Assembly: GCA_002894665.1 (NCBI GenBank)
Contig: NCRB01000001.1
Coordinates: 62,001-126,000, forward strand
DNA length: 64,000 nt
Reading direction: 5' to 3'
Origin: Salinivenus iranica
GTDB lineage: Bacteria > Bacteroidota > Rhodothermia > Rhodothermales > Salinibacteraceae
Part shown: one piece after another, positions 1 to 64,000 of the stretch
How the letters are laid out: each line of letters begins with the position of its first letter
Numbering within the stretch: position 1 is the first letter of the stretch
Notes under the pieces: model-generated
The model's input: only the letters and a program-made list of their open reading frames with translations
Database searches by the model: none
Told to the model about the DNA's origin: nothing
Made by a program: the position numbers and the translations under genes

Positions 1-367
1 AAAATCAAAAACAGAAAGTCGTGGGCCTCAACACAATGTACAAGATCGTCTAAGAACGCGTTGTGCTATATGTCGAAAGTATGTGTGCCTCTCTCTAAAC
101 GCTAGAAAGGAGCTATGTTGTCGTCCCAAACTTGATTTATTGCATCAGTCGCTTCGCTCGTGTGGGACCCATCCGACGGGACGGGGAAGCTTCGACCATC
201 GTCAGGTAGGCTCCAAATCAAGTTTGGAGCGACGGGTGTGATGTTTTTTTCCGGAGGAAGCAGTCTTCCGGTGCCGCGCACATGTCTTACACCATAGCAC
301 AGGCGTTCTAAGAAAGTGATTAAATAAACGATCTCCACATCTCATTTCTCTGTATCCCCCCGTCGCT
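1..367. other. geneless leader of the sugar operon
   Basis: No convincing gene is seen here. The stretch is clearly richer in A and T than the genes that follow and ends directly at the rfbF start, so it probably holds the promoter and 5' leader of the plus-strand sugar operon. It contains a 13-base inverted repeat (annotated separately) and a short T-run near 243-250. No JUMPstart/ops element was recognised. Two short reading frames cross it, but they resemble no protein family and have no plausible start context. Confidence 0.5.
126..227. repeat. 13-bp inverted repeat in operon leader
   Basis: The left arm CCAAACTTGATTT (126-138) is repeated as its exact reverse complement AAATCAAGTTTGG (215-227). 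The right arm lies inside a smaller hairpin, CTCCAAA/TTTGGAG, at 211-229. The two arms could pair in the leader RNA of the sugar operon, form a loop-type operator, or be the ends of a small degenerate element. The sequence does not decide between these. Confidence 0.5.
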
Positions 368-1186
368 ATGAAAGCGGTCATCTTTGCCGGAGGCTTCGGC
401 ACCCGTCTCTCCGAAGAAACGGCCATTCGGCCGAAGCCCATGGTGGACATCGGCAACCATCCGATCCTGTGGCACATCCTGAAGATCTACTCCGCCCACG
501 GCATCAATGACTTCGTCGTGTGCTGTGGATACAAGGGCGAGGTCATCAAGGAGTACTTTGCCGGCTACCGCCACCAGCGGTCGACCGTGACCTTCGACTT
601 CGTGAACAATCGTGAGACGGTGCACGACAGCCGCTGTGAGCCGTGGCGTGTGACCCTGGTCGACACGGGGCTGAACACGATGACGGGCGGCCGCCTCAAG
701 CGGGTCCAGGAGTTCGTGGGGAACGACACCTTCTGCCTCACCTACGGCGACGGCGTGAGCAACGTCGACATAACGGGGTTGGTCGACTTTCACCGGCGCC
801 AGGGCAGGCACGCCACCCTCACCGCCATCCAGCCGCCGGGACGCTTCGGCGTCTTTAACCTCGGGGACGGCGACACCCGCATCGACGCGTTCCGAGAGAA
901 GCCGCAGGGCGACGGGGCGTGGATCAACGGCGGGTTCTTTGTCTGCGAGCCCGACGTCTTCGATTACCTTGAAAATGATCAGACCGTCTGGGAGCAAGAA
1001 CCGCTTATGGGACTCGCCCGCGACGGTCAACTCTCGGCCTTCCGCCACACGGGGTTCTGGCAGCCCATGGACACGCTCCGCGACAAGAACTACCTGGAGA
1101 AGCTGTGGACAGAAGAGCATCCCCCGTGGAAGGTATGGGACGAGATGCCCCTCCGCCCCTCCCCGGTCACGACCAACGGGCAGTAG
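368..1186 (+). CDS. rfbF: glucose-1-phosphate cytidylyltransferase
   Basis: Transfers CMP from CTP to alpha-D-glucose 1-phosphate to give CDP-glucose, the entry step of CDP-linked deoxy- and branched-sugar pathways in the cytoplasm. The 272-residue product starts with the nucleotidyltransferase loop GGFGTRL (about 8-14) followed by RPKPM (21-25), and carries YGDGVSN (126-132), whose Asp is expected to bind the metal. Length fits the family (about 257 residues in enterobacteria). It is the first gene of a tight plus-strand operon. The usual partner rfbG (CDP-glucose 4,6-dehydratase) is not visible in the window, unless the SDR at 2475 fills that role or rfbG lies further upstream. Confidence 0.93.
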
Positions 1187-1218
1187 CCCGGCCGCCCTCT
1201 CCCCAATCTCCTTTCTCC

Positions 1219-2433
1219 ATGTACCAAGCGGACGTAGCCATTATTGGCGGTGGCATCATAGGGCTCGCCACGGCCGATCACCTGACCCGGTGCGCCCCCG
1301 GCCTGCGCGTCGTGGTCCTCGAAAAAGAGAAGGCGGTGGCGAAACACCAGACGGGTCGCAACTCCGGCGTCATTCACTCCGGCATCTACTACACGCCCGG
1401 CTCGCTCAAGGCCCGCACCTGTCGTGAGGGGAAGGCGGCCCTCGAGGCGTTCTGTGAGGCAGAGGACATCCCCTTCGACCGCTGCGGAAAAGTCATCGTG
1501 GCCACGGACGACGGCGAGCTGCCGGCGCTGGAGCGCATCTACCAGAACGGCCAGGCCAATGGCGTCGAGTGTGAACTCATCGGACCGGAGCGCCTGCGTG
1601 AGATCGAACCGCACGCCCGCGGCGTCCGCGCCATCCACGTTCCGGAAACCGGCATCGTCGACTACACGGCCGTGAGCCAGCGTCTCGCCGATCGGATGCA
1701 GGCGCGGGGCGGCCAGCTCTGGCTGAGCGCCGCCGTTCTTGGCCTGCAGCCCCGAGCGGACCGCGTGATCGTCCAGTCGGCTGCTGGGGAGGTGGAGGCG
1801 CGGCACGTCATTAACTGCGCCGGCCTCTACTCCGACCGCATCGCCGAGCTGAGCGGCACCGACCCCGGCGTGCAGATTGTGCCGTTCCGCGGTGAATACT
1901 ACGAGCTGACCCCCGAGGCCCGGCACCTGTGCCGCGGGCTCATCTACCCGGTGCCTAACCCGAATTTCCCCTTCCTCGGCGTCCACTTCACCCGCAGGGT
2001 CAACGGCGGGGTGGAGTGCGGCCCCAACGCCGTCCTGGCCCTGGCCCGCGAGGGCTACCGGTGGACGGACGTCGACGGGGGCGAGCTGGCCGAGGCGCTC
2101 CTGTATCCCGGCTTCCAGAAGCTCGCCGCACGCTACTGGCGCACCGGCCTCGGCGAAATGTGGCGCTCCGCTCGTACGCGAGCCTTCGTGCGGGCCCTTC
2201 AGGCGCTCGTGCCCGAGATTGAGGCCCAGCACCTGCAGCCGGCCCCGGCGGGCGTGCGCGCCCAGGCCGTGACCCCCGACGGCCGCCTCCTCGACGACTT
2301 CCTCCTCCGCGACGCGGGCCGCGTCCTCAACGTGTGCAATGCCCCGTCGCCCGCGGCCACCGCCTCGCTCAGCATCGGCGCGACCATCGCCGATCGCCTG
2401 GCCGAGCGCCAGGCCGTCCGCATGCCCGCCTGA
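1219..2433 (+). CDS. lhgO: L-2-hydroxyglutarate oxidase-like FAD oxidoreductase
   Basis: FAD-dependent dehydrogenase of the DAO superfamily, 404 residues from the ATG at 1219. The Rossmann motif GGGIIG is at about 10-15. The LhgO hallmark HQTGRNSGVIHSGIYY is at 43-58, where the His normally carries the flavin. Family members oxidise L-2-hydroxyglutarate to 2-oxoglutarate and pass electrons to the membrane quinone pool. The reading frame continues upstream to 1105, but that part overlaps rfbF and does not look like protein, so the internal start was chosen. Its place between rfbF and an SDR suggests that here it may oxidise a sugar-linked hydroxyl, or recycle 2-hydroxyglutarate formed by a partner enzyme. 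That is inference from context only. Confidence 0.85.
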   Translation: MYQADVAIIGGGIIGLATADHLTRCAPGLRVVVLEKEKAVAKHQTGRNSGVIHSGIYYTPGSLKARTCREGKAALEAFCEAEDIPFDRCGKVIVATDDGELPALERIYQNGQANGVECELIGPERLREIEPHARGVRAIHVPETGIVDYTAVSQRLADRMQARGGQLWLSAAVLGLQPRADRVIVQSAAGEVEARHVINCAGLYSDRIAELSGTDPGVQIVPFRGEYYELTPEARHLCRGLIYPVPNPNFPFLGVHFTRRVNGGVECGPNAVLALAREGYRWTDVDGGELAEALLYPGFQKLAARYWRTGLGEMWRSARTRAFVRALQALVPEIEAQHLQPAPAGVRAQAVTPDGRLLDDFLLRDAGRVLNVCNAPSPAATASLSIGATIADRLAERQAVRMPA

Positions 2434-2474
2434 CCGGGCCTCATCACCCCCTTTCCCGCCACTCCCATACTCTC

Positions 2475-3542
2475 ATGAAGGTTCTTGTTACCGGAAGCCA
2501 GGGCTACATCGGCTATCGTCTCGTTCACATGCTCCACGATCGCGGCCACGAGGTGATTGGCCTCGACACCGGCTTCTACGCCGATGGCGAGCTCTACCCG
2601 CTGCCCTCGCCCGAGGGCGTCCGGCAGATCTGGAAAGACATTCGCGCCATCGAGCCCGCGGATGTGGTCGGTGTCGACGCCATTTGCCACCTCGCCGAGC
2701 TGTCCAACGACCCCCTCGGCCAGCACAACCGCGAAAACACGTTCGATATCAATCACAAGGGCACCGTGCGCCTCGCCGAAATCGCCAAAGCGGCGGGGGT
2801 GGAGCGCTTCGTCTACACGTCCTCCTGCAGTGTGTATGGCATTGAAGACGGAACGGGCCTGAAAACCGAAACCTCCCCGGTGCACCCGCTCACGGCCTAC
2901 GCCGAGTGCAAGGTGCTGGTGGAGCGCGACCTCGGCGCGATGGCCGACGACACGTTCTCCCCGATCTTCCTCCGGAACGCCACCGCGTACGGCCCGTCGC
3001 CGCGCCAGCGGTTCGACATTGTGCTCAACAACCTGAGCGGCTACGCCTGGACCGAAGGCGAAATCCGGATGCGCAGCGACGGCACGCCGTGGCGCCCCAT
3101 GGTGCACGTGCTCGACATCTGCCAGGCAATCGCCTGCACGCTCGACGCGCCCCGCGACGTGGTCCACAATGAGATCTTTAACGTCGGGGCCTCCGAGGAA
3201 AACTACCAGGTCCGCGAGATTGTCGAGACCGTCGCGTCCACAATTCCGGGCTGTGAGGTGTCGATGGGCTCCAGCGACGGCGACGACCGCAGCTACCGCG
3301 TCTCGTTCGAGAAAATTGCGACGCAACTGCCCGGCTTCGAGCCGAAGTACACCCTGCGCGACGGCGCCGTGCAAATGGCCGCCATCTACAAGCAGATTGA
3401 TCTGGACCGCGACACCTTCCAGCACCGGTCGTTTACGCGGCTGGAGCAGCTGAAGCACCTCATCGAGACCGACCAAATCGACGACCGCTTCTTCTGGACG
3501 AACGGCCAAACCCACGCCATCCCCGCTAAAGTAGCGGCCTAA
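2475..3542 (+). CDS. NAD-dependent sugar epimerase/dehydratase (extended SDR)
   Basis: Extended short-chain dehydrogenase acting on nucleotide sugars, 355 residues from the ATG at 2475. The NAD-binding loop GSQGYIG is at 7-13, the active-site strand SSCSVYG at 116-122, and the catalytic YxxxK pair is Y142/K146 (YAECK). Such enzymes take NDP-sugars through a transient 4-keto intermediate. It lies 41 bases after lhgO and 12 bases before the RfbC-type epimerase. The exact reaction (4-epimerase, 4,6-dehydratase or 4-reductase) cannot be read from the sequence. Because rfbF makes CDP-glucose, a CDP-sugar substrate is the simplest guess. Confidence 0.88.
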   Translation: MKVLVTGSQGYIGYRLVHMLHDRGHEVIGLDTGFYADGELYPLPSPEGVRQIWKDIRAIEPADVVGVDAICHLAELSNDPLGQHNRENTFDINHKGTVRLAEIAKAAGVERFVYTSSCSVYGIEDGTGLKTETSPVHPLTAYAECKVLVERDLGAMADDTFSPIFLRNATAYGPSPRQRFDIVLNNLSGYAWTEGEIRMRSDGTPWRPMVHVLDICQAIACTLDAPRDVVHNEIFNVGASEENYQVREIVETVASTIPGCEVSMGSSDGDDRSYRVSFEKIATQLPGFEPKYTLRDGAVQMAAIYKQIDLDRDTFQHRSFTRLEQLKHLIETDQIDDRFFWTNGQTHAIPAKVAA

Positions 3543-3554
3543 GCCTCCGACTCC

Positions 3555-4100
3555 ATGATCTTTACCGAACTCCCGCTTCCCGGCGCCTACGTGATTGCGC
3601 CGGAGCCGATTGGCGACGCCCGCGGCTTTTTCGCCCGCATGCTGTGCACGGAGGAGATGGCCGCGCACGGCCTCGACATGAACATCGTACAGATGAACGT
3701 GAGCTACAGCGCCGAGCGCGGGACCCTCCGCGGCCTGCACTACCAGGCCGCCCCGCACGCCGAGAACAAGATGGTGCGCTGCGTGCGCGGGGCCCTCTAC
3801 GACGTGCTGGTGGACCTGCGCCCCGAGTCGCCGACCTATCGGCAGTGGGCAGGTGTTGAGCTCACCGCCGACAACCGCCGCATGGCCTACGTGCCAGGGG
3901 GATTCGCGCACGGCTTCCTTACGCTCACGGACGACTGCGAGGTGATGTACCCGGTCACTGCGGGCTACGCGCCTGAGGCCGAGCGCGGCCTCCGCTACGA
4001 CGACCCGGCGTTCGGCATCGACTGGCCCGCGCCCGTCCGGGTCCTCTCGGAAAAGGACCGGTCCTGGCCGGCCTTTGAGGCCCAGCCGACTGTGGGATGA
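3555..4100 (+). CDS. rfbC: dTDP-4-dehydrorhamnose 3,5-epimerase family protein
   Basis: A 181-residue cupin epimerase of the RmlC/RfbC family, which inverts C3 and/or C5 of NDP-4-keto-6-deoxy sugars. The catalytic histidine lies in LRGLHYQ (58-64, H62) and the expected tyrosine in VMYPVTAGY (Y132). Length matches the family (about 180). No rmlA, rmlB or rmlD is present in the window, so the substrate is more likely the 4-keto sugar made by the neighbouring SDR than dTDP-rhamnose precursors. The gene belongs to the rfbF operon, with a 12-base gap from the SDR. Confidence 0.87.
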   Translation: MIFTELPLPGAYVIAPEPIGDARGFFARMLCTEEMAAHGLDMNIVQMNVSYSAERGTLRGLHYQAAPHAENKMVRCVRGALYDVLVDLRPESPTYRQWAGVELTADNRRMAYVPGGFAHGFLTLTDDCEVMYPVTAGYAPEAERGLRYDDPAFGIDWPAPVRVLSEKDRSWPAFEAQPTVG

Positions 4101-4284
4101 GCCCACGCCCGTTCTCGCTCCAATTTTGTAGCTTCATGATTTGCGTCGGTGCTGCCCTCTACACCCGACCCGTCGGGAGATGGCCGACTCGCGTCGGCAT
4201 GGTCGGGGCCGTTGCATTCCCCTTTCGAAACGGCATCGCGCGGCCGAGACTCACGGCCTCCTCCACGTCCCCCGCATCGGCCGC

Positions 4285-5133
4285 ATGACTGCCCCTGATT
4301 GTTCGTCCGACTCTTCGTTGCCCCAGCATGTCGTCGGCGTCGTGCCGGCGGCGGGGGAGGGGACGCGCATCGCGCCGCTCCCGGGGAGCAAGGCCCTGCT
4401 GCCGATTGGCACGCAGGCGCTTCCGGGCCACGAGGGCCCGCGGGTCCGCGTGGTGTCGCAGCACCTACTGGAGGCCCTCACGGCCGGCGGCGCCGAGGCC
4501 GCGTACTGGGGACTGCGCGACGGGGCGTGGGACATCCCGGCGTACTGGGGCGACGGGTATCGCGTGGGGCTGCCCTGTGCGTACCTCATGGTGCGCCATT
4601 CCTACGGGGTGCCGTTCACCATCGATCAGGCCTACCCGTTCGTGAAAGAGGCGGTCGTCCTGCTCGGCTTTCCCGATATTCTGTTCCATCCCCGGGATGC
4701 CTTTGCGGGCCTCCGGCGCGAGCTGGCCGACCGCGGGGCGGACATTGTGCTCGGGTGCATGCCGGTGGACGATCCCACCACGGTGGATGTGGTGGACATG
4801 GACGCCGAGGGCACCGTGCGGGCGATTCACGTGAAGCCGGCGGCCACGGCCCTGCGAGACGCCTGGTGTCTGGCCGCCTGGGGGCCGCGCTTCACCCACT
4901 GGCTCCACGAGCGCCTCGCTGCGATTGTGGACGACCCGGTCCGCCGGGCCCAGGTGGATGCGCACGAGCGGCACCTCGGCCACCTGTTTCAGGCCGCGTT
5001 GGACGAGGGCCTGTCCGTCCGCGCCGTGTCGTTCCCCGACGGCCGGTTTCTCGACCTCGGGACCCCGGAGGCGCTGGCAGATGCTGTGCCGGCCGGCGGC
5101 CTCCTCAACAATTCTCCGACCTTATCGGGCTAG
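4285..5133 (+). CDS. sugar nucleotidyltransferase (RmlA-like)
   Basis: NTP-transferase fold protein of 282 residues, read from the ATG at 4285. The longer frame from about 4141 looks non-coding. The loop AAGEGTR (22-28) and SKALLP (35-40) match the G-x-G-T-R...K-x-L-L-P signature of enzymes that join a sugar 1-phosphate to a nucleotide. The family PK dipeptide is replaced by SK. It is the second nucleotidyltransferase in the operon, so the cluster may build two activated sugars, or this copy may have a modified role. A gap of about 185 bases separates it from rfbC. The product is followed after 33 bases by the SAF-domain oxidoreductase. Confidence 0.75.
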   Translation: MTAPDCSSDSSLPQHVVGVVPAAGEGTRIAPLPGSKALLPIGTQALPGHEGPRVRVVSQHLLEALTAGGAEAAYWGLRDGAWDIPAYWGDGYRVGLPCAYLMVRHSYGVPFTIDQAYPFVKEAVVLLGFPDILFHPRDAFAGLRRELADRGADIVLGCMPVDDPTTVDVVDMDAEGTVRAIHVKPAATALRDAWCLAAWGPRFTHWLHERLAAIVDDPVRRAQVDAHERHLGHLFQAALDEGLSVRAVSFPDGRFLDLGTPEALADAVPAGGLLNNSPTLSG

Positions 5134-5166
5134 TCTCCCGGTTCTCCACCTCCCTTTCCGATTCCC

Positions 5167-6465
5167 ATGATTATTGTAGACAGTGCGCTCAAGAAGCGCG
5201 AAGAAGAAGGCACTCCCATCCGCGTCGCCATCGTCGGGGCCGGGTACCAGGGCCGCGGCGTGGCCCTTCAGATCCTAACCGCCATGACGGGGATGCGCCT
5301 CGTGGCGGTCGCCAACCGGACCCTCGAGAAGGCCGAGGAGGCCTACGCACAGGCGGGGGTCGACGGCGTGCGGCACGTACACAGCGTGCCCGCCCTCGAA
5401 AACGCCATCGCCCGCGGCCACTACGCCGTCACCGACGACGCGATGCTGGTGTGCGAGGCCGAGGGAATTGACGCCATCATTGAAGCCACCGGCACCATTG
5501 AGTTTGGGGCGAAGGTGGCGATGGCGGCCATCGAGCACGGCAAGCACCTGGTGCTCTCCAACGCCGAGCTCGACGCCACGCTCGGTCCCATCCTCAAGGT
5601 ATACGCCGACAAGGCGGGGGTTGTGATGACCGACATCGACGGCGACCAGCCGGGGACGATGATGAACCTCTACCGGTTCGTGGACGCCATCGGCTACAAG
5701 CCCGTCCTCGTCGGCAACATCAAAGGCCTCCTCGACCACTACCGCACGCCGGAGACGCAGCAGGCATGGGCCGACAAGCACGGACAGGCTCCCTACATGG
5801 TCACCTCGTTCGCGGACGGGACCAAGATCTCGGTAGAGAATGCCGTGGCGGCCAACGCCACTGGGTTCCCCGTCGGTCGGCGGGGCATGTACGGCCCGCG
5901 GTGCGACCACGTGATGGAGGCGGTGGACCTTTTCCCGGAGGACGAACTGCTGGAGACAGGGCTCAACGACTACATCATCGGCGCGGAGCCGGGGCCGGGC
6001 GTGTTCGTGATTGCCTACAACGACCACCCCGTGAAGCGCCAGTACACGTCCGTTCTCAAGATGGGCGACGGGCCGTTCTACGTGTTCTACACGCCCTACC
6101 ACCTGCCGCACCTGGAGGTGCCCCTCACCGTCGCCCGCGCGGTCCTTTTCCAGGACGCCGCGGTGACCCCGGCGGGCGGCCCGGTGTGCGAAGTGCCGGC
6201 CCTTGCGAAGCGTGACCTGAAGGCCGGCGAGACGCTCGACGGCATCGGCGGCTTCCACGCGTACGGCTGGATCGACAACGCCGACGTGATCCGCCGCGAC
6301 AACCTCCTGCCAATTGGCCTCTCCGAGGGCTGCGTCCTCACGCGCGACGTGCTGAAAGACCAGGCGATTTCGTTCGACGACGTGACGGTCCCGGACGGTC
6401 GCCTCTGCGACCGGCTGTACGCCGAGCAGAAGGACCACTTTGAGACGGCGCCGATCCCTGCATAG
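5167..6465 (+). CDS. NAD(P)-dependent oxidoreductase with SAF domain
   Basis: 432 residues. The N-terminal Rossmann fold carries VGAGYQGRG (23-31), a homoserine-dehydrogenase-like nucleotide site, and the C-terminal third (about 335-400) has the SAF/antifreeze-like fold known from sialic-acid synthases and FlgA. Proteins of this composition recur in O-antigen and capsule loci, where they are annotated as oxidoreductases of unknown substrate. Here it closes the block of sugar-activating enzymes, directly before the glycosyltransferases, so a role in making or modifying the activated sugar is likely. The reaction is not known to me. Confidence 0.75.
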   Translation: MIIVDSALKKREEEGTPIRVAIVGAGYQGRGVALQILTAMTGMRLVAVANRTLEKAEEAYAQAGVDGVRHVHSVPALENAIARGHYAVTDDAMLVCEAEGIDAIIEATGTIEFGAKVAMAAIEHGKHLVLSNAELDATLGPILKVYADKAGVVMTDIDGDQPGTMMNLYRFVDAIGYKPVLVGNIKGLLDHYRTPETQQAWADKHGQAPYMVTSFADGTKISVENAVAANATGFPVGRRGMYGPRCDHVMEAVDLFPEDELLETGLNDYIIGAEPGPGVFVIAYNDHPVKRQYTSVLKMGDGPFYVFYTPYHLPHLEVPLTVARAVLFQDAAVTPAGGPVCEVPALAKRDLKAGETLDGIGGFHAYGWIDNADVIRRDNLLPIGLSEGCVLTRDVLKDQAISFDDVTVPDGRLCDRLYAEQKDHFETAPIPA

Positions 6466-6480
6466 CGCCACGTAGCGCCA

Positions 6481-7557
6481 ATGATCGAGCATCTCTACCC
6501 GATGTTTTGCATGACGACGTCCCCGGCACGCGCGAGGGGGCCCTCCATTTCGACGAACGGAGCAACAGATTCGATTGTACTCGTCCTCTCCGCGGATGAA
6601 TCGTTTGGGTTGCCCCTGGGCGTGACGCTTTACTCCGCCCTTCAGAACCTGCGAGCGGGCTGGGACGCCGAGGTCTTCGTGCTCGACGGGGGGCTGTCGG
6701 CTCAGACGCGCGATCGCCTGCGTCGGGTGGCGGACGGGCAGGGGGCCGCGCTCCGCTTTGTGCGGCCTGCACTCGACCGGTATCGCACCCCGCGATTGAA
6801 GACGCAGGAGCGTTTCTCCCCAATCAACTACGCGCGGATTCACCTCGATGAATGCCTTCCCGAGCGGGTGGAGCGAGCCGTGTACCTAGATGCGGACCTG
6901 GTGGTAGAGGGCGATCTGAGTCGGTTGTGGGAGGTCGCGTTTGGGGGCGCGGTGCTGCTGGCGGTGCAGGATCAGATGATTCCGTTTGTTTCCGCCACGA
7001 TGGGGGTGCAGCGGTGGCAGGCCCTCGGGCTCTCTCCCGAGACCCCGTTCTTCAACTCGGGCCTGATGGTGGTACATGTGCCCCGGTACCGGGCGGAAGC
7101 GGTTGGGGCGCGCGTGTTCGACTACCTGCTGCGCTTCCGAGATCAGTTGAACTTGCCTGGCAATCAGGAGGGCTTCAACGCCATACTGGCGGGGAGGTGG
7201 AAGCCGCTGGACACGCGGTGGAATGTGGTGCACGGGGTCTACGACCCTGCCTGGCGCCGCCGAACAGAGCGAAATGAGGGATACCGCATTCCGGCCCAGG
7301 CCCTCACCGCCGACCCTCACGTCATTCATTTTACGGACAACTCGAAACCCTGGGATCCGGCCAGCCACCATCCGGCCCGGAATCGATTCTATCGCTACCT
7401 TCGGCACAGCGGGTTTTTGACGCGTCCCGAATATCTGGCCTGGCGGGCCCTCCATGACGGGCGCCGGGCCTATCACTGGCTGCGCCGCGCCAGCCGCCCC
7501 CTCCGACACCTACTCGGGCTCCGGAAAGCTGCGCGACCCGATCCTCTCCCTTCTTAA
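6481..7557 (+). CDS. glycosyltransferase family 8 protein (copy 1)
   Basis: Retaining glycosyltransferase of the GT8 (LgtC/GspA-like) family, 358 residues. The metal-binding DxD lies in YLDADLVV (D137, D139). FNSGLMVV and HFTDNSKPW supply further family motifs for the sugar donor and acceptor sites. The last 60 residues are basic and Trp/Arg-rich, as in GT8 enzymes that dock on the inner membrane by a C-terminal tail. It starts 15 bases after the SAF oxidoreductase and is followed after 9 bases by a related copy, so the two probably add successive sugars to the same lipid-linked chain. Confidence 0.87.
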   Translation: MIEHLYPMFCMTTSPARARGPSISTNGATDSIVLVLSADESFGLPLGVTLYSALQNLRAGWDAEVFVLDGGLSAQTRDRLRRVADGQGAALRFVRPALDRYRTPRLKTQERFSPINYARIHLDECLPERVERAVYLDADLVVEGDLSRLWEVAFGGAVLLAVQDQMIPFVSATMGVQRWQALGLSPETPFFNSGLMVVHVPRYRAEAVGARVFDYLLRFRDQLNLPGNQEGFNAILAGRWKPLDTRWNVVHGVYDPAWRRRTERNEGYRIPAQALTADPHVIHFTDNSKPWDPASHHPARNRFYRYLRHSGFLTRPEYLAWRALHDGRRAYHWLRRASRPLRHLLGLRKAARPDPLPS

Positions 7558-7566
7558 GCACGTCTG

Positions 7567-8652
7567 ATGATGACCCGATCCCTTGTACGCTCTTCCTTGT
7601 CCTCCGGCATTTCCTCCGGGGCGGAGTCGCACCCGCCAACGCCGGACGACGCCCGTCCCAATGGGGAGTCCGCGGGGCCCTCGCCCGAGGCGCCCATCGT
7701 GATCGTGACGGCCGGGGACGACGGCTTTGCGATGCCGATGGCCGTTACCCTGTCGTCGGCCCTCACCCATCTGCCCCCCGAGCAGGCCGTCCAGATTATC
7801 GCCCTCGACTCCGGGATGTCGGCGGACCACCAACGGCGGATTTCGTCGGTCGTCCGCCGGGCCCACGACCGGGCCACCCTCGACTGGCACCACCCCGATG
7901 TGTCCTCGATCGATCAGATTGATCTGCAGGACATGGACCCGCGGTTCAACGTCTCCACGTTCTACCGCTTCCTCATTCCCGACGTGCTTCCCAAGACGTG
8001 CACTCGTGTGCTGTATTTGGACAGCGACGTGGTGGTGGAACGGAATCTACAGCCGATGTGGCGTACGCCCTTCGACGGGAACGCCATCCTGGCCGTGCCC
8101 GAGCGCATCGTCTCATGTCCGGAGGCGGGGGTGGCCGAGTGGGAGCGGCTGGGGCTGGACCCGGACGCCCGGTACTTCAACGCGGGCATCATGCTCATTA
8201 ACCTCGCGGCCTGGCGGGCAGACAACATCCACGGACGGGCCATCAAGTACCTGCTGGACCCGTCCAATCGCTTCTCGTATCCGGGCGATCAGGAGGCCCT
8301 CAATGCGGTGCTGGCTGGACGGTGGGGCGCCCTGGACCTGCGGTGGAATGTGACGCACCTCCTCTACGATGAGGGAGAGAAGCCCAAGATGGAGGCGATG
8401 CTGGGGGGCAACCTCGACCCCGTCGCCCAGGATCCCTTCCTCATCCACTACACGTCCGATCGGAAGCCGTGGGAGCCGTACTGCGACCACCCGATGGAGG
8501 ACCGATTCCACCACTACCTTCGGCGGAGCGGGTGGTTCTCGTCGCTCGGATACTCGTCCTGGCGGGTGGGGCTTGCGGGGCGGCGTGGCCTGCACCACCT
8601 GAAGACGATCACGCGACCCATTCGGCATCGGATCGGGCTCCGGCGCCGGTAG
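7567..8652 (+). CDS. glycosyltransferase family 8 protein (copy 2)
   Basis: 361-residue GT8 glycosyltransferase, paralogous to the gene just upstream. Shared landmarks are YLDSDVVV (D152, D154), FNAGIMLIN, GDQEALNAV and HYTSDRKPW, in the same order and spacing, with a similar basic C-terminal tail. The first 45 residues are a Ser/Pro/Gly-rich extension of low complexity that may not fold. It is the last gene of the plus-strand operon and converges on a minus-strand gene 18 bases away. Confidence 0.87.
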   Translation: MMTRSLVRSSLSSGISSGAESHPPTPDDARPNGESAGPSPEAPIVIVTAGDDGFAMPMAVTLSSALTHLPPEQAVQIIALDSGMSADHQRRISSVVRRAHDRATLDWHHPDVSSIDQIDLQDMDPRFNVSTFYRFLIPDVLPKTCTRVLYLDSDVVVERNLQPMWRTPFDGNAILAVPERIVSCPEAGVAEWERLGLDPDARYFNAGIMLINLAAWRADNIHGRAIKYLLDPSNRFSYPGDQEALNAVLAGRWGALDLRWNVTHLLYDEGEKPKMEAMLGGNLDPVAQDPFLIHYTSDRKPWEPYCDHPMEDRFHHYLRRSGWFSSLGYSSWRVGLAGRRGLHHLKTITRPIRHRIGLRRR

Positions 8653-8670
8653 GCGGCACGCGGGGCGGGG

Positions 8671-9741
8671 TTATCCCGCGAGCCGGGTTCGCGCCTGCCG
8701 CACCACGTGGCCGATGTGCTTGCGAAGCTCGAAGGGGGCGGGCGGCCGCGTGAGCAGGTTGAAGAGCTGGCGGGTGCGGAGGGGCAGCGGGCGGGAGGCC
8801 CGATACGTCCGGGTCGTCACGATGCGCGGGATGCGGTCGTACAGCACCTCGGCCCACCGCTCGGCAATCCGGGCCGGGGTGAAGTCGCGGGCCCGTATCT
8901 GGGCCTGCTCGATCATCTGTTGGTACCGATCCCGATCCCCGAGCAGCCGGTCGATGGCCTCCATCGTCTCGTTCAGGGAAGCCACCTCCACGTAGTCGAG
9001 GGCACCCTGGCGGAGTTCGCGGTAGGCGTACTCCGGCCCGAGGAGGGAGGGAACGCCGGCGTGCCAGGCGTTCACGAGCTTCGACGCCGGCTTTTCGCAG
9101 CGGAGACCGCCATCCCCAAACGCAGGCCGCACGGCTAGATTCAGGTCGGCGGTGCGGTAGTCGTGCCAGGAGGGCACGGCGCCTTCGGTTTCGGCGGAGG
9201 CAATTTGGAAGGTGAGGCCGCGGTCGGCCAGAAAGGCCGTCCAGGTGTCGGATCGATAGTCGGCCTCGAGGCTGCCGTAGCCGCCCTTAAAGACGATGTT
9301 CTCGATGCGGGGGCCCCGGGCGGGATCGCGCGGCAGGAGGCCGGGTTGCGGCCAGTGGGGCACGAAGAAGGTGTGTCGCTCGTCGGCGAAGCGCCCGTTC
9401 TGTACGATGTCGGCGTCGCCAAGGGGCGACCGGAACCCGAAAATGTCGGCCCGAATGGTGAGTACGAAGAGCGATCGGTGCCGCCGCTCATACTGGTGGT
9501 GGAACTGCGTCAGCGCTTCGGGCTCGGGAAGGAGCGCGATGATGCCCTCGGTGGGCAGGTCGGCCGAGAGGGTGACCTCGTGCCCGGCGTTTCGAAGGTG
9601 GAAATAGGTCTGGAGGAGCCAGGCTCGCCGTCGCTCCTGTCCCTCCAGGCTCCAGAACGCGTGGCTCGACAGGTCCGCGTCGCCGGGGTCGGGAAGCCCT
9701 TCGGCGTACGGGTAAAAAAAAGTGACGGGAAGGGAAGGCAT
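8671..9741 (-). CDS. putative glycosyltransferase (unclassified)
   Basis: 356 residues when started at the ATG at 9741. The frame opens 45 bases earlier, but only the internal start gives a clean beginning (MPSLPVTFFYPY). No classic GT motif stands out. The C-terminal half (EKPASKLVNAWHAGVPSLL) resembles the nucleotide-sugar site of GT-B enzymes, and the following helix-rich part resembles the ends of GT4/GT1 proteins. It is isolated on the minus strand between two divergent glycan blocks, so a role in decorating the same polysaccharide is likely. Confidence is good that it is a gene and moderate for its function. Confidence 0.6.
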   Translation of the reverse strand: MPSLPVTFFYPYAEGLPDPGDADLSSHAFWSLEGQERRRAWLLQTYFHLRNAGHEVTLSADLPTEGIIALLPEPEALTQFHHQYERRHRSLFVLTIRADIFGFRSPLGDADIVQNGRFADERHTFFVPHWPQPGLLPRDPARGPRIENIVFKGGYGSLEADYRSDTWTAFLADRGLTFQIASAETEGAVPSWHDYRTADLNLAVRPAFGDGGLRCEKPASKLVNAWHAGVPSLLGPEYAYRELRQGALDYVEVASLNETMEAIDRLLGDRDRYQQMIEQAQIRARDFTPARIAERWAEVLYDRIPRIVTTRTYRASRPLPLRTRQLFNLLTRPPAPFELRKHIGHVVRQARTRLAG

Positions 9742-9900
9742 GCCGGGAGGGGCGGAGGGCCGTTGGGGGAAACAGGGGAACGGCAATTTACGCCCGCCGG
9801 GCCGCTAATGCCTCCATCCGTTGACCGAGAAAAGGGGGAAGGTTTGGCGCACATTCCCGCCCCGGTTGTCTTTCTCTCCCCTCGGCCCAAGTGAGCGGAC

Positions 9901-9921
9901 GGCCCCGGCCCTCCCGGGGCC
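9901..9921 (-). terminator. GC hairpin after the PA14/cytochrome gene
   Basis: A perfect 8-base stem, GGCCCCGG/CCGGGGCC, with a 5-base loop begins five bases beyond the stop codon (9926-9928) of the minus-strand gene. No T-run follows on that strand, so it would be a weak intrinsic terminator or an RNA 3'-end stabiliser. Confidence 0.4.
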
Positions 9922-9925
9922 CGAC

Positions 9926-12900
9926 TCACTGCACGACGGTCATCTTCTTGGTTTCGCGCTGCGATCCCGCCTGCAGACGATAGAAGTAGACGCCGCTGGA
10001 CAACGTGCTCGTGTTGACGGTCACCTCGTGCGTACCGGGCTGTTTGGTTGCCTCCACCACCGTTTTGACTCGTTGCCCGAGCATGTTGTAAATCTCGATC
10101 CGAACGTCCGACGGTTCGGGGAGCGTGTAGGTGAGGGCGGTTTTGTCTCTCGCCGGATTGGGGCGATTCGCTCCGAGGGAGGCGCCATTCGACTCTGTGC
10201 TGCCCTCGACGACAAACACGGCGTTCGGGGCGAATTGAACCGAGGAGGAGGGCGACTCGCTGTTTTCCAGGAGGTTGGTGACCGCTACCGGCTCGATCGG
10301 TGTCGGGGCGTCCCCACGGGCCGCCCGGAGAGTGATTCGATCCCCGGGCTCCGCGTGGGGACGGTCGGAGGGGACCAGGGACGTGGCGCCCGGAATGGAG
10401 AGGACCGCGGAGCCGTCCGATACGGACGCGTCCCCGACGACGGTGTCCTCGACGTGGGCAGAGACGACCGTGCCATCCTCGAGCGACGGGGCCTCCAGAA
10501 TGAGGGTGGCGTCGTTGGCTACGCCGGTGGGGGGCGAGGACGTCTGGCCGGCGGTCGTCGTCGAGGAGGAGGGAGCGGTCGGGAAGGTCAACGTCTGGCC
10601 GGCATCCACGTACACCCGATAGCCCGCCCCCGGCTGCATCTCCCCAATCTCATTCACCTGAACGGGGCCGCCGGTGATGTAGGCGTCCCCGGACTGATCC
10701 TTCACGACGACAAGGGCGTCATCAAGCGACGAGAAGGCGTCCTCTACCGGCAGCGGCTGGGCGGGCAGGAAGGGGATGTAGTTCCAGCCCGGGGCCAGCT
10801 CGAGGGGGGCGTCGGAGTCGAGGCGCTGCCCGGTCACGGAGAGGGAGCGCGATTCGGTGGCGTACACCTGATAGGCCTCCCGGGGCGTCCAGCGCGTGAG
10901 CGTGGTGACGCCGTGCTGCGGGCTGTACACGTCGCCGACCTCGTTCTTGACGACCACGATCGCATCCTGTGCGTCCCCGAGCACGGCCTCCATCGACGGA
11001 TCGGTGGGGGTGATGGGAAGGGCGACCAGGTTCCAGCCCGGCTGCAGATCGAGGGTGTACTCGATCGTCTCGCCCGGTACGGACGCGGAGCGCTGGAGAT
11101 CGTCCCCGTCCACGGGGGCACGGCCAAACTGATTGCTCTCCCACTCAAGCGACAACTGCTCCCCGCCGTCGGCCTCGAAGTAGTCGACCGTAACCGGATG
11201 GGTGCCCGCCGACAGGGTCACCGTGCCCGACCGTTCGCGCGGCTCGTGGGTCCCATCGTTGTCGACGACCGGGGTGCCATCGATCACAAGGCGGGAGCCG
11301 TCGTCCGAGTTGAGGTAGAAGGTGTACTCCCCCTCGGCCGGCACCTTGAGGTGGCTGGTGAAGCGCAGGCCGAACTCATTGTCTCGTTGCGCCGGCGTCA
11401 GGGTGAGGGCCTCACTGGTGCCCTCGTCGACGGGCGTCAGGGAGTCGTAGTCCGGCAGCTCGGTCCAGGCCCCCTCGTAGTAGGCCCAGTCGACGTTCGC
11501 GTCGGTCGAGTCGGGGTCGTCCGCGGGGGGAGGCGAGGAAGCGTCCTCCTCAACGGTGATCGAGATCTCGTCGGTCGCCGTGGTGCCGTTGGATCCCTCG
11601 GCCTCGGCCCGGAGGGTGTGCGTGCCGGTGGGGACCTCCTCCCAGGAGGCCGTGTACGCGGGGTCGGCGTCGGTGGCGATGGCGGTTCCGTTCGCGAAAA
11701 ACGTGACCGTCTCCACCTCCTCGTCGGGGAGGGCGGCCGAGGCTTCCAGGGCGATTGCCGACGGATCGGTGAACGTGGCGCCGTCGCTTGGTTGGCGGAA
11801 GGACACGCTCGCCGAGGGCTGGTCGATCGGCGGGTTGTCCTTGTAGGGAGCCACGCGGCCCGACCAGTCGCCCTGGGGCCAGGCGCTCGCGGCCCAGTCG
11901 GCCAGCGGGCGAAGGACCTCGTCGTGAGACACTCCGTATTCGCCCCAGTTCTGCAGGGCGGTCCAGAAGTGATCGGCGTACGTGACGTTGTTTCCGATGC
12001 CCCCGCTAATATTTTGCGGGACATGGGATTCCGGCTCAATGCCGATGCGGTCGGTCCGACGTTCCCAGTTCGAAAGGGGCTCGACCGTCATGCCCTCCAC
12101 CAGCATCCGGCCCGCCACGTTCAGGACGCGACGGTAATCGTCGTCGTCCATCGAACGCAGGGCGCTGGACCAGGTGTGCTGGCGGTCGATAAAGATCGGC
12201 GACATGTGCCGGAGGTGCCAGCCTTGCGGCTCCTCGGAGTACCGGTCCTCCGGAATGGTCTCGGCCACCTGCAGGGCCTTGAGGTACGAAAGCGTGTGGC
12301 GCCAGGTGTTCTCGGTGCCCGTGTTGTCCAAGAACATGTAGTGGTAGCGCCAGTCCTGCGGTTTAATCCGGGTGCCGATGCCGGAGCCCGGATTCATGAC
12401 GACCTGAAGTTGATACCAGACCGTCGAGTACCAGTTGAAAAGAAACGGATCGTTCCCTTTCACGGCCCGCCCCTGAATGTGGGGGGCCAGGTCGAAGAGG
12501 GTGCGGGCGTCCGAGAGCCACTGCAGCGGCTCGGCGCCGGGGCCGTAGAGGGACTGGGCATCGTCCTCCCACTGGTCCACATGCATGAGCTCAAACGACT
12601 TGACGAGGGCCCACTGCATGCGACTCAGTTGCGCATCTCCCCACTCATAGGGCGCGCCGTCCTGCACCGATTGCCCCCGGAACTCGTTGTAGTCGGGAGA
12701 GCCTTCCTCCAATCCCTTCCAGAGTTCCTTCACGGCCCGTCTCACTTTTTTGATGTTGCCTCCGGACCGAATGCCGGGGACTTCGTTCTCGTAGTAGTTC
12801 CAGACGTAGTGATTGGTAAAGTTCGACCCGTAGGCGTCCATCGGGTGAACGATGGGCAGCCATTCGTTCCAGTCTGGCATTTGGACGCCGACCGGGATTT

Positions 12901-14104
12901 CGCGGGTGTTGATTTTGCCGGTGATTGGGTCCGCCGAGGGGGTAATGCCATTCGGGAAAAGGAAGTCCTTGGTGACCCGATCCTCATCCAAGGCCCACTC
13001 CGCGCCGGCCCCGGCGGCCCAGTATGTGGAGGGGGCGTCCGAGAACGACTGCCCGTTGGTCCGGGGGCCACCGTCGCTGCGGGTGCCCGCGGCCGTGGGG
13101 CCCGGCTGGTAGGGCGGGTTCCACGGGCGGCCGGGCGGATCGTACGATTGTCCGCCCTCGGTGGTGAGGGAGATGGAGCGAATGTAGGCGGCGATGTCCT
13201 CGCCCTGGGATCGAGACAGGCCGTGGAAGCGGGCGCGCTGGACGATCGACTCGTTGGAGAAGGCGAAATACTGGAGGTCGTAGCCGCTCTTGGTGTGGCA
13301 GTCCGCGCAGCTCGCCCGAATCGCAGGGCCGTTCCAGCCGTCAATGAGAAGGTCGCGCTCGTGCCACAGGGTTTCTCCCTCGGAGGCACGTGCGCCCTGG
13401 GGCGCCGACCAACGGCCGGGGTCGTCCCAGGAAAATGTCGTGCCCTCTACGCGATCCGTTCCGCTGCCGTCGCGAAGCTCCAGCCCGAGAATGCGGTAGC
13501 CGGTCGACGGATCGCCCACGGCGCCGGGCTTGGCGTAGTTGAAGCGAAACGAAAGCGTGTTGGTCTCCTGAAGGGATCCGAGGGCCGAGATGGGGATCCG
13601 AAACCGGATCGTGTGCATGGGCCCGGACACGCACTGCGTACTTGCCTCCGGTTCCTGGCACGTGACCACGCTGTTGTTGATGTCGACCCAGTCGCCCCCG
13701 TTCAGCCGAATGGAGGCCTTGTCCGTATCGTACCCTCGAAAGCCGGGGTAGCCGATGGAGTAGGCCCGCACCCAGAGGTGTTCGACGGAGGCGGGATCCG
13801 AGGCGTTAAGGGTGACGGTTTCCGTGTACCCGTCGGGGCCAATGACCTCGATGGGGAGCGTGATGTTGTTGCTGTCACTCAGGGGGAAGGCCGAAAATTG
13901 GAAAGCGGCCACGCACACCAGGAGGACCAGCATGACGGGGACGGGAAGCCATCTCAGGAGAGATGAGGCCGTATCCGACTCCGAAGAGCGAACGTGCCGG
14001 GCGAAGCGGGACATCCCCCACCCCAGAAGAGGGACGAGGAGGAGACTGCTCCAAATCGCAACCTGAGGGGGAGCGAGCAGCAGGGGATACAGCCAATCGT
14101 GCAT
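9926..14104 (-). CDS. secreted multidomain protein: CxxCH, Ig-like, PA14, T9SS tail
   Basis: 1392 residues from the ATG at 14104. Two hydrophobic segments lie near the N-terminus (about 5-28 and 45-65). A c-type heme motif CADCH is at 266-270 within a cytochrome-c-like helical stretch. A long middle section (about 300-760) matches no family I recognise. It is followed by an Ig-like repeat, a PA14 domain (carbohydrate binding in many proteins), two tandem beta repeats beginning PGWN, and a C-terminal type IX sorting domain with NRPNPARD and GVYFYRL. T9SS cargo is moved over the outer membrane and anchored or released there, which fits the PorV-like protein at 50021. Two N-terminal membrane spans are unusual for T9SS cargo. 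Its place inside the glycan locus suggests surface-glycan binding. Confidence 0.75.
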   Translation of the reverse strand: MHDWLYPLLLAPPQVAIWSSLLLVPLLGWGMSRFARHVRSSESDTASSLLRWLPVPVMLVLLVCVAAFQFSAFPLSDSNNITLPIEVIGPDGYTETVTLNASDPASVEHLWVRAYSIGYPGFRGYDTDKASIRLNGGDWVDINNSVVTCQEPEASTQCVSGPMHTIRFRIPISALGSLQETNTLSFRFNYAKPGAVGDPSTGYRILGLELRDGSGTDRVEGTTFSWDDPGRWSAPQGARASEGETLWHERDLLIDGWNGPAIRASCADCHTKSGYDLQYFAFSNESIVQRARFHGLSRSQGEDIAAYIRSISLTTEGGQSYDPPGRPWNPPYQPGPTAAGTRSDGGPRTNGQSFSDAPSTYWAAGAGAEWALDEDRVTKDFLFPNGITPSADPITGKINTREIPVGVQMPDWNEWLPIVHPMDAYGSNFTNHYVWNYYENEVPGIRSGGNIKKVRRAVKELWKGLEEGSPDYNEFRGQSVQDGAPYEWGDAQLSRMQWALVKSFELMHVDQWEDDAQSLYGPGAEPLQWLSDARTLFDLAPHIQGRAVKGNDPFLFNWYSTVWYQLQVVMNPGSGIGTRIKPQDWRYHYMFLDNTGTENTWRHTLSYLKALQVAETIPEDRYSEEPQGWHLRHMSPIFIDRQHTWSSALRSMDDDDYRRVLNVAGRMLVEGMTVEPLSNWERRTDRIGIEPESHVPQNISGGIGNNVTYADHFWTALQNWGEYGVSHDEVLRPLADWAASAWPQGDWSGRVAPYKDNPPIDQPSASVSFRQPSDGATFTDPSAIALEASAALPDEEVETVTFFANGTAIATDADPAYTASWEEVPTGTHTLRAEAEGSNGTTATDEISITVEEDASSPPPADDPDSTDANVDWAYYEGAWTELPDYDSLTPVDEGTSEALTLTPAQRDNEFGLRFTSHLKVPAEGEYTFYLNSDDGSRLVIDGTPVVDNDGTHEPRERSGTVTLSAGTHPVTVDYFEADGGEQLSLEWESNQFGRAPVDGDDLQRSASVPGETIEYTLDLQPGWNLVALPITPTDPSMEAVLGDAQDAIVVVKNEVGDVYSPQHGVTTLTRWTPREAYQVYATESRSLSVTGQRLDSDAPLELAPGWNYIPFLPAQPLPVEDAFSSLDDALVVVKDQSGDAYITGGPVQVNEIGEMQPGAGYRVYVDAGQTLTFPTAPSSSTTTAGQTSSPPTGVANDATLILEAPSLEDGTVVSAHVEDTVVGDASVSDGSAVLSIPGATSLVPSDRPHAEPGDRITLRAARGDAPTPIEPVAVTNLLENSESPSSSVQFAPNAVFVVEGSTESNGASLGANRPNPARDKTALTYTLPEPSDVRIEIYNMLGQRVKTVVEATKQPGTHEVTVNTSTLSSGVYFYRLQAGSQRETKKMTVVQ

Positions 14105-14563
14105 GAATGGGCTACACTGTGGGTGAAGGGGACGAACCGCGACGGATCCGACGCTCACCCGGACGTTGCTCTCAAGAGGCGTACCAGAGATCGGCGGTTC
14201 AATTGCTCCACCAGAATGAGGTGTGGGGCGGGTCTGTAAAGTTCACTCACCAGGTGATTTACCCCGTCGGACTGCCCCGTTGGGGATCAAACTGTAATGG
14301 GCGTCCCAATGGAGAGATGAAGATATACACGCGTGACCGCCCGGAGAGACTCGAAAAGACCCGGGTTTGTGGGTCGGATGGAGGAAATTCCGTAATCTTC
14401 TGGCGGAACGCTCTCGCTCATGCTGCCAGTGAGAGATAAAATTCCTAATTCTGTAAAGGAATAATAAAGTTCGTTTAGTGTGAATAAAAGAAGGGTATGC
14501 GGTCTGAGCGAGGGAGCCCCGGGCCGCCCGCCGCAGAGAAAGCTACCTGTATGGGAGAAATGA
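14105..14563. other. geneless spacer upstream of the PA14/cytochrome gene
   Basis: No gene is seen. The section 14430-14490 is strikingly AT-rich compared with its surroundings and contains an inverted repeat ATTCCT-N10-AGGAAT (14441-14462). It probably carries the promoter of the minus-strand 1392-residue protein. The part next to 14563 is the 3' end of the glycan operon that ends there. Confidence 0.45.
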
Positions 14564-15784
14564 TCACGTTTGTTTGCAGACGTGGTCGCTCGAGCAAACA
14601 GAATCCGGGAGGGGGATCGGCGAGGACGTGGGACAGATCTTTTGGAACACCCGGTCGATGCCCAACAGCATTTGGGTGGGAGAGAAGCGAGCCTCGGCGG
14701 CCCGTCGGCCCGCGGCGGCGACGGACCGGGTGCGATCGGGGGCGGCGAGCAAGTCGCGGAGCGTGGTGGCCAGGGCGGACGCTTCTCCGGGGGGCACCAG
14801 CCAACCGGTTGCGCCGTGGTCAATGATTTCGAGGGCGCCGCCGGCCCGGGTGGCCACCACGGGGCGTTCGGCCAGCATGCCCTCCACGATCACGCGCCCA
14901 AACGGCTCGGGCGAAACGGAGGTGTGAGCCACCACGTCGCAGGTGCGCATGAGGGTGGGCACGTCCTCCCGAAAGCCCAGAAAGTGGACTCGGTCGCTCA
15001 GCCCCTGTTCCTCGGCCTGCCGGCGGAGAGCGGCTGCGTACGCGTCGTCACCCTCGAACAGCGCATCTCCGACCAGCAGGATGTGAACGTTGGGCAGGGT
15101 CGCGACCGCGTCTAGGAGAACGTGCTGCCCTTTCCACGGCGCCAGGCGACTGAAGACCCCCACCACAGGCGCCGCCCCCAGCCCGAGTTGCTCGCGCTGG
15201 TGGGCCACCTCGGCCGGCCCCACGGCCCGGAAGGGAGCAGGGGCGATGCCGTTATAGACGACCGACGTAGGGAGTCGTCCGCCCGCATCCGTGAAGGTGC
15301 GCTGGGTGGCCTGCGAGTTGGCAATGACGTGGGACGCCAACCGATTCGCCCCCCAGACGGCCAGGCGTCGGGTCGTCGCCGTGAAGTGCTCGGGCGAGAG
15401 GAGATCGTGAAGGTTCCACACGACGGGCCGAGCTGACCACCAGCCCGCCAGCCCGCCCATGAAGAGCGTCTTCTGAGTGTTTGCAAAGATCAGGTCGTAG
15501 TCGCGCGCCCGATGAGCAAGGCGACACACGGCCTGCGTGAGGCCGGGGAGGGCAGACAGCAAGGCCCGGGGACCGGCCTCCTTCCGGACGGCGTGAACGG
15601 ATTCGCCGACCTCCATCACCTCCGCTGAGACCCCCTCGGCCCGGAGGCGATCGAGGAAGGGACCATCCTCAAACAACACGACGTGGCTCGTGTTGGCGTA
15701 GGCCCGCGCCACGTCGAGCAGGTACAACTCGCCGCCGCCGAGGGCACCGGACTGGTCCAGAAATAGAATGCGAGGGGGAGGCAT
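14564..15784 (-). CDS. glycosyltransferase family 4 (GT-B fold)
   Basis: 406 residues with a complete GT-B layout. The N-terminal acceptor domain starts at RILFLDQSGALGGGELYLL, a glycine-rich loop typical of GT4, and the C-terminal donor domain carries the EPFGRVIVEGMLAERPVVAT signature with the two conserved glutamates. It transfers a sugar from an NDP-sugar to the growing lipid-linked glycan on the cytoplasmic face of the membrane. It is the last gene of the long minus-strand glycan block and lies 9 bases after the preceding GT4 gene. Confidence 0.87.
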   Translation of the reverse strand: MPPPRILFLDQSGALGGGELYLLDVARAYANTSHVVLFEDGPFLDRLRAEGVSAEVMEVGESVHAVRKEAGPRALLSALPGLTQAVCRLAHRARDYDLIFANTQKTLFMGGLAGWWSARPVVWNLHDLLSPEHFTATTRRLAVWGANRLASHVIANSQATQRTFTDAGGRLPTSVVYNGIAPAPFRAVGPAEVAHQREQLGLGAAPVVGVFSRLAPWKGQHVLLDAVATLPNVHILLVGDALFEGDDAYAAALRRQAEEQGLSDRVHFLGFREDVPTLMRTCDVVAHTSVSPEPFGRVIVEGMLAERPVVATRAGGALEIIDHGATGWLVPPGEASALATTLRDLLAAPDRTRSVAAAGRRAAEARFSPTQMLLGIDRVFQKICPTSSPIPLPDSVCSSDHVCKQT

Positions 15785-15793
15785 AGGAGATCG

Positions 15794-16993
15794 TTATTTC
15801 AGAACGTCGGCGTAGACGGATCGGGTACGCCGTGCGATGGTAGGCCAACTGAAGTGCTCGCGGGCGTATTGCTGGCATTCCGCGGACGAGGGAAAGAGCG
15901 ACGGCTGATCGAGGGCCGCGGCCAGTTGGGGGGCGAATGACGGGTCCGTCGCCGCCGGGAGGATGAGGTTGGGGGCCAGGGCCTGCACGGCTTCGGGGAG
16001 GCCGCCCACCGGCGTAACCAGCACCGGCGTGCCGGCCGCCAGCGACTCGACAGTGATGAGGCCAAACCCTTCCAGCGCGACCGTCGGGACCACGGACAGG
16101 TCGGCGGCCCGGTAGGCGAGGGCCAGGTCGGCGTCCGGGACGTATCCGAGCAGGCGCACGTGACGCTGTAGCCCCAGGTCCTCGATGCGGGCGGAGAGAG
16201 CATCGTGAAGGGGGCCCTTGCCGGCGATGAGAAGCAGGACCTCGGGATGGATGCGGCGGACGGTGCGCATCGCGTCGATGAGGGGTTCGAGGCCCATTCG
16301 CTGGGTCAGGCGCCGGACGGAGAGCAGGAGGGGGCGGTCCGTGGGCCATCCCAGTCGGCGTCGGGCGTCCCGGCGCGTCAGCCCCGTGTCGAAGCGGTCC
16401 GGGTCCACCCCGCCCGGCACGATCGACACCCGGTCGGGCGGCACGCCGTATGACTGACACAGCACGTCCCGAAAGGCCGAGGAAAGCACGATGAGCCGGC
16501 CGGCCCGCCGGTACACGTAGCGTTCGAGGGCCGCCTTCAGGACCGATCGGGAGCGGGAGCCGCCGTCGGTGCTCGACTCGGCGGCCCAGGGCCCGTGGAA
16601 GTGGACCACCAGCGGGCGGTCGCCGATCAGGTCGAGCCCCGGGGCGGCGTACAGGGCGAAGTGCGCGGCGACGACCGAGGGATCGTGCGTATCCAGGACG
16701 CGACGGATGGCCTGTCGTGCGTGGTAGAGGCGACGGGGCAGGGGCGTCTCGGGGCGCGAAAATGACTGGACGGCCCCGCCCGACTGGGCGGCCACGGACG
16801 GCGACCCGGCAACGAGCCCGTGTACGCCGACGCCGACCGCCGGGAGATGCCGGGCAAGGCCGTGATACATCTGGTCCAGGCCGTTTCCGGACTGTTCGGG
16901 CAGCCAGCCCATTCCCAGTTGCAGAACCCGCATCGGATCGGACGCGAAGGCCTCGGGCGGCGGAGCGGCGGAGGAGGGCAGGGAGGGAGTCAT
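15794..16993 (-). CDS. glycosyltransferase family 4 (GT-B fold)
   Basis: 399 residues from the ATG at 16993, which leaves an 8-base gap to the upstream GT4. A second ATG at 16933 (MRVLQLG) would give a tighter family start, and the first 20 residues are Pro/Ser/Ala-rich. The donor domain shows GGVDPDRF and the EGFGLITVESLAAGTPVLVT motif with the E-x7-E pair. It is part of a tandem run of GT4 genes and probably adds one sugar of the repeat unit. Donor and linkage cannot be read from the sequence. Confidence 0.85.
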   Translation of the reverse strand: MTPSLPSSAAPPPEAFASDPMRVLQLGMGWLPEQSGNGLDQMYHGLARHLPAVGVGVHGLVAGSPSVAAQSGGAVQSFSRPETPLPRRLYHARQAIRRVLDTHDPSVVAAHFALYAAPGLDLIGDRPLVVHFHGPWAAESSTDGGSRSRSVLKAALERYVYRRAGRLIVLSSAFRDVLCQSYGVPPDRVSIVPGGVDPDRFDTGLTRRDARRRLGWPTDRPLLLSVRRLTQRMGLEPLIDAMRTVRRIHPEVLLLIAGKGPLHDALSARIEDLGLQRHVRLLGYVPDADLALAYRAADLSVVPTVALEGFGLITVESLAAGTPVLVTPVGGLPEAVQALAPNLILPAATDPSFAPQLAAALDQPSLFPSSAECQQYAREHFSWPTIARRTRSVYADVLK

Positions 16994-17001
16994 GGGGCAC
17001 C

Positions 17002-18102
17002 TCAGGCGGAGGCAGGGGGGAGCGACGGCGATGAGGAGAGGGCGGCCCGGCCCGACGCCACGCGCTCGTACAGGGTTTCGTGGGTGCGGGCAATGGTCGC
17101 CCACGTGAAGGCCTCGGCTCGCTGTCGCCCTTTTTCCTCCCAGGAGCGTCGAGCGTCTGTGGAGGTGAGCAGGTGGGCCAGTATAGCCCCGAACTCGGCA
17201 TCCTCGACGATCGCGCCGTACGTCCCGTCATCAAGGACATACTCTGCCCCTCCGTTGGGGGAGCACACGACCGCCGTGCCGCTCGCCATTGCCTCGACGT
17301 ACGGGAGCCCGAAGCCTTCGTACACGCTGGGGGAGGCGAATACCCATGCTTCGCGGTACAGGCGGGCGAGGGTTTCGTCGCTCGGGTGGGCGAACACCTC
17401 AACCTGGGGGTGACGGCGACAGGCGTCGCTTACCGTGTCGCTCACCATCTGGAGGGTGGCGTCCGGCACGGCCGGTAGCACCCGTTCCACGAACGTGTTG
17501 AAGAGAAACGCCCCTCGCTTCCGCCCCGCCCAGGTTCCCACGAAGAGGAGGCGGGGCGCCGAGGCTTTCGGCCCCGGATAAAAGCGTTCTGGGTCGACGC
17601 CGTTATTGACGAGCTGGTCGATGCCGTAGAGGGAGGCGGTGTGCGGGCCGATGCTGAGCGGGAGGGTGGCGAGGCGAGTCGCGATGTGTTCGAGCGGATA
17701 AATGAGTCGCTGGGCCCACCGTCGTTTCCAGGAGGAGGCAGTGCGGGCCTCTTCCAGGGCCGACCCGTGCATGGTGCGAACGGTGGGGAGTCCCCGACGG
17801 ACGAAAAACCAGTCGTCCCCGTGCAGGTGCAGCACATCGTGGTCCCGAAACGACACTGCATTCAGCAGGAGGGGGAGCACGCCCCACCGGAGCACCGACT
17901 GCTCGTGGAGGGCCGGGAGCGAGGGGAAGAGGTGCGTGTGCTCGTACAGGGCATCCGTGGGCGCCGGGGTCAGGCTGAACACCGTCACGTTGTGGGCGGT
18001 GTGCGTTGCGAGTGCGCTCGCCAGACGGTGCACCACGGCCTCTACGCCACCGACTTTGCGGTCGGGCTCGGGAAGGGTGGTGTGAAAAAGAGCAATGTTC
18101 AC
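17002..18102 (-). CDS. glycosyltransferase family 4 (GT-B fold)
   Basis: 366 residues. The N-terminal glycine loop is KVGGVEAVVHRLASAL, an acceptor-site element LHLHGDDWF follows, and the donor domain has VNNGVDPERF and EGFGLPYVEAMASGTAVVCS with the E-x7-E pair. The final 20 residues are Ala/Ser-rich. The stop codon lies 2 bases from the polymerase/ligase gene upstream in transcription, so the two are almost certainly cotranscribed and translationally linked. Confidence 0.87.
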   Translation of the reverse strand: MNIALFHTTLPEPDRKVGGVEAVVHRLASALATHTAHNVTVFSLTPAPTDALYEHTHLFPSLPALHEQSVLRWGVLPLLLNAVSFRDHDVLHLHGDDWFFVRRGLPTVRTMHGSALEEARTASSWKRRWAQRLIYPLEHIATRLATLPLSIGPHTASLYGIDQLVNNGVDPERFYPGPKASAPRLLFVGTWAGRKRGAFLFNTFVERVLPAVPDATLQMVSDTVSDACRRHPQVEVFAHPSDETLARLYREAWVFASPSVYEGFGLPYVEAMASGTAVVCSPNGGAEYVLDDGTYGAIVEDAEFGAILAHLLTSTDARRSWEEKGRQRAEAFTWATIARTHETLYERVASGRAALSSSPSLPPASA

Positions 18103-18104
18103 GG

Positions 18105-19553
18105 TTAGTGGGCCGTGTAGGCGTGCTGAGGAGAAGAGGCGTCGGGGGAGAGGGCGGCCTCGGTCGCTTGTTGGTGTTGGTGGTGCCGGTGGGCCGCCAG
18201 GACCAGGGCCAGGAACGACCAGAGCACAGCGCCGGTCTCCTCGATCATCTCGCGTCCGAAGAGCAGCATCGTGAAGTAGCCGATTGCGACGGCCATCACA
18301 ATCAAGGCGAACTGGTCGTTGGGGGCCGGGCGGGCCAGGAACACCGCGTTGTACAGCAGCCAGAGCAGGCCGCCGAGGTACAGGGCGCCGCCAAACCAGC
18401 CGAGCTGCCAGAGAATGGTCACGAAGCCACTGTCGTACAGGGCGCTCCCAATCCCCATCCCAATCGGGTTGAAGAGCACTTCCCCCGTCACCTGCTGATA
18501 CATCGTCTGCCGTTCGGTGAGGCTGTGGTCGTCCTGGAGCGAGCTAAATGATTCGAGCCGCGCGCCCGTCGTTTCGGCAATCTCGCCCGTGATGGCAATG
18601 GGCACAATGAGGATTCCAAGGACGACCATGATCGCGACGAGGCGGGTGCGGAGGCGGCCCGGGAAGCGCCACACGAGGGCGCTCATCCCAACCATCCAGC
18701 CCCCCCAGGCGCTCCGGACGAGTGACAGGAGGAAGGCAATGTACCCGGGCACCGCCGAGAGCGTCCCGAGGGTGGATCGGGCGTCGAAGACGAGCAGGAG
18801 CCCGGCCCACAGGATCGTGGCGAACGGGCCGGGGGCACTGAGGGTGCTAAACACCCGCACTTCCATGGGTTCGGCGCGTCCGATGGAGTGCATCCCCGAC
18901 CGCTCCATCCAGAGCGCGTCCCACGGGGGGAGCACAAAGAACTGAATGAGGCCGTAGACGCCCATCACCAGCGTGCCGCCGATGAAGGTGGCCCGCACCA
19001 CGCGCCGGTATCGGGGATACTGGCGCCAGTGGGCCATCACGTGAAAGCTCAGAAGCAGGGGACAGAGCCAACTGAGCAGGGCGACGGTGGCGGGAAACCC
19101 GCCGACCGTCGGCAGCCCCACCAGAAACCCGTACGCCACGGCGATGAAGCACAGGGCAATGGGGGCGAAGAAGGAGTGGCGGAGCTCTCGTCCAAAGCGG
19201 GGCAGGTCAAACAGGGCGATGCCACTCACGACAAAGGGCGCGAGCAACACAAAGGCCTGGTTGGGCGGCGTGAACGTCCCAATCTGGTAGTCGATGAGTC
19301 GTCGCACAAAGGGCGACAAAAACCACACCCACCAGGCGAAGCCCAGGTAGAGGGCCGGGTTTGAAAGGTACAGCCAGAACCCGATGGTGACCGTGAGGCC
19401 GAGGTAGGCGAGGTTGAGGAGCCGAAGCAGTTCTTCGTGCTGGCTCTGAAACAGGAGGGCGAACCCGCAGAGGGAGATCAAGATCACCCCGCCTGCGAGG
19501 AGCGACGCCCGCCTGTCGTCGCGGGCCGTGTCGAAAAGCGTTTGGAGGGCCAT
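18105..19553 (-). CDS. O-antigen polymerase/ligase-like membrane protein
   Basis: 482 residues with about ten to twelve predicted membrane spans and a large periplasmic loop between about 300 and 370, the layout of the Wzy/WaaL/ExoQ family. Such proteins either polymerise lipid-linked repeat units or move finished chains to an acceptor on the periplasmic side. A region around FSSLQDDHSLTERQTMYQQV resembles the loop that carries the conserved Arg/His residues. The C-terminal 40 residues are His/Gln/Ala-rich and probably cytoplasmic. Surrounded by GT4 genes, it is the only polymerase or ligase candidate in the locus. Confidence 0.8.
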   Translation of the reverse strand: MALQTLFDTARDDRRASLLAGGVILISLCGFALLFQSQHEELLRLLNLAYLGLTVTIGFWLYLSNPALYLGFAWWVWFLSPFVRRLIDYQIGTFTPPNQAFVLLAPFVVSGIALFDLPRFGRELRHSFFAPIALCFIAVAYGFLVGLPTVGGFPATVALLSWLCPLLLSFHVMAHWRQYPRYRRVVRATFIGGTLVMGVYGLIQFFVLPPWDALWMERSGMHSIGRAEPMEVRVFSTLSAPGPFATILWAGLLLVFDARSTLGTLSAVPGYIAFLLSLVRSAWGGWMVGMSALVWRFPGRLRTRLVAIMVVLGILIVPIAITGEIAETTGARLESFSSLQDDHSLTERQTMYQQVTGEVLFNPIGMGIGSALYDSGFVTILWQLGWFGGALYLGGLLWLLYNAVFLARPAPNDQFALIVMAVAIGYFTMLLFGREMIEETGAVLWSFLALVLAAHRHHQHQQATEAALSPDASSPQHAYTAH

Positions 19554-19559
19554 GAGACG

Positions 19560-20717
19560 TTAGGAAACCGGAGCGCGGGAACGGGGGGAAGGGACCGAGG
19601 GCGAAAGGAGGGACTCCATTCGCTCTGCGAGGCGGGGCCAGTCGAATGTGGACTGATAAAGAGCCTGCCCGGCCTCGCCGATGTGCTCCCGCAACGCCGG
19701 GTCGAGTGCGAGGCGGCGGACCTGTTCGGTAAAGGGGGCGGGGCGGCCCAGGGGGGCGGCGAGAAACGCCGTGCCCGCCGATGACTGCAGGGCCGGTCCC
19801 GTATCCGGGCCGAGGGTGGTGACGACCGGACGTGCGTGCTGGAGGGCCGCCATGACGGACCCGCGTCGCGCCGACAGACCCTTGCGGAAGGGGGCAAGGT
19901 ATAGGTCCATCGCGGAAAGGTAGCGCGACACGAGCGGGGCCGGCTGGGGGCCCGCGGCCACCAGCGGCACATCGGGGCCGAGGGGGGCTCGAATCTGGTC
20001 GCCTCCGGTGCCCACGTGCAGTACCCGCACGGGCAGGCCTTCGTCGAGAAGACGGAGCATGGCGGTGCGAACCAGATCGAAGTCGCGGGACTCATGCGCG
20101 CTCCCAAAGAGCCCGCACACGATGTCGGAGGACTGCAGGCCCAACTGGGTGCGGTCGGCCGTGCGGTGGGCGGGCGTGCGGTCGATGTTGGATCCTACCG
20201 GCAGGTGGTGGAGAGGCGTGTTGGGAAACCAGGCGCGAAATCGGTCGACCCAGGGCTCGATTGAGAAGAAGAGGGCGTCGGCCGCCGATCCCAACGCCCA
20301 GAGCTGCCACCGCTGCCACGTGGTAAAGAGGGCAAACCGCCAGTTTTCCACGGGGACGAAGGGCTCGTGCACCATGAGCGCCACCCGCATCTGGGGGCGG
20401 GCGGTGCGGAGGGCGGAAATCGTCCGGGGGAGACTCAGGTTGAGGCCCCACCGTCCGTAACTGAAGGGATTGTACTGGAGCACAAGCCAGTCGGGCACGT
20501 CGGAGGCGAGGGGCTCGGCGACCGCCTGGATGCCCGCACGGGACGCAAGGTCGAACGCCGGCGTGACCCGACAGCCCGGCACCGGGTCGGCATCGGGGGA
20601 GGCGGTGAGAATGCGCACGTCGTGCCTCGGGGCCAGGGCCGCGCCCAGGTGGGCAGTGTAGTCCCCAATGCCGTCGTAGGCCGGGGGCAGCGCAGGAAAC
20701 AGAAGGTCGATCCGCAT
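19560..20717 (-). CDS. glycosyltransferase family 4 (GT-B fold)
   Basis: 385 residues from the ATG at 20717. The frame reaches 20810, but the first 31 codons look non-coding. The start MRIDLLFPALPPAYDGIGDY carries the GT4 acceptor-domain glycine region. The donor domain is more diverged than in the neighbours: the usual EGFG motif appears as FRKGLSARRGSVMAAL, with the first glutamate replaced. Substrate use may therefore differ. It lies 6 bases upstream of the polymerase/ligase in transcription order. Confidence 0.75.
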   Translation of the reverse strand: MRIDLLFPALPPAYDGIGDYTAHLGAALAPRHDVRILTASPDADPVPGCRVTPAFDLASRAGIQAVAEPLASDVPDWLVLQYNPFSYGRWGLNLSLPRTISALRTARPQMRVALMVHEPFVPVENWRFALFTTWQRWQLWALGSAADALFFSIEPWVDRFRAWFPNTPLHHLPVGSNIDRTPAHRTADRTQLGLQSSDIVCGLFGSAHESRDFDLVRTAMLRLLDEGLPVRVLHVGTGGDQIRAPLGPDVPLVAAGPQPAPLVSRYLSAMDLYLAPFRKGLSARRGSVMAALQHARPVVTTLGPDTGPALQSSAGTAFLAAPLGRPAPFTEQVRRLALDPALREHIGEAGQALYQSTFDWPRLAERMESLLSPSVPSPRSRAPVS

Positions 20718-21007
20718 TGGCGGAAGGTGAAAGATGCACCGAAAAGGGGGAAACGCAATATGCGGCTCTCCCTTCGATTGGGGGCACTCCTTTGGATACT
20801 GCCGGATCAACCTTTCGGATGAACCCCGACGGGGAGGCGAAACGCGACAGGGACGGGCCAGGACAGGCTCGTCTGCCCCAGGCAGTTGATGCCGTCGGGG
20901 CCTTCCGGCAGATGGGAGCGATGCGGTTCTGGCATCGGGGCGGCGCCACCGGGAGCCACCCGAAGGCGCGAAACCGGTCGCACGGGCGTTGTTGGGGCCC
21001 GATGAGG

Positions 21008-21997
21008 TTATGCGAGACGGGCGTAGTCAAACGCCGTCCGGAGCGCCGATCGGAGGTACTTGGGGTGGGCGAGCTGGCGCCCCACGCGGTACGGTGTTCG
21101 CCACGTCGCGGCGGACCGGGTTGCCTGGAGGTCCAGGCACCAGTTGGTCGTTCGGTGAAAGGCGGCGCTGGGACTGAACCAATCGGTCCACGCCGTCCGG
21201 GCCCGGGCCCCCATCTCGAGCGCGTCGTCGGCGCGGGCGGTTAGGAGGGCCGGCAGGGCGCCGATCTCGGCCTCCGGCACGCGAAGGCTGAACTGATCCC
21301 AGTCGGGGCCGTCCGGCGGCACCCAGTCGTCGGCGATGATGACGGGGGCGCGCCCCGTCCGCATCATTTCGAAGAGGCGGATGCTGCTCACGCCGCGGCC
21401 CCGCGGACAGAGCACGAAGTTGCTCCGGCGCGCCACATCGACGTACTGCGTTTCCAATGCCTGGCGCGTGTCTTCGGGAAGGTCGGCGTACGGCCAGTAC
21501 GGCGAGGTGTCGAAGACAAACTGTGCCGGATGCGAAAGCCCTGCCAGCGCCGCCCGAATCGGGTCGGTGGACAGCTGCCCGATGAACGAGTAGAGGTAGT
21601 CGCGCGTGGTCGGTCCGGGGGCCTCGGCCAGGAACGACTTGTCGAACACGTCGAGGTAAAACCCGGAGCGGGTACGCTGGGGGTCGTACCAGCGGCGGTT
21701 GATGGAGGCGTAGATGCCGGGGAGGAACGGGACCGGAAAGTCGTGTCGGCTAAAGAGGAAGCATCGGTCGCGGTGCGCCCGGTAGACGGGGTGGCGGCGC
21801 ACCTCCAGGTAGTGCCGGGCCGGATCGCAGTTTTCGACGAACAGAATGATGTCGGCGGCCGCCGGGTCGTCGGTGAGGCGGTGGGCCCCAAAGCGGTCCG
21901 CGGCGGCCGATCGTTGCATGCGTTCCAGGTCGTCGAACGCGTACGGCCACGGGGTGCCTGAGCGGGCCGCGACGGACAGAAGGTGAACGGAGGCCAT
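21008..21997 (-). CDS. exostosin-family (GT47-like) glycosyltransferase
   Basis: 329 residues resembling the exostosin fold. Landmarks are a middle block with FIGQLSTDPIRAAL, then FVLCPRGRGVSSIRLFEMM followed by GRAPVIIADDWVPP, the donor-binding part of exostosin-like proteins. In animals GT47 enzymes build heparan sulfate chains. Bacterial relatives occur in capsule and exopolysaccharide loci. A sulfotransferase gene directly precedes it in transcription order, which is noteworthy given the sulfated products of eukaryotic exostosins, but the bacterial product is unknown. The 290-base gap to the next gene downstream suggests a possible separate transcript. Confidence 0.72.
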   Translation of the reverse strand: MASVHLLSVAARSGTPWPYAFDDLERMQRSAAADRFGAHRLTDDPAAADIILFVENCDPARHYLEVRRHPVYRAHRDRCFLFSRHDFPVPFLPGIYASINRRWYDPQRTRSGFYLDVFDKSFLAEAPGPTTRDYLYSFIGQLSTDPIRAALAGLSHPAQFVFDTSPYWPYADLPEDTRQALETQYVDVARRSNFVLCPRGRGVSSIRLFEMMRTGRAPVIIADDWVPPDGPDWDQFSLRVPEAEIGALPALLTARADDALEMGARARTAWTDWFSPSAAFHRTTNWCLDLQATRSAATWRTPYRVGRQLAHPKYLRSALRTAFDYARLA

Positions 21998-22012
21998 GAG
22001 GGGAAGGGGCGA

Positions 22013-22999
22013 TCAGTGGTAGCCGTACAGGGCAAGCTCAGCGCCGGCAATGCGCTCCGCCTCTTCAATTTCGGCGTCGGACCGCCGCTCGTGCTTGCCG
22101 ATGGACCCGGCGTGGGCCGTGCCCAGCCGCCGGAGGAAGCTACGGCTTGGCTCCAGGTCGAGGTGCTCGAGGATGCGTCGCCCGTGGACGTCCGGGGCCT
22201 GCACAAAGTCCTCGTACCGGAGCTGGAGCACCCGGCCGCTGGCGGCGACTTCGGGGGAGGAGAATACGGTGTGACAGCGGCGGGTCATGTACGCCCACAT
22301 CCAGATGGCCCGCCCGTAGGGACTGGCAGCCAGGAACTCGTCTTCCCGGCCCGCCTCGACCCACCAGGGCACGTACCGGTCGTCCACTTTCCGGCCCAGG
22401 CGCATTTCCGCGCCCAGCAGGTGCGTGAGGCTGTCGTCGGTGAGCACATTGTAGGTCCGCACGAGCGAATTGGCACAGTCCCGCCCGTCGCGGTAGATGT
22501 GGATAATTTTTGCCTCGGGCAGGGCGTCGCACACGAAGTCGGGGGCGAAGGCCAGGAACGGCTCCTTGTAGATCAGACGCTGCTGCGAGCGTCGCCCGCG
22601 GACTGCGTCGAGGAGTCCGGAAAGCCCGGTGGGGGCGTTCACCCATTTTTGCAGGGCGGCGGCGCGCGAGTGGAAGCGGCCCGAGGACATGTAGTCGTCG
22701 AGGCTTCGCTCGAAGGCCACCGTGAGCGCGTCGTAGAGGGCGAGGGGCAGCGACTCCGCGTTCACGACCTGCGGGATGGAGACGGGCAGGAGCGTGCCGG
22801 TCATGCACTCGACATCGGGGAGGCCCGCCAGGGTCTCCATCAGGAAGGTGGTGCCGGAGCGGGGACAGCCCAGAACGACATCGTACCGATGCTTACTGAG
22901 GGCGCGGCCGGGCGAGGAGGGCCCGTGCTCCGAGTGAGGGGCAGGCGTCGTCGTGTTGCCTGCCGGGGCGGCCGCGTGGCCGTTGCGGGGAATGGGCAT
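22013..22999 (-). CDS. PAPS-dependent sulfotransferase (1 of 4)
   Basis: 328 residues from the ATG at 22999. Longer starts at 23044 or 23077 cannot be excluded. The 5'-phosphosulfate loop GCPRSGTTFLMETL and a later 3'-phosphate-binding segment HIYRDGRDCANSLVRTYN are the two cofactor signatures of sulfotransferases, which transfer sulfate from 3'-phosphoadenylyl sulfate to a hydroxyl or amino group. The first 35 residues are a Pro/Gly-rich linker. It lies next to the exostosin-like gene and probably sulfates the polysaccharide made by this locus, although lipid or protein acceptors are possible. Confidence 0.85.
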   Translation of the reverse strand: MPIPRNGHAAAPAGNTTTPAPHSEHGPSSPGRALSKHRYDVVLGCPRSGTTFLMETLAGLPDVECMTGTLLPVSIPQVVNAESLPLALYDALTVAFERSLDDYMSSGRFHSRAAALQKWVNAPTGLSGLLDAVRGRRSQQRLIYKEPFLAFAPDFVCDALPEAKIIHIYRDGRDCANSLVRTYNVLTDDSLTHLLGAEMRLGRKVDDRYVPWWVEAGREDEFLAASPYGRAIWMWAYMTRRCHTVFSSPEVAASGRVLQLRYEDFVQAPDVHGRRILEHLDLEPSRSFLRRLGTAHAGSIGKHERRSDAEIEEAERIAGAELALYGYH

Positions 23000-23155
23000 G
23001 GGGAAACCGAAAGGGGAATAGAGACACGAAATCCAGCCGAGCATGCGGGCTGCGTGGAACTTTACGATACGACGCACGGGGGCCGGGCAGGCAGGAGGTT
23101 TGGCTTTCCTCTCCTCAACCCTGCGATACAGTGTGCCGTCGGAGGGCCGGGGGCG

Positions 23156-24370
23156 CTACTTGAACCGGGGCAGGTACGGGGAGAGCAACAGCAGTCGTTT
23201 GTGGACACGTGCCTGCACGGCCCGACCGGCCTTCAGCAGGACCGTACTCGCCGGAGCCACCAGCCGCTCCTGAAGCAAGGTCGCGGGCCGAAGGAGGATC
23301 GACAACTCCGGGCGCGTGCGGACTGCGCGGAGCAGCCGCTCCAGTCCCAGGGCGAGGACCAGGACGAGGCCGAGGACCCCGACTGTGAAGACGAGGCCAT
23401 CGTAGCCTGTGGAGAAGACGCGACCGACGAGCACATTCAGCACGATGTTGCCCAGCGTAAACGAGAGAAGCGAGGCGCGCCCGAAGGTGAGCAGGGGCGA
23501 CCCGGGGGACAGCGACGTCCGTCCGTACGGCACGAGGTGAAAGAACAGGAGGCACAGCCCGAGGGCCTGGAGCAATCCGAGGAGGTAGTACCCGATGTGG
23601 TACGAGTCGCGGTACTCGTAGTAGTCGAGGTACGAGTACAGGACGGCGGAGGGGGAAGACTGCAGCATGAGGAGGCCCGCGCCGCCCGCGCAGACGGCCA
23701 GGAGAAGGCCGACGTGGAGGTGGAACCGGGCCGAGAGGGTTTCGGGTCGCCGGAGGCTGTTCCCGACCCACATCCCCGCGCCAATGAACGTGAGGCTGTA
23801 GGGAATCATCTGGGTGCCAAGCTCCAGAATGCCCCCAAAGCGACCCACAGGAAGGGTGGCGAGTGCGTTAAGCAGGGGGCTCAGGAGCCAGAGTCCGAAG
23901 CAGACGCCCAGGGTGAGCCCGAGCCCCATCCGGTCGCGGAGCGCGAGCAGGGGAATGGCTACGAGAAGGGCCACGGTGTAGAATTTCAGGATGTTGCCGT
24001 GGTGCCCCCCAAAGATGAACACCAGTGCCTGGAGGGCGTGGCTCCAGTCGAAGAGGCCGAAGACCCATCCGGCGAGCACCGTCAGTACGTACCCGAAGTA
24101 ACACTGCAGGCTTCGCCACAGCAGCGTGGGCACGACCGGAGAGAGGCCGGACGCGGAAATTCGCCGGGCGTAGACCAGTTCCAGCATCATGCCGAACATG
24201 AAGATAAAGGACGGCGCGGCCGCACGGGTGAGGCTCCGCAGGGCCGTGTACTCGAACCCGGAGAGGGGATCCAGGACATTGAAGTCGTTGAAGGCATGAG
24301 CGGCAAGGGCCAGGGCGATGGCCAGGCTGCGCAGCACGTCTACAAAGAGATAGCGGCGGTGGGTGCTCAT
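23156..24370 (-). CDS. acyltransferase-3/OpgC-like membrane protein
   Basis: 404 residues from the ATG at 24370, which overlaps the stop of the upstream GT4 by the ATGA arrangement (24367-24370). The start YLFVDVLRSLAIALALAAHA matches the first helix of acyltransferase-3/OpgC proteins, where an Arg and a His near the membrane surface are functional. About ten further hydrophobic spans follow, ending in a basic tail. Family members O-acetylate or succinylate polysaccharides or lipids at the membrane. A role in acylating the exported glycan fits the neighbours. Confidence 0.72.
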   Translation of the reverse strand: MSTHRRYLFVDVLRSLAIALALAAHAFNDFNVLDPLSGFEYTALRSLTRAAAPSFIFMFGMMLELVYARRISASGLSPVVPTLLWRSLQCYFGYVLTVLAGWVFGLFDWSHALQALVFIFGGHHGNILKFYTVALLVAIPLLALRDRMGLGLTLGVCFGLWLLSPLLNALATLPVGRFGGILELGTQMIPYSLTFIGAGMWVGNSLRRPETLSARFHLHVGLLLAVCAGGAGLLMLQSSPSAVLYSYLDYYEYRDSYHIGYYLLGLLQALGLCLLFFHLVPYGRTSLSPGSPLLTFGRASLLSFTLGNIVLNVLVGRVFSTGYDGLVFTVGVLGLVLVLALGLERLLRAVRTRPELSILLRPATLLQERLVAPASTVLLKAGRAVQARVHKRLLLLSPYLPRFK

Positions 24371-25518
24371 CGAAGAGGGGGGGCGGAGGGAGAGCGGCGG
24401 CTCGCTAGAGACGTGTACAGGGCCTCGTGGCGGTCGAGGAAAGCATCCATCGAATGGTGGGCCCGCACGTGTTCGTAGCCGGCCCGTCCCCGTCGAGCGG
24501 CGACCGTCGGGTTTGTGCACAGACGGTAGAGGGCGTCCGTCAGGGCCGCGTCGTCGTTGGGCGGCACGAGGTGCGAAAAGGAAGGGTGCGCGTATTCGGG
24601 CAGTCCCCCCACCCGAGCGGCCACCACGGGGCGGGCCCGGGCGGCGGCTTCGAGGGGGACGAGGCCGGCCGGTTCGTGCCACACCGAGGGCACGACCACG
24701 GCGCGAGCCCCGTCGACGAGAGCCTCGAGCGCCAGGCCGTCCACCCATCCGTGAAAGGTGACCCGATCGGCGAGCCCAAGCCGTTCGACCTGCGTCTCCA
24801 GGGCGGCCCGATGGTCCCCGGTGCCGGCAATGTCGAGGTGGACCGGGCGGGGGAGGTGGGCAACGGATCGGAGGAGCCAGTCGACGCCCTTTTCGGGAAC
24901 GAGCCGGCCGACGAAGAGGAGACGCGGCGGCCCGTCCGTTGGCAGTGGGCGCGGCGCCGGGGGCCCGGCGGGGCCGGGAGACAGCACGACCTGGAGGTCC
25001 GAGGCCGGATACCCGGCGGCCACCATTTCATCTTTCAGGTACTGGCTCACCGTAAAAGTGGGACGGCCCGGAATCATGGATCTGTTGTCGGCCATCCGTT
25101 GGAATCCGTCCCACACCTTGGCGGGGCGGCGGCTGCCGCAGCCGTCGACGTAGTGCCCAAAGAGGCAGGCGGGCAGGCTCGCGATGCGGGGGCAGGGCGT
25201 GCCGGTCCGCTTCAGGTAGCGCGAGCCGCTCGGGCACGCGGCCCCGTTGTCGTGGACGGTGCGGAGGAGGGGGAGGGACGAAGCGGGGGCGCCCGGCACG
25301 GACTTGTGGAGGTGGAGTACGTCGACCCCGCGTGCCTCCGCCTCCGTGTAGAGGGTTTCTACATCGGGCACTCGGACGCGGGAGGGGCCCGGCGCGCCCT
25401 GGAGGCCCCAGTAGGTAACCGTGTGTCCGCGCGCGACGAGGGCGTCGCCCAAGCGGGTCACGTACGTTTCGATGCCGCCCTGGCCGTCCAGGTCGCGGAC
25501 GAAGTGGCCAATGTGCAT
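24367..25518 (-). CDS. glycosyltransferase family 4 (GT-B fold)
   Basis: 383 residues. The acceptor domain begins with HIGHFVRDLDGQGGIETYV, and the donor domain contains FVGRLVPEKGVDWLL and VVPSVWHEPAGLVPLEAAA (the E-x7-E region, with Pro-Ala-Gly in place of the usual Phe-Gly). Four cysteines cluster at about 94-130 (CPSGSRYLKRTGTPCP and nearby), a feature of a GT4 subgroup that has a small metal-binding-like insert. It is translationally coupled to the acyltransferase-like gene by a 4-base overlap and follows the next GT4 after 5 bases. Confidence 0.86.
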   Translation of the reverse strand: MHIGHFVRDLDGQGGIETYVTRLGDALVARGHTVTYWGLQGAPGPSRVRVPDVETLYTEAEARGVDVLHLHKSVPGAPASSLPLLRTVHDNGAACPSGSRYLKRTGTPCPRIASLPACLFGHYVDGCGSRRPAKVWDGFQRMADNRSMIPGRPTFTVSQYLKDEMVAAGYPASDLQVVLSPGPAGPPAPRPLPTDGPPRLLFVGRLVPEKGVDWLLRSVAHLPRPVHLDIAGTGDHRAALETQVERLGLADRVTFHGWVDGLALEALVDGARAVVVPSVWHEPAGLVPLEAAARARPVVAARVGGLPEYAHPSFSHLVPPNDDAALTDALYRLCTNPTVAARRGRAGYEHVRAHHSMDAFLDRHEALYTSLASRRSPSAPPLR

Positions 25519-25523
25519 GGGAA

Positions 25524-26588
25524 TTAGGCGACGGAAGGGGGAGCGGGGCGGAGGGGGTGGCGCCGGAGGTGCTGCAGCCGGTCGCGGAGGGCGTCGACGT
25601 TTCCCGTGGGCACGACAAAGCCGTTCACGCCGTCCTGGACGTACTCTTTCATGCCGGTGTCCTCGGTGACAATCACCGGGACGCCACAGGCCAGGGCTTC
25701 CATCGGGGCGTACCCGAAGCCGTCCTCGTAGGAGGGGTGGACGAACACGTTGGCCCGGTGCAGGGCGGGCAGCGGGTCGCCGGGCGCCATGCGGAGGCGC
25801 GGCTCGCGGGCCATCCAGCCTTCCATGAACTGCTTCATTTGGCGGGTGGGCCAGCCGCCGACGACGGTGAGTTCGGCGGGATCGGGGAGCGTGCGGAAGG
25901 CCTCCAGGAGCACGGGCAGGCCTTTGGTGATGTCGACGCGGCCCACGTAGACGACCCGGAAGACGTCGTCGTCGGGGCGGTCGGTGGGGGGCACAAACCG
26001 CGAATCGGGGCGGAGGTAGGTGCGCTCCAGCTTGGACGCAGGAATGCCGGCCGCGAGGAAGGAGTCGCGCGTGTAGTCCGAGTGGACGAAGATCCGGTCG
26101 GCCGCCGCGTACTCGGCGAGGGTTTTCCGTCGCTGCCAGTCGTTGAGCCAGGAGGCGCCGCGGAGGTCCCAGGCGGCCTCGGCCTGCGAATGAAGCCGTC
26201 GCACGTTGTCGACGTGGCTGTTGACGGCGACCAGTTCGAGCGTCTCAAACCCTATCGAGCGCGCCCGACGGAAGCTGTGGAGGGACTGCCCGACAAACCC
26301 CATGAACCGCTCGGCGGGGGCGTCCAGCGCGGCCGCGACCCGGCGATCGAAGAAATCGTTTTTCACGTAGCTGGACCATCCGAGGCTGTAGCGGAGGGGC
26401 GTCCATCGATGCAGCCACTGGTAGGAGCGATCGGACAGGGGCCGTCCCCGCGGGCCGTCGGAGGGGGCGGGGGCGGGGTTGAGGTAGTACGCCAGTCCTA
26501 CGCCCTCGTCGGTCTCGCGGACGAGGTGGGCAAAGTGTTGGCCGACGCCGCCCTGGCCATACGGCGATTGGCAGGCAAGTACGCGCAT
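25524..26588 (-). CDS. glycosyltransferase family 4 (GT-B fold)
   Basis: 354 residues from the ATG at 26588. An upstream ATG at 26627 would add 13 residues with no family support. The start MRVLACQSPYGQGGVGQHF has the glycine loop. The donor half has YVGRVDITKGLPVLLEAFRT and EDGFGYAPMEALACGVPVIV with the E-x7-E pair. The unusual middle (SLHSFRRARSIGFETLELV) resembles GT4 proteins that act on sulfated or acidic glycans only in a general way, and no specific function can be named. It is part of the minus-strand glycan block. Confidence 0.86.
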   Translation of the reverse strand: MRVLACQSPYGQGGVGQHFAHLVRETDEGVGLAYYLNPAPAPSDGPRGRPLSDRSYQWLHRWTPLRYSLGWSSYVKNDFFDRRVAAALDAPAERFMGFVGQSLHSFRRARSIGFETLELVAVNSHVDNVRRLHSQAEAAWDLRGASWLNDWQRRKTLAEYAAADRIFVHSDYTRDSFLAAGIPASKLERTYLRPDSRFVPPTDRPDDDVFRVVYVGRVDITKGLPVLLEAFRTLPDPAELTVVGGWPTRQMKQFMEGWMAREPRLRMAPGDPLPALHRANVFVHPSYEDGFGYAPMEALACGVPVIVTEDTGMKEYVQDGVNGFVVPTGNVDALRDRLQHLRRHPLRPAPPSVA

Positions 26589-26715
26589 TGCAGCGAGGAG
26601 ATCGGAAGGGGAGTTGTAAGGTCGCACTTGTAGCGCCCGGCGGCATCAGTCATTGCCAGGGGCCGGGGGGGAGGTTCGGATCATGTGCCGTCCACTTCTG
26701 CCGGGCGGTCGGGCA

Positions 26716-27762
26716 TCACGACGAGGTCGAGAGCATGCGGGTCCAGCGCGCCCACAGTCGGCGGGGCAGGGAGCGGAGGCGGGCGCGAACCCCCAAAAAC
26801 ATGGGGGTGAGCACGGCGAAGTGCCGGTCGTAGCGATACCGCCACCACTGGAATGCCCAGTACGTCCGTTTCGCGGCCAGTTGGCAGGCGGCCCCCCACG
26901 AGAGCGCGGCCCCCACCGGGGCGTATCCGAATTCGTCCATTTCGTCGGCACAGACCCGCTCGATGATGGCGATCTCCGACTCGCTCAGCTGGCTGCGCCA
27001 TTTTTCGGCTTCTGTCGGGCTGATGGGACGTGTGGCCGTCTGGTTGTAGGTGGACGCCGCCTCGTCGAGCATGAAGCGATCGGCGTTCTGGTGGAAGCGC
27101 AGCATCTCGGGCTCGTACGCCGTCTCTAGGAAGCCGCAGATGCGCCCCAGGGTGTGCTGGGGGGCGCCGACAAGGTCTTCGTACCGCACCTCCATCCGCT
27201 GGTCGGCCGGCACCGCACGGGCGAGCCAGTCGCGGCCGTGCGTCATGATTTTGTGCCGGTTCAGGGCGTTGAAGGTGGCGTCGGAGCTAAAGAACGAGAC
27301 GCGCTGCATGGAGGCGACGCCGCCCCGGGGATCGCGCACCACGTGGAGGAAGCGCGCGTCCGGAAACATGTCGATGAGGATGTTCGAGTGGTAGATGTTG
27401 CCCGGGGTTTTTTCGCCCCATCGGGCCTTTCCGTAGTGGGCGGCCCACCGGGTCAGCAGCACCTGATACGGTCGCCGGAAGTCCTGGGGCCCGTCGAGGA
27501 GTTCGGCCCGAACGGACGACAGGTCCAACTCCCGGACCTTGGGCCGATTGGCGTCGAGGAAGCGGTCCACAAACGCTTCGTACTCCGTGGCGGAGAGCTG
27601 CGGCTCGGTCCACGCCTCGTACGAGATTTCCGTTTTGGTAAACCCGTAAAAGTAGTTGATCTCGTCCGGGATGGCGATTTCGGAGTGCGCGTTCAGCACG
27701 AGCCGAAGGAGCGTGGTGCCAGAGCGGTTGGCACCGACGATAAAAATAGGAGCAGTAGACAT
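26716..27762 (-). CDS. sulfotransferase family protein (2 of 4)
   Basis: 348 residues from the ATG at 27762. The frame starts 21 bases earlier, but the usual family start is MSTAPIFIVGANRSGTTLLR, which holds the PAPS 5'-phosphosulfate loop. A second cofactor element is FLHVVRDPRGGVASMQRVSF (about 148-167). The C-terminal helices are basic and Trp-rich. It is clearly paralogous to the next gene (27787), matching it along almost its whole length, so the pair arose by tandem duplication. Different acceptors, such as two positions on one glycan, are a plausible reason to keep both. Confidence 0.86.
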   Translation of the reverse strand: MSTAPIFIVGANRSGTTLLRLVLNAHSEIAIPDEINYFYGFTKTEISYEAWTEPQLSATEYEAFVDRFLDANRPKVRELDLSSVRAELLDGPQDFRRPYQVLLTRWAAHYGKARWGEKTPGNIYHSNILIDMFPDARFLHVVRDPRGGVASMQRVSFFSSDATFNALNRHKIMTHGRDWLARAVPADQRMEVRYEDLVGAPQHTLGRICGFLETAYEPEMLRFHQNADRFMLDEAASTYNQTATRPISPTEAEKWRSQLSESEIAIIERVCADEMDEFGYAPVGAALSWGAACQLAAKRTYWAFQWWRYRYDRHFAVLTPMFLGVRARLRSLPRRLWARWTRMLSTSS

Positions 27763-27786
27763 CGGGTAGGGGGGGTGTGGCACTCG

Positions 27787-28788
27787 CTAGAACAGGGAGC
27801 GGAGGCGCGGGCGCCAGCGACGGAGTCGAGCGTGGAGCCCGGAGAGGAAGGGGTAGCTGATCTCATATCCGCGGTGCGCTCGGTGCTGCCAGCGCTTCCA
27901 GTGCCAGTACGCCGCTTTTAAAACGATCCGGCCGTATATCGTGAGTGCAGGGTCGGTCAATCGCTCGTACCCAAGACGCTCCATCTCAGCCGAGCAAAGC
28001 ACCTCCACAATCTCGATCTCGGTGCGCGTCAGCTGTGTCTTCCATTTCGAAAGGCTCTTCTGATTCACCGGATTCCGTATGGCGGGCGTGCGGATGGTGG
28101 AGGGCATGTGGTCGGCCGCGGTCTCGTAGAATCGGAGCATCGCGGGCTCGTACGCTTCGTGGAGGAAGCGACAGATCGTGCGGAGCGTCGCTTCGGGCGC
28201 AGAGACCAGGTCCTCGTACGAGACGTTCAGTTGTTGGTCGGGCGAAAGGACGTCCTGAAAGGCGGTCGCTCCTTCGCGAATCGACCGTCGCCAGTTCAGG
28301 GCGTTAAATACAGTTTCGCCGGAGTAGTACGCAATCGCGTTCATCGAGCGGGTGACGGCGCGCGGGTCGCGAACGACGTGGATGAACTTCGCTCCGGGAA
28401 ACATGTCGTTGAGCACGTCCACGTAGAACAAGTTGTGCGGCGTCTTTTCGCCCCATCGGGCCTTGCCGTGTTGCCGACACAAATGCTCCAGGACCACCCG
28501 GTACGGGCCCCGAAGCGTACGCTCTGGGTCCTCTGCGATCTGGGCCTCCAGGCGGTCGAGATCGGTCGCAAAGAGGTCGCGCCGGGCCTCCAGGTACTGC
28601 CGCACGAGGCGCCGGTACGTGTCGTCGGGAACGGGGGAGGTCCAGGACTCGACATCGACCGGGGCGTGGAGGGTCTGGAAGTATTTGAGCTCCCGGGGGA
28701 GGAAGAGGCGAGAGTGGGCATTCAGCATCAGGCGCAGGAGGGTCGTTCCTGAGCGGCTGGCCCCAACGATGAAAAACGGGGTCGACAT
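27787..28788 (-). CDS. sulfotransferase family protein (3 of 4)
   Basis: 333 residues. The start PFFIVGASRSGTTLLRLMLN is the PAPS-binding loop, and FIHVVRDPRAVTRSMNAIAY is the 3'-phosphate-binding stretch. WGEKTPHN, also present in the paralog at 26716, is a strongly conserved block of this sulfotransferase subgroup. The C-terminus is rich in Arg and aromatic residues, as if peripheral to the membrane. It is separated from its paralog by 24 bases and from the next sulfotransferase by 35 bases, so a single transcript is expected. Confidence 0.87.
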   Translation of the reverse strand: MSTPFFIVGASRSGTTLLRLMLNAHSRLFLPRELKYFQTLHAPVDVESWTSPVPDDTYRRLVRQYLEARRDLFATDLDRLEAQIAEDPERTLRGPYRVVLEHLCRQHGKARWGEKTPHNLFYVDVLNDMFPGAKFIHVVRDPRAVTRSMNAIAYYSGETVFNALNWRRSIREGATAFQDVLSPDQQLNVSYEDLVSAPEATLRTICRFLHEAYEPAMLRFYETAADHMPSTIRTPAIRNPVNQKSLSKWKTQLTRTEIEIVEVLCSAEMERLGYERLTDPALTIYGRIVLKAAYWHWKRWQHRAHRGYEISYPFLSGLHARLRRWRPRLRSLF

Positions 28789-28823
28789 GTCTGGGCGGAA
28801 GAAAGGGGGCGGGCGGGGGACGG

Positions 28824-29549
28824 TTAGACAGGGACCGGGGCGGCCTTTTCCACCAGCGCGTCGTACAGCGCGGTGGACGCAGGAAATCGGTCGGCGAGGG
28901 CAAAGTCGGTCGCCTCCGCCTTGTGCCGAGACGCTCGTTCGGGGTCGATGCCCTGGTTGGAGTAAATGGGCGTGAAGGCGTAGCCCTCCAACATCTGCGA
29001 TTGAAAGGGGCGGTCCAGGAAGTCGGCCACGCGGTGCATCGTCTCCTCGGGGGCCTGCACCAGCTGCTCAAACCGCAGGAGCAGCAGGTCCACATCTGCG
29101 CGCTGCGAGAGGGTGTGGAGGATCTCCAGGCTTCGTCGCCAGCGGTACGTGGCGGTGTCTTCGGTCTGCTCGCCCCGCCGGACGATGGAGGAGATCACGG
29201 CGTTTCCGTCCCGGAGAATGCCGATCACCTTGAGTGGGGACTTGGTCGAGAGGTACTCGTTGATGGAGCGGGCGGCCTCGGGCCGTCGGGTGAAGTATCC
29301 GTGCCGGTACAGCCGATCGTGGGCGGCGGGGCCCAGCAGTCGTGCCCACGCCGGTTTTTTCCGGTCCAGCTCGATCTGGTTGGGAATGCAGAGCTTATTG
29401 CCCACGATCGGTTTGCTGATGATTGTGTCGATGGCGTCGCCAAAGTCCTCGTTCAGCATGGCGATGTCGTTGTGGCGGCCGATCATGGCGGTGAGGAGCG
29501 TTGTGCCGGACCGTGGGGCCCCGAGAATGAGGAGGTAGGTTTTGGGCAT
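28824..29549 (-). CDS. sulfotransferase family protein (4 of 4)
   Basis: 241 residues, shorter than the two neighbours and of a different subgroup. YLLILGAPRSGTTLLTAMIG holds the PAPS loop, and GILRDGNAVISSIVRRGEQT the second cofactor site. The C-terminal 40 residues are acidic and may be incomplete relative to longer relatives, but the reading frame is intact. It is directly downstream of the ABC exporter gene in transcription order, with a 39-base gap. Its likely role is sulfation of the glycan or of its lipid anchor. Confidence 0.82.
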   Translation of the reverse strand: MPKTYLLILGAPRSGTTLLTAMIGRHNDIAMLNEDFGDAIDTIISKPIVGNKLCIPNQIELDRKKPAWARLLGPAAHDRLYRHGYFTRRPEAARSINEYLSTKSPLKVIGILRDGNAVISSIVRRGEQTEDTATYRWRRSLEILHTLSQRADVDLLLLRFEQLVQAPEETMHRVADFLDRPFQSQMLEGYAFTPIYSNQGIDPERASRHKAEATDFALADRFPASTALYDALVEKAAPVPV

Positions 29550-29588
29550 GGAAACCGAGCGTGTAGGGAGGAAGGCAGGGGCCGCGGC

Positions 29589-31406
29589 TTAGGATCCCGC
29601 AAGCTGGAACTGGATGTCGTGGTAGGTCGACAGGTGGCCGTTCCGCGCGAGCAGCTCGCTGTAGGGGCCTTCTTCAACGACTTCTCCGTCTTCGAGAACG
29701 ACCACCCAGTCTGCATTCTGAATCGTAGAGAGGCGGTGCGCAATGGCGAGCACCGTCCGGCCCTCCATCAACCGGTCGAGGGATTGCTGGACCAGTTGCT
29801 CCGATACGCTGTCGAGGGCACTGGTCGCCTCATCCAGAATGAGGATGTCGGGGTCCTTGAGCAGGGCGCGGGCGATGGCAATGCGTTGGCGCTGGCCCCC
29901 GGAGAGCCGGAGCCCCTTGTCGCCGAGCGATGTCTCGAATCCGGACTCCATGTCTTCGATGAAGTCGAGGGCATTGGCCTCTTTCGCGACCCGCCGGATG
30001 TCTTCGGGGGAGGCGCCGGGACGGCCGTAGGCGATGTTGGCGGCCACCGTGTCGTTGAAGATGAAGGTGTGCTGGCTGACCACGGCGATGCGCTCGCGCA
30101 GCGAGTGCTGAACCAGGTCGCGAAGGTCCACGCCGTCGTACAGGATGCGTCCCTCATCGGGATCGTAGAAGCGGGGGACGAGGTCCGCAAGCGTTGATTT
30201 GCCCGCCCCCGAGCTGCCCACGAGGGCCGTCATCTTGCCGGCCTGAATGTGCAGGTCGATGTTTTTGAGAATCGGGTCGTCCGACCGGTAGCCGAAGGTG
30301 ACGTGGTCGAACGTGATGCCGTCGCGAAGGGGACCGGCCGATTGTGTGCCGTCGGCTAGGTAGGGCTTGTCCTCGCGGCGCAGCAGCGCGGCCACGTTGG
30401 CGAGGCCGGCACGGTTCTCGGCCCAGTTGCTCCGCAGCCCGTTCATTTCGTGGACGATGGGGAGGGCGCGGAACAGAGCAAAGAGGAACGTGAGGACGAA
30501 GGCAATCCCGAGGTCGCCGGACACCACGAAGAACTGCACCGTGATCACGATGAACACCACGAGGAGGGTGCCGATGATGGCCTCTGAGAGGGGGCGGATG
30601 ATGGAGGTGCGCCGTGTGGTCTCCACGACGGACTCCGCGAGGTCGTTGACGGACGTTTCGAGGCGGTTGCGCTCAAACTCCTGTCGGTTGTAGGCCACTA
30701 CGGTGCGGATCGCCGCGATAAACTCGGAAATCCGTTCGGTGAACGTGCCGCTGGCCTCCGTCACGACGGAGCCCTGCTCGCGGACGCGCTGGATGAGGGA
30801 GGTGAGCCCGAGAGACAAAACCACCAGGAGGCCGAGGACGAAGAGGGTCAGTTCCCACGAAATCCAGAACATCAGGCCGAGGTACACCAGCAGCAACGAG
30901 CCGCGCGTGACGACGGTGAAGAAGATGCCGAGCGCGGTCGTCGTGCGCGCGATCTCCGTGATGATGCTGTTGAGGATCTGCCCGGATCGCGTCTTGCTAT
31001 AGAAGCTGAGGTTGACGGACAGCAACTGGTCGACGAGGCGCATGCGCAGGTCCTCCACGATGCGCGACCGGCTCACCGTGGCCAGGATGGCGGTCCGGTA
31101 CGCGAAGAGGGCCCGCAGCCAGGTGGCGACGAGGATGGCGCCACAGATGTAGTACATCTGCGTGAGACGCGACGCCCCGACGCCCAGGACGTAGGTGTCG
31201 ATCCAGGTTATGCCGGTGGTAAAGGGACTTCCCTCTCCTTCCGTGAACGTCTGCAGGAAGGGGATGAGCATCCCAATGCTGAACCCTTCCAGCAGAGAGG
31301 CAAGGAAGGAGAGGAGGGCCGTGGCCCCCACGAAATACCAGTACTTCCGAAAACTCGGAAGCAGGACCTCGAAGTCGACACGGGACGGGGCGGTTTGGGT
31401 GCTCAC
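29589..31406 (-). CDS. MsbA-type ABC exporter (fused membrane and ATPase domains)
   Basis: 605 residues from a GTG at 31406. The frame extends to 31532, but those 42 codons are Arg/Pro-rich and lack the expected features. About six membrane spans (20-320) precede the ATPase with Walker A GSSGAGKST (about 397-405), signature LSGGQRQRIAIARALL and Walker B DILILDEATSALD. Such half-transporters act as dimers and flip lipid-linked glycans or lipids from the inner to the outer leaflet. As the probable first gene of the minus-strand glycan operon it is the best candidate exporter here, because no wzx-type flippase or wza/wzc set is visible. Confidence 0.85.
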   Translation of the reverse strand: MSTQTAPSRVDFEVLLPSFRKYWYFVGATALLSFLASLLEGFSIGMLIPFLQTFTEGEGSPFTTGITWIDTYVLGVGASRLTQMYYICGAILVATWLRALFAYRTAILATVSRSRIVEDLRMRLVDQLLSVNLSFYSKTRSGQILNSIITEIARTTTALGIFFTVVTRGSLLLVYLGLMFWISWELTLFVLGLLVVLSLGLTSLIQRVREQGSVVTEASGTFTERISEFIAAIRTVVAYNRQEFERNRLETSVNDLAESVVETTRRTSIIRPLSEAIIGTLLVVFIVITVQFFVVSGDLGIAFVLTFLFALFRALPIVHEMNGLRSNWAENRAGLANVAALLRREDKPYLADGTQSAGPLRDGITFDHVTFGYRSDDPILKNIDLHIQAGKMTALVGSSGAGKSTLADLVPRFYDPDEGRILYDGVDLRDLVQHSLRERIAVVSQHTFIFNDTVAANIAYGRPGASPEDIRRVAKEANALDFIEDMESGFETSLGDKGLRLSGGQRQRIAIARALLKDPDILILDEATSALDSVSEQLVQQSLDRLMEGRTVLAIAHRLSTIQNADWVVVLEDGEVVEEGPYSELLARNGHLSTYHDIQFQLAGS

Positions 31407-31626
31407 GGTGGTCGAGAAGAGAAGGGGGGTGGGAATACCGAAGGTACGCGGAGGAATCGGACGAGGGCGGCGCGTTCCTCCCTCTCCCTTACGGAAGGAT
31501 TGGCGCTGTTCTACTGCGCCTTCGGATGACACTCGGGGTAGACAGGAGGAACACCTCAGGGGCCCGCGGGGCTCCGGGGCGGGCGGCCCGGATCGTGTCA
31601 GAGTCGTACTTGTTCCGCCGCACCCC

Positions 31627-32151
31627 TCAATTCGGTGTCGTGGAGGCGTCTGAGGCGAGGGGCGGCTCCACCCGGATGTGGTCCACGACGTAGATGCCGT
31701 TTGGCACGAAGCGCGGGCGGCCGACGAGGTGCTCGGCCCCGTCGCGAAGAACGAACGTGACGGGGCGCGCGGACTGCGGGGCGGCCTCGGTCGGGTTGTG
31801 GAGGCGCATGCGCAACGAGTCGTCGGGCGCCAGCGGACCGGACGCGGCGGCGGAGGGGAGGTCGCTGTCGCTCGTGCGCCCCCAGATGGTCAGCGACGTT
31901 CCGGTGCCCGCCCACGTCCCCCGTCCGGCACAGGCCCCCTGGGCGTTCACGATGGAGAAGACGAGCGGGGGGGAGAGCGGCCGCCCTTCGTTCTGTACGT
32001 TCAGGCTCTCGGGCAGGAGGAGGGTGGCGTTTGTCGCCGTGCGTTCAGCACAGTCGGCACCGACGTCCTGCGCAGATCCGGGGGTGGGGAGCAGGAGGGC
32101 GATCGTGAGGCCCACGACGGCAAAAAGAAATGCAACGGATCGACCACTCAC
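31627..32151 (-). CDS. hypothetical secreted protein
   Basis: 174 residues if started at the GTG at 32151. The frame is open to 32493, but the upstream part is Pro/Arg-rich and unlike protein. The chosen start gives a clear signal peptide (hydrophobic stretch VAFLFAVVGLTIALLL, cleavage likely after the Ala of GSAQD). The mature part is rich in beta-type sequence with three cysteines (about 42, 74 and one near the middle). No family is recognised. It lies alone, divergent from the HNH gene, so no function is suggested by context. Confidence 0.6.
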   Translation of the reverse strand: MSGRSVAFLFAVVGLTIALLLPTPGSAQDVGADCAERTATNATLLLPESLNVQNEGRPLSPPLVFSIVNAQGACAGRGTWAGTGTSLTIWGRTSDSDLPSAAASGPLAPDDSLRMRLHNPTEAAPQSARPVTFVLRDGAEHLVGRPRFVPNGIYVVDHIRVEPPLASDASTTPN

Positions 32152-32638
32152 GGCGGCGGGGCCCTGGTATGCAAAATAACTGGATTGGCCAATGTCGCTC
32201 GTGCGCCCGTCGGTCGCGTCAGGTCTTTGTCCGGTACGAGGGAGGCTTTTGGCGTGGGTGGATGTGGGGCAATGGATGAACGACCAAAAAGGGGAAGGAC
32301 CCGGAGAGGGGACGCTCCTCGACGGCCCACGTGTGGCCCGGGAGGCGGGGGGCATGGAAAATAGAAGGATCCGCGGGAAATAGAGTGACAAACCCGTCAC
32401 ACAGCGCTTTCGGTGCCCGACGCCCGCTCCCCAGAGAAACAAAGGTGCGGGGTCCACGATAGGCAGTGGTGGACCATAAATCAGAGTCGACACGGTTCTA
32501 ATTAACGCCGGATGTCCGGTGGAGGTGACTCTTCAGTACCCGTTTTTTTGCTGTTTCTGTTGTGCTGAGCCGACCGTCCTGTAGCATGAGTACACGTTGG
32601 AGGCCGGAGAATGGGCTCGCGTGGGAGGGGGGCTGGAA
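32152..32638. other. divergent intergenic region
   Basis: No gene is supported between the two divergent starts. The region must contain promoters for the secreted protein (minus) and for the HNH endonuclease (plus). A run of seven T at about 32544-32550 and AT-rich stretches at 32475-32500 are the most promoter-like places. A GGGAGG just ahead of 32639 may act as the ribosome-binding site of the HNH gene. Confidence 0.4.
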
Positions 32639-33139
32639 ATGAACGGACACGTACTGGTGCTCAACCAAGATTATAGTGCCCTCACGGTGTGTAGCGTGCA
32701 ACGGGCGGTCATCCTCATTCACCTGCAAAAGGTCCACCTCGTCGAGTCGGCCGACGGGCAGTTCGTACGTTCCCCGAGTACGAAGATGCCGTGGCCCAGC
32801 ATCGTTCGATTGAAGCAATACGCCCAGGTGCCGTACAAGCGGGTAATGCTGTCCCGAAAAAATGTACTGAAACGGGACGGCAAGACCTGTCAGTACTGCG
32901 GGGCGACGAGCAACCTTACGATCGACCATGTCGTTCCCAAGTCCCGCGGCGGACGAGACACCTGGGAGAATCTGGTGGCGGCCTGCGTATCGTGCAACAA
33001 TCAGAAGGGGGATCGCACGCCCGAGGAGGCGGGAATGGAGCTGACCCGACAGCCGTTCCGCCCGAGCTACGTGATGTTTCTTCGGGACTTTGCGGGAGCG
33101 GTCGACGAGGCGTGGAAGCCGTACCTCTTTCTCTCGTAA
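32639..33139 (+). CDS. HNH endonuclease
   Basis: 166 residues from the ATG at 32639, where the familiar family start MNGHVLVLNQDYSAL begins. The extra upstream codons in the same frame were rejected. The HNH domain has the zinc ligand pair CQYC, the catalytic segment DHVVPKSRGG, and a second CxxC (CVSC). Members are common and highly conserved in Bacteroidota and cyanobacteria and are often found alone, with no defined substrate. No restriction-modification or phage gene is nearby, so a housekeeping DNA-processing role is more likely than defence. Confidence 0.9.
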   Translation: MNGHVLVLNQDYSALTVCSVQRAVILIHLQKVHLVESADGQFVRSPSTKMPWPSIVRLKQYAQVPYKRVMLSRKNVLKRDGKTCQYCGATSNLTIDHVVPKSRGGRDTWENLVAACVSCNNQKGDRTPEEAGMELTRQPFRPSYVMFLRDFAGAVDEAWKPYLFLS

Positions 33140-33216
33140 CCCCCGCTCCTTCCGCAACCCGCACTCCGGCCCGGCGTTTGACCTGTGCCGGTCCACTCAC
33201 CAACCCGTTCGTTTCC

Positions 33217-33753
33217 GTGAGCACGCCCCTTACGCAACGCATCGCTCAGGCTGCCTGGCTTCTTCCCTTGTTCTTCCTGGGCATCGCTCTTCATCAGGGC
33301 ACCGTGGTGTACGATCTGTACACCACCAACGCCAACGGCACCGAGGCCACGGCCGAAGTTCAGACGATTCACATCGAGAATCGGACGCAGGTGACCTACG
33401 ACTATGTCGGCCTCCGCATCCCGATGCCCGACGGGACAGTGCTCACGCGCGATCGCCTGTCGCTACCGCACGGCATCGTGCCCGCCCTGCAGGGGAAGGA
33501 AACGCTGTCCGTGCGGGTCGGCCCCGGGGCCAATCCCTCCATCGTAGTGACGGAGCCGATCGGGCCGACGCCCGTCGTGGAGACGCAGATGCGCATTGCC
33601 GGCATTAACGGCCTGATGAGCTTCGGGGCGGCACTGTTGTTTGGGCTCGGGATCTTCTACTGGAACCGAAGCCTGAAGCGCGACGGCGATCCGGCCGACC
33701 GCGGGGTGACGGAGCCGGATCCCGACCACCCGGCCCGGCAGCGGGTGCGATAG
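33217..33753 (+). CDS. hypothetical membrane protein with DUF3592-like core
   Basis: 178 residues from a GTG at 33217. The open frame begins at 32791, inside the HNH gene, and is not credible there. Two membrane spans are seen, at about 10-30 and 135-152, flanking a soluble beta-rich domain (about 40-125) that resembles DUF3592-type proteins. The C-terminal tail is charged and Pro-rich. A hairpin terminator follows at 33779. No function can be given. Confidence 0.65.
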   Translation: MSTPLTQRIAQAAWLLPLFFLGIALHQGTVVYDLYTTNANGTEATAEVQTIHIENRTQVTYDYVGLRIPMPDGTVLTRDRLSLPHGIVPALQGKETLSVRVGPGANPSIVVTEPIGPTPVVETQMRIAGINGLMSFGAALLFGLGIFYWNRSLKRDGDPADRGVTEPDPDHPARQRVR

Positions 33754-33778
33754 ATCGAAAAACGTACTGCGGGTAGAA

Positions 33779-33823
33779 GAGAGCGCCGAGCCTCGAACGG
33801 GGGTTCGGCGTTCTCTTTCTTTG
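33779..33823 (+). terminator. intrinsic terminator
   Basis: A 14-base stem pairs GAGAGCGCCGAGCC (33779-33792) with GGTTCGGCGTTCTC (33802-33815), allowing two G-T pairs, across a 9-base loop, and is followed by TTTCTTTG. It lies 26 bases beyond the stop codon of the DUF3592-like membrane protein and separates it from the histidine kinase. Confidence 0.8.
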
Positions 33824-34025
33824 TGGGGCTGCGGAGTGTGTCCCGCGGGCCCCAGGTGTGACCCTGGATGGGGGCGAACAGGGACCCGAGTCTCCCTTGT
33901 GTCCTCTCCCTGTCTGGTCCCGGCGTACCCTTCTGAGAGGCCCCTCGGCGCCTCCCAACCCCATGAGGTCTCGGGGGGAGCCCCCGGAAAGTTGGCGATT
34001 CATGAAACGTGCCGCAGTCAGTTTT

Positions 34026-34043
34026 ATACTTCTTCACAAGTAT
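34026..34043. promoter_or_regulatory. inverted repeat before sensor kinase (possible operator)
   Basis: ATACTT-CTTCAC-AAGTAT is a perfect 6-base inverted repeat with a 6-base spacer, centred about 37 bases upstream of the kinase start, in an AT-rich patch. Position and symmetry fit a regulator-binding site at or near the promoter. The regulator is unknown. Confidence 0.35.
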
Positions 34044-34071
34044 GATTTTTGTATGAGCCAGTGGGCGCCTC

Positions 34072-35199
34072 ATGAATTGTTCTGTTTCCGGCCTTCCGGT
34101 TCCCGCCTCCGCCCTCACTGACGCCCTCCTTTCGGTGCCCGACGTGCTCGTGGTGGTGCTCGACGCCGAGGGGGCCGTCCAGTACGTCAACCCGGCGGTT
34201 GAATCGAAGACGGGGTATGTCGCACAGGACCTTCGGGGCACGATATTGTGGGACGCCCTCGCCCCGACCGACGAGCAGGAGAAGGTTCGCCGGTTCTGGG
34301 CACAGGGGCGCGACGGGTGGCAGCAGGGGCACCGCGTGCGCACTCAGACGGGCGACTACCGATACGTGGAGTGGACCCGGGCGGCGGTCGACGGGCAGCC
34401 CGGCTCCACGGTTGGGGTGGGGATCGACCAGACGCAGCATCGGCAACTGGAAGAAGAAGTTCTCTCCGCAAGCGAAAGCGAGCGACGACGCATCGGACAA
34501 GAGCTCCACGACGGCCTGGCGTCAGATCTCATCGCGGCGACGATCAGCATTGAGAACCTGCGGCGTCGGGTCGAGCAGAACATTGTGGACGACGAGGATC
34601 TTTTGAGCCGGTTGAAGAACCTTGAGACGTCCGTACGGCAAGGGGCGCAGAAGGCCCGTTCGCTGTCTCACCTCTTGGCGGGCACCAACGTGTGTCCCGA
34701 AAACATGACACGGGCGCTCTCCGAGCTGACGGACAAGCAGGAGCAGGTGTCCGAGACGACCTGCCAGCTCCACCTTCCCGACCGGAAGGTGCCGGCGGTG
34801 TCAAACGCGACGATCGCTGGCCACCTGTACCGCATCGCGCAGGAAGCCCTCCGCAACGCAGTCATTCACGCGGACGCCTCCCGCGTCGATCTCTATCTCG
34901 ACGTGGAGGCCAGTCGGAGAAGCGTGGAGGAGACGGATGGGCGGGGGGCGGACGCGGGCAAGAACATTGTCCTTCGGATCCGCGACGATGGGCAGGGGGT
35001 GCCGGCGGAGGTGCAGGAGGCGTTGACGAGGCCGTCGAATGGGGAGGAGCGCGGGGCGGGGGCGTCGACCCGGGGCCTCGGCCTGCACCTGATGCAGTAT
35101 CGGGCGGATTTGATTGGTGGATGCCTCACCATCGAGTCGGCGGAAGGAGAGGGCACGACGGTGACATGTACGGTCCCCATTCGGAACGAGCAACCGTAG
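34072..35199 (+). CDS. PAS sensor histidine kinase, NarX/DegS type
   Basis: 375 residues, without membrane spans. An N-terminal PAS domain (about 15-125) is followed by a HisKA_3 dimerisation domain with the phospho-acceptor H146 in ERRRIGQELHDGLASDL, then a HATPase_c domain with an N-box around EALRNAVIHA and a glycine box RDDGQGVP. This is the class of kinase that pairs with NarL/LuxR-type response regulators. None is encoded in the window, so the kinase is an orphan here. A cytoplasmic signal such as redox state or a ligand bound by the PAS domain is likely, but cannot be named. Confidence 0.88.
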   Translation: MNCSVSGLPVPASALTDALLSVPDVLVVVLDAEGAVQYVNPAVESKTGYVAQDLRGTILWDALAPTDEQEKVRRFWAQGRDGWQQGHRVRTQTGDYRYVEWTRAAVDGQPGSTVGVGIDQTQHRQLEEEVLSASESERRRIGQELHDGLASDLIAATISIENLRRRVEQNIVDDEDLLSRLKNLETSVRQGAQKARSLSHLLAGTNVCPENMTRALSELTDKQEQVSETTCQLHLPDRKVPAVSNATIAGHLYRIAQEALRNAVIHADASRVDLYLDVEASRRSVEETDGRGADAGKNIVLRIRDDGQGVPAEVQEALTRPSNGEERGAGASTRGLGLHLMQYRADLIGGCLTIESAEGEGTTVTCTVPIRNEQP

Positions 35200-35446
35200 G
35201 AGGGGGGCGCACAGAGAACCAAATTCGTGTCCGGTATGTTAACAATCGATGTATCGATGCATGGTACGCCCCCCACCACGCCGTCCCCCGCCGATGCGTG
35301 GCCCGCGCGTTGCGGCTCCCCAGCGGCCCCCTGAGTGATTTTGCCGATTCTGTCTGTCCTGAGTCCTGTGGCGGACCCCACCGGTCGTAGGGTGGACGAG
35401 CGACGTACCCAGTCGGCTTCGTTATTCATACAACAGCTCAGAACTT
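35200..35446. other. spacer between two sensor kinases
   Basis: No gene is seen. A small repeated motif, ATCGATG, occurs twice in tandem at about 35245-35260. The rest is GC-rich with no clear terminator. The second kinase begins with GTG at 35447, without a recognisable Shine-Dalgarno sequence. Confidence 0.35.
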
Positions 35447-37513
35447 GTGAACGCGGATCCTTCTCCGGTGTCATCTGATGCAGGGCCTACGGACCGGCTC
35501 CACCGGATCTTTTCGGAAACGGACCACTCGTCGACCGAGAGAATCCGAGCGGCCCTCCAGTTGGGCACCGAGTACTTCGGGGTCGAAAACGGTCATCTTG
35601 TGCACATCGACCCGGCGGCCGGTACCCACGAGATCGTGCAGGTGCGCGGGTCGCATCCCTCGATCGCTCAGGGGGAGACGACCGACCTGTCGGAGACGTA
35701 CTGTCGGATGGTTGTCGCGAACGGGGACACATTGCTCGTCGGAAATGTGGCGGAGACGGAGTGGAGAGACGATCCCGCCTACGAGTTTCACGAGCTGGGG
35801 TGCTACCTGGGGACGAAAGTGGTGGTGGGACGTACGCTGTATGGTACGCTCTGCTTTGTGGACCGGGAGCCCCGACCGTCGGTTTTTGAACCGCACGATC
35901 GGGCCTTTCTCGAGCGACTGGCGGAGGAGATTGGGTTCGAGCTGTCGCGGCACGATGCGGATCAGGGCCTTGCCTCCCACACACTTCGCGGGCAGGTGCG
36001 GGACGCGACCCGCACGGGCGGATGGGAATACGATCCCGAGGCCGGGGAGGTGAAGGGGACGCGACAGCTGGGGCGGCTGCTCGGGGCGTCGGGGAGCATG
36101 ACGCTCGGGGTGGAGGACGCCCTTCGCTTTTTTCCGACTCCGGCGCAGCGGACCCTCACCCGGGCGGCCCGGGCGAGCATTGTGGGAGGGCCCCCATTCG
36201 ATGTGGAGGTCCCCCTCGACAGGGAGGCGGGGCCGCGATGGGTTCGGGTGCGAGGGGAGCAGCGTCAGGGGGATGGGGAGCGCCCGCACCTCGTGGGGAC
36301 GGTCGAGGACATTACGGAACGAAAGCAGGCGGAACGGGCGCTGAAGACCGAGCAGGAGGCCCTCCGGGAGATGTACCGCATTGCCGCGAACCAGGAGGTG
36401 CCGTTCGAGGACAAGGTGTCGACCATGCTTCGGGTGGGCCGCGAATTTCTTGACCTTCCGTACGGCTTTCTGACACGGATTGAGGAGGGGGAGCAGCGCA
36501 TCGTGCAGACTGTGGGCACACACCCGCTGCTCCAACAGGGAGCTACGTGCCCGCTGTCGGAGGCGTATTGCCGGAAGACGATCAAGGAAGAGGGGGGCTT
36601 GCTCGCTGTTCAGAACGCAGCGGCCGACGGGTGGAAGGACGACCCGGCCTACCAGGCGTTTGAACTGGGGAGCTACATCGGGTCGCGGGTGGTGGTGAAC
36701 GGCGAGCTCTACGGCACCTTTTGCTTTGCCGCCTCGGGGTCGCGGGCCGAGCCCTTTGCGGAGCAGGAGCGGACGGTGGTGGAGCTCATGACGCTCTGGA
36801 CGGGCTACGAGCTTTCGCAGCGCCGAAACACGCTCCGCCTCGAGCGCCAGAATGAGCGGCTCGACCGGTTTGCCGGCGTTGTGTCGCACGACCTACGCAA
36901 TCCGCTCAACGTCGCGAAGGGCCGCCTGAGCATTTTACGGGAGGACGCCCCGCTGCCCGACGAGATGCGCAAGCACCTGTCGTCCGCGGATGAGGCGCTC
37001 GACCGAATGAACGAGATCATCCGCGACGTGCTCACGCTGACCCGAGACGGCGTGGAGGTGGACTGGGAGGCGTGTACGTCATTCGTCCTGTCGGAGGCCG
37101 TGCGGGCCTCGTGGCAGAACGTGGCCACGGCTCAGGCGAGGCTGTACGTGGAGCGGGACCGCAGGCTGGTGGCCGATGAGGGGCGTGTGCGTCAGCTGTT
37201 GGAGAACCTGTTCCGGAACGCCGTGGAGCACGGAGGGCAGGATGTGACCGTGTGGGTCGGGGGACTCGAAGAGGGGTTCTACGTGGAGGACAGCGGCGAA
37301 GGCATTCCGTCAGACAAACGGGAGACGGTATTTAAGGACGGGTATTCGTCGTCGGAGGAGGGAACCGGGCTCGGGCTGGCCATCGTGAACACCATCGTGG
37401 AGGCGCACGGGGCGGACCTGACGGTGACGGACGGCCGGACGGGAGGGGCCCGGTTTGAGATTACCGGGAACGCGTTTCAGGGGGCGGAGGAGACGTCGAC
37501 CGCTTCGGGGTAG
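35447..37513 (+). CDS. GAF-PAS-GAF sensor histidine kinase, haloarchaeal-like
   Basis: 688 residues from a GTG. The order is GAF (about 20-170), PAS (about 185-295), a second GAF (about 300-460), HisKA with H481 in GVVSHDLRNPLN, and HATPase_c with the N-box LLENLFRNAVEHGG and the glycine box GTGLGLAIVNTI. Both GAF domains carry the same block (LSE-YCR ... DDPAY ... ELG-Y-G), so one arose by duplication. This style of kinase is typical of haloarchaea, and transfer from them is known for Salinibacter. No response regulator is adjacent, and the stop overlaps a convergent gene by 53 bases. Confidence 0.87.
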   Translation: MNADPSPVSSDAGPTDRLHRIFSETDHSSTERIRAALQLGTEYFGVENGHLVHIDPAAGTHEIVQVRGSHPSIAQGETTDLSETYCRMVVANGDTLLVGNVAETEWRDDPAYEFHELGCYLGTKVVVGRTLYGTLCFVDREPRPSVFEPHDRAFLERLAEEIGFELSRHDADQGLASHTLRGQVRDATRTGGWEYDPEAGEVKGTRQLGRLLGASGSMTLGVEDALRFFPTPAQRTLTRAARASIVGGPPFDVEVPLDREAGPRWVRVRGEQRQGDGERPHLVGTVEDITERKQAERALKTEQEALREMYRIAANQEVPFEDKVSTMLRVGREFLDLPYGFLTRIEEGEQRIVQTVGTHPLLQQGATCPLSEAYCRKTIKEEGGLLAVQNAAADGWKDDPAYQAFELGSYIGSRVVVNGELYGTFCFAASGSRAEPFAEQERTVVELMTLWTGYELSQRRNTLRLERQNERLDRFAGVVSHDLRNPLNVAKGRLSILREDAPLPDEMRKHLSSADEALDRMNEIIRDVLTLTRDGVEVDWEACTSFVLSEAVRASWQNVATAQARLYVERDRRLVADEGRVRQLLENLFRNAVEHGGQDVTVWVGGLEEGFYVEDSGEGIPSDKRETVFKDGYSSSEEGTGLGLAIVNTIVEAHGADLTVTDGRTGGARFEITGNAFQGAEETSTASG

Positions 37514-38234
37514 AGGGAGGTGTGGACGCCGGGTCCGCGGCCTCGGAGGCGGCGGACGGGTACGGGTACAGGGAGGCGACCTGCTCCGGGTCCGTGCCCG
37601 CCATGTAGTGGAGCCAGAGGTACAGGTTGTGGGCCTGCTGGCGCAGGGTCCCGCACCGCTCGAAGCGGCGGGCGGAGGTCGTGACGGCCGCGGAGAGGAA
37701 GCGAAAGCCCCCGTCGGCCTGCAGACGGGCCGCCAGCTCGAGGTCTTCAAAAAGGGGCCACTCCGGATACCCGCCCACGCCTTCGAAGGCGGACCGTTCG
37801 ACAAACAGCCCTCGATCCCCGAAGCAGAGCCGGATCCACGGCCAGCGCGTGCACCAGGCGTAGAGGCGCAGGAGTGGAGACGGGCGGTCGAACGCGAGCT
37901 GGAAGGTCCCTGCCGTGGCGGAGGAGGGAGAGAGTGCCTCCCGAATCAGCGACAGTCCGTTGCGGGGGAGGAGGGTGTCGGCGTGCAGGAACAGCAGGAT
38001 GTCCCCCGACGCTGCCTCGGCGCCGCGATTCAACTGCCGGGCGCGGCCCCGGTCGGTGTGCAGGACGGTGGCCCCGGCGGCCTCTGCGTGTTGTACGGTG
38101 TCGTCCGTCGAGTGCCCGTCGACCACCAGCACCTCAAAGGGCCGGGACTGCGCCTCAATCCGGCGCAGCGTGGCCCCCAGGTGGGCCGCTTCGTTGAGGG
38201 TGGGAATGACGATGGAAACACAGCGGTCGGGCAC
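37461..38234 (-). CDS. glycosyltransferase family 2 (TIGR04283-like)
   Basis: 257 residues from a GTG at 38234. The start VSIVIPTLNEAAHLGATLRR is a GT2 nucleotide site, followed by VVDGHSTDDTV and LFLHADTLLPRNG, the DxD-like acidic part, then FGDRGLFVERSAFEGVGGYP and LFEDLELAARL. These are the signature blocks of a TIGR04283 subfamily seen in cyanobacteria, proteobacteria and Bacteroidota, often near rSAM or arsenite-methylase-type genes. The last 20 residues (Ser/Thr/Pro-rich) overlap the 3' end of the opposite-strand kinase and may be dispensable. Confidence 0.85.
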   Translation of the reverse strand: MPDRCVSIVIPTLNEAAHLGATLRRIEAQSRPFEVLVVDGHSTDDTVQHAEAAGATVLHTDRGRARQLNRGAEAASGDILLFLHADTLLPRNGLSLIREALSPSSATAGTFQLAFDRPSPLLRLYAWCTRWPWIRLCFGDRGLFVERSAFEGVGGYPEWPLFEDLELAARLQADGGFRFLSAAVTTSARRFERCGTLRQQAHNLYLWLHYMAGTDPEQVASLYPYPSAASEAADPASTPPSTPKRSTSPPPPETRSR

Positions 38235-38264
38235 GCCGGGGGAGGGACTGTGAACGGAGCGGGA

Positions 38265-39158
38265 CTACCAGATCATCTGCTTCATGCAGAACACCGAGCC
38301 GCCCGATTTTAGAAACTCACTCGTGTCGAGCTCCACCGGTCGGAAGCCGTGGGCGCGCAGGCGGCGGTTGGTTTGGTCGCAGCCTTCCTGGATCAGCACA
38401 TGGGTTCCGTTCGGGCAATGCGCGTTACAGGCAAACTGATGGCGCGCCTCCTCGTCCGGCGCCTCAATGACGGTGTCGAAGAAGCGGTCGATGAGGGCGC
38501 GGCCCGATTCGTCGAAGGCCTCGGCGGCGATAAGGACGGTGTCCTCGTTCAGCGGGCAGAAGCAGGTGTCGAGGTGGTAGAAGTCGGGGTCCGTCAGTCG
38601 GAGGAGCATCACAGGCGCGTCCAGCCGGTCGCTGAGGGCCTCGTAGGCCTCGGGGGTGGTACGGAAGCCGTACCCGCCCCAGACCACCCGACGGGCAGGG
38701 TGCCAGATTGCGTCGCCCATGCCTTCAAAGTCGGCGTCCAGGTCCTCTGGCAGCCGCTGGATCTCAAATCCCTGTTGCTTGAAAAAATCGGCGTAGTACG
38801 GCACCTCCGGCGTGCGTTCGTTGGCGTGCATGCGGCTGAGAACGACGCCGTGGGTGTTCGTGTCCGGGTCGTAGTACGGGAAGGTTTGGTTTGCGCAGAA
38901 GACCATGTCGGGGAGGCCCGATTGCCCGGTCGCCACGATCGGCTCCACGTCGAGGGCCGTATAGGCGGCCCGGAGCGCCTTCCACTGCTGAAACGCCACG
39001 GCCTTATTGACCTGCCCGACGTTGTTGGACATGTGGGGGTTGATCACGTACTCCACGTCGAAGTGCGTCGGGGTGGTGAGCACGACGCGTCCAGGCCGGG
39101 GGAGCGACGGACAGTCCGCAAGGGAGAAATCAACGGCGTCGGGCGAGGAGTAGACCAT
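38265..39158 (-). CDS. DDAH/amidinotransferase-fold hydrolase
   Basis: 297 residues of the guanidine-modifying enzyme superfamily (arginine deiminase, dimethylargininase, amidinotransferase). A substrate-binding acidic segment LPDMVFCANQTF (about 82-93), the catalytic His in YHLDTCF (H195) and the nucleophile Cys near the end in GGSVFCMKQ (C291) are all present, so the enzyme should be active. It likely hydrolyses arginine, citrulline or methylated arginine to release urea, ammonia or dimethylamine. The exact substrate cannot be assigned. It is separated from the GT2 gene by 30 bases on the same strand. Confidence 0.85.
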   Translation of the reverse strand: MVYSSPDAVDFSLADCPSLPRPGRVVLTTPTHFDVEYVINPHMSNNVGQVNKAVAFQQWKALRAAYTALDVEPIVATGQSGLPDMVFCANQTFPYYDPDTNTHGVVLSRMHANERTPEVPYYADFFKQQGFEIQRLPEDLDADFEGMGDAIWHPARRVVWGGYGFRTTPEAYEALSDRLDAPVMLLRLTDPDFYHLDTCFCPLNEDTVLIAAEAFDESGRALIDRFFDTVIEAPDEEARHQFACNAHCPNGTHVLIQEGCDQTNRRLRAHGFRPVELDTSEFLKSGGSVFCMKQMIW

Positions 39159-39258
39159 GGAAGACGAGAACAGGTGCGGGAGGGCGTACGATCGTGTTCA
39201 ACGTACGGGCGGACGACCGAAAATTCAGGCCCGGTCTCGTGCGATCCGGCGGCCGGGG

Positions 39259-40119
39259 CTAAAAGTCCCGACGGACAAACCAGTACCCACTCACGCCATA
39301 GGCCACGCCCCCGAAGGCGAGCGAGGACCACAGCGGATACCACGACGAAATGGGGTCGTCCCGCGCGAGCCGCACCACGAGTTCGGTGACCTCCGAGAAG
39401 TTGGGCAGGGCGTGGTAGAGCCCCCAGAGCACGGGGCGCCCCACCGATCCGAGGAGCGGCCCGATGGATTCGGCGCCGGCCAGGACCAGCGACACGAAGA
39501 TGAGGCCGTACGACACGATGAGGGCCAGGGCGGTGCTTTCGGTCCACACGCCCATCAGCAGCACGGCGGCGTACATCACCGCGAACATCCCCACGACCAG
39601 CAGGATGGAGAGGAGGAAGCGCGGGTGCCAGACCCCGGACTTGATCGACATGATGAGCCAGGTGCCCCCCATCAGGTACACTGTCAGGATGCCCACCAGC
39701 ACCCACACGCCCAGCACGTGTCCCAGCAGCGCCTGCATGCGGCTGATGGGCTTGGAGAGAAGGAGCTCGACGCGCCCGGGGGCCTGCAGCTCAGGAAAGA
39801 GCGAGGCGGAGGCAAAAAGGGCGAGCAGGATGCCGATCCAGTAGGCCATGCCCGCCACGATCGCCTCGACCGTCACCACCACGTTTGTCAAGGTGAGCTG
39901 CGGGCCCTCCGAGGCCCCTTGGCCGTTGGCGGAGGGGGCCGGGGTCGCCTCTTGTCCAAAGAGGCGCAGCCCTTGGAGGGACCCCTCCACCACGTTCAGG
40001 TTCAGGGCAAAGGTGACGACCAGGAGCACCAGAGAGCTGATTACGAAGAGGCCGAGCACGACCTTCTTCGCCCACAGCTCGCGAAAAGTGAGCAGAAAGA
40101 GTCCGTAGAGCGGGCGCAT
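39259..40119 (-). CDS. ABC-2 type transporter permease
   Basis: 286 residues with about six hydrophobic spans and a cytoplasmic start, the plan of ABC-2 permeases (NosY/GldF-like). A periplasmic loop after the first span (about 50-85) is Gly/Pro/Ser-rich. Together with the ATPase gene 30 bases upstream it forms a two-component exporter. Substrate candidates are wide (drugs, lipids, or gliding- or copper-related complexes). No further subunit is nearby. Confidence 0.82.
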   Translation of the reverse strand: MRPLYGLFLLTFRELWAKKVVLGLFVISSLVLLVVTFALNLNVVEGSLQGLRLFGQEATPAPSANGQGASEGPQLTLTNVVVTVEAIVAGMAYWIGILLALFASASLFPELQAPGRVELLLSKPISRMQALLGHVLGVWVLVGILTVYLMGGTWLIMSIKSGVWHPRFLLSILLVVGMFAVMYAAVLLMGVWTESTALALIVSYGLIFVSLVLAGAESIGPLLGSVGRPVLWGLYHALPNFSEVTELVVRLARDDPISSWYPLWSSLAFGGVAYGVSGYWFVRRDF

Positions 40120-40149
40120 GAGGGGCAGGAAACGAAACGGCAGAACGGC

Positions 40150-41109
<960 letters not shown>

Positions 41110-41121
41110 AAGAGCGGTCGG

Positions 41122-42072
41122 TCAGTCGGCACCTTCGTCGAGAGAATCGGCAGAAGCGTCGGCGTCGTCGGGGAGCGGGTCGGGCGTCCGGGGCGGGCCG
41201 TCGCCCTCGGGGGTGCGGTGGACGGTGCGCTGCGGGAAGGGGATCGAGACGCCCTGCTGATCGAACGTCCGCTTCAGGCGCTGTCGGAGCTCGCGCTCGC
41301 CGGCGTACTGCTCTCCGGGCTTCACTTTCACGGCGATGCGGGCCGTGACCGACGAGTCGCCGAAGTCCATAAGCCCCTGCACCTGCGGCGACTCGTCCAG
41401 CACAATGTCCGAGTGATCCTCGACCCAGCCTTGGGCCACCCGTTCCATGATGGGGAGGATGGCATCGATGTCCTGATCGTAACTCAGGCCGACAGGGACC
41501 ACAACACGGGCCCAGTCGATGCTTTTGTTACCGAAGGTGCGCACCTCCCCCGCGGGAATCATCACCAACTCCCCATCGAACTTGCGGAGCTTGATCAGTC
41601 GAACACCAATGGATTCGACGGTGCCCGTGTGGCCGCTGATCGTCACGAGATCCCCCACGCGGATCACATCGTCGAAAAGCAGAAAGATGCCCCCGATCAC
41701 GTCCTTCACCAGCGTCTGCGCGCCGAACCCGACGGCGAGGCCGGCGATTCCGGCGGTGGCCAGCAGGGCCCCGATGTCGAGCCCAACCTCACTGAGCACC
41801 ATAATGCCGGCCACGGCCCACACGGCGTAGCCCGTGATGGACTTCACCAGGCCGCTGAGCGTGACGGCCCGCTGCCGCTTTGGGTCGGACGGCGACAGGT
41901 CTTCCACGCGCGCCGTCCACTGCTCTACGGCCCGTTCCACCACCTTCAGGACGACGAAGGCGATACCGACGATGAGGGCCACGCGGACGGCCCCGGCCAG
42001 CACGACCCGCCAGGTAAACGGTGGGGCCCAGAACTGGAGGAAGACGGGCGAAAGAGAGGCAGCAGGGGCCAT
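41122..42072 (-). CDS. small-conductance mechanosensitive channel (MscS family)
   Basis: 316 residues. Three hydrophobic segments lie in the first 150 residues, the last being the Gly/Ala-rich pore helix (LLATAGIAGLAVGFGAQTLV, about 119-138). It is followed by the beta domain with FLLFDDVIRVGDLVTI, then a cytoplasmic alpha/beta vestibule. The C-terminal 40 residues are Asp/Pro-rich. MscS channels release solutes on hypo-osmotic shock, an evident need for a halophile. The gene is on the minus strand between the pgk gene and the ABC ATPase. Confidence 0.9.
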   Translation of the reverse strand: MAPAASLSPVFLQFWAPPFTWRVVLAGAVRVALIVGIAFVVLKVVERAVEQWTARVEDLSPSDPKRQRAVTLSGLVKSITGYAVWAVAGIMVLSEVGLDIGALLATAGIAGLAVGFGAQTLVKDVIGGIFLLFDDVIRVGDLVTISGHTGTVESIGVRLIKLRKFDGELVMIPAGEVRTFGNKSIDWARVVVPVGLSYDQDIDAILPIMERVAQGWVEDHSDIVLDESPQVQGLMDFGDSSVTARIAVKVKPGEQYAGERELRQRLKRTFDQQGVSIPFPQRTVHRTPEGDGPPRTPDPLPDDADASADSLDEGAD

Positions 42073-42132
42073 GACGCGGGGAAGGGAGGGGCAGGGAGAA
42101 GACGACTCGAAGGGGGGCGACGCGTCGACCCC

Positions 42133-43329
42133 CTACGCGTCCGTAAGGGCGTCAATGCCGGGAAGGGGGGCGCCTTCCAGGAACGTCAACATGGCGCCGC
42201 CGCCCGTGGAGACGTGACTGATGTCGTCGGAGTGGCCGGAGCGGTTGAGGGCCGAGACGGAATCGCCGCCGCCGACAACCGAGAAGGCGCCGTTCGCCGT
42301 GGCGTCGGCCACGGCTTCGGCGATGCCCATCGTGCCGCTGGCAAACTGCTCCACCTCAAACACGCCCATTGGGCCGTTCCACACAATGGTGGCCGCCCCG
42401 GAAATGAGGTCCTGGTACTCCGCGAGCGTGGCGGGGCCAATGTCGAGGCCCATCAAGTCCTCGGGAATGTCGCCCTCCACAACGGACCCCTCGGCGTCCG
42501 CGTCGGGAGAGGCAGCGTCGACGTGGTCGCTGGGGAGGTGAATATGCCCGCCGGCCTCCTCGTACAGCGATTCGGCGGCGTCGAGCCGGTCGTCCTCCAC
42601 GCGCGAGGCGCCCACCTCGTGTCCGAGGGCCTTCAGGAACGTGTAGCTCATGGCGCCGCCGACGAGGAGATCGTCCGCCGTGTCGTTGAGGGCCCGGAAC
42701 GTGCCGAGTTTGTCGGATACCTTGGCCCCGCCCAGGACGGCGATCATCGGATGCTCCGGGTCGTCGCGCACCTTGGTGAGCGCCGCAATCTCCGATTCCA
42801 TGAGGCGGCCCATGGCGGCCGTGTCTACAAACTGCGCTACGCCCGCGGTGGAGGCGTGCGCGCGGTGGGCGGCCCCGAAGGCATCGTTCACGTAGACGTC
42901 GGCCAGGGCGGCCAGCGCCCGCGAGAACTCCTCGTCATTTGCCTTCTCCCCAGGGTCGAACCGCGTGTTTTCGAGCAGGATGACGCTCCCGTTTCCCATG
43001 GCGGCGACGACTTCTTCCACCGTGTCGCCGACGGTGTTGCTCGAAAAACGAACGCGCTCGTCGAGGAGGCTCCCCAGGTGATCCGCCACGCACGTGAGGC
43101 TGAGGTCGGGAACGGGTTGCCCCCCCGGCCGTCCGAGGTGGCTGATGAGGATGGCCTTGCCGCCGTGGTCCAGGACGTGGCGGATGGTGGGCAGGGCGGC
43201 CCGAATGCGCGTGTCGTCGGCCACGGTCGGACTCCCGTCGGCCGAGGTGTCGAGGGGCACGTTGAAATCCACGCGGATGAGGACCCGCTTGCCGCGAACG
43301 TCGATGTCGTCGAGGGTGAGCTTCGACAT
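42133..43329 (-). CDS. pgk: phosphoglycerate kinase
   Basis: Converts 1,3-bisphosphoglycerate and ADP to 3-phosphoglycerate and ATP in glycolysis. 398 residues from the ATG at 43329. VLIRVDFNVPLD (substrate-binding N-domain), LISHLGRPGG, and the nucleotide-binding C-domain with GGAKVSDKLG and the C-terminal GGGDSVSAL are all present. Length is normal (about 390-400). The frame is open further upstream, and another ATG at 43344 would add five residues. It follows gap after 52 bases, giving the common gap-pgk pair. Confidence 0.95.
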   Translation of the reverse strand: MSKLTLDDIDVRGKRVLIRVDFNVPLDTSADGSPTVADDTRIRAALPTIRHVLDHGGKAILISHLGRPGGQPVPDLSLTCVADHLGSLLDERVRFSSNTVGDTVEEVVAAMGNGSVILLENTRFDPGEKANDEEFSRALAALADVYVNDAFGAAHRAHASTAGVAQFVDTAAMGRLMESEIAALTKVRDDPEHPMIAVLGGAKVSDKLGTFRALNDTADDLLVGGAMSYTFLKALGHEVGASRVEDDRLDAAESLYEEAGGHIHLPSDHVDAASPDADAEGSVVEGDIPEDLMGLDIGPATLAEYQDLISGAATIVWNGPMGVFEVEQFASGTMGIAEAVADATANGAFSVVGGGDSVSALNRSGHSDDISHVSTGGGAMLTFLEGAPLPGIDALTDA

Positions 43330-43381
43330 GGTCGATAGGGGCATCCGTGAAAGAAGGGGGGACCGGACGGTCCCCCGGAGA

Positions 43382-44799
<1,418 letters not shown>

Positions 44800-45522
44800 A
44801 TGACCGCGCTCAAGACCCCTGAGAAAACGTCCCGTCGCAAAGAGCTTCGTCGAAACTGGCTCGTCGACCTGTACGGGTGGTTGTTGCTGTTCTATGAGGA
44901 CAACCGGACCCTTGTATATGGGATTGGGGCCGCGGTCGTTGCCCTGGCTTTGGCCGTGCCCGGGTACATGTACTATCAAGACCAGCAGGCCGAGCAGGCC
45001 AATGAGAGGCTGGGGCAGATTCTCCCGGTGTACGAGCAGGGGAATTTTGAGCAGGCCCTAAACGGGACGAGCGAGGCCACCGGCCTCATTGAGCTCGCCA
45101 ATCAGTACGGAGGCACCAGCGCCGGAAACCTCGCGACCTTTTACACGGCGAACGCACTGTACCAGCAAGGGGAGTACGATCGGGCCCTGGGGTTTTACCA
45201 GCAGTTCGAAAAGGGCAACGACTTTATTGGGGCCAGCGCGTTGGCGGCGGAGGCCTCCATTTACGAGTCGCGGGGGGAATACGAGCAGGCGGCAACCCAC
45301 TACGAGGAGGCCGCGGCGCAGTACCAGAATGAACTGACGGCCCCTCGGTATCTTGTGCAGGCGGGGCAGGCGTACGAGGAGGCCGGACGCTATACCGCCG
45401 CGACGGAGGTGTATCAACGGGTGGTGGATGAGTATCCCGATTCTGATCAAGTGGCGGACGCCGAGCGGTATCTGGCGCGGTCGAAGGCCCGGCAGGGGGC
45501 GTCCAGCGGCCAGCAGTCGTAG
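44800..45522 (+). CDS. membrane-anchored TPR protein (YfgM-like)
   Basis: 240 residues from the ATG at 44800. A positively charged N-terminus is followed by one membrane span (about 39-58) and then tetratricopeptide repeats, with about four TPR units from 75 to 230 (for example YQQGEYDRALGFYQQFEKGN). This layout is that of YfgM, which acts at the Sec translocon, and of related periplasmic scaffold proteins. The C-terminal tail is Ser/Gln-rich. It is followed after 58 bases by the sigma-54 regulator, with which it may be cotranscribed. Confidence 0.8.
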   Translation: MTALKTPEKTSRRKELRRNWLVDLYGWLLLFYEDNRTLVYGIGAAVVALALAVPGYMYYQDQQAEQANERLGQILPVYEQGNFEQALNGTSEATGLIELANQYGGTSAGNLATFYTANALYQQGEYDRALGFYQQFEKGNDFIGASALAAEASIYESRGEYEQAATHYEEAAAQYQNELTAPRYLVQAGQAYEEAGRYTAATEVYQRVVDEYPDSDQVADAERYLARSKARQGASSGQQS

Positions 45523-45580
45523 TCGACGGGAGAGCAGCAGCCACGCACCCCTCTTTTGCAACGGCACCGGCGGTGGCCCC

Positions 45581-46960
45581 ATGTCTACAATTCTGGTGGT
45601 CGATGATGAGGCGAGCATTCGCCGCACGCTCCGAGAGATCCTGGAGTACGAGGACTTCGAGGTGGAAGAGGCGGAGGATGGGGAAGAGGCCCTGTCGTCG
45701 ATCCGGGAGCATCAGTACGAGTTGGTTCTCCTCGACGTGAAAATGCCGAAGCGCGATGGCATGGAGGTCCTGGAGGTCATCGCGGAGGAGACGGAGGACC
45801 TGCCCGTTGTGATGATCAGTGGGCACGGAACGATTGAGACGGCGGTCGAGGCGACAAAGCTTGGGGCCTACGACTTTATCGAGAAGCCGCCTGATCTGAA
45901 CCGCCTGCTGGTGACGGTCCGCAACGCGATGGACCACGGGCAACTGGAGGTCAAAAATCGGCGGATGCGCCAGGCGATCAGTGAGCAGAGCACGGGCGAC
46001 CTGCCCCCGATTATCGGGGAGAGCGAGGCGGTGCAGGAGATTAAAGACACTATCGACCGGGTGGCCCCGACCGAGGCGCGGGTCCTCATTACGGGCGAGA
46101 ACGGGACGGGAAAGGAGCTGGTGGCGAAGTGGATCCACCACAAGAGTGCTCGGGCGGACGAGCCGATGGTGGAAGTAAATTGTGCAGCGATCCCAAGCGA
46201 GCTCATCGAAAGCGAGCTTTTCGGGCACGAGAAGGGCGCGTTTACCGGGGCGACCCAGCAGCGGATTGGCAAGTTCGAGCAGGCCCACGAGGGCACGCTC
46301 TTCCTCGACGAAATCGGGGACATGAGCCTCTCGGCCCAGGCCAAGGTGCTCCGCGTGCTTCAGGAAAACGAGATTGAACGGGTGGGGGGAGAGCGCAGCA
46401 TTTCAGTGGACGTGCGCGTGATTGCCGCCACCAACAAGGATCTGATGACGGAGATTGAGGAGGGCAACTTCCGGGAGGACCTCTACCACCGAATAGGCGT
46501 CATTCTAATCGATGTGCCCCCGCTCCGGCGCCGCCGGGAAGACATTCCGCTGCTCACGGAGCACGGGGCCGAGCGACTGGCCCGGCGCAACGGCCTTCCG
46601 CCCACCACGTTCACCGACGCGGCCCTCGACCGTCTGAAGGAGTACGAGTGGCGGGGAAACGTGCGCGAGCTCTACAACGTGATCGAGCGGCTGCTTATTC
46701 TCGTCCCCGACGACGAGATCGACGCCGCGGACGTCGACCAGTTCGTGCGCCCCACCGCCGCGACCGACGGTCCGGCCGACGAACTGATTGCTGCGCACGA
46801 CGACTTTTCCCAGGCGCGGGATCAGTTCGAGAAGCGGTTCATCGAACGCAAGCTCAACGAACACGATTGGAATGTGAGTCAGACCGCCGAAACGATCGGC
46901 ATCCAGCGCTCGCACCTCTACAACAAGCTCAACAAGTACGGCATCGAGCGCGACGACTAA
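45581..46960 (+). CDS. sigma-54-dependent response regulator (NtrC family)
   Basis: 459 residues from the ATG at 45581. The receiver domain has D52 in [13 protein letters not shown] as the phosphorylation site. The central AAA+ domain shows Walker A GENGTGKE (172-179), GAFTGA (219-224), which contacts sigma-54, and [12 protein letters not shown] as Walker B. The C-terminal Fis-type helix-turn-helix ends in [16 protein letters not shown]. It activates transcription at -24/-12 promoters after phosphorylation. No full histidine kinase is adjacent. The 83-residue orphan HisKA-like protein 2.5 kb downstream is a speculative partner. Confidence 0.93.
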
Positions 46961-47018
46961 CCGACGGCCCGACCGGCGCGTCTGGCTGTGCCCTTCGACT
47001 TCACCGACTACCCCTACG

Positions 47019-47753
47019 ATGGCCCCCCCCCTGCTCGACGTACAGGACCTGATCAAGACGTACGACACGGGGGGAGCCGAACCGCTAACGGTCCTCGATC
47101 GGCTGCGGCTGACCGTCGAGGCCGGCGAAATTGTGGCTGTCGTGGGCGAGAGCGGAACCGGGAAGTCCACGCTCCTCCACCTTTTGGGAGCGCTCGAACG
47201 CCCCACCGGCGGCACCGTCCGGTTCCAGGGGACGGACGTGTTTTCGAAAACCGACGAGGAACTGGCGGCCTTTCGCAACCGATCGATCGGGTTCGTCTTT
47301 CAGTTTCACCACCTGTTGCCCGAGTTTTCGGCCCTGGAGAACGTGGCCATGCCGGCCCTCATCCGGCGCCAGGCGACGGAGGAGGCGCACGACCGCGCCC
47401 GGGAGCTTCTCGACCTCCTCGGCCTCGGCGCGCGGGCCGAGCACCGCCCCAGCGCCCTCTCGGGCGGCGAAAAGCAGCGGGTGGCCGTTGCCCGGGCGCT
47501 CATGAACGCGCCCGATCTCGTTCTGATGGACGAACCGACGGGCAACCTCGATGCCCGGACGGCCGAGCCGCTCCACCGCGAAATCGAACGGCTCAGTCGG
47601 GAGATGGGACAAACCTTCGTGCTGGCCACGCACAACCCGGCGCTTGCGGCCGTGGCACAGCGGGTGCTTCGGCTGGAGCACGGCCAGCTTGCGCCCGCCG
47701 ATGCGTCCGACGCCATTGAGCTCACGGACGGCCCGTCGGAGGCGTCGTCGTAG
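47019..47753 (+). CDS. lolD: LolD-like ABC transporter ATP-binding protein
   Basis: 244 residues. Walker [10 protein letters not shown] (43-51), the Q-loop area [19 protein letters not shown], signature [16 protein letters not shown] and Walker [13 protein letters not shown] are all characteristic of the LolD/MacB branch. These ATPases drive lipoprotein release from the inner membrane (LolCDE) or act with MacB-like permeases. No LolC or LolE membrane subunit is nearby, so the permease must be encoded elsewhere. The gene follows the sigma-54 regulator after 58 bases in the same direction. Confidence 0.85.
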
Positions 47754-47906
47754 TCCGCAGCGCCCAGTGTGTATCGCCGCGGGGACGGGAGGCGGGTAGA
47801 CGTGACAACCCTGTTGGAAGACGCTTCCCCCCGCCGTCTCCCGAAACATGGCGCGATAGGGGAAGGTTCGACCGGTCCTCATGTGCTGCTGACCGTCGCG
47901 CTTTTC

Positions 47907-48545
47907 ATGGACGCCATCGATTCACTTCCCCTCTTCCCGCTGGACCTCGTGCTGTACCCGGACGAGGAGCTGCCCCTCCACATCTTTGAGGAGCGGTACA
48001 AAGAGCTGACGCAGTACTGCCTCGACCACGACGTGCCCTTCGGCGTCGTCCGCACTGCAGACGACGACCTCGCATCGGTCGGCACCACGGCCCGCATCCA
48101 GGACATCGTGAATCGATACGCCGACGGGCGCCTCGACCTTCTGGCGCAGGGCGAGGAGCGCTTTCGGCTCCAGGAGGTCTACGATGAGAAAAGCTATTAC
48201 ACCGCGGACGTCACCATCGTCGAGGATGATCCCGGACCGGTAGATCTGGATCTGAAGGAGCGCGCGATCACGCAGCACATGAAGCTCCTAGAATTGGCCG
48301 GTCGGACCGTGCGCCCTGACCTCTACGACAACGTCGAGAAGTTGTCGTTCGTCCTCGCCCAAAATGCGGCCCTGGAAGAGAAACAAAAACAGGAGGTGTT
48401 GGAACGAACCAGCGAAGCCGACCGAATACAGTACCTCATCAATCATTTCGAGAAGCTGATCCCTCGCATCGAGCAACAGAGCGACGTACAACGTCGCATT
48501 CGCTCGAACGGGCATTTCAAAGATTTTCCGCCCGAGGAGGTGTAG
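47907..48545 (+). CDS. LON substrate-binding-domain protein
   Basis: 212 residues, beginning at the ATG at 47907 (MDAIDSLPLFPLDLVLYPDE). The earlier frame start at 47769 has no support. The whole protein matches the N-terminal domain of Lon protease (PUA-like fold in about 1-100, then helices), and there is no AAA+ or protease part. Similar stand-alone proteins are widespread, and their role is not firmly known. The core EELPLHIFEERYKELTQYCL is the most conserved block. It lies between LolD-like and MBL-fold genes. Confidence 0.85.
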   Translation: MDAIDSLPLFPLDLVLYPDEELPLHIFEERYKELTQYCLDHDVPFGVVRTADDDLASVGTTARIQDIVNRYADGRLDLLAQGEERFRLQEVYDEKSYYTADVTIVEDDPGPVDLDLKERAITQHMKLLELAGRTVRPDLYDNVEKLSFVLAQNAALEEKQKQEVLERTSEADRIQYLINHFEKLIPRIEQQSDVQRRIRSNGHFKDFPPEEV

Positions 48546-48586
48546 GTTGAGCGGATCGCTTCTCGTAGGGACGCCTCACGCTTCAC

Positions 48587-49447
48587 ATGTCTACGATCGG
48601 ACCGTATTCACTGCACGCCGTTCAAGCGGGCAGCCTGGGACTCGATGGAGGGGCGATGTTCGGCATTGTCCCCAAGCCCCTCTGGTCGCAACGCATCGAG
48701 CCGGACGCGGACAACCGCATCCCGCTGGCCACTCGCTGTCTCCTGCTCAAGGGAGAGGATCGGCGGATTCTCATCGACACCGGCGTGGGCGACACGTTTG
48801 CCGGAACGAAGTACGCGGACATCTACGCCGTGGATCCGCCCGAGGGAGGCCTCGAACAACAGCTGGCGGCGCACGACGTAGCCCCGGAGGCCATTACAGA
48901 TGTGATTCTCACCCACCTTCACTTCGATCATTGTGGGGGAAGTACGCGCCAAACCGACGACGGGGAGGCGGTGGTGGCGTTTCCAAATGCAACGTACCAC
49001 GTGCAGAAATCACACTGGACCTGGGCGCAGACGTCAAATCCGAAAGAACGTCAGTCTTTTCTGGATCGAACCTTCGTCCCCCTCCAGGAATCAGGACAAT
49101 TGCATCTGGTGGAGGGAGGGACGACCCTCTTCCCGGGCATCTCCGTCGAACAGGTGCACGGCCACACCGAAGCGCAGCAGATCGTTACGGTGGCCGACGC
49201 GGACACGACGCTCGTGTACGTGGCAGATCTTTTGCCGACCACGCATCACCTGGCGCCGGCCTGGACGATGGCCTACGACGTGCGGCCACTCGTCACCATC
49301 GAGGAGAAGCGCGATTTTCTGCAGCGGGCCGCAGATGCGGAATGGAACTTGTTCTTCGAACACGATCCGAACGTCGCGGTCGCGAACGTCGAGCAGACGG
49401 ACCGTGGCTTTCAAATTACTCAGTCTCGGCCGCTCCATCAACTCTAG
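48587..49447 (+). CDS. metallo-beta-lactamase-fold hydrolase
   Basis: 286 residues with the zinc-site motif HLHFDH (110-115) and later His and Asp residues in VHGHTEAQQIV and VYVADLLPTTHHL, complete for a two-metal active site. The family includes lactonases, glyoxalases and ribonucleases. The overall shape (GMFGIVPKPLW near the N-terminus) most resembles quorum-quenching lactonase-like or hydroxyacylglutathione-hydrolase-like members, but the substrate cannot be assigned. It starts 41 bases after the LON-domain gene and likely belongs to the same transcript. Confidence 0.85.
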   Translation: MSTIGPYSLHAVQAGSLGLDGGAMFGIVPKPLWSQRIEPDADNRIPLATRCLLLKGEDRRILIDTGVGDTFAGTKYADIYAVDPPEGGLEQQLAAHDVAPEAITDVILTHLHFDHCGGSTRQTDDGEAVVAFPNATYHVQKSHWTWAQTSNPKERQSFLDRTFVPLQESGQLHLVEGGTTLFPGISVEQVHGHTEAQQIVTVADADTTLVYVADLLPTTHHLAPAWTMAYDVRPLVTIEEKRDFLQRAADAEWNLFFEHDPNVAVANVEQTDRGFQITQSRPLHQL

Positions 49448-49501
49448 ATCGGCGGTCGACGGCTGAGCCGTCTACTTCTCCTTCATCTCTTTGCATGTCC
49501 A

Positions 49502-49753
49502 ATGAGCGAAACCGAAGCCCCCGAACTTCTGTCGGAGGTCCATGATGCCGTCTCGTCGGTTCACCATGACCTCAACAATCCACTCTCCATCATTAGCGGA
49601 AACGCGCAGTTTCTCCTTGAACTAAGCAAGGAGGAAGATCTGGACCCGCAGTTCGAGTCCTCGGCGGAGGACATCCAGGAGGCCGCCGAGCGCATGGCGG
49701 CGTCCCTGCGTCGCCTCGCCGAGATCAAGGACGAAATTGAGGGCGAACTCTAA
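49502..49753 (+). CDS. orphan HisKA-like mini-protein
   Basis: 83 residues, intact and well started at the ATG at 49502. It is an all-helical domain with HHDLNNPLSIISGNAQFLLE (about 21-40), which is the H-box of a HisKA dimerisation domain including the phospho-acceptor His and the conserved Asn-Pro. A second helix carries the expected acidic and leucine pattern. There is no HATPase_c or receiver domain in any frame downstream. It might act as a histidine phosphotransfer relay, as a dominant inhibitor of a kinase, or be a remnant of a larger kinase gene. Function is unproven. Confidence 0.7.
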   Translation: MSETEAPELLSEVHDAVSSVHHDLNNPLSIISGNAQFLLELSKEEDLDPQFESSAEDIQEAAERMAASLRRLAEIKDEIEGEL

Positions 49754-50020
49754 CGACGCCTTTCAGTTTGTCCCTTATCTCAACCTCTGCTCCGCGGAAG
49801 GGCACAGAATTGCTTCTTGCCAAGGGACATCCTATCCTTACGGACAGGTTGAATCGTTGGTCGACTGCGCAACAGCTCCATTGTCTCTGCTGAATCGATA
49901 CGGACCCTGCATCGCGACTCCATCCGAGATCCGTCGTGCCTCTGAACCAGGGGCGGCGGTGGGCTTACGTTCGTGTATGGGTCGCCACGATTTCTTCTGT
50001 CCGTGAAACCGCACACAGTG

Positions 50021-51184
50021 ATGAACGACGTTCATTTTAGTCTTCCCCGATGGATTTTTGCGCTGATTGGGGCGGCGGCCCTGTCTCTGGCCGTCGCGAC
50101 GCCCGCTCAGGCCCAACTCGGCGAGGCCACGGCGCTGTTTCTTCGCATTGAGCCCGATAGCCGGTCCGCCGGCATGGGGAATGCGGGCGTGGCCGTGGCC
50201 GACGACGCCAACGCGATGTTCTGGAACCCGGCCGGCCTGGGGTTTCAGAGAAACACGCAGGTGGGTGTGACGCATGCCAACTGGCTTCCGGAATTCGACG
50301 CCGGGCTCTTCTACGAGTACCTGGTGGGGACGTATCACGTGGAGGGGGTCGGGACCTTCGGCGGAAACGTCACCTTCCTGAACCTGGGAACCACCGAGCG
50401 CCGGGGGGGCGACGGACAAAATCTGGGCGAGACGAGCTCCTACGAGCTGGCGATGGGCGTGTCGTACGCCCGGCAGGTGTCCGATCGGCTCTCGTTCGGG
50501 ACCAACCTGCGCTACATCTACTCAAAGCTTACAGACCCGACCTCGCAACTGGGAATCGACGACGGGTCTGCCTCTACGGTTGCGTTCGACCTTGGCGGGC
50601 TGTACCGGTCGGACGCCTTTTCGCTGGGCGGGGCGGATGCAACCCTCTCCACGGGGCTCAACATCGCCAACATGGGGGGCACCATGAAGTACGACGTGCA
50701 AGAGCAGGCGCTGCCCATGAACATGCGCGTCGGCTACGCCTTCACGATCGACTTCGACGAGTATAACTCCCTCACATTTGCGAACGACTTCAACAAGTCG
50801 CTCGTCAACAACGAGCTGGAGGAGGTCCCGCAGGGCGACACGACGACCACTCGGCTGTCGCCGGATCCGTTCTACGAGTCGTTGTTTTCCTCCTGGGGGA
50901 CGAACCGGGGCCGCCGCGGGCCGGACGGCAACTTTGAGAGCCTGAGCCTCATTGAGCAGTTCACGCTCGGAACGGGCCTGGAGTACTGGTACAGCGACCT
51001 GTTTGCGCTCCGCACCGGGTATTTCTACGAGCACCCCGACAACGGCGGGCGTGAGTTCTTGAATTTCGGGGCGGGGCTCCGATACAACATCGTTGGGGTC
51101 GACATCTCGTACATCTACACGCTGGAGCGAGACAGTCCCCTGGCCAACACGCTTCGCTTCTCCCTGCTTTTTGAGTTTCAATAG
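50021..51184 (+). CDS. porV: PorV/PorQ-family outer-membrane protein
   Basis: 387 residues from the ATG at 50021. A signal peptide (hydrophobic IFALIGAAALSLAVATP, cleavage after the AQA of TPAQAQ) precedes a beta-barrel protein whose start GEATALFLRIEPDSRSAGMG, with NPAGLG further on, is the family mark of PorV (LptO) and PorQ. PorV carries cargo from the T9SS translocon to the cell-surface attachment complex, and it is required for release of proteins with a C-terminal sorting domain such as the 1392-residue protein at 9926. It is a stand-alone gene here. The other por/gld genes are not in the window. Confidence 0.85.
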   Translation: MNDVHFSLPRWIFALIGAAALSLAVATPAQAQLGEATALFLRIEPDSRSAGMGNAGVAVADDANAMFWNPAGLGFQRNTQVGVTHANWLPEFDAGLFYEYLVGTYHVEGVGTFGGNVTFLNLGTTERRGGDGQNLGETSSYELAMGVSYARQVSDRLSFGTNLRYIYSKLTDPTSQLGIDDGSASTVAFDLGGLYRSDAFSLGGADATLSTGLNIANMGGTMKYDVQEQALPMNMRVGYAFTIDFDEYNSLTFANDFNKSLVNNELEEVPQGDTTTTRLSPDPFYESLFSSWGTNRGRRGPDGNFESLSLIEQFTLGTGLEYWYSDLFALRTGYFYEHPDNGGREFLNFGAGLRYNIVGVDISYIYTLERDSPLANTLRFSLLFEFQ

Positions 51185-51281
51185 ACGTCCGGTGGCACAG
51201 GGCCTGGGCGGGTGGGGGGCGTCTGTGAGGTCCCCCTCCTGTGTGGCGGGCGTCTCCTGGACGAGAAATAGAGGCGGGGCG

Positions 51282-51313
51282 TTTGGGAAATACACGAGCG
51301 GATCGTACATTGG
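51282..51313 (+). promoter_or_regulatory. possible Bacteroidota-type promoter for the TetR gene
   Basis: TTTG (51282-51285) and TACATTGG (51306-51313), which matches seven of eight positions of the Bacteroidota -7 element TAnnTTTG, are 20 bases apart, the spacing expected for the primary sigma factor of this phylum. They lie about 80 bases upstream of the TetR start. Single-site matches of this kind occur by chance, so this is tentative. Confidence 0.25.
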
Positions 51314-51391
51314 TAGGGCCGCTTGCAGCCGGATGTCGCCGCGCGTACTGCTGGCGCCGGCGGTCTCATGCCCCGCTCCCGTTACCCCACG

Positions 51392-52024
51392 ATGCCTACG
51401 ACCAGTGATACGACCGACTCCACAGGCGAAGACCTGCGGCGGCTGATTTTGGACACCACCCGGCACCTTTTGGTGAAGGAGGGGTACCAGAACCTGTCGA
51501 TGCGGAAAATCGCGCGCGAGATTGAGTACAGTCCCACCAGCATCTATCTGCATTTCGACAGCAAGGACGCGCTTCTCCACGCCCTCATTCACGAGGGCAT
51601 GATGCAGCTCCACGACGAACTCGAGGCGACGGCCCAGCAGCATCCGGACGCCCCGATTGAGCGGCTCCGGGCCCTCTGCCGATGCTTTATCGAGTTCGGG
51701 CTGTCCAATCCGGAGTACTACGAGGTGATGTTCCAGCTCCGGCCCGAGCGGATGGAGCGGTACCCTCCCGAGAAGTACCGGGCCGCCCGTCGCAATCTGA
51801 CGTTCTTCGCCGAGGCCCTGACGCAAGGACGGGAGGCGGGGCTTTTGTACGTGGAGGATGCCAGCGTGTCGGCCAGCACCATCTGGGCCTCGCTCCACGG
51901 CACCGTCTCGTTGTTGCTGGCCGAACGCCTCGACGTGCAAATTGACCGAGAGACCTTCATCACAACCGCCATTCGTCAGACCATTCGGGGCTATCTCCCC
52001 TCTACACAGTCCGCGACCTCATAA
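51392..52024 (+). CDS. TetR-family regulator, FadR-like
   Basis: 210 residues from the ATG at 51392. Another ATG at 51368 would add eight residues. The helix-turn-helix is IAREIEYSPTSIYLHFDSKD (about 41-60). The ligand-binding helices (about 80-200) include FGLSNPEYYEVMFQLRPERM. It directly precedes fadD, as the TetR-type FadR of Bacillus sits next to lcfA, and the same window holds a repeated palindrome before fadN and fadE. I infer that it represses beta-oxidation genes and lets go when long-chain acyl-CoA binds. Its own promoter lacks the palindrome. Confidence 0.85.
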   Translation: MPTTSDTTDSTGEDLRRLILDTTRHLLVKEGYQNLSMRKIAREIEYSPTSIYLHFDSKDALLHALIHEGMMQLHDELEATAQQHPDAPIERLRALCRCFIEFGLSNPEYYEVMFQLRPERMERYPPEKYRAARRNLTFFAEALTQGREAGLLYVEDASVSASTIWASLHGTVSLLLAERLDVQIDRETFITTAIRQTIRGYLPSTQSATS

Positions 52025-52083
52025 GAGGTGATTCCTGCGTCTCCGCCCGGTCGCCCTCCTCTTTTCAGATCCTCTGGCCGCCC

Positions 52084-54033
52084 ATGTCTCGTCCCGTTTA
52101 TACTTCCCCGTCCGATGCCGGCCCCGTTGTGCTGGGCAAAACCCTGCCCGATTTGCTCTACCAGGCATGCGATCGGTACGAGAACCCTCGCGCCTTCAAC
52201 CAGCCGAAGGAGGACGGCGGGTGGGTCCCGATGTCCCTCGACCAGTTCCGGACGCAGGCTGAAGAGACGGCCCTGGGCCTCCTGGAGCTGGGCCTGGAGC
52301 GCGGGGACCGGGTGGCGATGCTGCAGGAGAGCGATGTGCCCTTCTGCGTCGTCGACATGGGGTGCCTCCTTGCGGGACTGATCGACGTGCCGCTCTACCT
52401 GTCGAGCTCCGAGGAGCAGATGCGGTACGTCATCGAGCACTCGGAGGCCACCGTGCTCGTGGTGTCCAATCCGAAGCGACTCGCGCAGGCCGCCGAGCTG
52501 CTGCCCACCCTCCCGCAGATTGAAACGGTCATCGTCTGCGAGCCCGAGGCGGAGGCCGAGGCCCCGGCCCTGCCGGACGGCGTAACGCTCCGAAGCCTGG
52601 ACGAGGTGCGGGCCCGAGGCCGACAGGGGACCGACGATCAGGCGGCGGCGATTGCCGACCTGCGCGCTCACATTGAGGCCGACGACCTCGCGACCATCAT
52701 CTACACGAGCGGGACGACCGGGCGGCCGAAGGGCGTCATGCTCTCCCACGAAAACATCACGTCGAATGCCATTACGTCGGTGGGCGATCTTCAGGAGTTC
52801 GACAACGGGGCGGACGGAGAGGTGGCGCTCTCCTTTCTCCCGCTCACCCACATCTTCGCCCGAATGCTGCAGTACGCCTTCATGGTGCGCGGCATTAGCA
52901 TCTACTACACGCACCCCGACAACCTGGCCGAGGTGCTCCCCAAGGTTCGGCCTACGGTGTTCGCCGCCGTGCCCCGCGTGATTGAAAAGGTCTACGCCGG
53001 CATTCGCAAGCGGATTCTGGGCCTGAGTGGCCTCCAGAAGCGCATCGGGGAGTGGGCGCTCGACCTCGCCGAACAGTACCGTGTCGACGAGGAGATGTCA
53101 ACCTTCTACGAGATGAAGCGGGCCGTGGCCGACCGGCTCGTGTATAGCAAGTGGCGACAGGCCCTGGGGGGGCGTCCCAAGTACATCGTGGTCGGAGGGG
53201 CCGCCCTGCAGCCGTCGCTCGTCAACACGTTTGGGGCGGCCGGCATCACCCTGTTGCAGGGCTACGGGTTGACGGAGACGAGCCCAGTGATCACCTACAC
53301 GCGGCCGCAGCGCAACAAGCCGGGCACCGTGGGCGAGCCGCTGCCAGGGGTGGAGGTGACGATCGCCGACGACGGGGAAATCCTGACGCGCGGTCCGCAC
53401 GTGATGAAGGGGTACTACAAGCAGCCCGACAAAACCGAGGAGGTGATGAGTGGCGACGGCTGGTTCCATACGGGCGACATCGGGGAGGTCGACGACGACG
53501 GCTTTCTCAAGATCACCGACCGCAAGAAGGATCTCTTCAAGCTCTCGACGGGCAAGTACGTCATGCCCCAGCCCATCGAAAATCGGTTGGGTAGCGAGCC
53601 GCTCATCGACAAGGCCGTGGTGGTGGGGAGCGACCGGAAATTTTGCACCGCGCTTCTCTTTCCGTCCGAGGATCAGGTGCGGGCACAGGCCGCCGACCTG
53701 GACCTCGACGCCGAGCAGCCGCTCGGGGCTCTGCTTCAGGCCCCCGGCATCATCGACGAGTTTCGCTCGCTCGTGCGCGAGGCAAACGAGGGGATGGACC
53801 CGTGGTCGACGGTGAAACGATTTGCGGTCGTTCCGGACGAACTCACCGTAGAGTCGGACCTTCTCACCCCGACCCTGAAGGTCCGGCGTCCGAAGGTGCA
53901 CGAGATCTACGCCCCTGAGATCGACGCCCTGTACTACGACGACCAGCCCCCCAGCGGCCCCACGGAGCGCGGGGCGGTGATTGTGGCGCTAGAAGAGTCG
54001 TCGTCGCACGCCCAGCCGCAGCCGGCCACGTAA
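52084..54033 (+). CDS. fadD: long-chain-fatty-acid-CoA ligase
   Basis: Activates fatty acids with ATP and CoA to acyl-CoA at the cytoplasmic membrane. 649 residues of the AMP-dependent synthetase family. The P-loop YTSGTTGRPKGVMLSH starts at about 207, GYGLTETSP is at 393-401, and GWFHTGDIGE with ITDRKKDLFKLSTGKYV marks the hinge and C-terminal lysine region. The size and hinge are those of the FadD15/FACL group rather than E. coli FadD (561 residues). It lies 59 bases after the TetR gene in the same direction and precedes fadN by about 107 bases. Confidence 0.92.
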   Translation: MSRPVYTSPSDAGPVVLGKTLPDLLYQACDRYENPRAFNQPKEDGGWVPMSLDQFRTQAEETALGLLELGLERGDRVAMLQESDVPFCVVDMGCLLAGLIDVPLYLSSSEEQMRYVIEHSEATVLVVSNPKRLAQAAELLPTLPQIETVIVCEPEAEAEAPALPDGVTLRSLDEVRARGRQGTDDQAAAIADLRAHIEADDLATIIYTSGTTGRPKGVMLSHENITSNAITSVGDLQEFDNGADGEVALSFLPLTHIFARMLQYAFMVRGISIYYTHPDNLAEVLPKVRPTVFAAVPRVIEKVYAGIRKRILGLSGLQKRIGEWALDLAEQYRVDEEMSTFYEMKRAVADRLVYSKWRQALGGRPKYIVVGGAALQPSLVNTFGAAGITLLQGYGLTETSPVITYTRPQRNKPGTVGEPLPGVEVTIADDGEILTRGPHVMKGYYKQPDKTEEVMSGDGWFHTGDIGEVDDDGFLKITDRKKDLFKLSTGKYVMPQPIENRLGSEPLIDKAVVVGSDRKFCTALLFPSEDQVRAQAADLDLDAEQPLGALLQAPGIIDEFRSLVREANEGMDPWSTVKRFAVVPDELTVESDLLTPTLKVRRPKVHEIYAPEIDALYYDDQPPSGPTERGAVIVALEESSSHAQPQPAT

Positions 54034-54078
54034 AGCGGTTGCACGGAAGCGGTTCCGTTCCTTTTCTTACGACCCCAC

Positions 54079-54091
54079 TTAACGGCGTTAA
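54079..54091. promoter_or_regulatory. palindrome before fadN (proposed fatty-acid operator)
   Basis: TTAACGGCGTTAA is a perfect 6+1+6 palindrome ending 49 bases upstream of the fadN start. The same 13-mer on the other strand (TTAACGCCGTTAA) appears twice upstream of fadE, once perfectly and once with two mismatches. TetR-type FadR proteins bind short palindromes of this size, and such a gene is encoded 2.7 kb upstream. Binding is inferred, not shown. Confidence 0.6.
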
Positions 54092-54140
54092 TTTTGCCGG
54101 GGGCTTCTTCTCTTGTCTCTCACATCCCAACTCGTCCATT

Positions 54141-56552
54141 ATGGCCGTCCAGACCCTCGACACCCGCGCCCTCGACCTCGCCGCGCCGCCCACGCACCCC
54201 CCGTTCCGTACGGCCGCCGTACTCGGGGCCGGCACCATGGGCGCGCAGATTGCCGCCCACCTCGCGAATGCGGGCCTGGAGGTCCACCTGCTCGACATTG
54301 CACCCGAGGAGGGGAACGACCCGAACGCCGTGGTGCGGAAGGGGTTCGAGCAGGCCCGCGAGGCGAGCCCCGACCCGTTCTTCCACGAGGAGGTCGCCGA
54401 TCGGGTCTATCTCGGCAACTTCGAGGACGATTTTGGGCGCGTGGGGGACGTCGACTGGGTGGTGGAGGCCGTGGTGGAGCGGATGGACATCAAGCGCGAC
54501 GTGCACGCCCGCATCGAGCAGCACGCGGCAGACGACGCCGTGGTCTCGACAAACACGAGCGGCCTGCCCATCCACGAGATCACCGAGGGCCGGTCGGAGG
54601 CCTTCCAACGCCGCGTCCTGGGCACCCACTTCTACAACCCGCCCCGCTACCTGAAGCTGCTGGAGCTGGTGCCCACCGACGCCACCGACCCGGCCGTCAC
54701 CGAGCGCGTGGCTCAGTTCGGGCGCCTGCGGTTGGGGAAGGGCATCGTGGTGGCCAACGACGTGCCCTACTTTATCGGCAACCGCATCGGGGTTTACGCC
54801 CAACTGCAGGCGATCCGCTACTTCACGGACGGCGACTACACGATTGAGGAGATCGATACGCTGACGGGCAAAATTTCGGGACGGCCGAAGTCCGCGACGT
54901 TCCGCACGGCCGACCTGGTGGGGCTTGACGTGCTGATGGACGTCGCCACCAATCTGCGGGACCTCGTCGACGACGAGGCGCAGCGTGCGGCCTTTCGGGT
55001 GCCCGACCTGATGCAGCGGCTGGTGGAGGACGACCGGCGGGGCGAGAAGACGAAGGCGGGGTTCTACAAGAAGGAGGACGGGGAGATCAAGTCCGTCGAC
55101 CCGGAGACGCTCGAGTACACGAGCGCGGAGGAGGAAGAGTTGGGCGATCTCGGCAGCATTTGGAAGGCGGGAGGCCTTTCGGACCGGCTCCAAGCGCTGT
55201 ACGCGGACGACGGGCGAGCGGGCGTGTTCTTCCGTGAGACGACGCTGGAGCTCCTCGCGTACAGTGCAAATCGGCTCGGGGAGGTGTCCGACAACCCGGC
55301 CGACGTGGACCGTGCCATTCGGTGGGGCTTTGGGTGGGACAAGGGGCCGTTCGAAATCTGGGACGCCCTGGGCATGGGAACGGTGCTGGACGGCCTGGCC
55401 GATCAGGGCCTTGACGTCCCCGACTGGGTCGAGTCGATGCACGACCGCGGCGACTCGTTCTACGACACGCGAGACGACGAGCGGGCCGTCTTTATGCCCC
55501 ACGCCGACCGGCACGAGCCCGATCCGCGCCCCAGCGACGAACTCCGCCTCGGTCCGATCAGGCAGGACGGCGCGAATGAACTCTGGAGCAACGACGACGC
55601 GGCCCTGCTCGACGTGGGCGAGGGCGTGGCGCTGTTCGAGTTTCGGTCGAAGGCCAACACGCTGGGGCGCGACGTGATGATGGGTCTCCGTGAGTGCATC
55701 GGCCGGGTGGAGCAGGACGCCGACCTGCGCGGGATGGTCGTGGGCAACGACGGCAAGAACTTCTCCGTCGGCGCCAACCTGGGCGAGATGGCGATGGCCG
55801 CCTCGGAGGGGGCGTACGACGTGATTGAGCAGTACATCGACGAGTTTCAACGGACGATTCAACAGGTGCGCTACGCCTCCAAGCCCGTCGTGGTGGCGCC
55901 TCACCAGCGCGTGCTGGGCGGCGGCTGCGAGATGGCGATGGCCTGCCCCCACCCGGTCGCCTCCGCCGAGACGTACATCGGGCTCGTGGAGCTGGGCGTG
56001 GGACTCATTCCAGCAGGCACCGGCACCATGCGCCTCGCCGCGAAGGCGGACAAGGAGGCCCCGAACGACAACCACAACGCGATCCAGGACCACCTGCGGC
56101 CGTACTTCGAGACGGTCGCGATGGCGGAGGTCGCGGAAAGCGCCGCGCAGGGCATCGACATGGGCTTCCTGCCCGAGAACACGCGCATCGTGATGCACGA
56201 GGACCGGCGCCTGTACGCCGCCAAGCAGGAAGTACTCCGCCTCACCGAGCAAGGGTACGCTCCGCCGCCCGTCATGAACAAGATCAAAGTGCTGGGGGAG
56301 AAGACGCTGTCGACCTTCAAGGTGGCGCTCATGCAGTACCGCGAGGGCAACTACATCACGGAGTACGACGAGCACCTTGCGACCCAGCTCGCCACCGTTA
56401 TGTGCGGCGGCGCGCTCAGCAGCCCGCAGGAGGTGCACGAGGACTACCTAATCGAGCTGGAGCGGGAGGTCTTCCTGAGCCTTCTGGGGGAAGAGAAGAC
56501 GCGGGCGCGCATCCAGCACATGCTGGAGCACAACAAGCCCCTTCGGAACTGA
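54141..56552 (+). CDS. fadN: 3-hydroxyacyl-CoA dehydrogenase/enoyl-CoA hydratase (FadN type)
   Basis: Catalyses hydration of enoyl-CoA and oxidation of the 3-hydroxyacyl-CoA in beta-oxidation. 803 residues from the ATG at 54141. The frame opens 102 bases earlier, across the palindrome, and is not credible there. The dehydrogenase comes first, with NAD site GAGTMG (29-34), and the hydratase second, with FSVGANLGEMAMA and HQRVLGGGCEMAMAC (about 588-602). This order is that of Bacillus FadN and the reverse of E. coli FadB. The thiolase follows after 86 bases, giving the typical fadN-fadA pair. Confidence 0.93.
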   Translation: MAVQTLDTRALDLAAPPTHPPFRTAAVLGAGTMGAQIAAHLANAGLEVHLLDIAPEEGNDPNAVVRKGFEQAREASPDPFFHEEVADRVYLGNFEDDFGRVGDVDWVVEAVVERMDIKRDVHARIEQHAADDAVVSTNTSGLPIHEITEGRSEAFQRRVLGTHFYNPPRYLKLLELVPTDATDPAVTERVAQFGRLRLGKGIVVANDVPYFIGNRIGVYAQLQAIRYFTDGDYTIEEIDTLTGKISGRPKSATFRTADLVGLDVLMDVATNLRDLVDDEAQRAAFRVPDLMQRLVEDDRRGEKTKAGFYKKEDGEIKSVDPETLEYTSAEEEELGDLGSIWKAGGLSDRLQALYADDGRAGVFFRETTLELLAYSANRLGEVSDNPADVDRAIRWGFGWDKGPFEIWDALGMGTVLDGLADQGLDVPDWVESMHDRGDSFYDTRDDERAVFMPHADRHEPDPRPSDELRLGPIRQDGANELWSNDDAALLDVGEGVALFEFRSKANTLGRDVMMGLRECIGRVEQDADLRGMVVGNDGKNFSVGANLGEMAMAASEGAYDVIEQYIDEFQRTIQQVRYASKPVVVAPHQRVLGGGCEMAMACPHPVASAETYIGLVELGVGLIPAGTGTMRLAAKADKEAPNDNHNAIQDHLRPYFETVAMAEVAESAAQGIDMGFLPENTRIVMHEDRRLYAAKQEVLRLTEQGYAPPPVMNKIKVLGEKTLSTFKVALMQYREGNYITEYDEHLATQLATVMCGGALSSPQEVHEDYLIELEREVFLSLLGEEKTRARIQHMLEHNKPLRN

Positions 56553-56569
56553 CTGTTGCACGTCGGAAC

Positions 56570-56622
56570 GTTGGAGGTTGAACGTTCTCATCCCCGTCCC
56601 TCGAAACTTTCAACCTGCCAAC
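56570..56622. repeat. imperfect inverted repeat between fadN and fadA
   Basis: GTTGGAGGTTGAA (56570-56582) pairs with TTCAACCTGCCAAC (56609-56622) with one unpaired base. The left arm sits within a direct repeat of GAACGTT (about 56566 and 56580). The stem may slow or attenuate readthrough, stabilise the fadN mRNA end, or be a small dispersed repeat. It lies 17 bases before the fadA start, in an otherwise short intergenic gap. Confidence 0.5.
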
Positions 56623-56638
56623 CTTCAACATAAAACCC

Positions 56639-57844
56639 ATGAACGCACAAAACGACGCCTACATCGTCAGCAGCGTCCGCACGCCCGTCGGCAAGGCCCA
56701 GAAGGGCACGCTCGCCAACTACCGCCCCGAAGACCTCGGCGCCGAGGCCGTGAAAGGGGCACTGGACCGCGTGGACGGCCTGGCGCCCGAGATGATCGAC
56801 GATGTGCTGATGGGCTGCGCCTTTCCGGAAGGTCCGCAGGGGATGAACGTAGGACGTCTCATCGCCCAGAAGGCCGGGCTCCCAGACCACGTGCCCGGCG
56901 CGACGGTCAACCGCTTCTGCTCCTCGGGCCTGCAGACGATCGCCCAGGCCACCCAGCGCATCGTTACGGGGACGGCCGACGTCATTGTGGCTGGCGGGGC
57001 GGAGTCGATGAGCCAGGTGCCGATGAGCGGCTTCTTCTTCCAGCCCGACCCGGAGATGACCGAGGAGAACATCGGGACGTACGTCTCGATGGGCATTACC
57101 GCCGAGAATGTGGCGGAGGCGTACGACGTGAGCCGGGAGGACCAGGATCGGTTCGCCCTGCGCTCCCACGAGCGCGCGGTGGACGCCATCGACAGTGGGC
57201 GGTTCGACGACGAACTGGTGCCGCTGACCGTGGAAGAGACGCACTACCAGTCGGCCAACGGACATGCGGGCGGCACCACCGAGACGCAGACGACGCTGGA
57301 AACGGACGAGGGCCCGCGGCGCGACACGAACCTGGAGGTGCTGTCGAAACTGCCCGCTGCATTCAAGAAGGGCGGGAGCGTGACGCCGGGCAACTCGTCG
57401 CAGCGGTCCGACGGGGGCGCGGCGACGGTCGTGATGAGCGGGGACCGGGTCGAGGAACTCGGCGTGGAGCCGCTGGGGGCGCTTCGGGGCTTTGCCGTGG
57501 CGGGCGTCGACCCGGAGCTGATGGGCATTGGGCCGGCGGAGGCGATCCCGAAAGTGCTGGACCAGACGGGCCTCTCGCTGGACGACATCGGCCTCGTGGA
57601 GCTGAATGAGGCGTTTGCGTCGCAGTCGCTCGCCGTCATCCGCGAGGTGGGGCTCGACGAGGACATCGTGAACGTGAACGGTGGGGCGATTGCCTTGGGC
57701 CACCCGCTCGGGTGCACGGGCGCAAAGCTCACCGCTACGCTCCTGCACGAGATGATCCGCCGCGAAGTGCGCTACGGCCTCTGCACGATGTGCGTGGGGG
57801 GTGGGATGGGGGCCGCCGGTGTGATCGAGAACCTGCGAGTTTGA
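56639..57844 (+). CDS. fadA: acetyl-CoA acyltransferase (3-ketoacyl-CoA thiolase)
   Basis: Cleaves 3-ketoacyl-CoA with CoA to acetyl-CoA and the shortened acyl-CoA. 401 residues. The nucleophile Cys lies in NRFCSSGLQ (about 89-97), [10 protein letters not shown] follows, and the C-terminal motifs are [24 protein letters not shown] and [12 protein letters not shown] with the second active-site Cys. All catalytic residues are present. It is the second gene of the fadN-fadA pair. The next gene on the plus strand is fadE, 3.7 kb away, with a minus-strand lipoprotein insert in between. Confidence 0.94.
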
Positions 57845-57865
57845 TTTCGACGAACCCTTTCGGGA

Positions 57866-58447
57866 TCAGTCCCCGTCACGCAGTGGAATTTCGATCGGGC
57901 TTGAGTCCGTCCTCAGGATAAGGGCTCCGGCCGATTCGTGCATCTTCTGAATTATGTCTCGTCCGTCTTGGGAGTGTACGGAGTAGAGAGCACCACTGCT
58001 TCGAACTGAGTCTGCCTCCACGACGGCGGAAATCAAGGGATTTGTCTCTCGCATGGGACCCTCTTCCAGTACGAGACGCCAAGTTTGAGTCAGCGTTCGT
58101 TCTTTATCGAAAGTAACCCTTGCGGAGTCCGTTGCGAGGGAGACGCCAGAACAGAGCGAAGGGGTTTCGGCCCGGAAACACCCGGTTGAGTCCTGCACGG
58201 GGGCGATCGTGCGAAGAAGATGTGCCTGACCAATCAGACGGACGTGACCGGTGCCCGAGATGCGAGGGTGGGCCCGCACGCTCACGGTGAACGTGTCGCC
58301 TGCCACTGCGGAAGAGGGGATATTGAGCTCGACAGAACCCTCGAATAGTCGAAACGGCTGGGCCCGATTGCAGTCAAGACAGTTCCCGAGGTCACACCCC
58401 GCGATGAGAAGTAAGCTGAGAAGCCCGAGATACAAAGAGGTCCGCAT
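57866..58447 (-). CDS. putative lipoprotein of unknown function (1)
   Basis: 193 residues. The signal LYLGLLSLLLIAGC ends in a lipobox, so the mature protein should begin with the lipid-carrying C18. Downstream, three more cysteines (C24, C27 and two in the middle) could form disulfides. The rest is beta-type sequence with no recognised family. The stop lies 21 bases from the convergent fadA. Its GC content is visibly lower than that of the fad genes, and it is the first of three minus-strand lipoprotein genes that look like one insert. Confidence 0.65.
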   Translation of the reverse strand: MRTSLYLGLLSLLLIAGCDLGNCLDCNRAQPFRLFEGSVELNIPSSAVAGDTFTVSVRAHPRISGTGHVRLIGQAHLLRTIAPVQDSTGCFRAETPSLCSGVSLATDSARVTFDKERTLTQTWRLVLEEGPMRETNPLISAVVEADSVRSSGALYSVHSQDGRDIIQKMHESAGALILRTDSSPIEIPLRDGD

Positions 58448-58485
58448 GAAAAGGGGCTGAGCTTACCAACGGTACGAAAGGAGAG

Positions 58486-58941
58486 CTACTGCGTCGACAG
58501 CGAGTCGAGCGCGAAGTCGACGCGAACGCTGTCGTAGGGTGGGTTGGGACGGAAATCTGCGTCAAACTGCTTCGGCTCTGCCACGGCCAGCCCGCTCCCC
58601 TCCGGTGGGTCGACCGAAGCCAAAAAACAAGAATTCTTGGTCACCCCGTGGAGTAGCGGAAGTCCAGTCCGGTATCTACCGGTAGAATCGGGAAAGTCAC
58701 GGGTACGGTCCACATCTGAACTATCGCACCCATCGGGCCGATGAGCAAGAGTAACGACGGCGTCATCCACGGGTGCGCCGGACGCCGTCTGTACTTTTCC
58801 GTACACGATGGCGCCCACAGTGTGGGTCGTGGAGTCGGTCGTTCCGCAGGCCCCGATTGTTAGCAGCAGTGCGATTACTGTGATCAAAGGCAGCAAGACC
58901 CCGCAGAACGATTGTAACCGTAAGAAAGATTTTGTGCGCAT
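58486..58941 (-). CDS. putative lipoprotein with carboxypeptidase-regulatory-like core (2)
   Basis: 151 residues. A basic N-terminus and the long hydrophobic LLPLITVIALLLTIGAC give a lipobox with C32 as the lipidated residue. VYGKVQTASGAPVDDAVVTL (about 48-67) is the start of an Ig-like carboxypeptidase-regulatory fold, common in surface proteins of this phylum. It lies 38 bases upstream of the first lipoprotein gene in transcription order and 52 bases downstream of the broken metallopeptidase. Function is unknown, and low GC suggests acquisition along with its neighbours. Confidence 0.65.
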   Translation of the reverse strand: MRTKSFLRLQSFCGVLLPLITVIALLLTIGACGTTDSTTHTVGAIVYGKVQTASGAPVDDAVVTLAHRPDGCDSSDVDRTRDFPDSTGRYRTGLPLLHGVTKNSCFLASVDPPEGSGLAVAEPKQFDADFRPNPPYDSVRVDFALDSLSTQ

Positions 58942-58993
58942 AAAATTTACCCCAAAAGAGTTCGGAAGCTGATGGACTGGTCATCCAAGACTC

Positions 58994-61149
58994 TCACGGG
59001 CAGATCTGATTCGGCGTGACTCCGTTGCATCCCCCTCCACCATCGTTGTTGTTGATGATCACGCTCGTCTGCGCCGAGGCGGTCTCACTGCCCTTGACAG
59101 CCTCCACTTTGATGTCGACGGTGATGGTGCTGGAGATGAAGTCCTTGCCCCAGGTGACTGAGGAACCGGTGCCGATTTGGAACCATCCTGCTCCTTCGTC
59201 CGCAAACCAGGTGTAGGAAGCTCCGCTGAGGTTGGTGGAGGCTGTCCAAGTGCCCTGTTCCCCTTCGTCTAAGTTCACCGGATCGGACACACTTACTGTC
59301 AACGGCGGACCGTCATAATTTTCTCCGTACAGGTTTTTTCGACAGAGCGCTTTTACATCCGTGCGGTTCCAGCTACCGGGCTCCGTGGCAGACTCGCTAA
59401 ACGACGATGGTGATGATGAACGGGTGTCGAAGTACCCGGAATAGCTGGGAATTTGACGCTGAAAACATGCGATTAAGTGATCCACCCCATTCGCCCTCGA
59501 ACCGTCCGTTTTGCACGTTTTGATGATATCGGCCACGTACGAGCCTGGGTAGTCTGCTCCGTCGTGCGACTCATTGGAGGGATCGGTTAAGTCCCACAGG
59601 AACGCTGCGACGGCACCTTCGATGATTGAGCCATCGTCTGGATCGCCACCTCCACGGACAGCTGGATAGAATTCGTTCTGCTCGAAATCATTTACATATA
59701 TGTTACCGTTTTTCACTCCGACAGCACCGTGGTAGTTGGCGAACCCCTCAGAAAATGCACACTGTAGATTATGTGCCCCGTCGAGGTAATGTGGAGACGG
59801 GCACTCACCACTTGCCACGTTTCCACCAAGGGCTTTCGCGTGCATGGCATGACCATACTCATGTGCAACAACAAAGTCCCCGTACGGACCTCCGATGTGG
59901 GAATCGGGATATCCGTCAGCTCCCGGTCTATCCTTGATTACAATGACATCGTCCCCTCCATCTGAGCACCAGGGTGAGATGAAAGGAGGAAGAGAACCAC
60001 AGTAGAAGCTGTTGTCCACATCCCACTCGATGTGAACGTCTATTTTTCCTCGCTGCTCCTGAAAAAAGGAGCGCGACTTTGAGATGGTCTGGCTCATCCT
60101 CTTGAAGACGTGCGACATCTTGAAGGAGGCCTGAACGGGGATCTGCTGGCCGCAGTCCGTTGCGAATTCTCCCGAAAAGGAGCCAACGACGTCGGATCCC
60201 GTCTGGGGATGGTACACACGCAGTCGATAGTTGTCCTGCACGTGAATCGTGCCGGAGTACGACCCGGACCCGTGAATGTCATCGGAGTAGCAGGGAATGG
60301 TGACGTTGCCGTTGTCGTCGACCACCTCCGTGCTGCTGCTTCGTTCCCGACCGAGCCCATCGTACACGGTGTAGCTCACACGGGCTCCAGACAAGAGTTC
60401 AAGGGTTTGGGTTATTTCGTTCATGTACTTCACCTGGATCGTAGTAACTCCAGTGATTTTCGATTCCGTGTTCTGATACGACGAACTCGTGCTGGTCATG
60501 GGAAGCTTGGGCAGTTCATCTTTCATCGTGGGTGGCCCCGGTTGCTGCCGGGCCCCGTCCGGAAAGAGACTTCGGTCGAATGTTTCGGTCACCTTGCCCC
60601 CTGCGTCGCTGATCCACAACCAGATTGAGCGAGATGCGGTGTTCTTGATCCACTCACCACTCTTCGTTCGTAAATCCGCGTTTTCAGCAGAGGCACTGGC
60701 GATCACTTGATAGTATCCGGGTTCTTCGAGGCGGATCGTCGTCTGACGCCGCAATGATTGTCCATTACCCACGGCCTGTGTCCATGAGCCCTGTGCACGA
60801 AGGGGTTTCCCAGCCCTAATCTGTGCTTTTTGGCATTCAGCGCCGAAAGTTCAGGAAACGTGAGGCGCAGGTGAGTCTGTTCGGCGGGAAGGTCCCCACG
60901 CGCTTCCACGGAGAGATGCACGTCGGATCCAGGCGTCAGCGGGCCGTCCACCTGAACACCGAGTTTCGAGAAGCGCATCCTCGCCTAAAGACCCGCTTTA
61001 CCGCTACGAGTCTCTGAACTCGTGGCGGAGGTAAAGGCGTTTGTAGTTGTGGCAGAGTTTTCCGGGGATTGGAGAGCACCTTGGTCACATCCCACGATGA
61101 GAAGCGCACAAAAAAGAGTCGTGAGTGAGACGATAGTTCGGGAATACAT
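58994..61149 (-). pseudogene. broken lipoprotein HExxH metallopeptidase
   Basis: Reconstructed from three frame segments. From the ATG at 61149 a lipoprotein signal (LLIVGC, lipobox C21) runs for 54 codons to an in-frame TAG at 60985-60987. The same frame continues past the TAG to an A5 run (plus-strand T5, 60827-60831), where one missing base shifts it. A sixth A would join it smoothly to the remaining long frame, which reads on to 58994. The long part has HEYGHAMHAKALG (zinc HExxH), a likely third ligand in EGFANYHG, and an Ig-like C-terminal domain. The intact protein would have about 718 residues. The TAG and the shift together make a pseudogene more likely than recoding, but a sequencing error could explain the A-run. 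Confidence 0.75.
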
Positions 61150-61436
61150 GAGACGAAGAAGAATTCGGCCGAAGGGAGAAAGGGGAGGTGAAATGCATGG
61201 ATCAGAGCTCCGAGAAAACAGCTCATCAACTGCGTAAAGAGTTTAACAAGGGGGGGGGGCAGAAAGTCAAAGACGCATGAAGATTCACACGGTCCGGCGG
61301 AGACTTAACCAGTCGACCTCCCACGCCATCCCGCAGCCAGGAAGAGCAATAATGTGTGGCGGCTCTGGGGGGTGTGGAGGCAGGGCGTCGGTGCCTCCCC
61401 CATCCATTCCTCCAGGCCTCCGCGCACATTCGCAAC

Positions 61437-61449
61437 ATAACACCGTTAA
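61437..61449. promoter_or_regulatory. degenerate palindrome upstream of fadE (distal site)
   Basis: ATAACACCGTTAA matches 11 of 13 positions of the perfect site that follows. It starts 31 bases before that site, which is about three turns of DNA and would put two bound proteins on the same face. Confidence 0.5.
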
Positions 61450-61466
61450 CCAAGTATGAGTTTGTA

Positions 61467-61481
61467 GTTAACGCCGTTAAC
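61467..61481. promoter_or_regulatory. perfect palindrome upstream of fadE (proximal site)
   Basis: GTTAACGCCGTTAAC is a perfect 7+1+7 palindrome ending 71 bases upstream of the fadE start. Its 13-base core is the exact reverse complement of the site before fadN. It is a proposed operator for the TetR protein encoded at 51392. Confidence 0.62.
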
Positions 61482-61552
61482 CACTCTGTATCTGGAGTTG
61501 CTGCCCGGATCGCAGGGGTGCTTTGTTCCTTTTGACCGACCGGAGGCTGGCC

Positions 61553-64000
61553 ATGACACTTCCCCTCTTCGACGTTTTCGCGGGCATGCCGCTGGTTGGT
61601 GTCATCCTCGGCGTGCTCCTCGTGCTCTTTGTGCTCGGCTACACCGGTGCGCCTCTCTGGACCTGGGCGCTCGCCGGGGCCGCCGGCCTCTACGGAGGCG
61701 GTGCACCGCTGTGGATCTGGGTTCCCTACGGAGTGCTCGTGGTCGTTTTCAACATTGGCCCGATTCGACGTCAGGTGTCCGCTGGCGTCATGCAGCTGAT
61801 GGAAGCGCTTCAATTTCTCCCAACCATCTCCGAAACCGAGCAGACGGCCATCGACGCGGGAACCGTGTGGATGGAGGGGGAGCTTTTCTCTGGGAAGCCC
61901 GACTTCGACAAGACGCTCGACCAGCTCTACCCCGAGCTGTCGGACGAGGAGCAGGCCTTCCTGGACGGGCCGTGCGAGGAGGTCTGCGAGATGGTCGACG
62001 ACTGGCAGGTGCACCAGCGCGGGGATCTGTCGTCGGAGACCTGGGACTACTTGAAAGAGAGGGGCTTCTTCGGCCTTATCATTCCAGAGGAGTATGGCGG
62101 GAAAGGCTTTTCTGTTGCCGCCCGGAGTGCAGTGGTGCAGAAGCTCGGCAGCCATTCCGTGCCTCTTGCCATCACCGTCATGGTGCCCAACTCGCTGGGT
62201 CCGGGCGAGCTATTGCTCCACTACGGTACCGATAAGCAGCAGGATCACTACCTGCCCAGGTTGGCGAGCGGCGAGATCCTGCCCTCCTTCGCCCTCACGG
62301 AGCCCAACGCCGGTTCGGACGCCGGCGCGATGGAGTCGACCGGCACGGTGTTCAAGGACGAGGACGGCGAGCTCAAGCTGCGGCTCAACTGGGAGAAGCG
62401 CTACATCTCGCTGGCCGCCATTTCGGGCGTGCTTGGGCTGGCGTTTAAGCTGCACGATCCGGAAAATCACCTGGGCAAGGGCGAGGACCTGGGGATCACC
62501 TGCGCCCTTGTGCCCACCGACACGCCGGGCGTGAAGCTGGGGCGTCGTCACGATCCGCTCGGCGTCGCATTCTTCAACTGCCCGACGGAGGGGGAAGACG
62601 TGGTGCTTCCGATCGACTCCATCATCGGGGGCAAAGAGGGCGCCGGGCGCGGCTGGGCCATGCTCATGGATGCGCTCTCGGCCGGCCGCGGCATCATGCT
62701 CCCGGCGCAGGCCGTGGGCGGCGGCAAGTTTGTGACCCGTGTGGCGGGGGGGCACGCGGCCATCCGCGAGCAGTTCGGCCTGTCGATCGGCAAGTTCGAG
62801 GGCATCGAGGAGCCGCTCGCCCGCATCGCCGGGTACACCTACATCATGGACGCGGCCCGAAACTACACGAACGGTGCGGTGGACCGGGGCGAAAAGCCAG
62901 GCGTGGTGTCGGCCATCATGAAATACCACACCACCGAGATGCAGCGCGACCTCGTGAACGACGGGATGGACGTGCTGGCGGGGAACGGGATCTCGCGCGG
63001 CCCCAACAACCTGCTGGCACAGGCCTACCAGGCGCTGCCGATCAGCATCACCGTGGAGGGGGCCAACATCCTGACCCGGACGATGATGATCTTCGGTCAG
63101 GGGGCGATCCGGTGCCACCCGTACGCCCTCAAAGAGATTGAGGCGCTGATGGACGGCGACGTACAGAAATTCGACGATGCGTTCTGGAGCCACATCGGCC
63201 ACGTGGTGCGCAACGGCTTCCGGGCCTTTGGCTTGAGCCTTACCCGTGGCCGCCTGGCGAGCAGTCCTGTGAGCGGCCCCGCGGCCCCGTACTACCGCAA
63301 GATGGCGTGGGCGTCGGCCAGCTTTGCCTTCTTCGCCGACCTGGCGATGGGCAGCCTCGGCGGGGCGCTGAAGCGGAAGGAGAAGATTACCGGCCGCTTT
63401 GCCGACATCCTCTCCTGGATGTATCTGGGCACGGCCGTCCTCACGCGGTTCGAGAAGGAGGGCCGACCGGAAGAGCAGGAGGCCTTCCTGCACTGGAGCA
63501 TGCAGTACGCCTTCGCGCAAATGCAGGAGGCGTTCGAGGGACTGTTCGAGAACCTGAAGGTGCCGGGGCTGACGTGGCTCCTGCGCGGCGTCGTGGCGCC
63601 GTGGTCCCGCCTCAACACGATCGGAGAGATGCCGGACGATGAACTCGGCGGCACCATTGCGCGGGCCATTCAGGAGAAGGACGGCGCCCGCGAGTGGCTC
63701 ACCGAGGACCTCTACGTCCCGGACGACACGGACCAGCCGCTGGGCGAGCTGGAGCACGCCTTCCGCCTCAGCCGGGACGCCTACCACGTGGGGCAGACCA
63801 TCAAGGGCGCGATCCGCGAAGGCACCCTGCCCAAGAAGCGTCCGCACCAGCTGTTGGACGAGGCCGTGGCCGAGGGCGTCATCACGGAGGAGGAGCGCGA
63901 CCTCGTCCACCGCGCCGACGAGGCCCGCGAGCAGTACATCCAGGTCGACGAGTTTGACCTCGAGGAGTACCGTCAGCGGCGGATGCTGCCGGGGCAGCCG
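61553..64000 (+). CDS. fadE: acyl-CoA dehydrogenase, FadE type (partial at right edge)
   Basis: Introduces the first double bond in long-chain acyl-CoA, with FAD as cofactor. The frame runs from the ATG at 61553, preceded by GGAGG, for 816 codons to the window edge without a stop. Two N-terminal hydrophobic stretches (about 10-35 and 40-75) anchor it in the membrane as in E. coli FadE (814 residues). The acyl-CoA dehydrogenase core follows, with LTEPNAGSDAGAMEST near 248-263. The length so far equals that of the E. coli enzyme, so only a few codons should be missing. It is separated from fadA by the lipoprotein insert. Confidence 0.92.
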   Translation, partial: MTLPLFDVFAGMPLVGVILGVLLVLFVLGYTGAPLWTWALAGAAGLYGGGAPLWIWVPYGVLVVVFNIGPIRRQVSAGVMQLMEALQFLPTISETEQTAIDAGTVWMEGELFSGKPDFDKTLDQLYPELSDEEQAFLDGPCEEVCEMVDDWQVHQRGDLSSETWDYLKERGFFGLIIPEEYGGKGFSVAARSAVVQKLGSHSVPLAITVMVPNSLGPGELLLHYGTDKQQDHYLPRLASGEILPSFALTEPNAGSDAGAMESTGTVFKDEDGELKLRLNWEKRYISLAAISGVLGLAFKLHDPENHLGKGEDLGITCALVPTDTPGVKLGRRHDPLGVAFFNCPTEGEDVVLPIDSIIGGKEGAGRGWAMLMDALSAGRGIMLPAQAVGGGKFVTRVAGGHAAIREQFGLSIGKFEGIEEPLARIAGYTYIMDAARNYTNGAVDRGEKPGVVSAIMKYHTTEMQRDLVNDGMDVLAGNGISRGPNNLLAQAYQALPISITVEGANILTRTMMIFGQGAIRCHPYALKEIEALMDGDVQKFDDAFWSHIGHVVRNGFRAFGLSLTRGRLASSPVSGPAAPYYRKMAWASASFAFFADLAMGSLGGALKRKEKITGRFADILSWMYLGTAVLTRFEKEGRPEEQEAFLHWSMQYAFAQMQEAFEGLFENLKVPGLTWLLRGVVAPWSRLNTIGEMPDDELGGTIARAIQEKDGAREWLTEDLYVPDDTDQPLGELEHAFRLSRDAYHVGQTIKGAIREGTLPKKRPHQLLDEAVAEGVITEEERDLVHRADEAREQYIQVDEFDLEEYRQRRMLPGQP

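Follow-up and report, generated by a model that had tools for sequence, protein, structure and literature searches.

The window analysed here, a stretch of 64,000 nucleotides from Salinivenus iranica, carries on its minus strand a run of 14 glycan genes covering ~17 kb, from position 31532 to 14564 (Table 1). The run comprises four PF13469 sulfotransferases, six GT4-type glycosyltransferases and one GT47 glycosyltransferase, together with a HepA-type ABC exporter, a membrane acyltransferase and a protein that weakly matches Wzy/O-antigen ligases. The sulfotransferases, ST-A to ST-D, lie within positions 22013-29549, interspersed with glycosyltransferase genes, and a secreted protein of 1410 amino acids is encoded past the last glycan gene. 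An earlier note, made from the sequence alone, had placed GT4, exostosin-like, acyltransferase-like and exporter genes beside the sulfotransferases on one strand, and the Pfam and NCBIfam matches agree with this.

Table 1. Features of the glycan gene run and of the secreted protein at its downstream end, in the order of transcription (positions in the window)
Feature	Position	Strand	Evidence
HepA-type ABC exporter with membrane and ATPase domains fused; opens the run	29589-31532	-	Pfam ABC_membrane, ABC_tran
ST-D, short PAPS sulfotransferase, 241 aa	28824-29549	-	PF13469 61.7 bits, E 1.6e-16; TPST1 match E 1.5e-7
ST-C, PAPS sulfotransferase, diverged from its tandem paralog ST-B	27787-28788	-	PF13469 135 bits, E 5.9e-39
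ST-B, PAPS sulfotransferase	26716-27783	-	PF13469 116.9 bits, E 2e-33; CurM and TPST2 matches
GT4f, GT4 glycosyltransferase	25524-26627	-	PF00534 97.2 bits
GT4e, GT4 glycosyltransferase	24367-25518	-	PF13692 106.8 bits
HGSNAT/OpgC-like polytopic membrane acyltransferase	23156-24370	-	PF10129 39.9 bits, PF07786 32.8 bits, both over cut-off
ST-A, PAPS sulfotransferase	22013-23077	-	PF13469 84.6 bits, E 1.5e-23
GT47 exostosin-domain glycosyltransferase	21008-21997	-	PF03016 58.2 bits
GT4d, GT4-like glycosyltransferase	19560-20717	-	PF13692 24.8 bits, just below cut-off 27
Polytopic membrane protein with a weak match to Wzy/O-antigen ligase	18105-19553	-	PF04932 25 bits, cut-off 31.7
GT4c, GT4 glycosyltransferase	17002-18102	-	PF13692 68.4 bits
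GT4b, GT4 glycosyltransferase	15794-16993	-	PF00534 114.5 bits
GT4a, GT4 glycosyltransferase, last glycan gene	14564-15784	-	PF00534 118.1 bits
Large secreted protein with PA14, Big_7, a T9SS sorting tail and a single CADCH haem motif	9926-14158	-	Pfam

Intergenic spacing across the 14 genes is -4 to 88 bp, with the single exception of a gap of ~290 bp between the GT47 gene and the next GT4 gene (GT4d, read from the ATG at 20717). With nine sulfotransferase genes assumed in 3.4 Mb, the Poisson probability of finding four in a given 7.5 kb is 6e-9, and ~3e-6 over all intervals of this size. An open reading frame of 831 codons on the plus strand (21983-24478), which overlaps ST-A and the acyltransferase gene, was taken as a high-G+C shadow and rejected as a gene; its third-position G+C is 0.68, against 0.81-0.86 in those cluster genes that the same script called.

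All four sulfotransferases exceed the curated PF13469 cut-off of 27 bits, and the PAPS-binding motifs that had been called intact are so, both loops being present in each open reading frame. The 5' loops read GCPRSGTT, GANRSGTT, GASRSGTT and, in ST-D, GAPRSGTT, the 3' loop follows the pattern RD-x6-S (RDGNAVISS in ST-D), and R20, S21, G22, T23, T24, R150, D151 and S158 (ST-B numbering) are invariant in an 11-row alignment. ST-B, ST-C and ST-D share a glutamate after the 5' loop, invariant in all eight rows of a second alignment (A4), which may correspond to the TPST-type catalytic residue, Glu99 of TPST2. ST-A has no glutamate at this column of the 11-row alignment, making its catalysis unsure. 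An internal ATG is the probable start of ST-A, judging by its orthologs, which begin closer to the 5' loop, and the structure model of ST-A is poor (mean pLDDT 58.7). The AlphaFold model of ST-C (pLDDT 79.9) is nearest in fold to the tyrosylprotein sulfotransferases TPST1/2 (TPST1 with Z 21.0, rmsd 3.1 and 238 aligned residues), so its acceptor cannot be read from the fold; CurM (Z 19.7) and an olefin-synthase sulfotransferase (Z 19.6), which use other acceptors, come next. A crude scan found no transmembrane segments in ST-A to ST-D, as expected if sulfation is cytosolic, as we propose below. ST-B and ST-C, described in the earlier note as tandem paralogs, bear this out with 41% identity over 331 columns. 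A recent duplication is unsupported because ST-B is closer to proteins of the genomes G010 and G015 (52-54%) than to ST-C; its nearest relatives are those of G010, G015, Longimonas and GSL.Bin3 (44-54% identity).

The exporter scores 749.2 bits on NCBIfam NF045513 (HepA_fam_ABC), above the cut-off of 725. The Wzy/ligase-like protein has ~11 and the acyltransferase ~7 crude transmembrane segments. No initiating glycosyl-phosphate transferase was recognised among the Pfam matches of the genes in the run. The GT47 protein has 329 amino acids, its Pfam match covers no more than positions 168-290 of the 293-position profile, and a profile of it (A1) matches EXT1, EXT2 and EXTL3. The parallel with glycosaminoglycan synthesis that had been drawn from this gene is weak, and we dropped a glycosaminoglycan-like polymer as the product: only the GT47 domain matches EXT proteins, none of the 14 proteins of the cluster has a Pfam match to the partner domain GT64, and the acyltransferase adds a low-scoring HGSNAT_cat/OpgC_C match.

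A PAPS synthesis pathway, which the earlier note had suggested looking for, is present in the genome. CysD (430 bits on TIGR02039, cut-off 396.6) and CysNC (899.1 bits on NF004035, cut-off 715) are encoded on contig C82, where they adjoin a nucleotide-sugar dehydrogenase, an epimerase/dehydratase, an anion-symporter relative and rmlB/A/C. These genes lie on a different contig from the glycan run and also serve assimilation, the genome having two CysH-type reductases. Three PF00459 genes are present, two of which were scored, both below the CysQ cut-off.

Searches with tblastn identified a near-identical cluster in Salinivenus lutea, with the same gene order and 96-99% protein identity (97-98% for the four sulfotransferases), and parts of the cluster were found again in ten genomes. 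What recurs across these ten is a partly shared scaffold of the exporter, GT4 genes, often GT47 and, at the end, a large surface protein with a haem motif; GT4d was matched in all 10 clusters read. The sulfotransferases of these clusters are of ~7 types, and the set differs in each of the five distinct lineages whose cluster is complete. Among the clusters compared, ST-D and the acyltransferase occur only in the S. iranica window and S. lutea. ST-A has orthologs with 55-58% identity in three further genomes (group support 100/97) and is found between GT4e and GT47 in all four distinct genomes that have it, while a KCATGW-type sulfotransferase directly precedes GT4e in four of the five genomes with this type, the exception being G008. 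In a tree of 21 sulfotransferases, from which a Salinibacter ruber fragment with internal stops was left out, 12 of the 18 inner branches are open, and only small groups were used.

Multiple sulfotransferases per locus are normal in this genus: at least 10 of 13 genomes have at least four within 15 kb, these counts being lower bounds in which pieces less than 250 bp apart were merged and ST-C/ST-D were counted as two. Genome G003, which we take to be S. ruber DSM 13855, has no match to the GT47 protein and none to the exporter at E 1e-150. With queries that would miss distant ones, no sulfotransferases were found near GT47 homologs of other phyla (L089, L090 and L092-L097), nor near the HepA, GT47 and GT4d genes of L091.

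Taking together what is seen directly, namely the gene content, the intact PAPS motifs, the PAPS pathway and a recurring scaffold with differing sulfotransferases, we consider it probable that the run is a surface-glycan biosynthesis operon whose lipid-linked product is sulfated in the cytosol and then exported. In the order of steps that we infer from the sequences, the seven glycosyltransferases, acting in the cytosol, would assemble an oligosaccharide on a membrane lipid, and the four soluble sulfotransferases, supplied with PAPS by CysD/CysNC, would sulfate different positions, one per enzyme. The acyltransferase may attach an additional group to the chain, the HepA-type exporter would carry it across the inner membrane, and the Wzy/ligase-like protein would polymerise it or link it to a carrier, with the cell surface as the presumed destination. 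The sulfated surface glycan with several sulfation positions put forward in the earlier note is thus the best-supported reading, given the PAPS motifs, the exporter, the PAPS locus and the S. lutea cluster; the word 'heavily' in that note is not retained. The sulfate pattern is likely to be a variable epitope across the family, because the assembly set largely persists while the sulfotransferases are exchanged. A bolder version, which we regard as unlikely, is a modular sulfation locus common to the family, in which sulfotransferase cassettes are swapped at set places of a shared assembly line (the HepA exporter, GT4 enzymes, often GT47 and the Wzy-like protein) and the haem-motif PA14 protein carries or binds the chain; if true, this would give bacteria a counterpart of combinatorial sulfation codes, with phages as the selecting agent.

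We consider it unlikely that the sulfated oligosaccharide is instead attached to protein, with the large secreted protein as a candidate carrier. That protein or a homolog lies past GT4a in all eight clusters whose contig continues, and the halophile Halobacterium salinarum offers a precedent in a sulfated N-glycan for which the account cited gives two sulfotransferases (PMC11980604). However, no oligosaccharyltransferase was recognised among the Pfam matches of the cluster genes, co-location is no proof of attachment, and several homologs lack the T9SS tail in the same reading frame. It is also quite unlikely that the sulfotransferases act on a glycolipid, which the exporter would then flip. 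PAPS enzymes of this superfamily can use glycolipid acceptors, and sulfur-bearing lipids are plausible here because the genome encodes one full-length relative of UDP-sulfoquinovose synthase. However, this gene is on contig C56 in a different glycan cluster, for which reason a sulfoquinovose lipid was dropped as the product; sulfoquinovose carries a sulfonate and needs no PAPS sulfotransferase, and seven glycosyltransferases and a Wzy-like protein exceed the needs of a simple glycolipid.

We give little credence to the idea that the locus is a variable island in which some of the four sulfotransferases no longer function, leaving the glycan with fewer than four sulfate types. The sulfotransferase sets vary strongly between clusters, contig C82 holds a broken sulfotransferase containing a TGA, ST-D is short and restricted to two genomes, and ST-A lacks the shared glutamate, but all four frames are open, every PAPS-binding residue is kept and the S. 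lutea copies are closely similar. We regard it as highly improbable that ST-B, ST-C and ST-D sulfate protein tyrosines as TPST-like enzymes and stand among glycan genes by coincidence: TPST1/2 are closest to the ST-C fold and the glutamate is invariant, but CurM and the olefin-synthase enzyme follow closely and the interleaving with glycosyltransferases recurs across genera.

Sulfated bacterial polysaccharides beyond cyanobacteria are still few, and the papers listed on Rhodothermaeota sulfotransferases and S. ruber sulfated polysaccharide gave no account of this cluster. If the locus makes such a polysaccharide, the cultured S. lutea and Longimonas halophila have assembly lines that are related but differ in their sulfotransferase sets, and therefore the assignment of enzymes to positions and the role of sulfate in brine or phage recognition can be tested by comparing their glycans.

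Islands rich in sulfotransferases and glycosyltransferases are already published for S. ruber, of the same family as S. iranica. The cited passages describe these hypervariable regions or flexible genomic islands as lying within O-antigen clusters and tied to virus recognition, with strains differing in sulfonated and glycosylated metabolites (PMC6060240, PMC3669384). Beyond them, we observe a partly shared scaffold in ten genomes, with sulfotransferase sets that differ between the five lineages in which the cluster is complete. The synechan (xss) cluster of Synechocystis 6803 likewise has sulfotransferases among glycosyltransferases, of which it has eight, and its sulfated polysaccharide is proven chemically and by mutants. 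In the portion cited, xss has two sulfotransferases and Wzx/Wzy plus co-polymerase export, against four and a HepA-type ABC exporter here, and the authors of the 2021 paper knew of no further bacterial cluster for an exopolysaccharide that contains two sulfotransferases (PMC8205485). Cobetia marina KMM 1449 and Vibrio sp. KMM 8419, whose sulfated capsule structures are solved, also combine PAPS, rhamnose, glycosyltransferase, sulfotransferase and ABC-export genes in one organism. As far as the cited text describes them, their PAPS genes are inside the capsule locus, unlike those of S. iranica, and in the Vibrio strain the three sulfotransferase genes are spread over three regions (PMC11766843, PMC11641403). 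The glycosaminoglycan-like cluster of Pontiella sulfatireligans, where a sulfated exopolymer was detected, also pairs a sulfotransferase with GT4/GT2 genes, although the cited part gives it one sulfotransferase rather than four (PMC7356697). Agl30 and Agl31 of H. salinarum are annotated as alkaline-phosphatase/sulfatase-like, not PF13469 as here, and belong to an archaeal N-glycan, but there too, in a halophile, the excerpt cited assigns two sulfotransferases to two sugars of one glycan (PMC11980604).

The 14 genes of the cluster, from the exporter to the GT4-type glycosyltransferase GT4a, all lie on the minus strand of a draft genome of 3.4 Mb (window, G000:C1:62001-126000). Adjacent genes are spaced by -4 to 88 bp, with the exception of the exostosin-domain glycosyltransferase GT47 and GT4d, which are separated by about 290 bp when the GT4d start is set at 20717. 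Searched against the PDB, the GT47 profile matches exostosin-1, exostosin-2 and exostosin-like 3. By NCBIfam, the exporter scores 749.2 on the HepA model, above its curated cut-off of 725, and stays below the MsbA and PglK cut-offs. The cluster of Salinivenus lutea (G001) shares 96-99% protein identity with that of the window; in its assembly, the cluster is split over the ends of contigs C68 and C1, with the break between ST-C and ST-D.

Locations of the cluster and of other features mentioned in the text
Feature	Location	Strand	Content
Cluster	window 31532 to 14564	-	exporter, ST-D, ST-C, ST-B, GT4f, GT4e, acyltransferase, ST-A, GT47, GT4d, Wzy-like, GT4c, GT4b, GT4a
Large downstream protein	window 9926-14158	-	PA14, Big_7, T9SS sorting tail (Pfam)
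Genes beside cluster, opposite strand	window 368-8652	+	nucleotide-sugar genes (nucleotidyltransferase, epimerase, dTDP-sugar isomerase), two GT8 genes
G015 cluster, first locus	C1:486-488 kb		GT47, ST-B
G015 cluster, second locus	166-176 kb		remainder
Sulfotransferase naming type S	L068:6698		
Sulfotransferase naming type T	L068:2466		
Extra gene in G010	L073 9683-10720		RXYLT1/exostosin-like, directly after exporter
Locus of uncultured bacterium	L091 8255-10879		HepA-type exporter adjoining GT47; GT4d relative further on
Broken sulfotransferase, own genome	L055 (C82) 2595-2953	-	match in pieces, TGA inside one; about 4 kb from PAPS-synthesis genes
Second glycan cluster, own genome	L109 (C56:1-19900) 2123-6896 and on to 13013		UDP-sulfoquinovose synthase relative (full length), CysH-type reductase, epimerases, ABC exporter, GT2, GT4, Wzy_C gene

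All four sulfotransferases exceed the PF13469 cut-off and carry both PAPS loops, and the tandem pair ST-B and ST-C is 41% identical. In PDB sequence searches, this pair matches CurM, olefin-synthase sulfotransferases and TPSTs, ST-D matches TPST1 (E 1.5e-7) and ST-A has a weak match (E 1.4e-4). The predicted structure of ST-C (pLDDT 79.9) aligns with TPST1 over 238 residues (Z 21.0, rmsd 3.1) and with CurM over 247 residues (Z 19.7, rmsd 4.0). In the sulfotransferase alignment A4, the glutamate following the 5' loop, which would correspond to the catalytic base of TPST2, is invariant in 8/8 rows; in ST-A and its orthologs, that place is taken by GTLLPV.

The GT47 gene is present in 10 of 60 genomes, own included, and the exporter is found at E 1e-150 in 4 of the 13 genomes of the genus. 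The comparison covered ten genomes that carry at least part of the cluster, six of which could be followed from the exporter through the large downstream protein: own, G001 (two contigs), G008, G010, G014 (Longimonas halophila, L088) and G021. The exporter, GT4d, GT4b, GT4a and the large protein occur in all six. GT47 and GT4e occur in five and are absent from G008; a Wzy-like match is also seen in five, G010 having an unmatched frame at that place, and GT4f and GT4c are kept in fewer. The clusters of G018, G022 and G024 are interrupted by contig ends, that of G015 is split in two loci, and in G030, the tenth of the genomes with GT47, this gene stands alone in the stretch read. In the uncultured bacterium, no sulfotransferase was found near the HepA/GT47 pair with the queries used, which would miss distant ones; this locus may be an unsulfated version of the cluster.

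The sulfotransferases themselves vary on this scaffold. Further types were labelled K (KCATGW loop), N (AGNSKSGT loop), S and T. The sets are A, B, C and D in own and G001; B and K in G010; K and S in G008; B, a B-like, K, S and T in G014; N, K, S and T in G021; and B in G015, with A, B and N (G022), A and K (G018) and A (G024) in the cut clusters. In the related clusters, Pfam scoring covered four of these in G014 (K, S, T and the B-like one), two in G021 (K and N) and one each in G010 (K) and G022 (N); the remainder come from tblastn matches or a genome-wide family search. No two of the five distinct lineages with a complete cluster have the same set. Some sulfotransferases keep their position in part: ST-A occupies the stretch from GT4e to GT47 in own (with the acyltransferase also in between), G018, G022 and G024, and K directly precedes GT4e in G010, G014, G018 and G021, but not in G008. 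The sulfotransferase tree supports the grouping of the ST-A orthologs (100/97) and also the K, N and S groups; most other branches are open. We regard this exchange on a partly shared scaffold as the part worth following, and found no description of it in the open-licence papers searched.

PF13469 matches occur in 37 of 41 related genomes, own included, and in 13/13 of the genus, where at least 10 genomes have at least four sulfotransferase genes inside 15 kb. Besides the cluster, the own genome has a second sulfotransferase group on C97, one on C71 and the broken sulfotransferase on C82; alongside the C97 group (L053) are genes for a GT4, a YbbR protein and a membrane protein resembling YfhO. 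Together with the S. ruber islands rich in sulfotransferases and glycosyltransferases, described in PMC6060240 and PMC3669384, these counts indicate that glycan loci of this group usually carry several sulfotransferases, a feature that is therefore not new.

For PAPS supply, own-genome searches returned one APS-kinase gene and a CysD, both on contig C82, where NCBIfam names CysD and CysNC. Around them lie a dehydrogenase for nucleotide sugars (456.8 bits, cut-off 189.8), rmlB, rmlA and rmlC, and a DASS-type anion symporter relative scoring under its cut-off. Sulfate is also assimilated, given two CysH-type reductases. Of three PF00459 genes, two were scored, both under the CysQ cut-off. The synthase relative in the second glycan cluster reaches 466 bits against a curated cut-off of 575, and this cluster may be a sulfonate-sugar surface glycan locus with its own sulfite source.

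Homologs of the large protein lie beyond GT4a in all eight clusters with a continuing contig (own, G001, G008, G010, G014, G015, G018 and G021); the protein is conserved at the cluster end, and it is also found in other families of the order. Its N-terminal part, of about 700 residues, is without a Pfam match. The protein has one CxxCH haem motif, and a single such motif is present in 8/8 further frames covering this part, including three that belong to a different family within the order. The window and G014 have the T9SS tail in frame with the rest of the protein, which several other homologs do not.

In the mechanism we propose, a lipid-linked oligosaccharide would be assembled and sulfated in the cytosol, exported by the HepA-type transporter, and polymerised or ligated thereafter. 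The locus contains the genes and PAPS motifs described here; the acceptor would be a glycan, presumably sulfated at several positions and located at the surface. Speaking most strongly against this reading are a fold like that of the TPSTs, the absence of the glutamate from ST-A and a Wzy match below threshold. The closest demonstrated systems are the synechan cluster, with two sulfotransferases (PMC8205485), the Cobetia and Vibrio capsules (PMC11766843, PMC11641403) and Pontiella (PMC7356697). H. salinarum (PMC11980604) offers a halophile precedent with two enzymes, of another type, on one glycan. The present locus is a further member of the kind formed by those sulfated-glycan systems.
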